From the NCBI RefSeq assembly GCF_026151205.1, contig NC_087079.1, positions 16,107,945 through 16,171,944 of the forward strand: a stretch of DNA of 64,000 bases. The letters run 5' to 3'. Source of the DNA: Bolinopsis microptera. Its lineage: Eukaryota > Ctenophora > Tentaculata > Lobata > Bolinopsidae. A model generated the notes under the pieces. It was not told the DNA's origin, ran no database searches, and saw only the letters and a program-made list of their open reading frames with translations. Positions 1 to 64,000 of this stretch are shown here, piece by piece (within the stretch, counting starts at the first letter, position 1; every line of letters starts with the position of its first letter). The position numbers were made by a program, and so were the translations under genes.

Positions 1-84
1 TAAGTAGCTAATTATGGATGTTTGTCTGTTTCTATATTTTATTGTAACAGTAGCTATAGCGGTTATTCTAGTCGCTACTGTAAC

Positions 85-1982
85 TATTGTACCGAGTGGT
101 TCAGGTGGTCCCTATTATTGTACCGAGTGGTTCAGGTGGTCCCTATTATTGTACCGAGTGGTTCAGGTGGTCCCTATTATTGTACCGAGTGGTTCAGGTA
201 GTCCCTATTATTGTACCGAGTGGTTCAGGTAGTCCCTATTATTGTACCGAGTGGTTCAGGTGGTCCCTATTATTGTACCGAGTGGTTCAGGTGGTCCCTA
301 TTATTGTACCGAGTGGTTCAGGTGGTCCCTATTATTGTACCGAGTGGTTCAGGTGGTCCCTATTATTGTACCGAGTGGTTCAGGTGGTCCCTATTATTGT
401 ACCGAGTGGTTCAGGTGGTCCCTATTATTGTACCGAGTGGTTCAGGTGGTCCCTATTATTGTACCGAGTGGTTCAGGTGGTCCCTATTATTGTACCGAGT
501 GGTTCAGGTGGTCCCTATTATTGTACCGAGTGGTTCAGGTGGTCCCTATTATTGTACCGAGTGGTTCAGGTGGTCCCTATTATTGTACCGAGTGGTTCAG
601 GTGGTCCCTATTATTGTACCGAGTGGTTCAGGTGGTCCCTATTATTGTACCGAGTGGTTCAGGTGGTCCCTATTACTGTACCGAGTGGTTCAGGTGGTCC
701 CTATTACTGTACCGAGTGGTTCAGGTGGTCCCTATTATTGTACCGAGTGGTTCAGGTGGTCCCTATTACTGTACCGAGTGGTTCAGGTGGTCCCTATTAT
801 TGTACCGAGTGGTTCAGGTGGTCCCTATTATTGTACCGAGTGGTTCAGGTGGTCCCTATTATTGTACCGAGTGGTTCAGGTGGTCCCTATTATTGTACCG
901 AGTGGTTCAGGTGGTCCCTATTATTGTACCGAGTGGTTCAGGTGGTCCCTATTATTGTACCGAGTGGTTCAGGTGGTCCCTATTATTGTACCGAGTGGTT
1001 CAGGTGGTCCCTATTATTGTACCGAGTGGTTCAGGTGGTCCCTATTATTGTACCGAGTGGTTCAGGTGGTCCCTATTATTGTACCGAGTGGTTCAGGTGG
1101 TCCCTATTATTGTACCGAGTGGTTCAGGTGGTCCCTATTATTGTACCGAGTGGTTCAGGTGGTCCCTATTATTGTACCGAGTGGTTCAGGTGGTCCCTAT
1201 TATTGTACCGAGTGGTTCAGGTGGTCCCTATTATTGTACCGAGTGGTTCAGGTGGTCACTATTATTGTACCGAGTGGTTCAGGTGGTCCCTATTATTGTA
1301 CCGAGTGGTTCAGGTGGTCCCTATTACTGTACCGAGTGGTTCAGGTGGTCCCTATTATTGTACCGAGTGGTTCAGGTGGTCCCTATTATTGTACCGAGTG
1401 GTTCAGGTGGTCCCTATTATTGTACCGAGTGGTTCAGGTGGTCCCTATTATTGTACCGAGTGGTTCAGGTGGTCCCTATTATTGTACCGAGTGGTTCAGG
1501 TGGTCCCTATTATTGTACCGAGTGGTTCAGGTGGTCCCTATTATTGTACCGAGTGGTTCAGGTGGTCCCTATTATTGTACCGAGTGGTTCAGGTGGTCCC
1601 TATTATTGTACCGAGTGGTTCAGGTGGTCACTATTATTGTACCGAGTGGTTCAGGTGGTCCCTATTATTGTACCGAGTGGTTCAGGTGGTCCCTATTACT
1701 GTACCGAGTGGTTCAGGTGGTCCCTATTATTGTACCGAGTGGTTCAGGTGGTCCCTATTATTGTACCGAGTGGTTCAGGTGGTCCCTATTATTGTACCGA
1801 GTGGTTCAGGTGGTCCCTATTATTGTACCGAGTGGTTCAGGTGGTCCCTATTATTGTACCGAGTGGTTCAGGTGGTCCCTATTATTGTACCGAGTGGTTC
1901 AGGTGGTCCCTATTATTGTACCGAGTGGTTCAGGTGGTCCCTATTATTGTACCGAGTGGTTCAGGTGGTCCCTATTATTGTC
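85..1982. repeat. 31-bp minisatellite, about 61 copies
   Basis: Near-identical 31-bp units containing TTGTACCGAGTGG and TTCAGGTGGTCCC run without interruption. Because 31 is not a multiple of 3 and the unit has no stop in any forward frame, all three plus frames stay open for over 600 codons. These long reading frames are repeat artefacts and not genes. Rare variants (GGTCACT at 1258 and 1630; ATTACTG at 1327 and 1699) recur exactly 372 bp apart, so a 12-unit block was duplicated. Confidence 0.97.
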
Positions 1983-2555
1983 TCATCATCATGCTCCGCC
2001 TTATTATCTTACTACACACAAGTTTAGAGCTGTATATTATTAACATGGCACCTGTGTGGTCCCCCCACGTCACTTCACCCCGGCACGAGGCGTCTCTCTG
2101 TCCTCTTCAGTCTTCCTCCCTATTGTTTCACTTAATTACTCTGTTCCTATATTGCAACATCATTAACAGTTCCGATATTTGGGGTCGAAGTTAACTCGCA
2201 TTAAAAGTGCAATTTGAGATATGTTTCCCTCAGATCAGTAATTCGCTTCGTGCTCTGGTAGGATAGAAGTGATGAAGTGTGCTTTTTCTGTGCGTGCTGC
2301 TCATTAGGGTGTTCATTAACACTAGTTTTTAAGGTTTATCGTTTTGTGTTATGTAGCGGTTACATTTCAACTATCTACTTACTTATTCTTACTAACTTAA
2401 TAAGTATTATTTACTATTTAGTAACACCTCTTAGTCGGAATACCGAGGTTGCCATGGTAATATTGCAGACGAATGAGTACTTCGTTGTTCTAGCAAGTTT
2501 CTACTGGACACACAGTAGATTGTTTGTAACTTTGTTGATGCTAGAGAGGACTTGA
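1983..2555. other. No gene seen
   Basis: Unique-looking, moderately AT-rich sequence between two tandem arrays. A 92-codon open frame at 2277-2555 has no recognisable family, no splice context and no signal beyond chance, so it is not called. Confidence 0.5.
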
Positions 2556-2684
2556 GGAGGTGTCACTTGTCACTTGTCATTTGTCACTTGTCACTTGTCA
2601 CTTGTCACTTGTCACTTGTCACTTGTCATTTGTCATTTGTCACTTGTCACTTGTCACTTGTCACTTGTCACTTGTCATTTGTCA
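2556..2684. repeat. 7-bp tandem repeat (TCACTTG)n
   Basis: About 18 copies of TCACTTG with occasional TCATTTG variants. The unit creates overlapping short open frames rich in CHLSLV that are not genes. Confidence 0.95.
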
Positions 2685-3986
2685 TGTTAAACTGTCCCAA
2701 TTTGTTAAAAGGGAGCGGAAATTTGCATGCGTAGTCCTGGGCACTGGAAGGATTACGTTTTCTTTTCGAGAATATTTGGTGCATGTAAATCGAAACCAAT
2801 GTCACGAAGTTTTAATGAGAAGGAACAATAGTTTATTTTGTGACAACTGCTGACTGGCTAACCTGCTAGAAAAACTCATCAACATCTAAAATATCATACA
2901 AACTGCTAGACATATTTAAGCAGCCCTGATGGGCCGAAACACGTCAAATTTCCACGTGAAGCGGACTCCCGGAGGAAAATGATAAAATTTTAGGGTCGGT
3001 AAACTTGGAACATTCCAGCAGTTAAACTATGTTGTCAGTCTAACTTTCAACTGGCGGTTTAACATTGTCTCTACTTAGTAACCAACACCATGTTACCAAG
3101 ACAACAGTTACCAAGACAACATCCAAGTTTAACCTTATTGCTAATTAGCAAGGAACCCCATAACATGCAGCTGCTTTTCAGTATTTACCAGACTTACCTT
3201 CTCTATGTTATATTTACCATGTAGCTATCACTCCACCATTAAGGGGGGTTATTAGTTATTGCGACACTTTATTTTGTATTGGCGTCTCTCCCATCCATTA
3301 GTCTCTGGCTTTAACTGCGTCTCTCCCCCGCATATTGTATACTCTACAGTCCTGGTTATGTAGCAGACTGCAGAACCGTACAGAGCATGCAATATGGTTT
3401 CTTGTGGAGTATGCAAATTGCAATAAGTGTCCTTAAAGAGTCAAGTACTGCACACTGCACGTTTTTTATTTGAAATTCAATTATTCTGATATATATGAGA
3501 ATCAAGCGTTACAATAATTTCAGCAACAGAGGCAACGTATAAGTGCGGCGGTGTGGATCGCACTATTTGCCTTTTCGCGCACGTTTTCGCACTTTAAGCT
3601 GTTTCCTGGCTAAGCAGCTTTAAACCGGACCATAAACGGATATCAAACCGAAACCGAATTTAGCCGTCTCTCCCCTCGTGAATAACCGAAGGAAGGGAAA
3701 AAATCTTGCTACCAAATCATAGCGATATTTTCCAAATAGGAGCTATTTTTGAAGAAATACGACTGCTGAGTAGCAAATTGAAAACTTAATACCAATTATT
3801 TCGTTTTGAGAATCCAGATGGTACACATTTTGGGTAAAAGGACACCACATTTATTTAGTGAGTAGATACACATTCCAATGATTTCAACGAGAGGATTGCA
3901 CAAGTCACAGCTTAAGGAGAATAACATCATCAATCATCATACCATTATGCTGTGAGATAACTTGTATCATTATCAGACTGTATTTA
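2685..3986. other. Intergenic sequence, no gene seen
   Basis: No credible exon or family match. It holds a hammerhead-like string CTGATGGGCCGAAAC near 2926 (rejected below) and short GTTACCAAGACAAC motifs near 3093-3122 that resemble degenerate X-boxes. Confidence 0.4.
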
Positions 3987-4361
3987 AGGGGACATATACA
4001 TACAAAAAGCTTTTATGCCCTGGTCCTGCTGTTAAAAGACACAACAAATTTTGTGTCTTTAAGTATTATAAATTTGGTACGAATTATAAAATCCTTTCAA
4101 TGGCTTCTTGTACGGATTGTAAGTAATGTTCATTAAAAATATCAGCCAAAAAATGTTTAAAATGACTGAAAGATCGGTATTACAGTGACAGACTTCTCAA
4201 AATTTGCAAAACTTTCGAAAAAGAAAATATATATTTTTTAGAAAGTGAGTACTCTCAAAAATAATTTTCAATGTATCAAATCTTATTGTTTTTATGTATA
4301 CTTTCTTAATATGAAGTTAACAGCAGGGCCAGGGCGCTAAAGCTTTTTGTATATGTCCCCT
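3987..4361. mobile_element. 375-bp foldback MITE
   Basis: The two ends are inverted copies of about 46 bp: AGGGGACATATACA...AAAAGCTTT on the left and the reverse complement finishing in TGTATATGTCCCCT on the right, each followed inward by a CCCTGG.CCTGCTGTTAA block. There is no coding capacity and no obvious target-site duplication, so the superfamily is undetermined. Confidence 0.75.
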
Positions 4362-4855
4362 GACTGAGCCGCTTCAAAATAATCATATCTCTTAGTCTTT
4401 TTAGTCGCTTTTTGTTGTTTATGTTAGGGAGCGTTCATATTTTCATAAATTACGTCAGCAAGTTTTTAAGCCAATTTTGAAGACGTCAACTAGGTCCACA
4501 CCAGCAAGGCACAGATTTTGCTAAATTTGCAGCGCACTTTAAGCATTTTGAGGCAAGTGTTAACGGGTGATACTCGTAAAATATCTGTTCCATATATTGG
4601 ACCGTCGACGAGTCCAACTCGGCGCGCGTCCTGGTAGGTTGTAAACCTACAAGGCAAGTGCAGAATCGCACTTTTGGCAAAATTTTGCCGCACTTAAATG
4701 TTGCCTCTGTTCAGCAATGTTTTGATATAAAACTGATGGAAACAATGGTATTGCAATATAAGTTGCATACTTTTTAGCCGGTTGATAACTAAGAAAAATA
4801 AACTTAATTATACAATAATTAATTCGGCTGAACGCAACACATAGCAGGAGCCACA
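4362..4855. other. No gene seen
   Basis: Between two foldback elements. Short overlapping minus-strand frames at 4486-4856 have no family match. A string at 4429-4460 (GAGCGTTCATATTTTC...TTACGTCAG) loosely resembles the end of the TTACGTAATC MITE family found at 6.4, 44 and 46 kb. Confidence 0.35.
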
Positions 4856-5810
4856 TTAACCCATTAGGGACGATAGGGTCGTTTACGACCCACCTTTTCT
4901 AGAGGCTATAGAGGACAAACCATAATACTAAACGCAACGAATCTTTCGCACATATGCTCAAAATTTATTGGGCTACATTATTGACTTTCCAGTCGAGACC
5001 CAATTAATTACTAACAACTAAATAATTAGGCTAATTAGTCGTCATAATTGGAAAATATTTCACTTTACTTCTTGCCTTGATTGGGACATTACAACTTTAT
5101 GTAGGCTTATTTTGTTGAGGACAAAATAGTTGCGGGCAACGATTTCCTTGAGACATATGAAAAGCCCGTGATAATCAGATGTTCACAAACAGAGCTAGAC
5201 GCTGTTTACTAACTGCGGTCGCATACGACCCACTCGTCCGGGTCGCAAACGACCCATCACGGTTTTTCGGCTTTAACTTCTGAAACAAAGACGTTAGGAT
5301 AAAATAAAATAAAAAGCATAAGTTAAAAACATATGGTCAATACTGTGTAACTCTAACCTTTTAAAAATAAAGAATTTGGGTCATTAACGACCCACTCGGC
5401 TCACTTGCTTATTACTACATATGTCCATGTAACTTCTTGAATTCAGCCTAAAGCATGACATCATAAGTTCAAAATCGCCTCTCAGCAAGTGATAATCATC
5501 ATAAACTGCGAAAAATCGGTTAAATGGGTCATTAGCGACCCACTAGGACCACAAAATTGATTAATTAAATATAATGTTGTCAAACTTTTACAAATATTAG
5601 TATAAAAACATGTTATATCTTGGTCATTACTCCTGTACGTTGATTTAACTTTTAAAATCGATCAACTGGGTCAATAACGACCCACTCGGAAGTTGAACCA
5701 CCTCATCAATTATTATCAGTATCATGCTGTTCCACCATCAAGAAAGACACTCGTAGGTCTTAATTCCACGCAAACCACGGGTGGCTGACTACTAGCCCTT
5801 CTGAGATCCA

Positions 5811-5990
5811 GGGCCAACTGAAGGGCCGTCATCACTCATCAAAGAGCTGCGAGAATAACACTACTGCATATGCCTGGAGTTGCGTCCTGACTATAATACT
5901 ATGGTGCGTGGAAATCTGTACCGAAAGGACCGTGGCCGTGCCGCAAAAGAAAAGGAATCGGCCCTCGTTCCTAACTTGCTAGGTAATAGC
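5811..5990 (+). repeat. SINE copy inside the piggyBac-like element
   Basis: Shares an ordered series of blocks with the SINE at 8440-8641: GCCGTCATCACTCA, AGAGCTGCGAGAATAACAC, ATATGCCTGGAGTTGCGTCC (B-box-like), GGAAATCTGTACCGAA, GGACCGTGGCCG and AATCGGC. It is diverged, by roughly 20 percent by eye. Confidence 0.65.
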
Positions 5991-6299
5991 CATGCTGTTG
6001 TTGTTGCTTATTAGATTCTGTTACCTTTTTCGTCAATTTCGAATCTTGGTAAACGACCTGCTACAACCCACCGCTTGAGACCCAGGGTCCCACGGTGATC
6101 AGATCATGTCACTCAAGAAAAATCCCCTGAACGAAGTATACGAGATATCATGTAACCTTGGGTAAATACTGAAAGACGAGTGGTCAAATTGCATATTCTA
6201 ATCCAACATGCCAAGATGTTTTTTTCATTCCTAGAAAGTACGAGAATAACTAAACAACTGCTGCATTCAGATGGCTACATCTACAGCTCTGTGAAGGAG

Positions 6300-6326
6300 G
6301 ACAAGGAAAAAGCCCCCCCCCCCCCC
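6300..6326. repeat. poly-C run
   Basis: A run of about 17 C at 6310-6326 interrupts the centre of the foldback element, with a matching 12-14 G run at 6507-6520 on the same strand. The pair could form a C/G hairpin when the arms fold. Confidence 0.7.
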
Positions 6327-6431
6327 CCATTTGGCTGGCGGTGCTGCAACCTGCAATCTCTCAGACAACTACCTCGTTTTGGGTAACAAACCCCGCAACA
6401 ACGAGGCAGCTTTCAAAACGAAAACAAGTAT

Positions 6432-6571
6432 TACGTAATCGGCCGAGAGGGAGGGGAGTTTCCAAATGATTAAGCTTGTGTAATTTTGACATAATAGCTA
6501 TGTGGTGGGGGGGGGGGGGTGGCGTAAAAATTGTCCAATAAGTGATTACGTAATATATGAACGGCCCCTAA
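6432..6571. mobile_element. MITE of the TTACGTAATC family
   Basis: Contains ATTACGTAATCGG at one side and GTGATTACGTAATATATGAACGGCCCC at the other, with interior blocks TTTCCAAATGATTA and TTTTGACATAATAGCTATGTG shared with the copies at 44355-44512 and 46107-46268. It lies nested in the piggyBac-like element. Confidence 0.75.
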
Positions 6572-7534
6572 GAAGTAAAGAAAGGGAGCTGCGAAGAGAG
6601 TAGATGCAGCCATCTGAAATCTGAATCCAGCAGTTGTATAGGTAGTTCTTTTTGGACGTTCTAGGAATCGGGAAAAGATAGGCATGTTGTTTGCTGTCTC
6701 ACGACATTACGGTCGTGTACTAACAGCTGATAAACTCACCTACCTATCAATCCAACCCATTATTCGTCAGTCATTGGGTGACGTGATCTGCAGATTACCG
6801 TGAGACTCCAGATCTCAGAAGGGCTAGTAGTCAGCCACCCGTGGTTTGCGTGGAATTAAGACCTACGAGTGTCTTTCTTGATGGTAGAACAACATGATAC
6901 TGATAATTAATGTCGTGGTTCAACTTCCGAGTGGGTCGTTATTGACCCAGTTGATCGATTTTAAAATTTAAATCAACGTACAGGAGTAATGACCAAGATA
7001 TAACATGTTTTTATACTAATATTTGTAAAAGTTTGACAACATTATATTTAATTAATCAATTTTGTGGTCTTAGTGGGTCGCTAATGACCCATTTAACCGA
7101 TTTTTCGCAGTTTATGATGATTATCACTTGCTGAGAGGCGATTTTGAACTTATGATGTCATGCTTTAGGCTGAATTCAAGAAGTTACATGGACATATGTA
7201 GTAATAAGCAAGTGAGCCGAGTGGGTCGTTAATGACCCAAATTCTTTATTTTTAAAAAGTTAGAGTCACACAGTATTGACCATATGTTTTTAACTTATGC
7301 TTTTTATTTTATTTTATCCTAACGTCTTTGTTTCAGAAGTTAAAGCCGAAAAACCGTGATGGGTCGTTTGCGACCCGGACGAGTGGGTCGTATGCGACCA
7401 TAGCTGTATCTTTTAAAGTAAACGAGATACAGATTAGCTTTTTTGGATATCTCATTTTTGCTGTAAAGTGACCTAGTGTGTTAAACGGCATCAAAATCGG
7501 CAAACTTTAAAACTCGTCGTCCCTAATGGGTTAA

Positions 7535-8439
7535 CGTTTGGCCGTAATGTACAAGATAAGTCTACCCTAATGTCTTCAGGATTAGTCTACCCTAATGTCT
7601 ACGCTTAGTCTTAGTGGCCAGGCTTCTTGGATACTACCCATCATTATACTCTTCTGTCTGCAGTTTAATTTCACAGTATTTCATGTATTGGTGACGGACT
7701 GTAAATCTTTAAATAGCGGATTTAAATTTCAGCACCGCTGATAATATACTTTACAATCCAGATCTATTTGAGTAAAACTTGTAGTGTACATGATTAGTAA
7801 CGTGAGATTAATCCCGGTCATGTCCTCATCTAAACAAAATGTTTAGTTCTTTTTGTTGTTTAATGAACCTCTCACCACCTGCTCTCTCACCAGCTTGCAC
7901 CAGGCTCTGTTAGTAGTGCTCAGTTATATTAGTGCTCGGTTAGTGCTATTTTAGTAAGGTCTGGTTGAGAGGTAACCAGGTAACCAGGTAACCAGGTAAC
8001 CAGGTAACCAGGTAACCAGGTAACCAGGTAACTCTCACCAGCTTGCACCAGGCTCTGTTAGTAGTGCTCAGTTAGTGCTATTTTAGTAAGGTGTGGTGTG
8101 CTAGGTGTGATGCACTGCGGTTATTTCAATCCTCACACCTTATCAGTTATCTCTCTTGTTATTTTCTCTAGTTCTTTTGATTTCTACATCTTGTGTTATT
8201 TTATCTTGTTCTTATAATTTCTACACCTTGTTATCACACCTACGTTAGTTCTTGTGAACTATTTCTTTTACGACTTCTCTTACACATACTTTTTTTTGTA
8301 ACATAATTTTTTGTGTCCGTTTAATTTGTAACTCTTATTTGTTAGATAAATGCCTGCTTTTAGTATCTCTGGTTAGGTTTCTCAACTATTTGTTACAATG
8401 ATAACGATCTGATTTATTCATTCTCAGTATTGTAATAAA
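7535..8439. repeat. Spacer with 8-bp minisatellite (GGTAACCA)n
   Basis: An eight-unit array of GGTAACCA spans about 7972-8031. It is bracketed by a direct duplication: CTCTCACCAGCTTGCACCAG and the following GCTCTGTTAGTAGTGCTC occur at about 7882 and again at 8033. The remainder shows no gene. Confidence 0.8.
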
Positions 8440-8641
8440 GGGCAGCCGTCACTCACCAAACCATGGTGTAAATGGTAGTGGCTTTCATTAGAGCTGCGAA
8501 AATAACACGAGTGTATATGCCTGGGGTTGCGTCCCGACTAAACTGCAGGGAAATCTGTACCGAACGGACCGTGGCCGAAATGCAATTAGACAGGGAAATC
8601 GGCTCCCGACTGCGGTCGACCAAATTATTATTATTATTATT
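8440..8641 (+). repeat. tRNA-derived SINE
   Basis: A TGGTGTAAATGGTAGTGG stretch near 8464 fits a pol III A-box, and GGGGTTGCGTCCC near 8523 fits a B-box, at tRNA-like spacing. The copy ends in a (TTA)n microsatellite at 8626-8641, as many SINEs do. A second copy lies at 5811-5990, so the unit is dispersed. Confidence 0.7.
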
Positions 8642-8686
8642 TTAATATGTTATCTGACTGCTCCTCTATTATAACAGTAGCTGACA

Positions 8687-9772
8687 ATGATAGACAGAGC
8701 AGAGGAGCCGGTGTGGTTAGTGCTAGCAGGAGTAAACGTGGTGGTAGGAGTAGTAACAATCCTCTTCAACCTCCTCGTCCTACAATACTACAAACCACGT
8801 ACCAAACAACCCACTACCCACTTCCTCTTCTTCCTCCTCGCTCTGAGTGACGTCATGTCGGGGGTCTCAGCTCTGCTGCACTGTGGAGTTCTTATCATCT
8901 ACTATCAGGACTCCAGTACGGATCAGCACCCCACTGATTCCCCTCTCACATCCACTCCTCCCACCACTACTGGGAGCAGCACTGAGACCAGGGAGACTGT
9001 GCTGGGTTGGAGGGCAGTGTTTTGTCTGGTCACCTACTTCGTAACTCAGTTCAGTAAACATCTCTCAGTGTTTATGAACCTGATACTCTCCTTCATCAGG
9101 ACATACCTCGTCATCTCCCCCTCCCACTCTGTAAAGAGACTGGTGGTGACGCTTACTGTGGGGGTTTTCTCTCTTCTCACTGCTCTATTCCTCTGTGTTG
9201 TGCTGGCTTACTTCGTGCAGATTCTCCTCCAGGATCCTGGCGAAAGTATTTATCTTATCTTCTCCATGTGTTTTAACAAGATATTTGAAGCGTACGTAGC
9301 TGTGTTGGAGCACCTTCACACCAGAGTTGATGACAAAGTGATAAACACCATCCTGATAATAGTCCCTTACGTGCTCCCCTCAGCTCTGTGCCTGCTCTGC
9401 TGTTGTGTGTTCGTTTGGAGTCTGTACACTAAACCAGCTCTGTCATGCAGAGTGGAGAAACGAAACAGGCACATTCTGGGCACAGTCCTCATCCTCACCG
9501 TCCTGTTCATAGTGTCCTGCTCGGCTCTGATAGTAGTGTGGGTATATTACGACCTGTACCCGGGGGGTCCTAGTACCCTGAGAACTGCAGCGTATGTTCA
9601 GTACACCTTCTACAACCTCCTCCCCATCCTCAACAGTGCGCTTAACCCTATGGTGCTCATTCTGAGAGGCAAGACTCTCCGTAACTATGTGACGAGTGTC
9701 TGGACGAGGTCTCACTCTGGTCACAGTCACAGTACTAGGACAAAGGGTCCTGACAATTTGCAGGCCAGTTAG
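8687..9772 (+). CDS. Rhodopsin-type G protein-coupled receptor, orphan
   Basis: An intronless 361-residue seven-helix membrane protein. TM1 (about residues 9-33) has N28 in FNLLVL. TM2 contains LALSD with D54. TM3 follows a Cys in FCLVTYF. TM7 holds NSALNPMVL near residues 312-320. These place it in class A. It is divergent: the DRY at the base of TM3 is IRT, and NPxxY is NPMVL. The loop between TM2 and TM3 is unusually long (about 40 residues) and rich in Ser/Thr/Pro. A short basic tail follows TM7. The ligand cannot be inferred. Many invertebrate lineages have expanded single-exon receptors of this kind. A SINE lies immediately upstream, so the promoter is not evident. Confidence 0.85.
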   Translation: MIDRAEEPVWLVLAGVNVVVGVVTILFNLLVLQYYKPRTKQPTTHFLFFLLALSDVMSGVSALLHCGVLIIYYQDSSTDQHPTDSPLTSTPPTTTGSSTETRETVLGWRAVFCLVTYFVTQFSKHLSVFMNLILSFIRTYLVISPSHSVKRLVVTLTVGVFSLLTALFLCVVLAYFVQILLQDPGESIYLIFSMCFNKIFEAYVAVLEHLHTRVDDKVINTILIIVPYVLPSALCLLCCCVFVWSLYTKPALSCRVEKRNRHILGTVLILTVLFIVSCSALIVVWVYYDLYPGGPSTLRTAAYVQYTFYNLLPILNSALNPMVLILRGKTLRNYVTSVWTRSHSGHSHSTRTKGPDNLQAS

Positions 9773-11479
9773 TAGAAGTTAGAAGACAAACTACCCACCT
9801 GTCTGGACCACTACCAGTACCCACAGCTGCCTTACTTTTCTCAACAGCAGCGCAACTGATCGTGTTAAATTAACTCTCAATGTCTGGAAAACTGGTTACC
9901 CTGGTTACTGTATTTAACAGACTGGGTTACCTAAGTTACTGTAGGGCCCTTCCGACAGGTGTAAATTAATTCCTTCTAAGTGTATTTCTCAGCTGTAGTG
10001 TTGCACTCCTAATTACTTAAGCTTATTTTGTTATTCATCTTCTTTAAATGAAACGTTAACAATTAATGTCAAGCGATACTCAAAGTTTCAATAAGTAATA
10101 AATAATCATGCTCTCAAAAACGCTTTAGCGTACCTGTGATTTGTTGTAATATTTTGTAATTTTGTAAAGTTTCATTTCCAATATAAAATCCTGTCTTGAA
10201 TTTACTTTACACTCGGTACTGAAACCAATGACGGCATTGGTCATCTATCAAAAATATAAATTGCTATGGATCATTTAGGCGGACTTCACTCTTTACCCTT
10301 CAAGTTCAACAACTCTAAACCAATGAGAGGGAATAGTTGTCTACAAATATGACAGAGGATACCGCAGATAGCTGCAAATATGACAGGTAGACAGTTGCTA
10401 TCTTCAACCTTGACTCTGACCCAATATAACCTCAGGTACACACAGAGAAGCAGCGTCACGACATGAACAGGACCGGACCACTGGTGACAGGACCTCTTGT
10501 CACCGACACTATTCAAGAGGTTTGCGGCCTTATACACTTTTTCTGTGAATCGACAAGAATTGCGGTCTTATTTCTAGAGTCTTCTCTCTTTGGTCGACTT
10601 TTAGGCCAAACAATCGGCGATAATGTAAGAAAAAAAAGAGGCGATATTTAGCATACCCTTTCACGCCGCACTGCATCATTTCTAGTTTAAATAGAAACGA
10701 AGTATAACCAATAAACCTGGGGCAAAATGACATTTATTTGAAATTTAATTGAAAATATGACACTCAAATATGACATTTCAAAGATGACATTTCAAAAACG
10801 ACATTTTATCAAAAGAATTAAATAAAAAGAATTTGCCATATTTTGAACTACAGCCATTATACATTATATGTATCTATTTGAAAATATGACATTTAAGAAT
10901 GAATTTTAAGAATGAAATTCAAAGATGACATGTAGAAATGGTATTTAAAAATGACATTTAATTGAAAATAAAAGAAATGAATAAAAATATTTTCCAAATT
11001 TTTAACTACAGCTATTATATTTGTCCCGATGAATTTTCTAGTGTGTTTTTATACAGAATGCAGACTGTAAAAAACTTGCTCGTGGTAAGCACTTCCCCGA
11101 TCCCCTAAAAACAACCGAGTATGATACCTTATATTTACTATATTATTGCTAGCTATCTGCTATATTATAGCTATCTGCTATATTATCATAATAGGCTATC
11201 CAACATAGGCATGTAGCCGTGTAATTGTCTGTCCTATAAGTACCCTCTCAATGTTTGTGAGTCCTCTTCAATAATCAGAAATGTGTAAATAGTTTAACCA
11301 ACGACATGTTGTCCAGTAAAGCCCAAATCCTCCGCATAACATCCACCCACTTACTTTAACAGCCTTGTTTAATAATCTAGTATACCAGGTAAATTATATA
11401 ACGATACAATAACAAACTCACAGGAATTAACAAAACCCAGTGTAGTAAGTGTACCAACACTTACAGGATAGATTTTCAG
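9773..11479. other. Spacer upstream of the cyclase-like gene
   Basis: AT-rich. About 10738-10990 is an irregular repeat of AATATGACATTT / AAAGATGACATTT. A possible short first exon (ATG at 10463, 19 codons, ending CAAGAG|GTTTGC) would join in phase to the exon at 11480, but it has no other support. No cyclase catalytic exons were found here. Confidence 0.4.
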
Positions 11480-14400
11480 ATTCCCGCCGACTCGTCTCAG
11501 ACGGGCTCAGTTACTAGACAGCGTTACTTTTCCCTGGCCACTCCTCGGCCCCGACCGCATCACAAAATAAGCGTGGGCAGTGTCAAGAGGATGTCCCTGA
11601 TGGTCAGTAGGGTTGGTGTGTACCTTGGTTAAATTGCCGAAGGGTCTTGCTCTGGGTGACAGGGACAAAAGGAAATCGCGGCATGAACGGAATCGCGATT
11701 TTTCCCATTATTTGCGACAAATTTTATGTATAGTTTAATGTATAGTCTGTTAAAAATCGCGGTATCGTGATTTTTGGCCAAAATAATCGCGAAATCCTTT
11801 TGTCCCTGCTGGGTGATAACACTATAAACTATCATGTGTTGCTCTTTAGGGGATTAGCGCTCTCTCTCTCTATATCGCTCTGATATTATTCTCTGGGTGC
11901 TGCGCGCACTTTTCAGTTTAAACAGTGCTGCTCTCACTATGTACAATTGTCCGTGATGTTAGAGTGAATAATTTATGTTTATATGCACGTGCATAATTTG
12001 AGTAGTTTATCACCAAACAATGGTATTGTTTTACTGCACGTGCAAATATACTGATTTATTGCACGAGCAAATAAAATTGATTTATTGCACGTGCAATAAA
12101 TGACTGTTTGATAGTTTTTGGCATGAAGGCTGTTTTGAGATGAAAGTGTCAGCTTCTTAATATCAGGGATCCTTATCGTGGAAAACGATCGTTTAAATTA
12201 GTGAAAATTTACAAAAGGGGTTATTTGTTCTAGATCCGGTGTTCCCATGTGTTTTGCTGGTTGGGCGTGTTGCCATGGTAACTTGTATTCACTCTGCTGA
12301 AAATCTTTCTTATTAAGATGTCTTTCCGAATTGCTCTCAATATAAATATAACTATGGGTCGCACATAACGACAACCATGACTTACACAGATGGGCTAAAA
12401 GTACTCCACTGATTAGGCATTATATATGAGGAATCATTGTACCCGGGACTGTGCCTATTCGAAAGCAGTTCTGACGAGTCAATGGAGGGATTTACAGGTT
12501 CCTACGTGGAAAACTTCAGTGTTGTGTACAAATGAAAGATTCCCTGAGTGAAATTTTCATTCAACGAGATGCGGGCCATTTTCGTCAAAGCTTCTATAAT
12601 ATTTTGCTATTGAGTAATAGCTATTATCTGACTGATAACTCGTTATCTGATATTGATGATATGTAAAATATTACTCAAAACTCAAGTGTAAACAAAAATC
12701 ACCGCAATTCGTACGCTTTATATTCTTCGCTCTGGCACGTGCACAAATCAATTTTTGTTGACTCGCCCACGTGCAGAAGGAAGTTAAAGTATGCACGTGG
12801 TGCGCGGAACTAACTTGCACGTGGTGCGCGGAGCTAACTTGCACGTGTTGCAGGAAAGTTTGCAAGACCCACTGGCCGGGAACGACCACCACATGGTGAT
12901 GAGACTATGTAAAACACCCAGCTTTAAAAGGAAAGTTATCAAACAGCACTCCCGGCAGTCCACTTGTCCTCCTGTGGTAGTCAGGTTGGATTCTAGTCCA
13001 AATAAGTGCTCCCCCGGCGCTGGCAGCACCCTTCTGGTGAGCCTCTGCAGTTTCAGCATCTACTTCAGCACTTTGTCGGGAGTTTTATAAGTGTTACCAT
13101 GGCAACGTCTAGTGCACCCGCCTGGGTTACTTAGATTAAGATATTACACTCAGTTTTACTATGAGAAACATCCAGCTAGTTTCTAAACCATTTTCTTGAT
13201 TTTGATCTACGTATCAAGACAATATTTTTATAGCTGGAAGATAGGTGCTGATTGGTATTGTTGAAAGAAAACGGAATCATATTGGGGACTGGGAATAGTC
13301 CATTTCAACTGCAAGGTTTCTTCATTTCTACTAAGTTAAGGCTAGGTTTCTGAAATTTGTATAAACTCCAAGCACCGTTTTCTAACCTGCATAAAATGTA
13401 GACTTAGTTTCTTTGAGCGAGTTCCATATAAAAACTGAGTGTACTCTATAAGTACTCTATTGTGCATGTCAATTAGCAATTTCAAACTGCATGAGTTTCG
13501 CACATATAAAAATGTTAAACGCCTAAAGACTCAATTAATAATAACCGAAATTGAATGCTGATCGAGCTCAACAGAAGCAAAATGAGCTCAGTAAACGATA
13601 ACCAGGCACAAACCGAGTGTAAGACCATGGTTATTTCCGACTAAGACCCCGCTGTGTCTGTCACCACTCTCACCAGACTTAATCGACTAACGAGTCTCCC
13701 TTATACTGAGCGGAAAACGGTGCGCTGATTATTGTTAGCCTATTACTCGGCTGACAAACTTTTAAGGGTTAATCATCACAGTGATTCTCAAGAATAAGAA
13801 ATGATTGGGGAGCCCGGGAGCTCGCTGGCCTGAAGTTTTAAGAAAAGTCTGATTAGGTTGACTCGACACTGTCAAGCTAAGGCCGCTGTGATCTGCGTTA
13901 CCATGGTTACTGAATGCTGTTATACCCTGGGTCTCTACTATACTATAGTGCACTTCAGCTAAACAGACAACTGCAAGCTTGATCTTCCACTGTGTTACTG
14001 ATTATTGCGTTATCATGGCAACCTATTGCTGCGTTACCTTGGTAGCTGACTGCTGCCTTACCATGGTAACTGATTGCTGCGTTACCATGGTAACTGATTG
14101 CTGCCTTGTAAGCACTGAATTCTACCCTGGTGTGGTCCGCATGATCTCTGTTACCATGGTTATTGACTTGTGAAGCACATTAGTAAATAGTTAATTTGAT
14201 AATTAGCCAGTTAAGCAGTCAGATAGTTTTATTGCCCGATGATTTTGATTATCAAGGTTACTTATAGTGGTTATCTCTCAGACAGGCTCCTCAAACGAAC
14301 TGATGAACAGGTCACATCCCAAGTGCGCTAAAGACAGTGCTGATGCTAAAACAGAGACCATCAAATACTACCACAGCATTCCTGAAATTCAGGTTATTTA

Positions 14401-17400
14401 AATTCTTGAACATTTCATTAAATTTTAATTAAACTGACTGGTTTGTTAGCCATGTCATATTTGATAGTGTGTAACATATTGTGTAACATATTGTGTAACA
14501 TATTGTGTAACATATTGTGTAACATATTGTGTAACATATTGTGTAACATATTGTGTAACATATTGTGTAACATATTGTGTAACATATTGTGTAACATATT
14601 GTGTAACATATTGTGTAACATATTGTGTAACATATTGTGTAACATATTGTGTAACATATTGTGTAACATATTGTGTAACATATTGTGTAGCATATCGTGT
14701 AACATATTGTGTAACATGTGTAACATTAAGGCCAGTACGGAGAAGTTGTCGTGTTCCCTGCACGCGGGGGCAGATCTGAGCACAGTTCCTATAAAAGACA
14801 GTGTCACTGGAGTCATCCTCACTCGTATAGACCAGCTCTCCCCAATCAACCAGATGGTACTGAAGTCAGCTAGTGTGCTAGGGCGGAAGTTCCACTACGA
14901 AACTTTACAGGTTATTTTATAACACTTCACTAGCCTCGTGATTATGCTTTACATGATTATAGGCTACGAATGTTTATGAATCATAGTGTTTAAGTTTTAC
15001 TGTGCACAATTTCCATTAGGCTATTCTCTCGATCGTATACATATTTGATAAACATGCTGTCTAAGCTCTGTCGTTTGTAAGCAGCTGATCGGCTTCTTTA
15101 TGTTCGAATTCAGAATTGCTTTACCCACTGCAGGCGATAACCCCCAACATTCGAGAAGCTTCACTTGAGAAAGCTCTGACGGAGTTGTTAGCAGCTAAGA
15201 TAATAGAGCGGTGCCAGGAGGACCGGCTGAGTGTGGCCTTCTTCAGGAACAGGAGACAAGACAGTCTCCCCCAACTTAGGGGCCAGAAGATGTCATACAC
15301 GTGAGTAGTAATTGCTAAATGTAGTCATAACTTTAGTCATAGATTTTATTTACATACCACGTGCATACTTTTGACGAAACTACAAATCACGTGCACAATT
15401 GCACATTGTAGTCAGTGGTCGAAGAAAATTCTTAATAACGTGTTTCAAAAAAATGTGTTAATCTGATGATGTTGTTTCAGGTTTACACACTCAATCCTAC
15501 AAGAGACTACCTACGGTATATTGTGTGCAGACCAGAGACGAGTCCTGCACGAGGGAGCCGCAGAACACCTTCAACTCAGGTTACCTAGCAACCCACCATT
15601 ACCTTTATTCTTATCTTATTAATGTTACCTAGCAACCCGCTCTTATCTTCATTCTTATCTTATTAATGTTACCTAGCGACCCGCTCTTATCTTCATTCTT
15701 ATCTTATTAATTTTACTTAGCAACCCACCATTACCTTTATTCTTATCTTATTTATGTTACCTAGCAACCCGCTCTTATATTCATTCTTATCTTATTAATG
15801 TTACTTAGCAACCCACCATTACCTTTATTCTTATCTTATTAATGTTACCTAGCAACCCGCTCTTATCTTCATTCTTATCTTATTAATGTTACTTAGCAAC
15901 CCACCATTACCTTTATTCTTATCTTATTAATGTTACCTAGCAACCCGCTCTTATCTTCATTCTTATCTTAATAATGTTACCTAACAAACCGCCATTATCT
16001 ACATTAAATGTTACTTAGCAACCCGCCAGTATCTTCATTCTTATCTTATTAATGTTATCTAGCAACCCACCATTACCCTGGTTACCTATCAATGCACATC
16101 AAAACACAAATGGTTGATAAAAATATAGCAACAATTGAGAGTAAAATAGTTCGTATCACAAATCCAAAATAATTTATTTGTCAGAAAGACCTGTATGTGT
16201 TAAATATAGTAATGTAAGTTTAGTCTAGCTTCACACAGTAGTGCACTTGATCAGAGAGTCGGGGCCGACAGCTGATGAGAGGGGGTCCTCTGTTGGAGCA
16301 CGTGCAGGTAGCCTGGGAGGAGTCCGTGACAATCCGGGAAGAATGGAAGGAGGGTCCAGCAGAGGGGAAGTAGGGTCAGGCTGAGGAGAAGTAGGGTTGG
16401 AAAGAACGGACTTAGGACCACCGAACAGAGTGGAAACAAGGTCGCCCACAGTTGAAGTAGGAGCACTTGGAGGAGCACTTAGAGCAGGGGTGGTTATGGC
16501 CTCGGATCCACTATGGGAATCACCCGGTCTGGGTGAGGGGAGTATGAACTCTCCAGCGTGAGCTTCAGAGTAGACTATTGGGGGGAATGGAAGTCCGGAG
16601 CTGCCTTCTATTTTAAACTTAACAGCACTGAGCAACTTGTTACCGTAAGTGCAGCACGAGAACAGTAGGGTAATGCCCAGAAACATCACTATCATTGGTG
16701 TCCAGTCAATTGCTGGACCTCCAGCACCTGAATCCTTATCTGTACTGTTACTTCTGAAATAAAGAGGTATAACGAGGTGTGAGGTAAAATGATGGGTATC
16801 TAAAGTTTATACAGAGGTAGAGCTGGATGCGAGCAAGAATGAGGGGTAAGAATAAAGTTTAATAATGAGGGGTACGAATAAAGGGTAATAATGAGGGGTA
16901 AGAATAAAGTTTAATAATGAGGGGTTTCTAACTTTTCTATAAAAGTAAAGCTGGACATCTCCTTCCTTGATGCTTCGGCTGGAACAGTTAACAAAACCAC
17001 CGCCAAACACAATATCATTTTTAACTGCATCCTGAAAATACAGCTGTTAACTGTCGTGCAAAGTGTTTGACTAAGAGTTAGTTAATGTTACTAAAGAGTT
17101 AGTAGATAAACTGAACTGAAGTCCACATCTCAACCTTATCAAGTGTTCGATTCAGTGGTCGACCGGGGCCCCCAAAATCACAACCCCCGGCCCTTCCCGG
17201 GCCCGGCCAAAATTTGGCAAATCGCCGGGAGTAAACCCCTGCCAATAAATTTAACCCCGGCCCCGGCCAAAAACCATGCATTTGCCGGGGGCACAGCCGG
17301 GGATTTCATGAACGATTTTGGCACATTTTTGAAAGAAATCAAACACAATTTAATGGTAATTATGAGATTTCAAAGTTGAAAAATATATTGTCTACGTTGA

Positions 17401-20400
17401 GTACGTTTAAATATAGAAAATACAACATACGGCTTAAATAAGACTACGGCTAGTAACATAAAAACCTTGGTTCTTCCTCAGTATGATCAGACTTTTCAAT
17501 TAATCGTCTCCGGGAAATTTGCGATAAAACATACGTAGAAACTAGAAATTAAAAATACTGCACTGCAGCTAAAACTACGGCTCAACGTAAACTACAGAGC
17601 CTAACATTTATGGTAAATTTTTATGAACCGAGCCATATTTGGATGTGGGGTTACTTTTAAATCCCGAGGTCCAGATAAAGTAGCAGCTTGAGGATTAGAA
17701 ATTAAGTATGGATCTCAGGATAATGAGGATTATCCTGAGTTGGTTCACAGCACGAAGTTGCGGTTTAATCCTCAAGTCGGTGAGGATAAGCCGACCTTGA
17801 GTTTATCCTTCCCGATTGCATCACACCAGCCTGAATTATTATCAAATTCATGTTTCAATTTCTGACTTCAGTTTGGTAAACTACCCCCTGCCCTGGCAAA
17901 ATGGAAGATTTCCCGGCCCCGGCCCCGGCCAATTCTCAGTGGTCAGCCCCGGCACCGGCCCCGGCTATATTGGGGCTCCCCGGCCCCGGTCAGAATCCTG
18001 CCCCCGGTCGACCACTGGTTCAATTAAACTTCAGTATTTACACAATATTTCACAGTTGGAGTAAATGTTGATTAAGTATAAATACAGCTTAAGATAATGC
18101 ACTAGCGCACTACAAAACAACATCTATGAGCGGCTATTTAACTTAACTGCTTATTGTAATGAGTGTGTGCCATTATGCCAGTTGCAAATGCGGGGAAGTT
18201 TTGAAATATTTATAACGGGTATAATATGTCCAGCATTTGTTCAGCAATACTTCTCAGTCTTTTCTGCCGTATAAATATACATTTTTATTTGGCTAATTAC
18301 TTTAGGATATACATTTTACATTACGGTAGACATATGATATTTCCTCTCACTCACACTGGTTTCTACAGAATCTACAAATGTGGGGATAGTGGTTACCATG
18401 GCAACGATGAGTTGGTTGCTATGACAACACCGAGATTGTTGCCACGGTAACGTAGTGTTTTTACCGTGACAACATGGTGTTTTTACCACGGTAACAGTGT
18501 TTTTATCACGGTAAAACAGTGTTTATTACCATGGCAATAGTGTGCTAGTTACCACGGAAACACAGTGTCAGTTACCACGGAAACACAGTGTCAGTTACCA
18601 CGGTAACACGATGTTTCTTAGGTTTCACAAGTGCGGAGAGTGCGGATGCGGAAAGTTCCTCCAGAACCCACTCGGACCTCGAAACCCCTCCTCGGGAGTT
18701 GCCTTTATTGGAGCCTCTCACGGCCTCAGTCTCCTGGGTCGCTCTCAGTTGGAAACTTTTGAAAGTAAGATAACACTTTACTGTACCACAATTATTTATT
18801 ATAACCACCATTGTACCGTATTCTGTGTAAAATTATCTTTATCCCGGTTACTGCGACAAGTAAAAATGCTCTTATTAGGGAAAGGAGTTTACTCGACGTT
18901 TCAATGTAACTACATCGTATTCATGATCTAAAAACAAGTGTTAAAAATTAAAAACGTAAAAAACATATATCTGAGGCAAAATTGTACCAACTAACCAACT
19001 AACCGTATTTCCACCGACCAAGTTAAAACGGTGTAATTAGAGCCAATTAATGCCGCCTATACCGATATCAATCTTTAACCATGTCTACACCAATTTCCAA
19101 TTCCATTCGCCCGAGAAATTTTCACTATTCTCGCCATCCGAAAACGCAAATATTTCTCGCTTTTGACATCATCATGAGTCATGACCAATTTCTCCGAGGA
19201 GCCTCAAAAATGGCGTTTATTTCCAAAGAATAATCCCTCAGGCGGAGGAGACAACTCAGAGCCAGCTGTATCGGAGGACGAGGACGAGATGATATGTGAT
19301 ATGACTCACAGTAACTCCGACAGAACAAGTATTATTATTAGTTAATTGATTGTTAATATCTTGTAACCACCAAGACCCAAGACAGATCTTGTCGCTTATT
19401 CAAAATAATTGGTGAGAGTGTTCGGTACCATAGTAACCCAGGTTTAATTGCAGGTGCAGGTAACAGTAACAATAAAAGAGTTACGATCGGTAAAACCACT
19501 GAGATGGAGTTCCCGTTTAATGGTCGTCGGACCACGTTGCTTGGGAAACCAAACTTTGCGGAGCTAGTCCCTCCACATAGAGCATGTCGACCTTCACTAG
19601 CTAGTGTTAAACTAGAAGCAAAGTTCCAGGTATTTTACCCTTGCTTGTTAGTGTTAAATTAGGAGCAAAGTTTCAGGTATTTTACCCCTACTTGTTACCT
19701 TCACTATCTAGTCAGCTAGTAACTTCAATTATGCCATATTATTTTACATTTATATATAATTGTTATACTATATCATATTTACATAATCCTTACAGAATCA
19801 TCACACTGCGCATCTATCATTCTATCGGTTAAAACACAATGTCACAACTTCTTTCAGAGCACCAAATGTGAAGACAACTTTAAGACACTGATAAACTACA
19901 AGAAGAACTTGGAAACATCAGATACAACAGGAAACAAGTATTCAGAAACAGATACCAGACAACCAGACGATTACAACTCGGATCAAGACAGGTAACTCAT
20001 CTCCCTCCCTCCTTCTCTCCTTCTCTCCTCGGCAAAACTTTCTCCTTTTCCACTCTGCTATTTCTCCTTCTGTACTGTTATTTTCTCCTCATCTCTTCCC
20101 ATGCTCTGTCAAACTAAAACTATCTTCTTATCTTCTCGTCTCCCCTTCCTCCCCCTCCTCTCTTCCACTCTGTAAAGGTCTTCTCCTCCCCCTCCTCTCC
20201 CCTTCCTCCCCCTCCTCTCTTCCTCTCTGTAAAGGTCTTCTCCTCCCCCTCGTCTCCCCTTCCTCCCCCTCCTCTCTTCCTCTCTGTAAAGGTCTTCTCC
20301 TCCCCCTCGTCTCCCCTTCCTCCCCCTCCTCTCTTCCTCTCTGTAAAGGTCTTCTCCTCCCCCTCGTCTCCCCTTCCTCCCTCTCCTCTCTTCCTCTCTG

Positions 20401-23400
20401 TAAAGGTCTTCTCCTCCCCCTCGTCTCCCCTTCCTCCCTCTCCTCTCTTCCTCTCTGTAAAGGTCTTCTCCTCCCCCTCGTCTCCCCTTCCTCCCCCTCC
20501 TCTCTTCCTCTCTGTAAAGGTCTTCTCCTCCCCCTCGTCTCCCCTTCCTCCCCCTCCTCTCTTCCTCTCTTCCTCTCTGTAAAGGTCTTCTCCTCCCCCT
20601 CCTCTCCTTTCCTCCCCATCCTCTTCTCCTTTCCTCCCCATCCTCTCTTCTGTGCTCTGATAATAAATATTTCAGCGGTACAGGTTCTGGTATGTGTAGT
20701 GACGATGAGGCTGACAGGGCTGATAAACTTAACACTCGCAGGTCCACTTCTGAGAGCAATGTCTTCAGGTAGGTCGCTTTACCGATACATACCATGGTTA
20801 ATCGTATAATGAATTACTTTTTTATGCTTATTATTTTCTTATTTGCACTGACAATCTGACATTTGACTTGTATTAAATTTGTGATTTGACACGAGTCTAC
20901 ATGATGAACATTACAGACCGTTACCGAGAATTGCAGTTAATGGGCTGTAAGTAAAGAGATCGCATCTGATTACACACTAAATTACACACTAAATTAATAC
21001 TATGTATTCAGATGATTAGATTATAACCACGTGACTCAAACTAATTAAAGATGAGCAACTGATTAAAATTTGTAGCAAAAAGTAAAAAAACGATTATATG
21101 TACAGCGTACACTTATCGTCTAGCTATCATGGTTACTAGAAGGCCGATTGCCCTGGTTACCAGTTATTCTGGTTACCTGTTACCCTGGTTACCTGTTACC
21201 CAGGTTATCAGTTACCAGTTACCCTGGTTACCTGTTATCCTGGTTACCAGTTACACTGGTTACATGTTACACTGGTTCCCGTTACCCTGGTTTTCAGTTA
21301 CCCTGGTTACATGTTACCCTGGTTCCCGTTACCCTGGTTTCCTGTTACCCTGGTTACATGTTACCCTGGTTACCAGTTACCCTGGTTCCTGTTACCCTGG
21401 TTACCAGTTACCATGGCTACATGTTACCCTGGTTACCTGTTATCCTGGTTACCTGTTACCCTGGTTATCAGTTACCAGTTACCCTGGTTACCTGTTATCC
21501 TGGTTACCAGTTACCCTGGTTACCAGTTACCATGGCTACCTGTTACTCTGGTTACCTGTTATCCTGGTTACCAGTTACCCTGGTTCCAGTTATCATAGTT
21601 ACCTGTTACCCTGGTTACCAGTTACCCTGGTTACATGTTACCCTGGTTACCAGATACTAAGTTACACTGGTTACTTGGTCTCAATTAACATTTTATACGA
21701 GTTTTTTTCCCTACTCTTGCCGAAGGCAAAAAGATCGTAGGGAATAAGTAATCGGGTTTGGATAATATGAGGTGGCCCGACAGTCCTACGGTGTCGACAA
21801 AAGTCTGCTCCTTCGCAATATATACCACTCCCCTATAATAATTAGGTGTATAAAAAGAGTATATTTTGCGCGCGCGACGCTAGTTATGTGTTAATTAATT
21901 ACAGGCATAACAACCAGTTTTTGGTGCTTGACGACTGTTACACAGGTTTCCATCGGGTTACAATTTACTCTAATTCGTTAATATAGCATATTAGTCATCT
22001 GAGCGGATCAATCATCAATAATATAAGTGTTATTTTGGTGAGACAAGCTTAATAAATTACTATACCGAGGGATAAAATTCAGCAAGTCAAAACAAATAAA
22101 ATTATGATATCAGCTGATAAACTCGTGGCTGATTATTAAACAGTTGATCGACACTGAATAGTAAAAAGCGAATACATAGTTGAGAACAAATGATTAGATT
22201 ATAACCACGTGACTCAAACTAATTAAAGATGAGCAACTGATTAAAATTTGTAGCAAAAAGTAAAAACACGATTATATGTACAGCGTACACTTATCGTCTA
22301 GCTATCATGGTTACTAGAAAGCCGGTTGCCCTGGTTACCTGTTACCAGTTACCCTGGTTACCTGTTATCCTGGTTACCAGTTACACTGGTTACCTGTTAC
22401 CCTGGTTACCAGTTACCTGTTACCCTGGTTCCCGTTACCTGTTACCCTGGTTACCAGTTACCCTGGTTACATGTTACACTGGTTCAATCATCAATATAAG
22501 TGTTATTTTGGTGAGACAAGCTTAATAATTTACTATACCGAGGGATAAAAAGCAAGTCAAAACAAATAAAATTATGATATCAGCTGATAAACTCGTGGCT
22601 GATTATTTAACAGTTGATCGACACTGAATAGTAAAAAGCGAATACATAGTTGAGAACAGATTTTACTTTACATTTACATCCAAGAAGCAACTAAGATCAA
22701 GATTGCGGTACTATGCTTTTAAAGAATCCTATATCAAATCAAATGCTCGATGGTGCTGTAGATGTGTCGAATAAGCATCAAAATGTATTAGTTTATGTTA
22801 GACTTAGATACAAATAATAACTAAGATGAGACAGAATATTTTATTACAGTCAATAAAGTTGGCATACGATGCAATAATATGACGTGACATGATACGCATC
22901 GTTAACACGAAACAAAACCGCGCAACATATGAAATGATCTACAACCAAACCACATACAAATCGACGGCGACATGCACCTCAGATGTGCGCAGGATTTTTC
23001 AAGTTCTGCACGCCTAATATAATATAAACGATTAATGATTATCACGTGCGCCAAACACCACTCTGGGATACAATAAAGTAGAACAATTACATTGTAGGCA
23101 GTAGGGAAATTTGATCGTGCGTGGTGTTACCGCGGCGAAATTCTTGTTATTGGAAGTTTCTTCAAAATCTGTAATACTTCTTGATAATTCCGAAAAAGGT
23201 TACAAAACCAAAAGATTTCAAAATAATTTCAAAGCTTCACACTGATTAAACGACAAATCTTTTAGCGTTTTATTTAATTTGATCTCCACAACTGGCTATT
23301 AATCATGGCTGATTGAAGAAAATCTCTTATCAACAATTACTGTTAGTATCTCTATAATAACTGATATTATATCTATAGTAACTGTTCTCTCTGCAGTACA

Positions 23401-26400
23401 AGTTCGTCATCGCCGGAAAGTGAAATGTTAGCGGCCCCTTCCCAAGACTCGGATATCGACACAATGAACTCCTATCGTACCAATATGGATCAGGTCTGTG
23501 CAGAGATACAGCGTGTCAGATAAGATACGTCCCTATAATTTAGATTAACAGATAAGATACGTCCCTATAATTTAGATTAACAGATAAGATACGTCCCTAT
23601 AATTTAGATTAACAGATAAGACACGTCCCTATAATTTAGATTAACAGATAAGATACGTCCCTATAATTTAGATTAACAGATAAGATACGTTCCTATAATT
23701 TAGATTAACAGATAAGATACGTCCCTATAATTTAGATTAACAGATAAGATACGTCCCTATAATTTAGATTAACAGATAAGATACGTCCCTATAATTTAGA
23801 TTAACAGATAAGATACGTCCCTATAATTTAGATTAACAGATAAGATACGTCCCTATAATTTAGATTAACAGATAAGATACGTCCCTATAATTTAGATTAA
23901 CAGATAAGATACGTTCCTATAATTTAGATTAACAGATAAGATACATCCCTATAATTTAGATTAACAGATAAGATACGTCCCTATAATTTAGATTAACAGA
24001 TAAGATACGTCCCTATAATTTAGATTAACAGATAAGTTAGTCCCTATAATTTAGATTAACAGATAAGATACGTCCCTATAATTTAGATTAACAGATAAGA
24101 TACGTCCCTATAATTTAGATTAACAGATAAGATACGTCCCTATAATTTAGATTAACAGATAAGATACGTCCCTATAATTTAAATTAACAGATAAGATACG
24201 TCCCTATAATTTAGATTAACAGATAAGATACGTCCCTATAATTTAGATTAACAGATAAGATACATCCCTATAATTTATATTAACAGATAAGATACATCCC
24301 TATACTTTAGATTAACAGATAAGATACGTCCATATAATTTAGATTAGCAGATAAGATACGTCCCTATAATTTAGATTAACAGATAAGATACGTCCCTATA
24401 ATTTAGATTAACAGATAAGATACGTCCCTATAATTTAGATTAACAGATAAGATACGTCCCTATAATTTAGATTAACAGATAAGATACATCCCTATAATTT
24501 ATATTAACAGATAAGATACATCCCTATACTTTAGATTAACAGATAAGATACGTCCCTATAATTTAGATTAACAGATAAGATACGTCCCTATAATTTAGAT
24601 TAACAGATAAGATACATCCCTATAATTTAGATTAACACATAAGATACATCCCTATAATTTAGATTAACAGATAAGATACGTCCCTATAATTTAGATTAAC
24701 AGATAAGATACGTCCCTATAATTTAGATTAACAGATAAGATACGTCCCTATAATTTAGATCAACAGATAAGATACGTCCCTATAATTTAGATTAACACAT
24801 AAGATACATCCCTGTAATTTAGATTAACAGATAAGATACATCCCTATAATTTAGATTAACACATAAGATACATCCCTGTAAATTAGATTAACAGATAAGA
24901 TACGTCCCTGTAATTTAGATTAACAGATAAGATACGTCCCTATAATTTATATTAACAGATAAGATACATCCCTATACTTTAGATTAACAGATAAGATACG
25001 TCCCTATAATTTATATTAACAGATAAGATACGTCCCTATAATTTAGATTAACAGATAAGATACATCCCTATAATTTAGATTAACACATAAGATACATCCC
25101 TGTAATTTAGATTAACAGATAAGATACGTCCCTATAATTTAGATTAACAGATAAGATACGTCCCTATAATTTAGATTAACAGATAAGATACGTCCCTATA
25201 AATTAGATTAACAGATAAGATACGTCCCTGTAATTTAGATTAACAGATAAGATACGTCCCTATAATTTATATTAACAGATAAGATACGTCCCTATAATTT
25301 ATATTAACAGATAAGATACGTCCCTATAATTTAGATTAACAGATAAGATACGTCCCTATAATTTAGATTAACAGATAAGATACGTCCCTATAATTTAGAT
25401 TAACAGATAAGATACGTCCCTATAATTTAGATTAACAGATAAGATACGTCCCTATAATTTAGATTAACAGATAAGATACGTCCCTATAATTTAGATTGAC
25501 AGATAAGATACGTCCCTATAATTTAGACTAACGGATAAGATACGTCCCTATAATTTAGATTAACAGATAAGATACATCCCTATAATTTATATTAACAGAT
25601 AAGATACGTCCCTATAATTTAGATTAACAGATAAGATACGTCCCTATAATTTAGATTGACAGATAAGATACGTCCCTATAATTTAGACTAACAGATAAGA
25701 TACGTCCCTATAATTTAGATTAACAGATAAGATACGTCCCTATAATTTAGATTAACAGATAAGATACGTCCCTATAATTTAGATTAACAGATAAGATACG
25801 TCCCTATAATTTAGATTAACAGATAAGATACGTCCCTATAATTTAGATTAACAGATAAGATACGTCCCTATAATTTAGACTAACAGATAAGATACGTCCC
25901 TATAATTTAGATTAACAGATAAGATACGTCCCTATAATTTAGATTAACAGATAAGATACGTCCCTATAATTTATATTAACAGATAAGATACGTCCCTGTA
26001 ATTTAGATTAACAGATAAGATACGTCCCTATAATTTAGATTAACAGATAAGATACGTCCCTATAATTTAGATTAACAGATAAGATACGTCCCTATAATTT
26101 AGATTAACAGATAAGATACGTCCCTATAATTTAGATTAACAGATAAGATACGTCCCTATAATTTAGACTAACAGATAATATACGTCCCTATAATTTAGAT
26201 TAACAGATAAGATACGTCCCTATAATTTAGATTAACAGATAAGATACGTCCCTATAATTTAGATTAACAGATAAGATACGTCCCTACAAAAATTGTACTA
26301 AGATTCCATTAAAGTTAAGCACTCACTCGTTGTCTGATTGCGGGAAATATTGATCCTTGATCTTGCCAGATAGAAGACTGGGTTCTCAACAAGGACAGAT

Positions 26401-29400
26401 GTCACTGCAGAGTGGTGATCAGAGAGTTGGTACCCAGCATAGTGCGACACTGGAAGGCAGCCGAGAACTTTGATAACCTCATATCAGTGATGATAGAAGC
26501 TGTGGCAGCTGCGGTCTATATGGGGGACAGCGAGGAGGCTTTTTATTGGATAGGGGAAATTAATCGCAGACAAGACGACAAGAACACTGTATCCTTCCAG
26601 GTAATTCAACTGTAGTTCCTCAGTGGTTAAATAATATATTTCCTGTCTATGAAAATGTAAAAATTATTGATTAAAAGAATGTGCTGTGATATATCGTGTG
26701 TTATTTAAAAAGAATGTGCTGTGATATATCGTCTGTTATTTAAAAAGAATGTGCTGTGATATATCGTGTGTTATTTAAAAAGAATGTGCTGTGATATATC
26801 GTGTGTTATTTAAAAAGAATGTGCTGTGATATATCGTCTGTTATTTAAAAAGAATGTGCTGTGATATATCGTCTGTTATTTAAAAAGAATGTGCTGTGAT
26901 ATATCGTGTGTTATTTAAAAAGAATGTGCTGTGATATATCGTGTGTTATTTAAAAAGAATGTGCTGTGATATATCGTCTGTTTAAAAGAATGTGCTGTGA
27001 TATATCGTCTGATTAAAAGAATGTGCTGTGATATATCGTCTGTTTAAAAGAATGTGCTGTGTCACGTGCTATATCACGTGATATAGCACGTGATATAGCA
27101 CGTGATATAGCACGTGATATATCGTCTGTTATTTTCAGGTGTCCATGACGCGCATGCAGGAAGCAACAGTCAGGTACTTACAGGGGCAGGCTCACTTCAA
27201 GAACAGTCAGATTAATGATGCTATAGACTGCTACAGGAAGTGTCTCAAGCAACTAGGTAAATGTTACCTGTTACCCTGGTTACCTGTTACCCTGGTTACC
27301 TGTTATCCTGGTTACCAGTTACCCTGGTTACCATGGTTACGTTACAGATGGGTTAATAAGGGGTTATAATTTGTTAACATTTGGTTGATGGCGGAGAAAG
27401 TACAGCTTGGAAATAGGGGTTAAAGTAAGAATATAATTGAGTTACACATTCTGTTATTGTTGTTTTCCAGTGATTTGTATCTCACAGTGTATTTTCAGGA
27501 GCTCCCCAACCCTCCTCAAAGATAGAGGCCCATTTAAACCTAACGCTATACGTTATGAAACACATGTTGGACGAAAAGTTCCACTTCAAAGTTAACAACT
27601 CCACTTTCAATTACGAGGACGCAGAACGCTTTCACATCATCATTCAGTGCCTTGGTGAGTTCAATTTCCCTTTCACTATCATAATTCAGTGCTTTAGTCA
27701 TTTTAATTTCACTTTCATTATCGCTATTCGGTTTCACTTTCTCTTTCACTGACATCAATCAGGGCGGTTGAGAGTAGCACTAGAGGTGCAACATAAGAAC
27801 GTGTTGGCGTATAGTGCTGCTGTAGAACAGTACAGGTACTGGTCTAGCAGTGCCATAGAGGAGACCTCTATGAAGCTGGAGACACTCGCCAACTTCATTC
27901 ATGCTGCTCAAAAATACGCCCTCAGAGTCCCTTACAATCAGTGCGTTTTTTTACCTTATTCTTCTCTTTACTCTTGCTATCAGTTCGTACTGATCGCAAT
28001 TGCTCTGATTAATTGGTATTATTAAATTTCCAAGGGCCGTCTTTTTCACGATATCTAATGGATTAACCCGCCCAGCATTGAAGACAAACTGAACGCCTCT
28101 ATGGAGTTTGAAGCCCTGTCTCCTGATAATTCCATGGCATTGTTCTACGCTTACTTGCTGCTCACTGAGACTAAAATATCTGAGGGTGGTATAAACGCTG
28201 GTAAGCTTTGTAAGAATTCCAACGGAATTATACTCAAATTTATAAATTATGTTGGTTATCGAAATTAACTGACAGCACAGGTTGACAAACTGATTGGATT
28301 TATAATTAATATTATTTTCCCAAGCTTATACCCTGTCTAGGAAACTTCCAAACTGGGCTCCGTTTTCCGGTCTATTCATTGACATTTGACAACTGAGATA
28401 GTGACTATTCAGTGACACAAGTCTCTCTCAGAGTGCACGGCAGTAACTTTCCATTTTGTCACAGGTGTAGAGCACGGGAGTAACGCTCTCCTTCTCTCCG
28501 ATTCTATGAAACATCGTTTACTGTTTGTTTCCGCTTCACCCAGTTTGGTTCTTGGCTTCTTCTTTAGCAACGACAGGAGCAAACTCGTAGAAACTCTGAA
28601 GAATATGAACAGATTCGCTGTGGAGGTAAACGATTTGTCAATCATTTTCTACACAGTCTCGTCTGCAACTAGATTGATATTTATAGATAGTTTGGTAAAA
28701 TCATTGATATTCATGGATATTTTGGTAAAATTATCCTTTATTTCCCCACAGATTTCCGACCACGAAGGGCAGGCCTGGTTTGTAGCGTTCGCACTGTTCC
28801 TGGAGACAGAGCTGTACGAGCAGCTAGAATCCTCCCTCATGTACAGAGAGTATATATTTAGTAGTGTCAGCAGCGCAGACTTTACCAACGATTCTATCGC
28901 CAGGTTTATTGAATTTAATAGATACAGGGGTAGTTTTACCTAGACTGGCCCGTGAGGGTGACGCCAGACTGGGAACCAGTGTACAGTGAGAGATCGGGTG
29001 TAATTACCCACGTCTAATAATTCACTCCTATACCATTTTTGACTTATAAAAAAAGTCTAAATCATTGCTGGTATTGAGTGTTTGAATCAAAGTCACTGAG
29101 AAATAATCTACAGGTTCTGCATGCTGATATCGCTGGCACTAAGTTTTGCTCGTCAAGGAAACGGCCAGCGAGCAACCTCATGGGTAACAGTAGCTCGAAC
29201 TCTCGCCCCTCCAGTAATCAGCAGCCTGACGTGCGCCTTCTTCCACGCTTTACTACTAGAAACTCTTATACTGCTCTACCAGATGGGATACGATGTTAAG
29301 AGGCGACTTCGCTCTACTCTCAAAGTGTGCCTCAAAAATATGAGCGTTTATAATTGTCTACGACCTCGTGTCTACACGTATCTTGCGTTTGTTAAATTGT

Positions 29401-29885
29401 TGAGAGGGAGAACTCGTGACGCGCACGCCGCCATTGCACGTGCGATGCATTTTGCGGAATTGTACGACCAGAGTCTGGATATCGTGCGGATAAGGCATTG
29501 TAAGCGGGCCTGGTTTGGGGAGAAGAAACCTAAGAATTTACTGAATAAAATGCTGCAGCCAGGCAAGAGAGCGTTGTCGAGTAAGAAAGTACACACCTTG
29601 TTGGAGGATCAGGTGGAGGTGGGAGAGGAGGAGGAAACTAGTAAAGTTTATACTCTTCCTTTGCACCTGAACAATGCTAACCTCTCTGAGGAGGCACCCA
29701 GTAACCCTAAAATCAGCAGCTCCAGTCAGGAGAGCAAAGGGAAACAGAACTCCAGCACCCAGGAGTTTACTGACATCCAGAACCCCATGGGTGGGGTAGG
29801 GATGGGAACGATTGCGGAGTGCGAGGAACTTATACTGCCAGATACTGACAGCTCAATTAATCTTATCCTTACCTCTTGCGCTTAA
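11480..29885 (+). CDS. Soluble adenylyl cyclase (ADCY10)-like protein, C-terminal half
   Basis: Twenty exons join in one frame to give 1,182 residues: 11480-11602, 12854-13036, 14282-14392, 14731-14910, 15134-15300, 15481-15579, 18622-18764, 19179-19328, 19454-19629, 19858-19991, 20676-20768, 23397-23493, 26370-26600, 27139-27256, 27499-27654, 27763-27940, 28076-28200, 28465-28625, 28752-28903, 29114-29885. All have AG acceptors and GT donors, and every phase matches. Residues about 165-290 carry the winged-helix part of the sAC ATPase module (ILTRIDQLSP, then FTHSILQETTYG and a QRRVLHE). A CGECGCGKF Cys cluster follows, then about 220 Ser/Thr/acidic residues. From about 553, TPR-like helices run to RPRVYTYLAFVKLLRGR and a polar tail. 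The two cyclase domains and Walker A are not seen, so either the 5' end lies outside the window or this is a cyclase-less paralogue. sAC makes cAMP in response to bicarbonate and often acts in cilia and sperm. Confidence 0.72.
12269..12282. promoter_or_regulatory. X-box (RFX site) GTTGCCATGGTAAC
   Basis: A perfect match to the RFX consensus GTNRCC(0-3N)RGYAAC. It lies in the intron 570 bp before the second exon of the ADCY10-like gene. Whether it is used is unknown. Confidence 0.5.
13093..13106. promoter_or_regulatory. X-box (RFX site) GTTACCATGGCAAC
   Basis: Perfect RFX consensus 57 bp after the exon ending at 13036, in the next intron of the ADCY10-like gene. Confidence 0.5.
14009..14094. 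promoter_or_regulatory. Cluster of X-box motifs
   Basis: GTTATCATGGCAAC (14009-14022) and the perfect palindrome GTTACCATGGTAAC (14081-14094), with CTTACCATGGTAAC between them and near-matches at about 13899 and 14150. They form a degenerate short tandem array of about 26 bp period (TGATTGCTGC plus the motif) 190 bp before the exon at 14282. Confidence 0.5.
14468..14718. repeat. 12-bp tandem repeat (GTGTAACATATT)n
   Basis: About 21 near-perfect copies end 12 bp before the exon starting at 14731, so the array occupies the normal position of the polypyrimidine tract and branch point. The unit length is a multiple of 3 and opens long frames on both strands that are not genes. Confidence 0.96.
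15580..16075. repeat. 44-bp minisatellite, two alternating unit types
   Basis: About 11 units beginning GTTACCTAGCAACCC. Two types differ in the middle (ACCATTACCTTTATTC versus GCTCTTATCTTCATTC) and alternate over most of the array, giving an 88-bp higher-order unit. It starts directly at the donor of the ADCY10-like exon ending at 15579. Confidence 0.93.
16173..16178 (-). terminator. Polyadenylation signal of the antisense gene
   Basis: AATAAA on the minus strand, 53 bp beyond the stop codon of the gene at 16231-17030. Confidence 0.6.
16231..17030 (-). CDS. Small single-pass membrane protein, two exons, nested antisense
   Basis: Exon 1 is 17030-16933 and exon 2 is 16753-16231. The donor GTTAGA and acceptor TTTATTTCAG join in phase to give 206 residues. 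It begins with a clear signal peptide (about residues 1-20, MQLKMILCLAVVLLTVPAEA). A very short ectodomain follows (about 30 residues, with an NST glycosylation site). A single membrane helix lies near TPMIVMFLGITLLFSCC. The cytoplasmic tail is about 130 residues and rich in Pro/Ser/Thr (many SP and TP pairs). The sequence CAG just before the ATG suggests a 5' UTR intron. No family is recognised. The gene lies wholly within the 3-kb ADCY10-like intron 15580-18621 on the opposite strand. The tail could be a phosphorylation or SH3/WW docking platform (inference). Confidence 0.65.
17153..18017. mobile_element. hAT-type MITE, 865 bp
   Basis: Perfect 16-bp terminal inverted repeats CAGTGGTCGACCGGGG. 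They are flanked by an 8-bp target duplication with one mismatch (GTTCGATT at 17145-17152, GTTCAATT at 18018-18025). CAG ends plus 8-bp duplication indicate hAT. Subterminal regions are dense in CCCCGGCC, and the middle is AT-rich without coding capacity. It is inserted in an ADCY10-like intron close to the 5' end of the antisense gene. Confidence 0.88.
18392..18610. promoter_or_regulatory. X-box motif array before an exon
   Basis: Perfect GTTACCATGGCAAC (18392-18405) and GTTGCTATGACAAC (18415-18428) are followed by about eight derivatives, such as GTTGCCACGGTAAC and GTTACCACGGAAAC, in an irregular 25-30-bp tandem array ending 12 bp before the exon at 18622. Confidence 0.5.
20148..20640. repeat. 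57-bp polypyrimidine minisatellite
   Basis: About eight units, each with TCTGTAAAGGTCTTCTCC followed by a nearly pure C/T tract. The 57-bp period is a multiple of 3 and contains few stops, so the minus strand shows three overlapping 160-230-codon frames of EERRGRKGRR-type low complexity that are not genes. It lies in the intron just before the acceptor at 20675. Confidence 0.95.
21012..22659. repeat. Tandem duplication containing a 16-bp (GGTTACCTGTTACCCT)n minisatellite
   Basis: Copy 1 (21012-22189) and copy 2 (22190-22659) share the same 5' segment (TGATTAGATTATAACCACG...) and 3' segment (ATCAATATAAGTGTTATTTTGG...). Copy 2 lacks about 350 bp and has a shorter minisatellite (22320-22480 against 21140-21670). 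It lies entirely within the ADCY10-like intron 20769-23396. Confidence 0.88.
22660..23396. other. Intron sequence, nothing recognised
   Basis: The remainder of the intron after the duplication. It is AT-rich, with no repeat or exon that I can support. Confidence 0.5.
23512..26286. repeat. 32-bp minisatellite, about 86 copies
   Basis: Each unit contains ACAGATAAGATACGTCCC followed by TATAATTTAGATTA. Variants (TACATCCC, TTATATTAAC, CACATAAG) are distributed in blocks that point to repeated internal duplication. Almost every unit has an AGATAAG, a perfect WGATAR (GATA-factor) site. The array starts 19 bp after the exon ending at 23493. Confidence 0.97.
26655..27125. repeat. 35-bp minisatellite ending in a CACGTG palindrome array
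   Basis: Nine or so units of GAATGTGCTGTGATATATCG plus TGTGTTATTTAAAAA, then three shortened units. They are followed at 27062-27122 by five 14-bp repeats of the CACGTGATATAG type, themselves near-palindromic. The array ends 13 bp before the exon at 27139. Confidence 0.93.
27260..27345. repeat. Short (GTTACCTGTTACCCTG)n array
   Basis: About five units of the same 16-bp minisatellite as at 21.1-21.7 kb, starting directly after the donor at 27256 and ending in GTTACCATGGTTAC. Confidence 0.85.
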
Positions 29886-30755
29886 TTTAATTAATTTACC
29901 TTCAGTTTGTTTCAGTGTTCAGACCTACAGTCGTTATTTACTGGATACGTATCAGAATTATTCTTTGTTAGTTTTTTTTTCGTGACTGCCATGTTGTGGT
30001 AGTAACCTCGGTTAACTTTTTTTTAATTCTCAATTTTTATTGATTTTCTATATTATTTGTTTTGTAAATGTTATGTCCTTGAAATTCATCGTTTTGCATC
30101 ACGTTGATATTGGATATAATTAGTTTGTAGTTACTGTTAGTGTTAGTAACTACTACTGGTAACTAATTATTCTTGTAAGGACCATAATGCAGTAATCCTT
30201 AAATATTGTGTGTTGTATTACCTATATACTATTGTATTCCAGACTGTTTGAAATGGCAACTGGTTTTTCAAGAAAGTGGAAAATTTGATCGAGTTTGAAA
30301 GTTTACAGAATCATGCATGATTCATGTTCGTTTGTCTGTATGCGAATAAGATTGAAGATATTAATCTAAAATAACTTCACTGTAATTGCCCCAAGTAAAC
30401 AAAACAGAATGGAATACAATGTCGAACTATACAGAGTCAAACTATTTGTTTAATTTATTAATTTTTTATTTTTGTAATATTTCCAGATATGTACATACGT
30501 ATAATGATAGGTGTGTTCTTTGACCGGAATTTGTCTTCAATGTAATCAATTTACGTTTCATCACTGAAAACTTGATGTGTATGAATTGTTCCTTGCGCGA
30601 AGCGCGATGCTTTCTGTCGCCGTCTACGCTAGGTTTTTATCATACATCACTGAATAAAATCAAAAATCGCCCGACTTTATTATTATACATGTACATCATA
30701 GGCGCCTAATACAATTTAATACTTGTCATTTCATTGCCGTTTCACTAGTATCGCG
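29886..30755. other. 3' region of the ADCY10-like gene
   Basis: AT-rich sequence after the stop codon, with no further exons. A candidate AATAAA occurs at 30653-30658, about 770 bp downstream. A nearer standard signal is not obvious. Confidence 0.45.
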
Positions 30756-30793
30756 CAGCTGTATCGTAGCCACGCGTGGCTACGATACAGCTG
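30756..30793. repeat. Perfect 38-bp palindrome
   Basis: From CAGCTGTATCGTAGCCACG to its exact reverse complement with no spacer. GGCTGTATCGTAG recurs near 32451 and 33243, and related strings at about 32384, so the palindrome belongs to a local GC-rich repeat family. Confidence 0.95.
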
Positions 30794-32149
30794 CAGCTGC
30801 GCGGCAGCTGTCTACAACTAGTCAGTGTAATAAGCGCCAAGTGCGAGCAAAGAACTTTTTTTCTCCGATTTCGATAAATTTGGTATCAAAATTTGTCTAA
30901 AAATGTGAATAAAATAAATCCACCGTGTATGGTGTAGCAATTTTCGGGAAAAATGCTACATGGCGCTTGTTCGCCGCGCGTGCTTTTTTCGCGCAAATTT
31001 TTAGTTTTTGGCCTATTACTTTCACATTTTCAGTTAGGCGCAGTTTATATCTCCGCCAAAAGCATCACATTTTAGCATTAATGCGCGTAGTTTTCTCAAC
31101 TATTTTCACAGTCGCGCCTTCCTGAAGTTACATTAAACAGCCTCTTTTGCTTCCTAACATACCAGTTTACAGGAAGCAAAATATTATATATAAGTAAAGT
31201 GCAAGAAACCGAATTCGAACTTGGCACATTAATAGCATGGGAGACGATATTATACATGGGCGATATTTAGTAGAGAATAAACCAGTACCTATAACGGTGT
31301 ACCGGTACCGGTATACCTACGGGGGTGATATTAGTACAATTTTGTAAGAACACCTCCTCCCGTATTATTGAGAATAAATTTACTTTTCCATACAATTGTG
31401 CACTTCAGTCGTATAGTAAACCGGCAGTAAAGCATGAAATGCTTTAATGATAAAAGATTCGTTTGTTACATAATTATGCTTTTTTTGAGTCGAGAAATAC
31501 AAAATATGATGTTAACAAAACACAACTTTAAAGAACGATCAAAATTCTTACAAAGTTTTATTATAAAACTCTGTGACTGTTAAAAAGTATTAGGTAAATG
31601 ATTCTTTTAATTCTGCCTTGATGGTCTGTAGCTTTTTCTCCTGTTTCCCTATTCCTAGTCCTTGCTATGTTATTATCACATAATTATTATGGCATAGTAA
31701 TCAACTCATCGAGACGAAACTTTTAGTACTAATATTTTAAGATTTAAAGGAAAATTATTTTGAAAATTTTTCAAATCTCAAATCTAGTGTGAAATTTTAA
31801 AAAAATTTGTGCTTCAAATATTATAATTTTGGTACCAAACGTTGCGTCTGACTAAGTTCATTACGATACTGTTGACATACGTTGCATGCCACTTTTCGCG
31901 CGCGAAGCGCGCGCCGCCGAAGGAGTTATAGGCATTTTAAGCAATAAATTACCCATTTTTCGTACTTTGTACATTCTTGTAATGCACAGGAGGCCCACAT
32001 ATAGCTCGACGTTATTTTGCTACACGGTGAATTTGCATTATTCACACTTAGAGGAAACTTTTAGTACCAAATTTATCAAAATCAGAGACAACAAATTCTG
32101 TGCCAACTCATGGCGCTTATTACATAGACTAAACGTATGACTCATACTT
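30794..32149. other. No gene seen
   Basis: AT-rich with scattered CpG-rich strings (GCGCGCGAAGCGCGCGCC near 31900). Short frames at 30925-31125 and 31886-32140 have no recognisable features. Confidence 0.45.
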
Positions 32150-33412
32150 ACCTGGGGACCTCAGGCTTGTAGCGCGATGCGTTACTGTGCCGCGCCGCGC
32201 ACTCAATAAGGCTTCTCACAGCGACAGCTAGATCGGCGAGATGCGCTACTGTGCCGCGCCGAGCTGCCATGAATTGACATCGTCAATTAAACCTCAGGCT
32301 ATCATGTTCATTCGGCTATCATGTTCATTCGGCGGAATGACAGGCTGAGCGCGGCCCAGTAAGACTCATACGTGCGGCTGTATCTTGATTCACGATGTCA
32401 ATCCTTCCTAGCTCGGCGAGGCCCAGTGGTGCATTAATTCGCAGATCTACGGCTGTATCGTAGCCACAATACTAGCGCTCCTACTAAATCGCTCGCCCAA
32501 ATTTTAAGAAAATTCTTGTGAAAAGGCCCTTTGGGCATAAAAGTATTTTTGGATACACCGTGACGCGCTAGTTTTACAATTAATACAAAGTATTAGTAAA
32601 CAGAATCTCGTGCCACCTTCGCCGCGATCGTGCGCTACAGCGATCGTGCGCTACTGCATATCGTGCGTTACTAGCAAGCGCGAACGAGAGGGCTCTGGTT
32701 AGACAATAAAGCAAGTTTTGACCATTGGCATTATTAATGGTCTGGCCCGTCGCGCGCGGCGCGCTACTTCGTAGCACTTGCCATCGCGGGCCAGTAACAT
32801 TTCGAGAAAAAAGCGGCGCGCGGTACTTCGAGGAAATTTAGACGAGTAACATCCGTCAAAAGCAAGTCTGAAGTCATGCGTGATTGATCGGAATCAGCGT
32901 CCAAAGTACATTTGTTTAATTGTTCAAGTTGGTCTCAACTGTATCTTGAAGATAGACTCATGTGTATAAAGTAAATGGTAAAGTGATTTAGCACGCTCGC
33001 TCCCATTACACATTACTTGACGGATGCTACTCGTCTAAATTTCTTCGAAGTAGCGCGGGCCTCTTTTTTCTCGAAATGTTAGCCCGACGGCACGTGTTAC
33101 AAAGTAGCGCTCGCCGGGCCAGACCATTAACAATGGTCAATCCCATTACTTGTCATACGTTGTAGACCCACCGTTCACTTAGCCATTGCGCTACTGCAAG
33201 CGAGAGGACTCTGGTTAGGGCAAAACCCCGCCGTACGAGTGCGCGGCTGTATCGTAGTCACGATCGTTGTAACGCGATGCACTATTAGGCCACGCCGCGC
33301 CGCTGCGCATTTTCTCGCAACCATAGTTTACCTGGGGACCTCATGCTATTATGTTCATAAACATATAGAATAGAGATTCGGCGGAATGACAGGCTGAGCG
33401 CGGCCCAGTAAG
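32150..33412. repeat. GC-rich dispersed repeat cluster
   Basis: Contains at least two copies of a unit running from CCTGGGGACCTCA through ATGTTCAT to CGGCGGAATGACAGGCTGAG and CGCGGCCCAGTAAGAC (about 32150-32375 and 33329-33412). Degenerate copies occur at 45766-45870 and 56141-56213. GCGATGCGTTACTGTGCCGCG and relatives recur between them. Confidence 0.7.
32720..33139. mobile_element. 420-bp foldback MITE
   Basis: Inverted arms of about 135 bp: the left arm has ATGGTCTGGCCCG and, further in, TAGACGAGTAACATCCGTCA. The right arm has TGACGGATGCTACTCGTCTA and ends CGGGCCAGACCATTAACAATGG. There is no coding sequence. It is nested in the GC-rich cluster. Confidence 0.8.
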
Positions 33413-33691
33413 ACGTAATACAACTTAATACAAAATCAAGGATAAACACTTTACACAAGTAAACATTATATACTACAACTCACCAAATTTCTCTCTCTCT
33501 CTGGTTTGGTCAACGGTTTCTGGCCTCCTAGTTAAGAGGGAGGCCTTCTCGCCGTGCCCACAGAGTGTGATTCCTGCTAGCCACACTCCAGGACTCCCTA
33601 AGTATATACAAAAGCATAGAATAATAGATATCAACGCAACAGACCTCTGGAGTCTCGAAGCTGTTACTACCTTGCTCAGAGCAAACCCACT

Positions 33692-34321
33692 TCAGATGTT
33701 CTTCTTCGGCGGGCAGGCGAGGGACTTCTGAGCATGGTCCACTGGATATGTGTCACTATCTGATATAGTCCTGTGTGGGTCTAATGTATGATTGTTTATG
33801 AGCCTTGGTGTATGTCCTAGGTGTTTATCCAAATAGATCGTCTCTGTCAAACCTTGTTGACTTTTCCACAAATTTGATGATGAGGTCGAGTTTACTATTG
33901 ATGAGTTCCTCAATTGTTAGGATGGGTTTACCAAATATCCTCAATCTAGTTGTCATCAGCTGGATCAGTGGCGTAACTTAGGGCCCCGCAGACCCCGCTG
34001 TTCACAGTCTTGTGTTTCGAATTTGGCGTTGTTTGCTACCGTCTGGAAGTATGCTAGTGGGCTGTGTCCTGATAGTAGCCATGTTAGCCATCTGATGTGA
34101 GTACCTGTGATGTTGATTATCTTGTACCTGTTTTTGTTGAGGAAAAATGTTAGTGGGGTTTTTCCTTTGTCACTGAGTGCCACCTGTTTATACTTCTTGA
34201 TATGGAGATTGAAGAGGTAATCTTTTATATGGGTGTTGATTATGCCTTCCGAGAGTGGGAGGAAGGGTTCAGGTCCAATGGGGTTCACCAAATTTATGCT
34301 GATTAACGGATTGTTAAACAA
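33692..34321 (-). pseudogene. LINE polymerase C-terminal remnant
   Basis: A minus-strand frame (34321-33965) with NPIGPEPFLPLSEG, a K-rich middle, RWLTWLLSGHSPLAYFQ and a CEQRG-type end resembles the C-terminal (RNase H and post-RT) region of Jockey-like LINE polymerases. It has no RT core and continues, after a break, into a second short frame (33913-33692). It is a dead 5'-truncated copy. Confidence 0.45.
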
Positions 34322-34702
34322 AATTGCAATATAAATTTAATGTTTTATTTTTCCCCGTCTTCGAACGTTAAATTATATTTTGAGCGCCGCGCGCATCTGA
34401 AAAATTATTTTAAAATCGAGCGCTACCCAAAATTTCTTAGAAACCGTCCACAGTCGACTCAAACAGCTCATATAAACTCAGTACTAATAAAGCCCTAGTA
34501 CAGTATGCAGTACATTAGTAATTTACTAATCTACTTGTGATTAAGTTTTAAGCTTTTATAGTTTCCTTTGATTAATGGAGGATATGATGTAATTTTAAGG
34601 TATTGTCACGACACATGACAAAATTGAACAACTTCATCCTACATCTAAACGAATGAAAATATAACAACCACACAACACATTAGGCGTCATTACCCCATTT
34701 CC

Positions 34703-35722
34703 TTGGACGCAAAGGATATTAACAGAAAGATACTTGGCCGGTGGGCTACAATATGCAAGTATACAAACCGCAACTGGGGATTCAGACAACATGTCATTGT
34801 AAGGCTAATTGAAGTTCTCATATATTCACGGATCCACTATGCTGGAACTGTCTGGATCAATAATAGAAGTATCAAAGAAATTGAAAGCGCTTGGTATAGG
34901 ACTATAAAAGCAGCTTTGGGTGCAGTGTTCAATGTAAGACTAACTACAGCTGAAATGATACTTGGTGTGTTGCCACTCAACATATCAAACAAAGTGAACT
35001 CAGTGAAGCACATCCTTAAACTGAATATATTCCCGAATAAAGAGGATCCACTGAAACACCTTATTGATGACCAAATGAAATCAGGCAGTTACAGCGCACT
35101 AACTGGAAAAGTAAAAGATGTATTTCAGTTTCTATTGTGGAAATCTTCGATACTTCCTGAACACTTCACTAATGAGGATCTAAAAATCATAAATAACCAT
35201 GATCTAGAAAAACTCACCAGTCTATCAATAAAAGGATGCAGCTACAGTAAATCAGTGATGAAACATTACAGTGAACAGCTTTGGCAATCGTGCATAAACA
35301 GCCAGTACCAGCTGGAAGGGTATACAGAGGCACCTACAGTGAGCGCCACAAAGCTCAAGTTTCCGCCCAAAACATCAAGGCAACTTGAAACCTTGTTTCT
35401 AAGCTTGTTCTATCCGAACAACATAATGAATGAATTTCTTCACCGCTTCAAAAGCAGTAAATTTGATTCTCCACTGTGTGATTGTAGGCGAGGGGCTCAA
35501 AATTCACTTCACCTGCTTACCGACTGTCCTGATGTACAAGCAGATAAAAGGAACAAAATGAGTGAGCTTCTTGAAAGACACCCTTTCCACAACATCAAAA
35601 ACCAAGGCTATGGTGGGAACTCAATGTTGATATCATGGAGCAGACTTCGTGAGTTCTTTGATCTAGCACTGGAAATAACAAAGGATGCAGAAGAATTCCT
35701 TCGAATAGAGATAAAACTTTAA
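34703..35722 (+). pseudogene. 5'-truncated LINE reverse transcriptase, C-terminal part
   Basis: 339 residues open to a natural stop. They match the region after the RT palm of non-LTR retrotransposons: RKILGRWATICKYTNRNWGF, then IEVLIYSRIHYAGTVW, then GVLPLNI. A C-terminal zinc-knuckle-like motif, CDC...NSLHLLTDC, is followed by a short acidic tail. The catalytic palm (YADD) is absent and there is no upstream frame, so this is a truncated insertion that has kept its frame. The frame runs back beyond the first ATG to about 34690. It lies head to head with the minus-strand remnant at 33.7-34.3 kb. Confidence 0.75.
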
Positions 35723-35764
35723 ACAGTTGATTATACTCCAACTACCATAACTACACCATCCCTA

Positions 35765-35850
35765 TGATTAGTGAGCCGGGTTCAATGTTAGACCGGACGA
35801 AGCATATGCATATATTTCATGAGCCGGGGTCAATGTTAGACCGGACGAAG
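35765..35850. repeat. 49-bp direct duplication in the LINE 3' region
   Basis: TGAGCCGGGTTCAATGTTAG with ACCGGACGAAG occurs at about 35771 and again at 35820 with one change. Confidence 0.8.
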
Positions 35851-36617
35851 ATATGGCTACATCTCAACAGTGGATAACACAGCAGAGGTTCTATTACAGT
35901 TAAATTCTGTTACCTGAACTCAACTTAACAGTTCTAATATTATAGCATATACTATAATATTATGAAGATATTTTGTGTCAAAATGAGGCTGTTTAATCAT
36001 TCTTACACACCAAAGGTTGTTGTGTGTTTTTTAATTAATTTATTATTGTTTAAAAGTTTATATTGAGAATTTCATACAGTAGTCTATAGACTAATTAAAT
36101 TATTTACTGGTCACATATATGTGGTTTTAGAATTATATAATGACATTGAACGAACTTATTTATTGCGAATTTAAAGGATTGCTAGTATTTTATTTATTTG
36201 TTTTCACTTCTGCACGTTTAGGCAGTTGCTCTTGTGACCAGAGTTTTAGAGTTATATATATATATATATATATTGGATTGGAAATTTTCCTTCTGTTGTG
36301 CTCACTTGACACTTTGTCTCTGGTTTCAAACAATAAACTGCGGACAGGAGGTATTTTTAATCGAGTATTAGTCAAGAATTTAAGTCAAGAGTCGAATAGG
36401 AGATTATTTATCAATTTGGATAATGAAAAAATAGCAGAATTAGATATAAATTTGGAGCCAGTTCTTTAAACTGGCTTACTTATACTACTTAAAGGGTGTT
36501 TATAAATTTTATTTAGTTTCTATTGAATTTATATTGAATTTTTATATAGGGTAATTGTTATATTATGTGTATATTGTTTTTATAGCATTTAATCTAACAA
36601 AAAAAAAAAAAATTTGG
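35851..36617. other. AT-rich spacer
   Basis: Holds a (TA)n run at 36253-36272 and a poly-A tract at 36599-36612 that may mark a retrotransposon 3' end. The 109-codon frame at 36140 is spanned by the TA run and has no family match. Confidence 0.4.
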
Positions 36618-37029
36618 ATAATGATAATATGTTCATTTACTCGAAATAGTTTTTTTTTTTGAATATATCCTAAGAAAAGAGCTTCTCCAATTTCCAAATC
36701 AATGAAACTAATAAATCGATGAAACTAATAAATCAATGTTTTAGCTCATTTTACAAAGTCAAATATTTAAAACAATTAAAATTGTATAGTGCTCAATTTG
36801 TAAATGACTAGTTGATCTTTGCTATAATGATAATATGTTCATTTACTCGAAATAGTTTTTTTTTTTGAATATATCCTAAGAAAAGAGCTTCTCCAATTTC
36901 CAAATCAATGAAACTAATAAATCGATGAAACTAATAAATCAATGTTTTAGCTCATTTTACAAAGTCAAATATTTAAAACAATTAAAATTGTATAGTGCTC
37001 AATTTGTAAATGACTAGTTGATCTTTGCT
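36618..37029. repeat. 206-bp tandem duplication
   Basis: Bases 36618-36823 are repeated almost perfectly at 36824-37029, including an internal poly-T run and a small GAAACTAATAAATC duplication. The high identity suggests a recent event. Confidence 0.95.
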
Positions 37030-39353
37030 ATTGGAAGTTTGTCAAGGACTGGCAGCTAGCGGGGCAAGGAATGCACGGGCTTAGGGGCTATTTGGCACAT
37101 TGAATAAATATGTCTTCATCCCAATTTTAAACATATCCACGTACTGTATAACACATTTTGACTGTTACACATCACTCACAGTCAGCCACTCTGACATGGT
37201 TGACCACCTTCCTTGTGTGCCTGTCCGGGTCAATAAAGCAGTCAAGCATCATGTATGTTATGTTGAGCATTCTCAACCAACAAATGTGGGAACTCCCACG
37301 AAAGACCAAAACAGATCTGAAGAGACACTTAACAACATTGGAAAATAGACTTTAATTTGTTTATATAATTTATAAAGCGTATATTATTGCCCACGTTAAG
37401 GGGCATGTTAATAATTTATTAAATTATTAGCTATTTTAGATTTAATGATAATAATAATTCCTTGTGTTGTTGGTTGATCATATGAGGGGCTATAAATAAC
37501 TCATTTCATTGTTATAGATTTTGGGTCAAATGACATTGAAAGATCTTTGCTCTTGAGTCTTGATTTGATTTGATTTGATTTCGGCATGATAACGACCATC
37601 TAGCAAGGTCACTGAGGATAGCACAAGACCCAATTGTCATATAGTCAATTTCAGAGTTTCATTCAGATCGATTGAATTCAGTTAAAACAGTTATTTGTAT
37701 TAAATGATATAAATGTTTCTATTATATCACATGAACGAATTCACATCACTAAACATCCATATGCCACAAGTAGAGAATTGCGTCATTTGGGTAACAGATA
37801 TTTGAGTAACAGATCTTTCTCTCATACGTCACAAGAAGAGATTTACGTCATGTGCCATCCCTCCCTAGGGGAAAATAAACTTATCAATACATCTTATAAA
37901 ATCAATATATGATATAATAATATAAATCACAATCAAATATAAATCACAATCAAATTAGATAGAAATCATATCAACAACAATTGTAGTACTGAAAGTTCTA
38001 TTCCCAAATAAAGCCTTGATATTTAATGGAAAATCATCAAAACATAAAATGAGAATTTGGAAGATTGTTTAGCCATTTCCTTGAACAAAAATTGACGGTT
38101 TTGACTGATATTGTTTACCAGTGACTAATCAGTGAGGTCGGTGAGAGTGACACAAGTCGCCATCAAGGTACTAGAACCAGTATATCCGGAGAAAACTTTG
38201 ATGCAATGAAAATTTTGAATATGTCCTACTATACCGGTACGACATTTTCAAATTTCAGCTTTCGGCGACCCAAATTTCACTGTTTTGACTGAATTTTTCT
38301 TGAATGACCATCTAGCTAAGTCACTGAGGATAGCACAAGACATGATTGTGGTACTGAAAGTTCTATTCTGTGAGTAAAGTATGTGTGAGAAAGTTTTAAT
38401 AAAATTATTGTATATTTACTTTTGAATTTTTTAAATCTAATTTGAGAATGAAGTTTAAAGAAATTTTAATTAGCACTGTATAGTTTAAGATATTTATAGC
38501 TTATTATAACCATTGATACAAAGGCCATAATCTTTCGCCAGCTCTCCAATATCCACCTTGAAAGCTTGAAGCTGCATTTTATATCCTTGAACTACACAAT
38601 ATAAACTAAAGAATGTTTTAGTGTAGACTTTTTGTCACAACAAGACTGCAACCTATAATAACAACTATAAACAGAACCCCTAATGTCTGCTTACAATTTT
38701 TCTTCTAGTCCTAATTTGAGCCTTGTCTCTATAAACTTAACTGAACTAGCGTTTCGGTGTGTGCAAAAGCTTCCAGGCACGCGCATTCCTTGCCCCGTTA
38801 GTTACCTGTCCTTCCAAAACCAAACTAGCAGTCAAGGACAAAAAGTCATACACCAAATGGGCATTATATTTTATGAATTGTTTTACATCTTTTTATTCTG
38901 TAAAAATGTGCTAAAATTAAATTTCTTGTTTCATTGAATTTCTTGTTTCATTGATTCCCAAATAAAGCTTTGATAAATTGAAAATCATCAGAAGATAGGA
39001 CAATGCGTTTGAGAGAGTGTCCGTCCATGCTGACTGTAAGAAAACATTTCCTGTAGATACTCAGGGGCATTCCCTGAATAATATTATCTTTTAACATCAA
39101 GCCAGTGAAGATTCCTTAAATCATCTTCCATGTGATCATGTTTGTACTTTCCTGTATAAACTGTAGAATAGCCCATTACAATAGTCTTAATATGAGACAG
39201 TCAAACTGTTAGATTGAATTTAATATCTCTGATGTAAAAGAATGTTTGAAAAATGTATTGTTTTATTGAACATACCTATCTATTGTTTCATAATTGATTT
39301 AACTTTATTTTTGCTTTGTTTTGATTACAGTAGAACATTTTTCAGGTGAAACC
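37030..39353. repeat. Repeat-derived spacer upstream of TAF5
   Basis: Holds a (TGATT)n tail at 37560-37580 like a LINE/SINE 3' end. It also holds at least two units (about 37590-38080 and 38090-38360) of a dispersed repeat with blocks AGTCACTGAGGATAGCACAAGA, GTACTGAAAGTTCTATTC, CAGTGACTAATCAGTGAGGTC and AGTGACACAAGTC, also present at 44.8-45.7 kb. A GGGGCAAGGAATGC block at 37061 recurs inverted at about 38780. No gene seen. Confidence 0.6.
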
Positions 39354-41299
39354 ATGGCTGCAACTTCTACAACTGAAGATGAGCAATTACTGCAAGCAGT
39401 TTTAAGCTACCTGAAAAAGAAAAATTTACAACAGACTGAGCAGGCTCTGAGAAAAGAAGCAGATATTCAAGGAGATGAAGATTCACTTCATGTTGATAAG
39501 ATGAAGCAGGTTCTAACTACTTACAAGAGTGCTCAGCACCAAGAGCGCGCCCTGTCTCAGTTTGGTGCTCTCTGTCAGTTTGTGGAGAAGAGTCTTGAAA
39601 TGTATCGTGGTGAACTTAGTCTTGTGATCTATCCATTATTTGTGCAAATCTACCTTGAATTGATACTTGGTAACCAACCCAAACTGGCCAGGGAATTCTT
39701 TGAGAAGTATAAGGGCCAGCAAGAGGGGCGAGAGGACGACCTGTATGAGTTAACAACCATCACAACAAAAGAGGCGTTGCAGCTAAATTCAATATTTTCC
39801 CACTTTAGAAGCAACAAGTATGTCATCAGAATGTGTAAAGATAGTTTCAACTGTTTATTGTCTCACCTACAAGATAACTCTCATGTTTTACTGCTGAACT
39901 TAATCAACCTTCATCTTTATGTTGACGTTTTTGATGGTCTTCCAAAGCAACCTTCCCAGCTTGCGTTATCTAATTCAACAATGATGGGGGATGGAATGAA
40001 ATCAGTAAATCAGCAGAAAATGCATTATGGTGTGATTCACCCTCCTGCCCTATTAAATGCCCTTTTAGACCCTGACGAATTTGATGATCCTGGAGGGGAG
40101 GCAGACAGTGATCCTAAGAAGAAGAAAAAGAAAGAGAAAATGATTTTGGCTACTGTGAAAATAAAAGACAAAACTGAAAGCCATGCTCCACCTCCTGGAA
40201 GGATTCCCTATCCGCCCTTGACTGAAGCTGATATAGCCGCTAACAATGAGACGATTCAAGAGTTAACTGGTCGATACAGGATTACTCATGGTAATCAACC
40301 TACCATTGCTTTCTATACATTTCTCAATGGAACAGAGGTTGTTAATTGTGCAAATTTGTCTGAAGATTGCAAGCTTTTGGCTGCCGGATGTCAGAACAGT
40401 GCTGTTAAGATTTGGTCACTCACCAGAAACAAGATTTACAAAATGAAAGAAGCTGCAGAATTAGACTCTTTAAATCTTGCTGATGAAAACATAATCGACA
40501 TGATAATAGATGATAGGACAGGGACACAATCTCTGACTTTGTATGGTCACATTGGTCCTGTTAATGATGTAGCTTCAAACTATAACAAAAGTTTGGTTTT
40601 GAGTTGTGGCAATGATTGTACAGCACGTTTGTGGTCCCTACAAACTCACACACAGTTGGTGTCCTACCGCGCACATGAGGATACCATATGGCGCTGTGCC
40701 TGGTCACCTTTAGGACACTATTTCGCCACAGGTGGCGTTGACAGACTAGTGATCCTATGGAGCATGCAGCACATAGCTCCAGTCAGACTATTCAGTGGTC
40801 ATTTGGGTGATGTTACGAGTCTGTGTATCCATCCCAATGGGAATTATGTTGCTTCAGGCAGCAGTGACAGAAGTATTAGAATATGGGATATGTCAGGTGG
40901 GGGCTGCGTACGACAACTCACTGGCCACAAGGAACAGTAACATCTCTAGTCTTTTCACCTCATGGTCATTTACTCATTTCAGGTGATGAGAAAGGATCCA
41001 TACTAGTATGGGATTTAAGTAATGGCTCTCACACAGCTACTCTGTCAAATCACACGGACACAGTGACAAGTTTAGCAATGAGTAGAGAGGGAGGCACCCT
41101 GGTTAGTGGGGGGATGGACTGTGTGGTGAACACTTGGGACATGGCTTTCGTTGTGGATAACTGCGAGACTGAGCTGGCTAATGAAGACGTTCTCATTAAT
41201 ATGAGCAAAACTAAGAATTCACCTGTCTTGCATTTGGGTTCAACCAGGAAGAATCTTATTATGGGTGTAGGAAATTTCTATTCCACCGATAAAATATAG
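39354..41299 (+). pseudogene. TAF5 (TFIID subunit) copy, intronless, one frameshift
   Basis: TAF5 is a scaffold subunit of TFIID. A strong start (GAAACCATGG at 39354) opens the protein. LisH comes first (about residues 13-45, YLKKKNLQQTEQALRKEA), then the TAF5 NTD2 helical domain (about 55-205), a Lys-rich linker (DPKKKKKKEK), then WD40 repeats from about 325. The sixth repeat breaks at about 40936, where ACTGGCCACAAGGAACAG lacks one base relative to the GHKGTVTSL expected in the family. The remaining WD40 repeats and the normal C-terminus continue in the next frame to 41299. The region has no introns, whereas TAF5 is usually multi-exon, which suggests a retrocopy. AATAAA follows at 41308. 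There is no poly-A tail or target duplication. A sequencing or assembly error in a working gene is the alternative. Confidence 0.85.
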
Positions 41300-41307
41300 T
41301 GTAAGTT

Positions 41308-41313
41308 AATAAA
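41308..41313 (+). terminator. Polyadenylation signal after TAF5
   Basis: AATAAA 9 bp after the stop codon of the TAF5-like frame, implying a very short 3' UTR if used. Confidence 0.5.
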
Positions 41314-41675
41314 AACTAGCTTATTTTCAAATCTATGATATTGCTATAAGGTGACTAGTGACATTTCTTAACAGCTTCTCAGAAAGAAATCACGACAAAG
41401 ATGTTTGCTGTGAACATTTTATTATTTAATTAGTATTCTTTATTTTTATTGTCATGGAAATTAAATGCTATACAGCAATGGTTACATTATACTAATATTG
41501 TAACAAGTATGTATTTATTGATTGAATCTTGCAATTGGATTTACTAGAATACTGTTACTTAGATTTCGATAATCACACTCCAATGACTCTACATTGAACT
41601 GCTAAAGTTTGTACTGTCAAATTGTAAGAAACTAAGGATTTTACTCCGTAGAAATAATATTTAGAAAAGATCGAA

Positions 41676-44205
41676 ATGAGTTCCTTGCAATTACAAGTCA
41701 CTTTACCCTTCCTTTCTCAGAAATATGTTTTGATGGAATCAGAACCAAAAAAGGAAGATATAAATGTTTCTGAAAGACTGGAAACAGAACAGCAACCACC
41801 ATCACCCTTAGATTTTGGCAGTGCCTTTGCTGAAGGGAGGGAGGGAGCAGGTATTGTACCAGTTGAAGAGAAAGAGGTAGTGGAGAATGCTGAAGGTAAT
41901 GCGACAGTCGAGAATGTGCCTGCTGCAGAGATTGGAGCAGAGATGATTCCATCTGCTTCAGAGAGTGGGGCAGTGGAGAATACAGCTGCTGCTGGGAAGG
42001 AGGCAGTGGAGAATACAGCTGCTGTAGGGAAGGAGGCAGTAGAACCCGGCCCCTCTAACAGTTCTGATCAGTCAAATATTCCCCAAACTCTCTTTTATAT
42101 CAAACGATTTCAGACGAATCTAAAAGAGCAACCAATGATTCTACAGTCAGTCAACGGGCCTTGTCCACTTATTGCAATTATAAACTGTTTGTTATTACAG
42201 CAACGCCTAGATCTGTCAGGAGCAAGCGAATGTATAACTGCAAGTAGTTTGTGTTCGCTGCTGGGAAACTACCTCTTAGATCGGGCTCAGCAAAACGAAA
42301 ACAAAAGTCACTCAGAACAATATATACTGGACTGCATGGAGAGATTTGTACAGATACAGACTGGTATTGATGTGAACGTTAGATTTAACTCTGTTGAGGG
42401 ATTTGAGTACACACCAGAATTATCCCTCTTTGATTTAGCTCAGGTCAGGTTACTACACGGCTGGGTGGTTGATCCACAAGATACATTTCTGTCAGAACTG
42501 ATCGGTGATCTTACATACAATCAGCTTGTTGAGAAAACTATGGAGAAATCAAGCAGTACAGATACAAAAGAAGTCTCAGAATCGTTTGTTTTAAAAGAAC
42601 ACCTGGAATCATCTCAGTTGACAGTCCATGGTATTTGTGAGATCAATGGGGCCCTAAAAACAGGAGATATTGTAGTTCTGTTCCGCAATAATCACTTCAG
42701 TACCATAACAAAACAGAAAGACAGACTATACGTGCTGGTGACAGACATTGGGTGGGCTGAAGAGGGGCAAGTGGTGTGGGAAACTTTAGACAGTACGTGT
42801 AACTCTTCATCTTTCGTTGATGGTTTCTTCAATTCAGCTTCCACCTCTGTAGATAAAACAACGGTCCTTGCAGACGAAGTAAGTTGCAAATAACTGTGTC
42901 TCTTCCAACCGTATTATTTCTATCCAGCCCCTTTTTCAAGAAAGAACAAATATTGAGTCAATAGTGATGGTAAGGATTGCTGGATATTAGATAGCCGGAA
43001 ACAAAGCTTGCTACTGATTCTTGATTTGGGAAGTTATCATGCTCAAAAGGGGAGTTCCACCTCTCTGCCACATTAAAGCGACCCTTACAACGAAGTGGGC
43101 CCGTGTTCTTGTTTCATCTTTAACCATCAAGAATTTGAAAATTCATCTCTAGATATCCATCCAGTTCGTATACTTATCGGTTTCTGACCTTACCGGAATT
43201 CTTACCAAGCTTTAGAGATAGTATATACTAGTGAAATTGTATCATTCGTGATTTGTGGGAGAAAACGTGTAAATTTGTGTTTCAGGAGTATGCGTTATCG
43301 TTAGAGTTACAGATTAGCAAAGAAGAACAGCTGGAACAACAGCGACTTTGGGATCAAGCGAAGGTTTTTAAGATTGCACGATGAATTATGACATTGAAAT
43401 TTACCAAAAAGTAAAAACAAATGGCTATAATTTACATTAAATCCAAATACTTGATGAATGTTATGAATCAGTTGAGTTGCTGGCAAGGCTGTCCAGGAGA
43501 CTCATAACGGTTATGTCGGTAGTTTTTTAACCTGTATTCCCGTTTCCAAATTTAATCAATGATGACTCTTCAGTTGAACTATGAACAACAAGACCGAGAA
43601 GAAGGTAACAATCAAGCCCGCCCACAGAAGGTTTGCATTACTCGTTATTTCACTTAATTTATAATATGTCAGCATAGCGTTCACGCGCATTCCCATTATA
43701 TTGATTTATTTATTTGTGTATACAGCGCGCGCATTAACCGGAATTGATCTCTCGGGTTCTGATCTCTCGGACCCGTATTTGGGCGATTTTACGGATTTTA
43801 GGTTTATGTGAATGTACATTTTATGAGTCGGACGACTTTGTAACCTATTTTCGAATAGAATAAAAACATGCCTTTAACATTCATGATTGAATATCTCAAC
43901 CACAATATTTTTGCGATATGCTTCTGATAGGTGCGATATGTATCCGATAGGTGCGATAATTGTATCCGATAGTCGTGTACATTCGCTTACGACGCCTAAC
44001 AATAAATTTGTATCGTTGAACACATGCAAGCATCACCTTATTTAACCGACAGTCTAAGAAATTCTATAGCGCCATCTCATTTCCGAGCTCTTGATAAGTG
44101 AACCATAATAAATTCAGAAATTGAACAGACGAAAATTAATCAAACTAATCCCTTAAATTTCAGAAAGAAAGAAAAAAATCTGAAGGAGGTTGCTCGGTGA
44201 TGTAG
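41676..44205 (+). CDS. MINDY-1/2 (FAM63)-type deubiquitinase
   Basis: A cysteine protease that trims K48-linked ubiquitin chains. Exon 1 (41676-42878) covers nearly all of the protein. An acidic N-terminus carries a 12-residue repeat (ENTAA.GKEAV). The MINDY catalytic domain starts near residue 138. The catalytic Cys is C163 in QSVNGPCPLIAI and the His is H340 in LFRNNHFSTI, so the active site looks intact. Exon 2 (43286-43363, in phase) gives EYALSLELQISKEEQLEQQR, fitting the ubiquitin-interacting tail. A small exon (about 43574-43604) and a last exon (about 44164-44205) are tentative. In one phase the last exon ends GGCSVM, a CaaX prenylation box as in some relatives. Start at 41676; the ATG at 41733 is also possible. 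Confidence 0.85.
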
Positions 44206-44354
44206 TGACTATGGTTGTGTACAGTGTAGTTTTCACGGAAACTAATGTAAAGTGTTTAGTAATTGTTGTGGAAAAAAATGTATTTTTGGAGACAGAATAG
44301 AGAATTTTTGGAATGTTTCATGTTTAAAATGTTTAATTTTAATTGTTACACTTA

Positions 44355-44512
44355 GGGGTCGTTCACATATTACGTAATCACTTATTGGACAATTTTTGAC
44401 CCCCTTCCCCCTCCGTAATCAGTTTTACACATAGCTATTGTGTCAAAATTACACTAGCGTAATCATTTGGAAACCCCCCTCCCCCCTGATTACGTAATAT
44501 GTGAACGACGCC
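44355..44512. mobile_element. MITE of the TTACGTAATC family, full copy
   Basis: 158 bp. It starts GGGGTCGTTCACATATTACG and ends TACGTAATATGTGAACGACG, near-perfect inverted repeats of about 27 bp. It is flanked by TTA and TAA, which would fit a TWA target (PIF/Harbinger-like, inference). Interior C-rich and G-rich tracts (CCCCCTTCCCCCT) mirror each other. Confidence 0.85.
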
Positions 44513-45256
44513 TAATTTAATGTTTTTTGATCTCAGATAATATTTGTGTGAACGCTATATCTAGATCTTTATAAATATAAATTATTAGATTTAATTGTTT
44601 TCATGGTAACAAATTAATAATATCTAATTTCGGGATTGATCACAACTCCAATTGTTTTATTTATCGATGCACATGCTTAGTGCTTCATTTCCAAAAAGGT
44701 AAAACTATTTGGTAACACCCCCTCGAGATTCCCTCAGTCTAACTAAACTTCGAGTTTAACAATTGTAGCACACCACTTTGTCCCACCGAACATTTTTAGA
44801 TATCAGCTTTCCTCGACCCAAATATCACTGTTCTGAATGAATTTGTCTTTTATACGACCAATTAGTGAGTTCACTGTGCACTGTGGAATGTGGATGGGTC
44901 AAGACACGATTTAGGCACTAAAAGCTAGATTACCGAACAATGCATTGATTTAAATGGAAAATTATCAGAATAGAAGGAGACATTTTGAAAGAAATTTAAT
45001 AGTTTTGACTGAATTCTTGACTAGTGACTAATCAGTGAGGTCAATATGAGTGACACAAGTCACCATCGAGATACTGTAAGCTGAATGTCTGGAGAAAGCT
45101 TCGATGAAAAAAATCATGAAAATATCCTACCGGTAGGACATCTTCAGATATTAACTTTCCTCGACCGGAATTTCACTGTTTGGACTGAATTTTGTCCTCC
45201 ATGCAATGCAATGACCAAATAATGGATGGCACAAGACACGATTTAGGTTAGCAGTT

Positions 45257-45686
45257 AGGGGCCATCTACTTATATAGGACGTCTGGCAAATAGGGAGGGG
45301 GTGGTTTTGGAATTTCGGACAGGGGAGGGGGAGGGTGGTTTCTGAAAATCCGGACGTCCGGAAATTTTTGCAGAATTAACGAAAAAGTCCCATTTATTTC
45401 AACTCTTTGACACTAATTACTCTGTAAGTTTAGATCCCTGTATTTTGAACGAGTACTTAAATGTAACTGTGCTAAACTTGTTCACCATTAAATGTATTGT
45501 TTTCTATTTTAAGTAACTACACATTTTATTAACAATGAATTTGAGTCGGTTTTATTTGTACTCTTAAAAGTAGCTGGAAATCTGGACGTCCGGGGGAGGG
45601 GGTGGTTCTGAAAATTCGGACAGGTAGGGGGGTGGTCTGAGAATCTGCGATTTTGGCGGAGGTCCTAAGTACAGTAGATGGCCCCT
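45257..45686. mobile_element. PIF/Harbinger-like MITE, 430 bp
   Basis: Inverted termini GGGGCCATCTACT / AGTAGATGGCCCC extend imperfectly for about 26 bp. TTA flanks both ends (45255-45257 and 45686-45688), the target type of PIF/Harbinger. The insertion splits a dispersed repeat unit whose halves continue on each side (ATTTAGGTTAGCAG before it, GCTAGATGACCGAACAAAGC after it). Interior rich in GGGAGGGGG. Confidence 0.82.
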
Positions 45687-46268
45687 TATGAACGCTAGAT
45701 GACCGAACAAAGCTTTGGTATTATCCGTTTAAAACAGAAAATCGTCTTAAATAGAATTTGGTAAACCTGGGGACCGGGCCTTAGGCTTTTGTGTACAGAA
45801 ACACACAAAATTGAAGATTGAAGATATGGTGGAATGACAGTCTGACTGGCTGAGCGGTGTGATGTATTACTGTATTATAATGTCTGTTAGCGGATCAATA
45901 TAATTATGAATACGCGAGCAGATAGCAGGGGTCGTTATTACCTATCACGTAATCAGCCGTGGGGGAGGGGGTTTCCAAATGATTACGCTAGTGTAATTTA
46001 GATATTATTAATTTGTTACCATGAAAACAATTAAATCTAATAATTTATATTTATAAAGATCTAGATATAGCACAAATATTATCTGAGATCAAAAAACATT
46101 AAATTAGGGGTCGTTCACATATTACGTAATCAGTAGAGGGGGGAGGGGGGTTTCCAAATGATTACGCTTATAGTGCGATTTTGACACAATAGCTATGTGT
46201 GAAATTGATTACGGAGGGGGAGGGGTTAAAAATTGGCCAAAAAATGATTACGTAATATGTGAACGGCC

Positions 46269-47511
46269 GCGTGAGCTGAGGTCAGCTTTTTAACCCACTA
46301 ATCATGACTACTTTTCTCAGCGCTATTTTTATTCTAAAAAGATCTTAGCGGTTCTAAATTAATCGGCACACCTTTAACTAGCAAACCGGCCGTTCACCGT
46401 TGGGCAAACATATGCACTTGCAGTTGATAATATTAATCTGGATAAGAGTGAATAATCTGGATAGGAGTCATGGATATGATTGGATAATAATGAATCTTAA
46501 TGTTTGTTTCAATGTTTGTGAGGCACCCACTCTACCTCTGTTTCTAACGTATACGGTTCATCGTTTAATGAATCGTAATGGATCGTTAGAAAGAATACTT
46601 ATGCCAAAAGCCACTACATAGGTACGTGCGCACCTGTTGTACCAGTAATTCTTCTTACATTTTACAACCTAACGTAAAAAATAATGATCTGAGATAACAC
46701 TTTTACTTTGGTGTTCATTACATGATCTGTCCAAACTCCAATCAGAAGTATTCTCTGCCCCTAGCTCTTTGAACTGAATAGCGATAGTATGTAGTACTTT
46801 TGCGATAGTTAGACGGGATTCTGCTAGTTAAAATAAACGCTGATACATGTAAGGAAGTAAGTCAATTTACCAAATTTATCGTTAGAGTTACAGATTTAGC
46901 AGATTTAGCAGATTTAGCAGATGCAATGCTTGATGCTTGCGTTAGGATAGGGTTGGGATCAGATTAGGAGGGTAAGGTTTTGAATTGTTCGTCTATACAA
47001 AACGTTTTAAAGTAAATCACGTGATTGTCCTGTATAAAATGATTAATCATCATCTCCTCGTGAAGCTGTTTTTTCTTCTCTTCTTTAAATATTAGATAAT
47101 AGACCTTGTCCCAGGAAAAAGCATTCCTGATAGATCCTTTTGTATATTGGTGCGTGGTTATATAATTTCAAACGTCCAACCATCTCTCATCCCCACCTTA
47201 AGCTTAGTTTGGTATTGTTAACCACTTCCGTTTTGTATTGTCTTAAAACGCACCGCTCTATAATATCAACAATAGGAATTTTTCCGACCGTCACTCCATA
47301 TATATATCCTTTTGATAACGGAACAATTTATTCCTCAAATGATAATGTAAAGTTTAACTTGGAACCTCTTTTGAATCTGTTGTTAATGTTTCTAAAAAGA
47401 GTGAAGCATTGTTAGGCTTCCCTAACATCTAATGATGAAGACATAAGTAATTTTTATTGGAGAGGCAATTGCAGTTGTCAGTTTATGTTGTTGGTTTGAG
47501 TTAGTGAAAGG
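46269..47511. other. Upstream region of the K2P gene
   Basis: AT-rich, with a small (GCAGATTTA)n run at 46894-46920. Short frames at 46400-46621 and 47140-47415 have no recognisable features. The promoter cannot be located by eye. Confidence 0.45.
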
Positions 47512-50500
47512 ATGTTTAAAAGTAAACGACTCTCAGTTGCAGAAAACACTGGACAATCGCCCCACAGTCTCAGATTCGTTTCTAATATCCGTCTGGGATC
47601 TGACAGTATTACTTGGGACGATGGCCCAACATGTCTTGATGCTGATGTATCAACTTCAAGTGGAGCAAAACATAGTGTCATGGTTAACGGCAGCTCGGCC
47701 AAGGCCCGATGGCGCAGATTGAGTGTAAAAGAGAAGAAAAGGGGCCGCTATTCTTTTGCAGACGTCGTTGTCAAAGTACAACGCCGGATGGTAAGTAATA
47801 CTTGTAAGTAGTACTAATAGTACTGGTTAGTGGTTACTGGCAGTATAAATAACGGCTGAAATTCTTAATTTTCACTGTATCACGGTATTATAAAAAATCG
47901 ACATCACAGATTCGGATACAAATTAACAAGGATTTGGAATGTTCCTTTTAAAATCGTTGGTTTGTCTTCCTCAGCACTCAGAATTCTCAATTATTTTCTT
48001 CAGCTTCATATTGTTTTTAACCATAAATATTTAATCTATATGAATATCTTCTTCAAACATGATTTTCAGTGTAAATTTGCAGCAGACTGCAGAGATTCAT
48101 AAAATACGTATTTTCCATATTTTTATTTTTTCAAAACATCCTGTCCCTATAAGAAATATTTGTAAAACAGAAAATTTGAATTTAAAATACTGTTCTCACG
48201 GGTCAAAAAAGGTTAACGAATAGTTGCACAACGTTGAGCACGGATGACGAATACAAAAAGCATCGAGCTGAATCAAATTAGAAGTTCCACGGCAGGTAAA
48301 AGATAGAACGTCATGGTAACTGAATTTCATGTTTTGTTCTAGAAGAACTATTTAGTCAGTAGACCAGAACCACGTTCAAGTAATCCGATTTATTGACAAC
48401 GTGTTGCAGCCTTTATTTACTATTTATTCTAATTGTATTTAGAATATATAAATTGTCACCCGCACAACTGTTGTGTTTCAGTCTAATGTATAATGAAAAT
48501 TTCCTCCTTTAAGTAGTTTTATTGGTATTTTTACCGCCGGCCGGCTTCTCCCTCTCCCGCTCCTACGTTTACTGCTGATATTATTGTACTGTTGGTGGTA
48601 AAGAGTTTTGCAAGATGGTGCAGACCCAGCTGAGCAGGGTTCTCCAGAGTGGAGCTTACAGAATAACAGCCTTCTCTTCTGACAACAAGGTACAACTACA
48701 TGGTTACTGATGTAATCATGGTTAACTACAACGGTACCCCCGCTATGCCAGGGGGGGGGGGGCATTTTCCGGATTTTAGGTATTTAAAAATGATTTTTAT
48801 ATTATCCTCGTCCAATTGAACGTTCGCAATTTTGGGGGTACGAACTGCTCTTAGGGGGGGGGGGGGGGGGGGGGGGGGCAAAAAGAAAGTTATCCTGTAC
48901 TGACCAGGGTCACCAACAGAAATAGGATATAAATTAAATGGAGGTGCGGCTAAAGGCAATAATGGATGCATCCCAATATAAAAGTATATACATTTCACAA
49001 GATTAAATCACCGATAAAAACGCTGTGGAACAAATAACAAATTTCCTCCTATCCCACGGTAACTCGCATTGTTTTCCGTCTATTGATTAGTTTTAGCCAT
49101 TTTGTTCGCAACTAAATGATGTTTTTTACAAGATGCTGCTATTACTACTTTTGGTTATTATATAGAGAGAGTTTTTATGAACGAGCATTGTAGTTGGGTA
49201 TGTATAGGAAGAGTTGTTATGAAGGAGCATTGTAGTTATAGTGAGAGTCCACTATACATTAGGCCAGTATGAATACCAGTAAAGTGAGTAGTTCCCCTAA
49301 TTTGAACTGTTAATTACTCATTATAGTCCCCTGCCTGTCTTGAGTATTTCCTAGTTTTGTTTTCTCCCTTGTATGTTATTTTTTCTTGCGTACTGACAAT
49401 TATTGCCGAAATTCGATAAAAGTATATATTAGTACAAACTGGCTATTTCATAGTTGAAACAGTGATGTTCAAGTTTGGAGCAATAGAAATACGGCGGGAT
49501 TCTGATCCCGAACCAGATTTAGATTACACAAAACTCCAGTCCTCACAACTTTGTCCTAGTGTACGTGGAGTCACTACCCATTTTTATACATTTCTCTTAT
49601 CATATAATTTTAGGTATTTCTTAACGGATAACCGTCTGATTTGGCAGCAAAATGTACCATAGCCCGGCCAACTTAATATTTTAGTTAGTGTCATTAGCCA
49701 GAAGATAAATAAACTATAATAAATAATGCAATGTTTCAGTCGATATCACTGGCTATTGCTCCGATATTTGGTTTCTTTGGCAGAGTAGGAACTAATGCAT
49801 GGTACTCGGTGTGTCTCCTGTTCGTTGTTGTTGTTTACATTACAGTGGGAGCCTTTGTCTTCAGCACGTTCGAAACAGGTAACAAGTTTACAAGTAAACC
49901 CAATCCTTAATTCTGATATGATTGTCTATTTTTTGACAAGAATAACCATAATTATTGGCGGTAGGTGGGCGCTAAGAACTTATTAACTAACGTTATACAT
50001 ATAATTCCATATTTAGGAATCAAAGCATTTTTCGCATCAAAAACTCTTACCGAATACGACAATTTTTTTGCCTCGATTAAAAGATAAAAAAGCACTCTGT
50101 CCCATGTCCGAATATTTGGGCCGCTACTTGTGACAAATATTGAATTGAAATAAAATTAGATTTCAAACAGGCGAGTCGTTTCAAAGGATAGTGGACGGGA
50201 AAATTCTTCGAAAAGAAATGTTGCAGTATTTTACTAGTGAGTAATTCACAATGTAAAGGTTTTAAAAGTGATTTCTTATGGAGATTCAAACCCAATCTAG
50301 TTTTAAAGTTTTAACCAACTCTCGTCCAATAGTTTTCCACCGATGAGCACTGCTCTGGTTACTACAATGTAAAAATTAAATTATTAATAACTTATAAACA
50401 ATTAATTAATTATTAACAACATCAGTGGACTCACACGAGGGTTACACTGTGATGAACCCAGTGACTAACCAAACCTTCACTCGCTTCCTAACCGACAATG

Positions 50501-53500
50501 ACTGGGAAACTCTTTATCGCATCTCTAAAGGACGATGTTTTAAAGCTGATTCTAAGGAGGCTGAATATCATTTCTGGAACTTTTGGAGCTCGATGGACTT
50601 TGCGAGCACTATCATGACGACGATAGGGTACGAACTACGGAGAGATTAGCCAATCAGATCGCTTTATTCATACCACGTGTCACAAACTAACCAATAAGAG
50701 CACAGTATTCATACCACGTGTCACAAACTAACCAATAAGAGCACAGTATTTATACCACGTGTCACAACTTAACCAATAAGAGCACAGTGTTTATACCACG
50801 TGTCACAACCTAACCAATAAGAGCACAGTATTTTTACCACGTGTCACAACCTAACCAATAAGAGCACAGTATTTATACCACGTGTCACAACCTAACCAAT
50901 AAGAGCACAGTATTTATACCACGTGTCACAACCTAACCAATAAGAGCACAGTATTTATACCACGTGTCACAAACTAACCAATAAGAGCACAGTATTTATA
51001 CCACGTGTCACAACCTAACCAATAAGAGCACAATATTTATACCACGTGTCAAAAACTAACCAATAAGAGCACAGTATTTATACCACGTGTCACAAACTAA
51101 CCAATAAGAGCACAGTATTTATACCACGTGTCACAACCTAACCAATAAGAGCACAGTATTTATATCACGTGTCACAACCTAACCAATAAGAGCACAGTAT
51201 TTATACCACGTGTCACAAACTAACCAATAAGAGCACAGTATTTATACCACGTGTCACAACCTAACCAATAAGAGCACAATATTTATACCACGTGTCCCAA
51301 ACTAACCAATAAGAGCACAGTATTTATACCACGTGTCACAAACTAACCAATAAGAGCACAGTATTTATACCACGTGTCACAACCTAACCAATAAGAGCAC
51401 AGTATATATACCACGTGTCACAAACTAACCAATAAGAGCACAGTATTTATACCACGTGTCACAACCTAACCAATAAGAGCACAGTATTTATACCACGTGT
51501 CACAACCTAACCAATAAGAGCACAGTATTTATACCACGTGTCACAACCTAACCAATAAGAGCACAGTATTTATACCACGTGTCACAACCTAACCAATAAG
51601 AGCACAGTATTTATACCACGTGTCACAAACTAACAAATAAGAGCACAGTATTTATACCACGTGTCACAAACTAACCAATAAGAGCACAGTATTTATACCA
51701 CGTGTCACAACCTAACCAATAAGAGCACAGTATTTATACCACGTGTCACAAACTAACCAATAAGAGCACAGTATTTATACCACGTGTCACAACTTAACCA
51801 ATAAGAGCACAGTATTTATACCACGTGTCACTAACTAACACGCAGGTACGGCGGGATGGTGCCGCACACCTCTGGAGGAAAGTTACTCGTCCTTGTGTAC
51901 GCCCTTCCTGGCATGCTGTTGATGATGAGCTATCTTAATCTATTTGCTTTATGCATCCTCATTATTATTCGTAAGGTAGGTAACGTTATTCAGGTGAATC
52001 AATCCACATCAAAATAAAGCTGGAATCAAGTTATAATAGAGTAAATTATTCAGAACCCATTTGGTATTATTCGAAATGATGGCAAAAATTCATTAGCCTG
52101 CTTATGATCTAGATTCAAGTATTTCACGAAATTAAATGGTTACGATGATCACCACTCAAGTCTGACACTCTTCCTATATTACCTGTTATAGTGTTACTAT
52201 GGAAACATGATTACTATGGAAACATAATTCATTTACGTATTTTCAGATATTAAAGTTAATTGAACGACTTGTTAATAGGTTTAGCGTATCACACGCTGGC
52301 CAGACAAGAAGACTTACAAAGTTTACAACATCATTAATACTAACAGGTATAATAGTCAGTTATACTTTTAATTATACCAGTAGACACAATAATACCGAAT
52401 ACAGGTAATTATTGATAATACCTTACAAGACATATTTATGTGGATCATAATTCTGGGGATCGGAATCCCCAAATTTCGTACCATATAAATATGTCTCGTA
52501 AGGTACTTATTTTTGCTATATATTCGATATTTTAACGATAATATATATTACATTTTCAGTGATAAGTTTGATAATGCTAGTAGTTTACTTGGTGATAATG
52601 TCCAGCATATTAGCGAACAGTAACCCAAACGACTCGTTTTTAAAATCTTTCTATTTCTACACAATCACAATGACCACAGTGGGATTGGGAGATATCGCTG
52701 TCATAGGTTGGTCTTTTTATTTGTAGTGTTGTCATGGTAACAGTAGTGTTATCATGGTAAAATTAGTTTTATCATGGTAACAGTAGTGTTGTCATGTTAA
52801 AAGTAGTGTTGTCATGGTAACATCAGTGTTGTCATGGTAACAGCAGTGTTGTCATGGTAACAATAGTGTTGTCATGGTAACATCAGTGTTGTCATGGTAA
52901 CAGCAGTGTTGTCATGGTAACAGCAGTGTTGTCATGGTAACAGTTGTGTTGTCATGGTAACAGTAGTTTTTTCATGGTAACAGTAATGTTGTCATGGTAA
53001 CATCAGTGTTGACATGGTAACAGCAGTGTTGTCATGGTAAAAATATTGTTGTCATGGTAACAGTAGTGTTGTCATGGTAACAGCAGTGTTGTCATGGTAA
53101 CAGTAGTGTTATCATGGTAACAGTAGTGTTGTCATGGTAACAGTAGTGTTGTCATGGTAACAGTGATGTTGTCATGGTAACATCAGTGTTGACATGGTAA
53201 CAGCAGTGTTGTCATGGTAAAAATATTGTTGTCATGGTAACAGTAGTGTTGTCATGGTAACAGCAGTGTTGTCATGGTAACAGTAGTGTTGTCATGGTAA
53301 CAGTAGTGTTGTCATGGTAACAGTAGTGTTGTCATGGTAACAGTGATGTTGTCATGGTAACAGCAGTGTTGTCATGTTAACAGTAGTGTTGTCATGGTAA
53401 CAGTAGTGTTGTCATGGTAACAGTAGTGTTGTCATGGTAACAGTAGTGCTGTCATGGTAACAGTTGTGTTGTCATGGTAACAGTAGTGCTGTCATGGTAA

Positions 53501-54076
53501 CAGTAGTGTTGTCATGGTAACAGTAGTGTTGTCATGGTAACAGTAGTGTTGTCATGGTAACAGTTGTGTTGTGTACGATAATGCCATCCCCTTGTAATGA
53601 AATTCCTAAGTGTAAGAGGGAAAACATGTTAAATACGTTTTCTTAAAACCCATTTTCAATAAGTATTTTAACGTATGTTTATGTTGTCACTGTGACAATG
53701 GTAGCAATAATTAGTACATATAATTAGTAGCAATAATTAGTACATATAATTAGTAGCAATAATTACAGATCATCTGTGGTACGGTGTTACTGTTAAAGTG
53801 CTGGGTGTATTCTGCATTGGGTTAGCATTGGTAACGACTGTGTTTGGTGCATTAAGGGGGTTGGCGGCAGCCAATAGAAAACGAGTAGTTAAGGTTAGTG
53901 TGGTCATGATTATCCAATTTTCCATGCCATTGTAATACCTTCTAGTCTTTCCTATTTAGGTATGTGCTTGATATTGCAATAATTTACAGGCCACAAAGAA
54001 GCTAGCTGAAAAAGTGGACTTTAAAAGAAAGCTAAGACAGCAAGATTCATCGCATAGACTTCTTGCAAGACTTTGA
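47512..54076 (+). CDS. Two-pore-domain (K2P) potassium channel
   Basis: A background K+ channel of the plasma membrane. Nine exons join in phase to 424 residues: 47512-47790, 49740-49878, 50171-50236, 50426-50627, 51846-51975, 52247-52346, 52560-52706, 53769-53893, 53990-54076. In order: a basic cytoplasmic N-terminus (93 residues), TM1 (SVCLLFVVVVYITVGAFVF), an extracellular cap with an NQT site, pore 1 with filter TTIGYG, TM2, a linker, TM3, pore 2 with TTVGLGD, TM4 and a short basic tail. The intron in pore 1 splits the first Gly codon of GYG in phase 2, a position conserved in K2P genes. An alternative first exon may start at ATG 49464 (MFKFGAIEIRRD..., donor at about 49569), also in phase with 49740. 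The subfamily is not resolved. Confidence 0.93.
47791..49739. other. K2P intron 1 with poly-G runs
   Basis: The first K2P intron, with G runs at 48751-48762 (12) and 48854-48878 (25). A possible exon at about 48612-48689 (MVQTQLSRVLQSGAYRITAF, followed by GTACAA) has a weak acceptor and is not needed for frame. Confidence 0.5.
50670..51841. repeat. 41-bp minisatellite, about 28 copies
   Basis: Each unit contains TACCACGTGTCACAA followed by CTAACCAATAAGAGCACAG. Every unit therefore carries a CACGTG E-box and a CCAAT box. It fills the intron that splits the pore-1 filter codon of the K2P gene, ending 5 bp before the acceptor at 51845. Confidence 0.97.
52193..52223. promoter_or_regulatory. Two X-box motifs
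   Basis: GTTACTATGGAAAC (52193-52206) and ATTACTATGGAAAC (52210-52223) fit the X-box consensus RYYNYYATRRNRAC and lie 24 bp before the K2P exon at 52247. Confidence 0.4.
52725..53576. repeat. 20-bp minisatellite made of X-box (RFX) motifs, about 43 copies
   Basis: Unit GTTGTCATGGTAACAGTAGT. Most units contain GTTGTCATGGTAAC, a full match to the X-box consensus RYYNYYATRRNRAC. The period is exactly 20 bp, close to two DNA turns. Shared variants (TTGACATGGTAACAG then AAAATATTG) recur 180 bp apart (about 53010-53050 and 53190-53230), showing block duplication. It lies 18 bp after the pore-2 exon of the K2P gene. Confidence 0.95.
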
Positions 54077-54087
54077 TTTTTTAGAAC

Positions 54088-54093
54088 AATAAA
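54088..54093 (+). terminator. Polyadenylation signal of the K2P gene
   Basis: AATAAA 12 bp after the stop codon at 54076, followed by an AT-rich stretch. Confidence 0.6.
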
Positions 54094-55020
54094 ATAATTT
54101 TATTAAAATCGTGTCGTGTAGAAACTGTAATAAATTCATTGTTTAAGATTGCACAATTTTATCCTCAGTAATAATTCGAAATTGCTTGATTTCTTTGACT
54201 CTTCTGACTTCTCTGACATTTGTTTTCAATAGCCGTCATTCCTTTTCGACTGTACACAATTTAATTTGTGAAGGAGTTCGCCTCTATCATGATAAAGTGA
54301 CTGAGTGCTGCCCCCTTAATTTTACTGTTAGTGGGGTATAACAAACTCGAAGTTGAAAAGGTTGCAACTGCAATCTGGTCTATTATATCGAAGAATCTTT
54401 TAGTAAATTAATGATCTTATCAGCTGGCTACTACTCATTGATGAAAAATTTAACTCGCAAAATAAAAGTGTATTTTAGTTTCGTTGAAACTTGAAAATTT
54501 TTAAATATTTTTTAAAGTTAAGAAAGAAAAATATAACAAAAAATTCTTGCTACTTAAAAAGCTACCGTAAACAAAGTTTAATAAATGATGATGAACAAGA
54601 TCTTCCACCACAAACCGAATATCTAAAGACGCGGTACTATCTTTTTTCTTTAAAAAACTTACAAGAGATTAAATTTATACAATTTATTCAATTCGTGTTA
54701 AATGTTTTTATAATGTTTTTTTAAATGTTCGTTTCTTTTTCAAAATGCATCATTCAACTCCAAAAACTGCCACAGTGAGTGGGGACTGCAAAACCCAAAA
54801 AAAACATTCCATAAGATAATTTGAGAAGGTAGGTTACTTTCTTTTTGCTTTATGCGCTTTCCGTCAAGGCTAAATCCACGAGCAATTTCCTGTAATTAAA
54901 CGTTATGTTATGTTTAAACTTTAAAAATCGAAAATGGTTGAAATAGCAAAAATGGTAAAATAGCAAATATGGTGAGATAGCACAAATTATGAAATAGTAA
55001 AAATGGTGATGACATAGGTA
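54094..55020. other. Spacer, part of a segmental duplication
   Basis: Blocks such as GCTACCGTAAACAAAGTTTAAT (about 54563) and AAGATAATTTGAGAAGGTAG (about 54812) have diverged counterparts at about 56011 and 56108. The 77-codon frame at 54491 lies in this duplicated, AT-rich DNA and is not supported as a gene. Confidence 0.45.
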
Positions 55021-55287
55021 TTAGGTGCACAATAATTTTAAATACTTGAAAGTTGGACAGCTGGCTGGTTCCTTGAAGCAAATGTAATCGACCACAGCGC
55101 TCCAAACAGTATTCATGCCATCACACCCAGCCTGTCCTGCTGAACATTCAAACGTCTTAAACAAGCTGTCAATATTGATTACAGCTGCTCCAGCTGCCGG
55201 AAACTTCTTAGCAATTTCTTGCAAATCGGCTCCATAATCACCTGCATCTGCAACTGCAGCAAACATTAGCACCAAGATCACAATCAT
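55021..55287 (-). CDS. Small secreted Cys-containing protein, short paralogue
   Basis: 88 residues. A signal peptide (MIVILVLMFAAVADA) is followed by a mature part with four or five Cys: ...SLFKTFECSAGQAGC, then a WSAVVDYICFKEPASC core, then KYLKLLCT at the end. The family is not recognised. The paralogue at 56422-57009 shares the start MIVIL..MFAA, the ANIDS/NIDS-Cys block and the C-x-K-x-P-x-x-C...KYLKL block. That conservation of protein features across a diverged DNA duplication supports a real gene. It is an extracellular product, possibly a defence or cuticle/mucus peptide (inference only). Confidence 0.6.
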   Translation of the reverse strand: MIVILVLMFAAVADAGDYGADLQEIAKKFPAAGAAVINIDSLFKTFECSAGQAGCDGMNTVWSAVVDYICFKEPASCPTFKYLKLLCT

Positions 55288-56421
55288 ATCGGGCTACTTC
55301 GCTAAGAGATTGTTTGTTAGCGAATAAATAAGAAACATTTTGATTAAAGCAGCTCATCACATATGTGTTTACATGGCACACAGGCATGGTATGCCTCATG
55401 GAATCTCAAGTTGCTTTATGAAACAAAGGTTGACATAATAGTATTTTAGCGAGGAGAGCAGTAAATTATCACACATGACAACAAAGATGTCTTTTGAAAA
55501 TCGTTACAATAATTCCAACATTAATAAAGCAATTATTCGTGCAACCAGTTTTATAGCACTTCAACTACATGTTCGTATTAGTGATGATTCTGATGCAATG
55601 TTTTTAGTCATTCCGTTTGTTACGACAAGGAAAATGCTTTTTATCAGGAAAAGGGAATGGCCGAAGTTTCAATGTTACAAAGCGGAATAACTATAAATTT
55701 TGCAACAGAATCATTACAATTGTGCGACTAATAAAAATGTTTTGATTACACGTTTGTATTAGTATTGTAAGTTAAAAAGGTTAGAGCACTGAGAGAAAAA
55801 TACCAATTCTTGGTTGCCCAGAAAAAAGTTCTTTTTAGAGTCATTCCTATTCGTTATGCGAAAACGGTTATATCGTACAACCATAAGCTTACAAAGGGGT
55901 AGAACGAAGTATAACATGGTCAAAGCTAGGGAGTTCAAAAAACTAAAATAGGTTTGTTAAAAGTTAAGAGGAAAAAAAGAAAATGTTTGCTTCATGAAAC
56001 AACTTGAACTACCGTAAACAAAGGTTTAATATGACAAGTTTTTCTACCTCAAATTAAGTACGATATATTTTTTCTGAAAATGGAGAAAATACATGCTTCT
56101 TGCTTGACATAATCTAAGAAGGTAGCTAAGTCTTTTTTACTTCGGGACCCCATGTTATAATGTTCATAACCAACCGAATAAAGATTCGGTAAAATAACAG
56201 GCGCCGCCCATCAAAGTCTTTTCTTTCTTTGTCAGCCTCATTAAGGTTCACCACCATGTTCCAAGTTTGCCACGTCACTCATCAGTGCTCTGAAATTAAA
56301 CGTTTTGCTCACACTACAACTATTTGCCATCATAGGAAATATGTCAAAATCATTTTTGTCATTTTTTTCATCGATATCGAAAATGGCTACAATATTTTTG
56401 ACTTTTCTTGTTATTTTCATT

Positions 56422-57009
56422 CTAAAAATCTAAAAGTCCGAATTTGATAAGGAAACGGCAAAAATGGCAATGGCGTACCCGAGAAATATAAAGCACTACA
56501 AAATTAATAATAAATAATTTTAAATACTTGAGATCGTCGCATGTGATAGGAATCTTGTTGCACAAGAAGTCCGCAACACCACCATAAATAGCATTAAGCA
56601 GCCTATCATGGTCCTCGTCCATGACCATTTGCATAGTCATCGCCGCCAGCTTAGGTTGCATGTCTGCGTTAGACAAGCTAGCATCCCCGAGTAAGCCAAG
56701 TGCTACCACGCAATCATCTGAAGTCCTGGCCGAATCACAGTTGGTTATACCCTGCTCGATATGTTCGAGTATTTCAGCAGCGGTCCAAACTGCACAATCT
56801 GGATCACCTTCACGAGCGCAATCATAGTCTTTGAGAACACTGTCAATATTGGCTTCAAAGGCGGTCGCTGCCGGGGCTTTTCCTTGTAATACATCTAAAT
56901 CCTTGTACCCGTGTATCCTTGTATTCTTTTCCATATCCATGTTAGCTTTTCCATGTCCTGCCTGTGCCTGATGAGCTGCAGCAAACATTATCGCCAAAAT
57001 CACAATCAT
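56422..57009 (-). CDS. Small secreted Cys-containing protein, long paralogue
   Basis: 195 residues when started at the ATG at 57009 (MIVILAIMFAAAHQAQA, a signal peptide), the start that matches the paralogue; an upstream in-frame ATG at 57129 adds 40 residues and is less likely. After the signal come ANIDSVLKDYDCAREGDPDC, a Cys-spaced insert of about 75 residues absent from the short copy (ILEHIEQGITNCDSARTSDDC), and then GGVADFLCNKIPITCDDLKYLKL. The last 27 residues beyond KYLKL are hydrophobic and unlike the short copy, so the end may be read-through into non-coding DNA or a missed splice. Function unknown. Confidence 0.58.
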   Translation of the reverse strand: MIVILAIMFAAAHQAQAGHGKANMDMEKNTRIHGYKDLDVLQGKAPAATAFEANIDSVLKDYDCAREGDPDCAVWTAAEILEHIEQGITNCDSARTSDDCVVALGLLGDASLSNADMQPKLAAMTMQMVMDEDHDRLLNAIYGGVADFLCNKIPITCDDLKYLKLFIINFVVLYISRVRHCHFCRFLIKFGLLDF

Positions 57010-58891
57010 GTCGGGCAACTTGTTTTTCTTCGCTAAGAGATTTGTCGTTAGGGTAAACTGCAAGTATTGTACCCAGAAAAACAATCCAAAAAACAATACT
57101 ATTTTCCAACCAGATTTCTCAGTTGTCATGGTAACGGACGGAATGACGACAGATTTCTCAATTATTTAATGACGAATCATCAAAAGGTTAAAGTAAGGAG
57201 TAGAATGCTAATAGCATATATAACATGAGATGATATGCAATGTGCAGACCTTATAATCATGGAATGTGGTGCCTAATGGCTAATAATGACTTAATTATTC
57301 ACGAGAAAGAACTGATTATAAGATTATTGTTTGAAATACTATTGGGTCACCTAATGCGGGTTTTGACTCAGCGGGTAATTCCTCCTACCCTTTTTAACTG
57401 CGGCAGTTAAAACCCGGTCGAAGGCCGGGTTACACTAGTATATAATATGCTTGTTCGCAATAAGGACACCGCAGTTATTGTAATGGAAATGAAAATGAAG
57501 GCCTATGTACTGAGTATGTAATGAGTATGTAGTGACTAGTGCAGATGGTTTATCAGGATTGGGACCCTTTCATATCACCTTACTTTTACTTTTAGTGTAC
57601 TTTTAGTAATCCATCCGCTAGAACTAAAAGTGAAACATTTTTAGAAAATGCATTTTCCTGACACCACGATACACAACGTTTTGCGAAAACTGTAAAATAT
57701 ATGCGACTACAACATATTCGGCTGTAATAGAAGGAGAAAGATGAAGTTTCTGAATGATTCCACTAGTCTTAATCTAACTTACCCATTTTGGCCAAAAGTG
57801 ATTATGTGATATATGCCAACGATCCCTAATGCTTTTCGCAACCAATTGATTATTGCTTAGGTGATATCATAATAAAAGCCTAGGTAGATCAATTGGGTGG
57901 TAGAATGTAAATATATGGATCGAAAAGAGCCATCTATGATCTATTTATCTATTTCTACCATCCAATTGATTTTGCAATTGCAACTATGACCAGAATTAAG
58001 TTGTACCTGAGTGGGTGACCGACAACTTCGCTCAATTTGACCCAGTTCCCACACAGTTAAAGGGCACCATATCAGCTTAAATCTCAAAACAATATATCCA
58101 CCCAAATTGACAAAACTCAACAAATACGGTGTCATACGTTGTATGACCCACCTGTATCGTTGAAACGACAGTGGGGGTCACGACGTGATACAACAAATAC
58201 GGTGTCTCAGCACTAAGAACACAAGTTAACTCATATAGATAGAATTAAAAAAAACTTTATTAAAATAATTTTGGACGCTGATTCCAAATCACTCCCCATA
58301 TCAATATGACGTAGGGTAAAAATGCTTTCCTGGAGAGTTATGGGCAACAGAACTTTTTGGTCACGTACGTGACAGGCTAGTAAAACATGAATTTGATTAT
58401 TTAGGACTCGGGTTAGGGTTAGGGTTGCAACCGGTTGTGGTTAGGGTTATTCATAGCTTTGGGTTTATGGTTAAGGTTAGGGTTGGGATTAGGGTTTATT
58501 AAAACCGTTTTGTTCGACTGCAAAACCATAAAAACCAATGTCATGTGATAATTTTTGGCCGAGTGAATTAGTAAGACTAAGAGCCGAACCAACGTCAAAA
58601 ACTTAAAATAAAGATGTTCGTCTGTCGAACTTGGTACAGAGTAGTAGCAGGATATTGATTTACTTGAAGATTACACCCACCGCACCCCATGGTTTACAAA
58701 CATATTGATATAAGAAGTAGGGACGGTGACAACACTATATCCTGCACAAAAGAGATCATCGACGACTATTGTTATTAAAATATAGCAAAATATCTTATCG
58801 AGCTCACGTTATATAAAATCTCTGACAGTTAAACTCAGCATCACTACGAAATGACCATGTTGAGTTCCCCCTCCTCTCATTAGACTGGAAC
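57010..58891. other. Intergenic region
   Basis: Holds a GC-rich hairpin (AACCCGGTCGAAGGCCGGGTT, about 57411-57431), a degenerate MITE end near 57795-57828 and a TTAGGG-like tract at about 58388-58498. No gene seen; short frames near 57941 and 58809 lack features. Confidence 0.5.
58388..58498. repeat. Degenerate interstitial TTAGGG-like tract
   Basis: GGGTTAGGGTTAGGGTTGC, then GTGGTTAGGGTTATT and GGTTAAGGTTAGGGTTGGGA. It is consistent with a short interstitial telomeric repeat or a related GGTTAG minisatellite. Confidence 0.6.
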
Positions 58892-59001
58892 GAGTTGAGA
58901 CACAGTTAATAAACTGCGGAGTGACTAAAATGCTATACAGCAAAAACAGAAGGCTCCAACCAAACACTCCACCTACTGATCCTAACCACCCTAACAACTC
59001 T
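58892..59001. repeat. 110-bp direct repeat, left copy
   Basis: Identical over 110 bp to 63262-63371 (starts GAGTTGAGACACAG, ends CACCCTAACAACTCT). Flanking bases differ immediately outside. The two copies exactly bracket the retrotransposon, so they look like a target-site duplication. Confidence 0.95.
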
Positions 59002-62000
59002 CAAGCTCTCTCTCTCTCTTCAACCCTCACTCCCTCACTCCTCTTGGTGCACAAAACCATTCTAACCTATGTATGTCCCCCTTACGGGTTCCACAAGCCC
59101 AACGGTACATAGTTAGACGAAAAACAGAGAAGCTCCTTGATTGCCAGATCAAGGACTGCATCAGTAGCAGCGAAATACGGATATACCTTCTCCCTTACAG
59201 TCAGCGAGCTGACAACTATCTGACTGTGTCTTTTAGGCCTTGCCACACCACCTTCGCTATTGCATCCGCTCGCCCGTATTCACTGACACATGCCACACCT
59301 GGGTTTAGTATGAAGATGTACGCATATTCACCCAAGATGCGGAGATGCCTCAGTTTAGCGAGTTGAGATACAACAGCAAACTCACAGGAGCATGGATCAG
59401 AATCATCAGTTACCAACCTGACACCGTTTCGGGGCTTTAATCGCAATACGGTTTCCTGTCAGGCGCCCCAGCAGTCCACCCTTGAACCACCATCTGATCC
59501 GAGAGTCACTTGAGGAGACCCGTTAGAGCTCGCAATTGGCGACGAGATAACGTTTATGGTACCTCTAGATGTTATAGTGAACTCTCAAGCTCCAACCTTC
59601 CTGAACTCCCACTCCCTCTTTCTCGATAACAAGTAAATCCATCTGGAACAGTGGGCTGCCTCTTTCCCACTGTCCTGTACCAGCTTCTTCAGCTCTCTTC
59701 CCCTAAAACCAATCCTCCTCGCAGCTCTCTCCAAACTCTGCGCAACCACTCCCCTAGCTCCAACTTCGACTGCGGCATTATAACAGCACCAACCTTTCGC
59801 CTGAATCTCAGCCTGCAGACCACTGTATCGGTCGAGTTTGTACTCGTGCGATTCAGCGATCCGCTCTTCAGATGGTACTGTTAGCTCTCACCAAATAACT
59901 GCCTTTGCTGACCTTGAGAATATCACAAGGTCCGGCCTCAGCCGTGTTTCCACAATCTCACTGGGAAACTTAAGCTGCCCCTCAAGGTCTGACAGCACTA
60001 TCCAATCCCGATACCCACTCAGGATCCCGAAACCACGACTCTCCTTCCGGTCGTCTTTACCTGCTTTTCTCCTCCCAGCAGGAACAAAATCAATGAACTG
60101 TCTTCCATCGCCGGCCTTGTTCTTATAAGTGTTCACTCGGCGATCACAATGAAAGACAACCTGTTCAGATATCTGCTTCAGAACCTTGTCGTGCCGCCAT
60201 CGATACCTTCCTTGACTAAGGGCCACCTTACAGTACCCAGCCAAAATGTGCTGAATGGTGCCCATCCTCTCCTCACATAACTTGCACTTCCCATCCTCAT
60301 CTTCACTCCACTTGGAAACCATAGAGGGGGTTAAGAGGGTGCCGTACACAGCACTTAGCATGAACCCAATAAGTGAGTCACCATACTTAAAAAGTGTATG
60401 CCAGCTCAAATCCGTCTTCATTACGAGCTCTCTCCACTCACCCCACCTGCTCTGCATCTCCAGAGAACCTACTTGCACCTCCCTCTCTCTTTCAATGTTC
60501 TCCTTCACTCTCAGCATAACCTCCCTCTCTCTTTCCCGCTCATCCATCCTCTCCCAAGGTTTTTTCCAGTCACCAAAACCGATGCCAACTCTTTTTTGAG
60601 GTTGCACCATCCCTCGCACCGATTCACAGACCAAATCTCTTCTGGCCTCTTCCAGTTCTGTCTCAGGCCTCCAAACTCTACCAGAACAAACTTGGGGCTG
60701 GACTGCTTTAATCAGGTCATCCTTAGATGTCTGATAAGATTGCAACAGTCGACACTTCTCTATCTTCCATGTATCTGTCAGGCTGCTCACCGGTAAGGCC
60801 ACACTGGATGATTGACTGAACAGACAAAGACCACTCAGAGTGTGCCCCACCCCTAACCACTTTCTGAGGAAACTATTGGTATTCTGTTCCCATCTGGTAA
60901 CTGTTGTGATCGGAATATCATAGATGGCAAGAGGCCACTTCAGTTTTGGAAGGACCATGTACTGATATCCCCAGCGCTTCTGGAGTCCAGTAAGGGAACT
61001 TTCATCGAGTCTCCGAAGAAAAGTGTTAAGGTCGACCTTGGTTGAGTCGATGACTGATTTGTCATTTCCTTCCACTCTTATCCATCTCCCAAGGAATTTT
61101 ATCGGCTTCTCTGACACATTCGGAATCACCTCACCACCCAACTGCAAACACACCTCTTCTCTCTCCACCTCCTCCTCTCCTACCACTACCTCCTCAACCC
61201 ACCTCACAGCCACTCCCTTCTTCAACACCAGTGCTCTGGACTTGGAGGACTTTAACTTAAATCTGGACCAGTCCACGTACTTCTGAAACACATTGAGTAA
61301 CGTTTGCATATCTTCTGCACGTGCGGTGGTCAGACAGCTATCGTCCATAAACAGCTTCAGAGTTGGTATTGGTGTGTCATCCTTGATGTACTCAATGCTT
61401 CTCGGAACCTTAGATTTTAGGTGTTCATGCCCAAGGTTCATGCACAAGACAAACAAGATGACTGATATCACACACCCCATGAAGATTCCTATCTCAAACT
61501 GCTGCCAGTCTGATGTCACCGTTCTTGAGGAGAACCTTCCGAATACCCCGGAGAAGTACCGTAGGATAATGTTGATAACCTTCTCAGGGACATTGTAGAA
61601 ACGGAGGGCCCTGGCAATCAGAACATGGGGTACCGCTCCGTAAGCGTTAGCCAGGTCAAGCCATACTACACTCAGATCCTTCTTCTTGACCTTTGCCTCC
61701 TTCAGTACCTCCCACATGGCACCAAAATGCTCCGTGCACCCACGGACGCCTGGCACACCACCCTTCTGTATAGAGAGGTCTACATATCCATTCGAGACAA
61801 CAAAGCTGGTCAACCTCTTCGCCAGGATCGCCAAATAGATCTTCCCTTGAATGTTACCCAGGGAAATAGGCCGTCCTGAACTTGGTGAAAAGTCGCCATC
61901 CGCCTTTGGGATGTAGACACCCTCGAAATACCTACAATTGTCAGGATATTCTTCTAACTTATATCCAGTTCTTAACAGGTCCCAGAGATTCTTGGCAATA

Positions 62001-63261
62001 CCAGGACATCTCTTGTACACTGTGTACGGGATCCCGTTGTTACCCGGGGCACTCTTGCTCCTTGCCTTCTTTACAACCTCCTCAAACTCCTTCTTGGATA
62101 CCGTTGTGAGGTCAAAGGCAACAGAGGGTTCAGGAGCACACTCAGGCAGACCCTCAAGTATACCAAGGGGCTGCTGCCGGGCTGGATCTCCGTACGTTCT
62201 GGCCAAGTGATCATCTAGCTCCTCCTTTGAACACTTAAGCTCCCCCACTGGACTTGGATTTAGCACTCCCTTGACTGTCTTGAAAGGGTCGCGTCCAAAA
62301 TCCCCTCTAACTCTCCTTATCTCTCTCTGCTTCTGTCTCCTTTTCTCAGCCCTCCTCAACTTCATCAAACGACCAGCCAACACTCTCAATAATGCCTCAT
62401 AACCATCCTTCTCTATCTCACTCCTTGCCTTCCTTTTCTTCCTCCTCAACTGCTTCCTCTTTTCAATCAGGCTGTCAATCTCCTCCTTTCGCCTGTTCTT
62501 AAAGCTCATGGACTTCTTTCCACTACCAGCACCTACTTCAACAATACCAAACAACTTGGCACCCTCGTCGTACACTACATCACAATGACTCACCATCTTC
62601 TCTTGAAATGGTTTCCGCTTGAGAACCACTGCAAACTTTTCTACCACACACTCATCAAACTTACTCCATCGACCATCATTGGACGCCGGCCACTTCACCT
62701 TGTCTCTTTTGCTAGCAGGTGGTTCGACTGAAATTCTCTTGTCAAGGAGAGCCCGGATATCTCTAGCACTGTGGTTGTTTTCCTGGCTAGATACCTCCGT
62801 CGAAGTTACAGGCATACTGCCAGCCGACGACTCCCCTTCCCAAATGCACTTCATTCGACCCCGATGGATATTCCTGCCTTTGACTGTGTCAAACCGACGT
62901 CCACATACACAGATACAACTCTGTCCCTCTCCTGCTTCAACCGTCGAGGACTCTCGACTACCTAGGTTTGTCCTTTTCCGGAGTACAGGTAAGTGGAGGG
63001 ATGCCTACAAAGCCTTTATTGTTAACCCGGGCAACTCGTCTCTAAATAAAGACTCCCGGGGCCTTAGAGAAGCAGGAGGCGTGGTACCGATGTAGGCTGA
63101 GGTAGCCACTTTTATGACCCCGTCTGACTTCTCTATTGCAGATCCGCTGCAGGCTCCGACCACTACCCAACCTAAAGACCAAAACCAGGCATACTATCTG
63201 TCTTATCATATGGGTCTTACCCCATGGTAGCTGGACTATCCCAGCAGTATTCAACAAAGCA
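59002..63261 (-). mobile_element. R2/NeSL-like non-LTR retrotransposon, near complete
   Basis: A 4,260-bp element on the minus strand: a 5' UTR of about 260 bp, one long frame (62998-59585) with the R2-clade domain order, and a 3' UTR of about 580 bp ending in a (GA)n run next to the left 110-bp repeat. Perfect flanking direct repeats of 110 bp indicate a recent insertion. Confidence 0.85.
59585..62998 (-). pseudogene. R2-type polyprotein with one in-frame TGA
   Basis: About 1,138 codons open from 62998 to 59585 apart from a TGA at 59890-59888. The N-terminus has a C2HC/CCHC zinc finger (CVCGRRF...H...MKC), which spans the ATG at 62854, so translation must begin upstream. A Lys/Arg-rich region follows. 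The RT fingers and palm come next. Counting from the ATG at 62854: SAPGNNGIPY at about 268, RPISLGNIQGK at 328, motif A WLDLANAYGAVPH at 398, and FMDD (in place of FADD) at 502. A CKLC...H...C knuckle (about 880) follows, then a restriction-like endonuclease with RPDLV and, after the TGA, ELTVP. The TGA separates the endonuclease PD from its ExT/K residues, so this copy is probably dead. Confidence 0.85.
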
Positions 63262-63371
63262 GAGTTGAGACACAGTTAATAAACTGCGGAGTGACTAAAA
63301 TGCTATACAGCAAAAACAGAAGGCTCCAACCAAACACTCCACCTACTGATCCTAACCACCCTAACAACTCT
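63262..63371. repeat. 110-bp direct repeat, right copy
   Basis: Exact copy of 58892-59001, on the 5' side of the minus-strand retrotransposon. Confidence 0.95.
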
Positions 63372-63537
63372 GTGTCAGCTATGTTGGAATGCAGTATTGT
63401 AACAATAGTTAATAGCTAATACAATATAAGTTGCCCCCTTCCTGGGGCAGGAAGACTGGGGCAGGAATTTGAGCCAAATTGACGATCAACAATCCATTGT
63501 TACAACAATGACATTGCATTTCAACATAGCTGACATT
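63372..63537. mobile_element. 166-bp foldback MITE
   Basis: GTGTCAGCTATGTTGGAATGC at the left and GCATTTCAACATAGCTGACAT at the right are inverted copies, extending inward to TTGTAACAAT / ATTGTTACAA. It directly abuts the right 110-bp repeat. Confidence 0.8.
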
Positions 63538-64000
63538 GCTGAACCAACGTCAATAATCTTAAAAGTGACCGGTGACGGTAAGTGACCCGATGAGCCCCAC
63601 TTCTTGTCAAATTATTTTTTGGATTACGACCGAATCATGAAGTAAAAAGTATAAGCTGCAGTTTAACGGCAAAATAAAGCTAATTTTATGCTTGCCAGCA
63701 TTGTGATAAATTTTTCGGTTTCTTCTTTGTTGGTCAACTACTATCTCGAAGGCAAGTGTATAAGCAAAATGTAATAGGATGACGTGACCCCCCCCCCCCC
63801 CCCCCCCCCCCGTAACTCGTACTCTGTTTTAAATATCTGGTACATTGTTCGCTCGGTATGTTGTTCAATATAATACATTACGGGGTCATGAAGTAATCAC
63901 TGTGGATTAGTCAGCCCACCACATACTGCCAGGTCCGAGGGCGTACTCCCAAATGTGAACCACACAGATGACAGAAGGGGATGTTAAACAGGCAGATAAA
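63538..64000. other. Window end, no gene seen
   Basis: GAACCAACGTCAATAATCTTAAAA at about 63541 echoes a similar string at about 58587 on the other side of the retrotransposon. A 24-C homopolymer lies at 63788-63811. Confidence 0.5.

Follow-up and report, generated by a model that had tools for sequence, protein, structure and literature searches.

An intron of a K2P channel gene in the ctenophore Bolinopsis microptera holds a tandem array of X-box-like units, which is confirmed here within a stretch of 64,000 nucleotides (the window). The explanation that we consider best, and to which we give an even chance of being right, is that the array was nucleated on an RFX X-box as a minisatellite within the intron, that it is young and still growing, and that it is probably bindable and without a dedicated function; that judgment includes its membership in a class of tandem repeats of the B. 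microptera genome which have the X-box palindrome in common and often differ in the spacer. The part worth following is that X-box minisatellites form such a class across a ctenophore genome: the site of one factor is the core of several differently spaced minisatellites, and the animal is one that uses giant cilia for swimming.

The array and its host gene

The units of the array run head to tail, fall within 10-60 bp and show signs of turnover, as expected of a minisatellite (Table 1). TRF gives a period of 20, 42.5 copies, 90% matches and 0% indels for 52723-53572. In the register from 52728, the exact 14-mer GTTGTCATGGTAAC starts 30 of the 42 full units, and 33 units fit RYYNYYATRRNRAC and, equally, RYYNYYN1-3RRNRAC, the consensus being broken in the other 9. 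A first-pass annotation of this DNA had described about 43 units of exactly 20 bp, most with this 14-mer, and had matched the 14-mer to the X-box consensus. Its period and the prevalence of the 14-mer hold; the count comes down to 42 full units, and the consensus match is limited to 33 of them. Two adjacent nine-unit blocks, 52988-53167 and 53168-53347, differ at a single base of 180, pointing to recent duplication and expansion of the array. Variation is found mostly in the 6-base spacer AGTAGT (0.116 per site versus 0.027 in the X-box), with 1.17 variant types per position in the spacer versus 0.50 in the X-box.

The identity of the host gene as a K2P channel, proposed in the same annotation, is borne out by the joined exon translation, which matches Pfam Ion_trans_2 in two stretches (E 3.2e-18). 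The placement of the array right after the pore-2 exon is likewise correct, as it begins 16 bases into intron 52707-53768, which lies between the exons that encode ...TMTTVGLGDIAVI and HLWYGV... (splice sites by eye). Two more X-boxes had been claimed ahead of exon 52247, and these are found directly before it, at 52193 (GTTACTATGGAAAC) and 52210 (ATTACTATGGAAAC), two introns upstream of the array-bearing intron. Further upstream in the gene, intron 50628-51845 is 96% filled by a 41-bp minisatellite (splice sites by eye).

Table 1. Features of the window discussed in the text, in positions of the window
Feature	Position	Strand	Basis or location
X-box minisatellite, separate, 24-bp period, GTTACCATGGTAAC + TGATTGCTGC	13997..14104	+	
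44/88-bp minisatellite with 13-mer X-box form GTTACCTAGCAAC	15580..16077	+	
41-bp minisatellite with CACGTG and CCAAT motifs, without X-box	50665..51839	+	same K2P gene
X-box 17-bp tandem pair, GTTACTATGGAAAC / ATTACTATGGAAAC	52193..52229	+	another intron of K2P gene
K2P exon, second pore (TMTTVGLGD)	52560..52706	+	translation, Pfam
K2P intron holding the array (array = 850/1062 bases, 80%)	52707..53768	+	splice sites by eye
20-bp minisatellite, 42 full units (register 52728-53567), unit GTTGTCATGGTAAC + AGTAGT	52723..53572	+	TRF, unit register
Recent 180-bp duplication within array, two 9-unit blocks	52988..53347	+	179/180 identical
K2P exon 3' of array, HLWYGVTVKVLGVFCIGLALVTTVFGALRG...	53769..53893	+	translation, Pfam

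X-boxes and RFX in the genome

To place the array in context, we searched the B. microptera genome (232 contigs, 264.65 Mb; the thirteen that span 15.2-26.2 Mb total 258.07 Mb, or 97.5%, and C14 is 0.198 Mb), with the reversed pattern as control, a palindrome of equal symmetry and base composition. A glutamate-receptor ligand domain encoded in this genome matches ML032222a iGluR, a gene name of Mnemiopsis leidyi, at 132.7 bits versus 82.3 for the best kainate-2 receptor, in keeping with a ctenophore; for another glutamate receptor, the 60 best matches listed include kainate, delta and other known receptors and no ML032222a iGluR, which is uninformative and speaks mildly against a ctenophore. 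Genome-wide, the strict 14-mer X-box palindrome GTTNYCATGRNAAC occurs 3455 times versus 48 for the control, the strictest palindrome GTTRCCATGGYAAC 1485 times versus 1, GTTGTCATGGTAAC at 607+638 sites versus 0+2, and the 13-mer form GTTRCYNRGYAAC, whose spacer is one base long, 2804 times versus 120. X-box pairs with a gap of 1-30 bp number 1150 versus none for the reversed pattern, a result that does not refute the first-pass annotation, which had named a lack of enrichment over other 14-mers in minisatellites among its refuting conditions. For the exact dimer with a 6-base spacer, 57+54 occurrences versus 0 exclude chance. We also rejected the notion that any palindrome would do: the control is equally symmetric and of the same composition and yet falls far short for single sites and yields no pairs, so palindromes as such are no explanation.

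According to an excerpt of PMC2375033, the RFX X-box consensus is RYYNYY N1-3 RRNRAC, with a spacer of one to three bases tolerated; GTTGTC AT GGTAAC of the array fits it exactly, and the 2-base and 1-base spacer forms are both enriched in the genome. The RFX DNA-binding domain (PF02257) is encoded on C9 (E 1.3e-22) and, as two neighboring pieces, on C4. The C9 domain aligns with that of human RFX1 (1dp7) over 61 residues, 41 of them identical by hand count (~67%), and ends in LKTRRLGTR where human RFX1 has LRTRRLGTR. Enrichment in two spacer forms, combined with the presence of these DNA-binding domains, supports the reading of the sites as putative X-boxes, and an RFX X-box is a well-supported candidate for the core of the array.

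Evidence from ciliary genes is suggestive only. Across seven such genes (four tektins, BBS9, IFT46 and RSP3), each examined over about 2.3-2.4 kb upstream, a strict X-box is present for two: at one tektin it precedes the first matched residue by 213 bp, and at RSP3 it precedes the first matched exon by 1.8 kb. It is absent from the fetched stretches of BBS9, IFT46 and three of the four tektins, and one more tektin has an upstream site with one mismatch to a looser pattern. Two strict sites in 16.6 kb versus ~0.2 expected (Poisson p ~0.02) hint at a density above that of the genome.

The distribution of sites bears on whether the arrays could titrate RFX protein, a sponge role that we regard as very improbable. 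About a third of the strict 14-mer X-boxes do have a neighbor within 30 bp downstream (1150 pairs, 3455 sites), as a sponge would use, but about two thirds do not, and 13-mer and weaker sites would dilute the arrays further. The window array contributes roughly 33 of the 3455 sites, and with a share of ~1% a sponge formed by this array alone is implausible.

X-box minisatellites as a class

The arrays that we fetched have many spacers and periods of 20, 21, 22, 24, 30, 32 and 53 bp. In the first 100 listed X-box pairs, which cover C1 and some of C2, and in the loci fetched, the spacers, with their periods, are AGTAGT (20), TAGTGTA and CAGTGTA (21), TGTACTG (21), TGCAGCAG (22), TAGTAGCTAC (24), CCACTATTAAAAGTAC (30) and AGGGTACGTACTACTATT (32), and a 53-bp unit occurs as well. 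AGTAGT, TAGTGTA and TAGTAGCTAC share letters and may be related. Literature excerpts on RFX and X-boxes and on ctenophore tandem repeats contained, among the matches listed, no X-box minisatellites.

The class is a small minority of the minisatellites of this genome, as an X-box is in the consensus of none of the 72 minisatellites of 10-70 bp found in 128 kb at round coordinates not chosen for X-boxes (0 of 54 in 96 kb mid-chromosome, 0 of 18 in 32 kb distal). The window, with an X-box in 4 of 45 minisatellites, including a weak 15-bp pair at 3092, was preselected and is not a fair sample. On these counts we rejected the suggestion that ordinary minisatellites often contain X-boxes. Given 48 minisatellites of 15-44 bp in the 128 kb and roughly 2200 separate X-box loci, ~8 minisatellites would be expected to enclose an X-box by chance genome-wide, versus ~91 extrapolated from the 9 array loci of C1, with those less than 10 kb apart counted as one. 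The figure is rough in that it comes from one chromosome, the number of X-box loci is approximate and possibly related arrays are counted separately. X-boxes therefore seem to nucleate minisatellites roughly ten times above the expectation from their abundance, by this rough estimate from C1 only, and neutrality alone leaves part of the class unexplained.

Isolated sites were sampled on C1, taking the first 20 of 41 isolated GTTGTCATGGTAAC sites and 19 GTTRCCATGGYAAC sites, and the flanks of all 39 were compared with one another, with the array loci and with the window. Five of the 20 (L029, L030, L033, L035 and L040) lie in one dispersed repeat family, two (L041 and L043) are copies of one another, and L024 has flanks that match repeats of the window; the other 12 have no flank match longer than ~50 bases in the set compared. 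Short flank matches at those 12 sites mostly span the X-box itself. Five of the 19 GTTRCCATGGYAAC sites (L044, L045, L046, L051 and L058) are within or beside tandem X-box sequence. From the flank comparisons, most sites in the sample are not copies of one element.

Arrays on C1 lie toward chromosome ends more often than isolated GTTGTCATGGTAAC sites, by cutoffs picked after the positions were seen: 9 of 9 versus 22 of 41 in the outer 40% (<=5.2 Mb from an end, p=0.009), 8 of 9 versus 17 of 41 within 4 Mb (p=0.023) and 6 of 9 versus 14 of 41 within 2.5 Mb (p=0.13). The distal rule fails elsewhere, with X-box arrays near the middle of C2 (13.73-13.79 of 23.0 Mb) and inner places of 20-bp arrays on C5, C6 and C12.

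The 20-bp unit itself is present on C5, C6, C8, C12 and C13 (about 100 of 111 places listed). What aligns the loci on C5, C6, C8 and C12 among themselves and to those on C13 is the array, and similarity of flanks is confined to the C13 loci, among the matches listed (the two longest per locus pair). At L071 (26 bp), at L072 (11 bp) and at the C13 array in L010, entered as L005 (16 bp), the flanks carry direct duplications of lengths rarely or never equaled by mismatched flank pairs (mean 5.7, maximum 14); those at L066 and L081 (8 bp each, p 0.047) are marginal. At some loci, these duplications would be consistent with capture of array DNA at staggered breaks. A possibility that we estimate to be less likely than the preferred explanation is that the 20- and 21-bp arrays are a dispersing repeat, captured at staggered breaks with target duplications left behind and subsequently expanded. 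The occurrence of one unit on five contigs with flanks alike on C13 only, the flanking duplications and the dispersed repeat family that holds 5 of the 20 sampled isolated 14-mers all favor such dispersal; the spacers of many arrays, which are unlike those of the others fetched, do not, nor does the absence of excess flank duplication at 13 of 20 array loci, the window array included (empirical p above 0.15), and the long flank matches at L078 and L080 are parts of the unit itself. The fixed boundaries and target duplications of one length that a transposable element or introner would leave are not seen: the duplications vary (8-26 bp, in up to five arrays), the same 13 loci have no excess, and among the matches listed only the C13 loci are alike in their flanks.

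Possible functions, origin and known parallels

Whether the X-box portion of these arrays is constrained was approached through variation within units. In a gap-tolerant alignment of the 14 arrays that were left once L083 (mis-anchored consensus, 3 mismatches) and L023 (3 units) had been dropped, the X-box was the less variable part of the unit in 12 arrays when variant types were counted (rotation p=0.003) and in 10 when variant frequency was used (rotation p 0.004); these counts were tallied by hand and include arrays of the 20-bp family that are not fully independent. With a cruder splitting of units in 16 arrays, the count was 10 (p=0.45) or 11 (p=0.21), neither significant. The test is biased, since most array loci were found through exact X-box pairs. 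The lower variability of X-box columns is a hint of constraint on the sites. Helical phasing, in which every site would lie on the same face of the helix as the first-pass annotation had it, is rejected: with 10.5 bp to the turn, units spaced 20 bp apart are rotated by -34 degrees each, and the periods of sister arrays give offsets from 0 to 171 degrees.

The array may alternatively be a functional homotypic enhancer, in which cooperative RFX binding would drive the K2P gene in ciliated cells; a very strong RFX enhancer was, beside the sponge, what the first-pass annotation had suggested. The fit of 33 of 42 units to the X-box, the lesser variability of X-box columns, the second X-box pair in another intron of the same gene, the RFX DNA-binding domain encoded in the genome and the strict X-boxes upstream of two of seven ciliary genes are what such an enhancer would predict. 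We nevertheless judge it unlikely. The introns that hold other arrays belong to genes of several kinds (chromodomain, C2H2 zinc finger, amino acid permease), strict X-boxes are lacking in the stretches examined upstream of BBS9, IFT46 and three of the four tektins, the array periods are not helix-phased, and we know of no K2P channel among the core ciliary genes.

The position of arrays within introns raises a different possibility, an element acting at the RNA level. Five of seven exon-adjacent arrays (window, L066, L072, L073 and L080) start 8-21 bases past the donor and two (L067 and L083) are near the acceptor, all by eye; the donor-side placement is an uncontrolled observation. By Pfam, the host exons are C2H2 for L073, chromodomain for L080 (just under the cutoff) and amino acid permease for L083, and those of L066 (immunoglobulin-like) and L072 (transporter-like) were assigned by eye without a Pfam match. 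Coding-potential segments by codon usage (51 versus 45 in the reversed background) are hardly above background and were therefore used only to pick frames for reading and for Pfam tests. As the X-box holds ATG/GTAAC, any unit might serve as a 5' splice site and arrays would reiterate the donor, for which the donor-side starts and the sense orientation of the GTTGTCATGGTAAC units, which are not palindromic, in four of five arrays (window, L066, L072 and L073, not L067) might speak. The two acceptor-side arrays and a sense bias that is not significant at four of five argue against it, as does the enrichment of the 13-mer form GTTRCYNRGYAAC, which has no CATG core and which RFX explains and splicing does not; a splicing role is accordingly improbable.

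We return to the preferred explanation, that of an expanding minisatellite nucleated on an X-box. RFX-type sites, frequent in the genome by the counts observed, would provide the starting point, and tandem duplication around some of them would generate minisatellites, above expectation as roughly observed. Duplication within the array, of which the 180-bp repeat is an instance, brings expansion, and growth would proceed by unequal exchange or slippage. The array would be tolerated because it is intronic. From the consensus and the conserved domain, we infer that RFX would occupy many units in RFX-expressing cells, which is predicted to give the K2P gene no more than a modest cluster of RFX-binding sites in the intron. 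K2P regulation may be affected, and the absence of any dedicated function is the most likely inference. If RFX does occupy the arrays, they offer natural copy-number experiments on homotypic enhancer clusters.

A more far-reaching proposal is that RFX-bound X-boxes themselves seed minisatellites in ctenophores through germline RFX occupancy, with tandem duplication or recombination following from open chromatin, from breaks or from stalled replication where the palindrome is bound. We hold this to be quite unlikely. Were it true, the X-box minisatellite class would be a fossil record of germ line RFX occupancy, and a transcription factor would be linked to the sites at which tandem repeats, and perhaps recombination, originate in an animal.

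Tandem factor sites are familiar from the GGAA microsatellites, with a 4-bp unit bound by the oncogenic fusion protein EWS-FLI1. The X-box arrays resemble them as possibly clustered binding platforms, with the difference that binding by EWS-FLI1 is demonstrated and binding of the X-box array by RFX is predicted. Among ctenophores, the loop-anchor motif of CTEP1 and CTEP2 in Mnemiopsis is another abundant regulatory motif; as described in part of PMC12221973 it is GC-rich with two CpGs, on which ground we rejected it as the identity of the array core, and in the main text of that paper on CTEP1/CTEP2 the words "RFX" and "tandem" occur 0 times each. Functional X-boxes of human target genes are close to transcription starts in the portion of PMC5838959 that treats them, whereas here 42 lie in tandem inside an internal intron. 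There is also a likeness in arrangement to the human VNTR minisatellite MNS16A, which carries GATA1 sites according to an excerpt of PMC5438627: in both, a factor site lies inside the tandem unit, and a change in copy number changes the number of sites. MNS16A, as presented there, is one locus, whereas in B. microptera the site of one factor recurs in several differently spaced minisatellites of one genome.

X-box placement in arrays and a dispersed repeat

The first units lie about 20 bases or less from a 5' splice site in the window's X-box array (K2P intron beginning at 52707) and in the arrays L066, L070, L072, L073 and L080 elsewhere in the genome, with the exon at L070 being uncertain. 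The stretch ATGGTAAC, which lies within the X-box, resembles a splice donor.

The isolated X-box loci L029, L030, L033, L035 and L040 are members of a dispersed repeat family, each carrying a single X-box. A GC-rich stretch precedes this X-box, and some copies have GGAAGG-like sequence 3' of it. At 57122, the window holds a short piece related to this family, with the exact X-box 14-mer.

Factor sites in other tandem repeats

Further tandem repeats of the window, several with factor-site motifs, are listed below together with a reverse-transcriptase frame.

Tandem repeats and reverse-transcriptase frame in the window
Positions	Feature	Details
85-1981	Minisatellite	large; 31 bp x 61, 99% matches
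12025-12100	Short array	CACGTG (E-box core) at centre
12792-12851	Short array	CACGTG at centre
15580-16077	44/88-bp array	13-mer X-box form GTTACCTAGCAAC
21151-21651	Half-site array	GTTACC (GTTACCTGTTACCCTG, period 16)
22325-22484	Half-site array	as preceding
23517-26286	Minisatellite	large; 32 bp x 87, 96% matches
27063-27121	Short array	CACGTG at centre
27262-27340	Half-site array	GTTACC (GTTACCTGTTACCCTG, period 16)
36618-37031	Tandem duplication	206 bp, 100% matches
50665-51839	41-bp minisatellite	28.7 copies; in another intron of the K2P gene that carries the X-box array
59888-62854	Reverse-transcriptase frame	988 aa without stops; Pfam RVT_1

The 41-bp minisatellite makes up 96% of its intron, and its unit contains CACGTG, AACCAAT and a TATTTATA stretch, motifs that are promoter-like. 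The short CACGTG-centred arrays suggest that the X-box may not be alone among the factor sites recurring in minisatellites here.

Coding matches

The glutamate-receptor ligand domain has 32 matches genome-wide, on contigs C3, C6, C8, C12 and others, many of them within open frames of 430-990 residues. In the 988-aa frame, a zf-RVT match scores below the Pfam cut-off, and the frame perhaps represents a recent non-LTR-like element.
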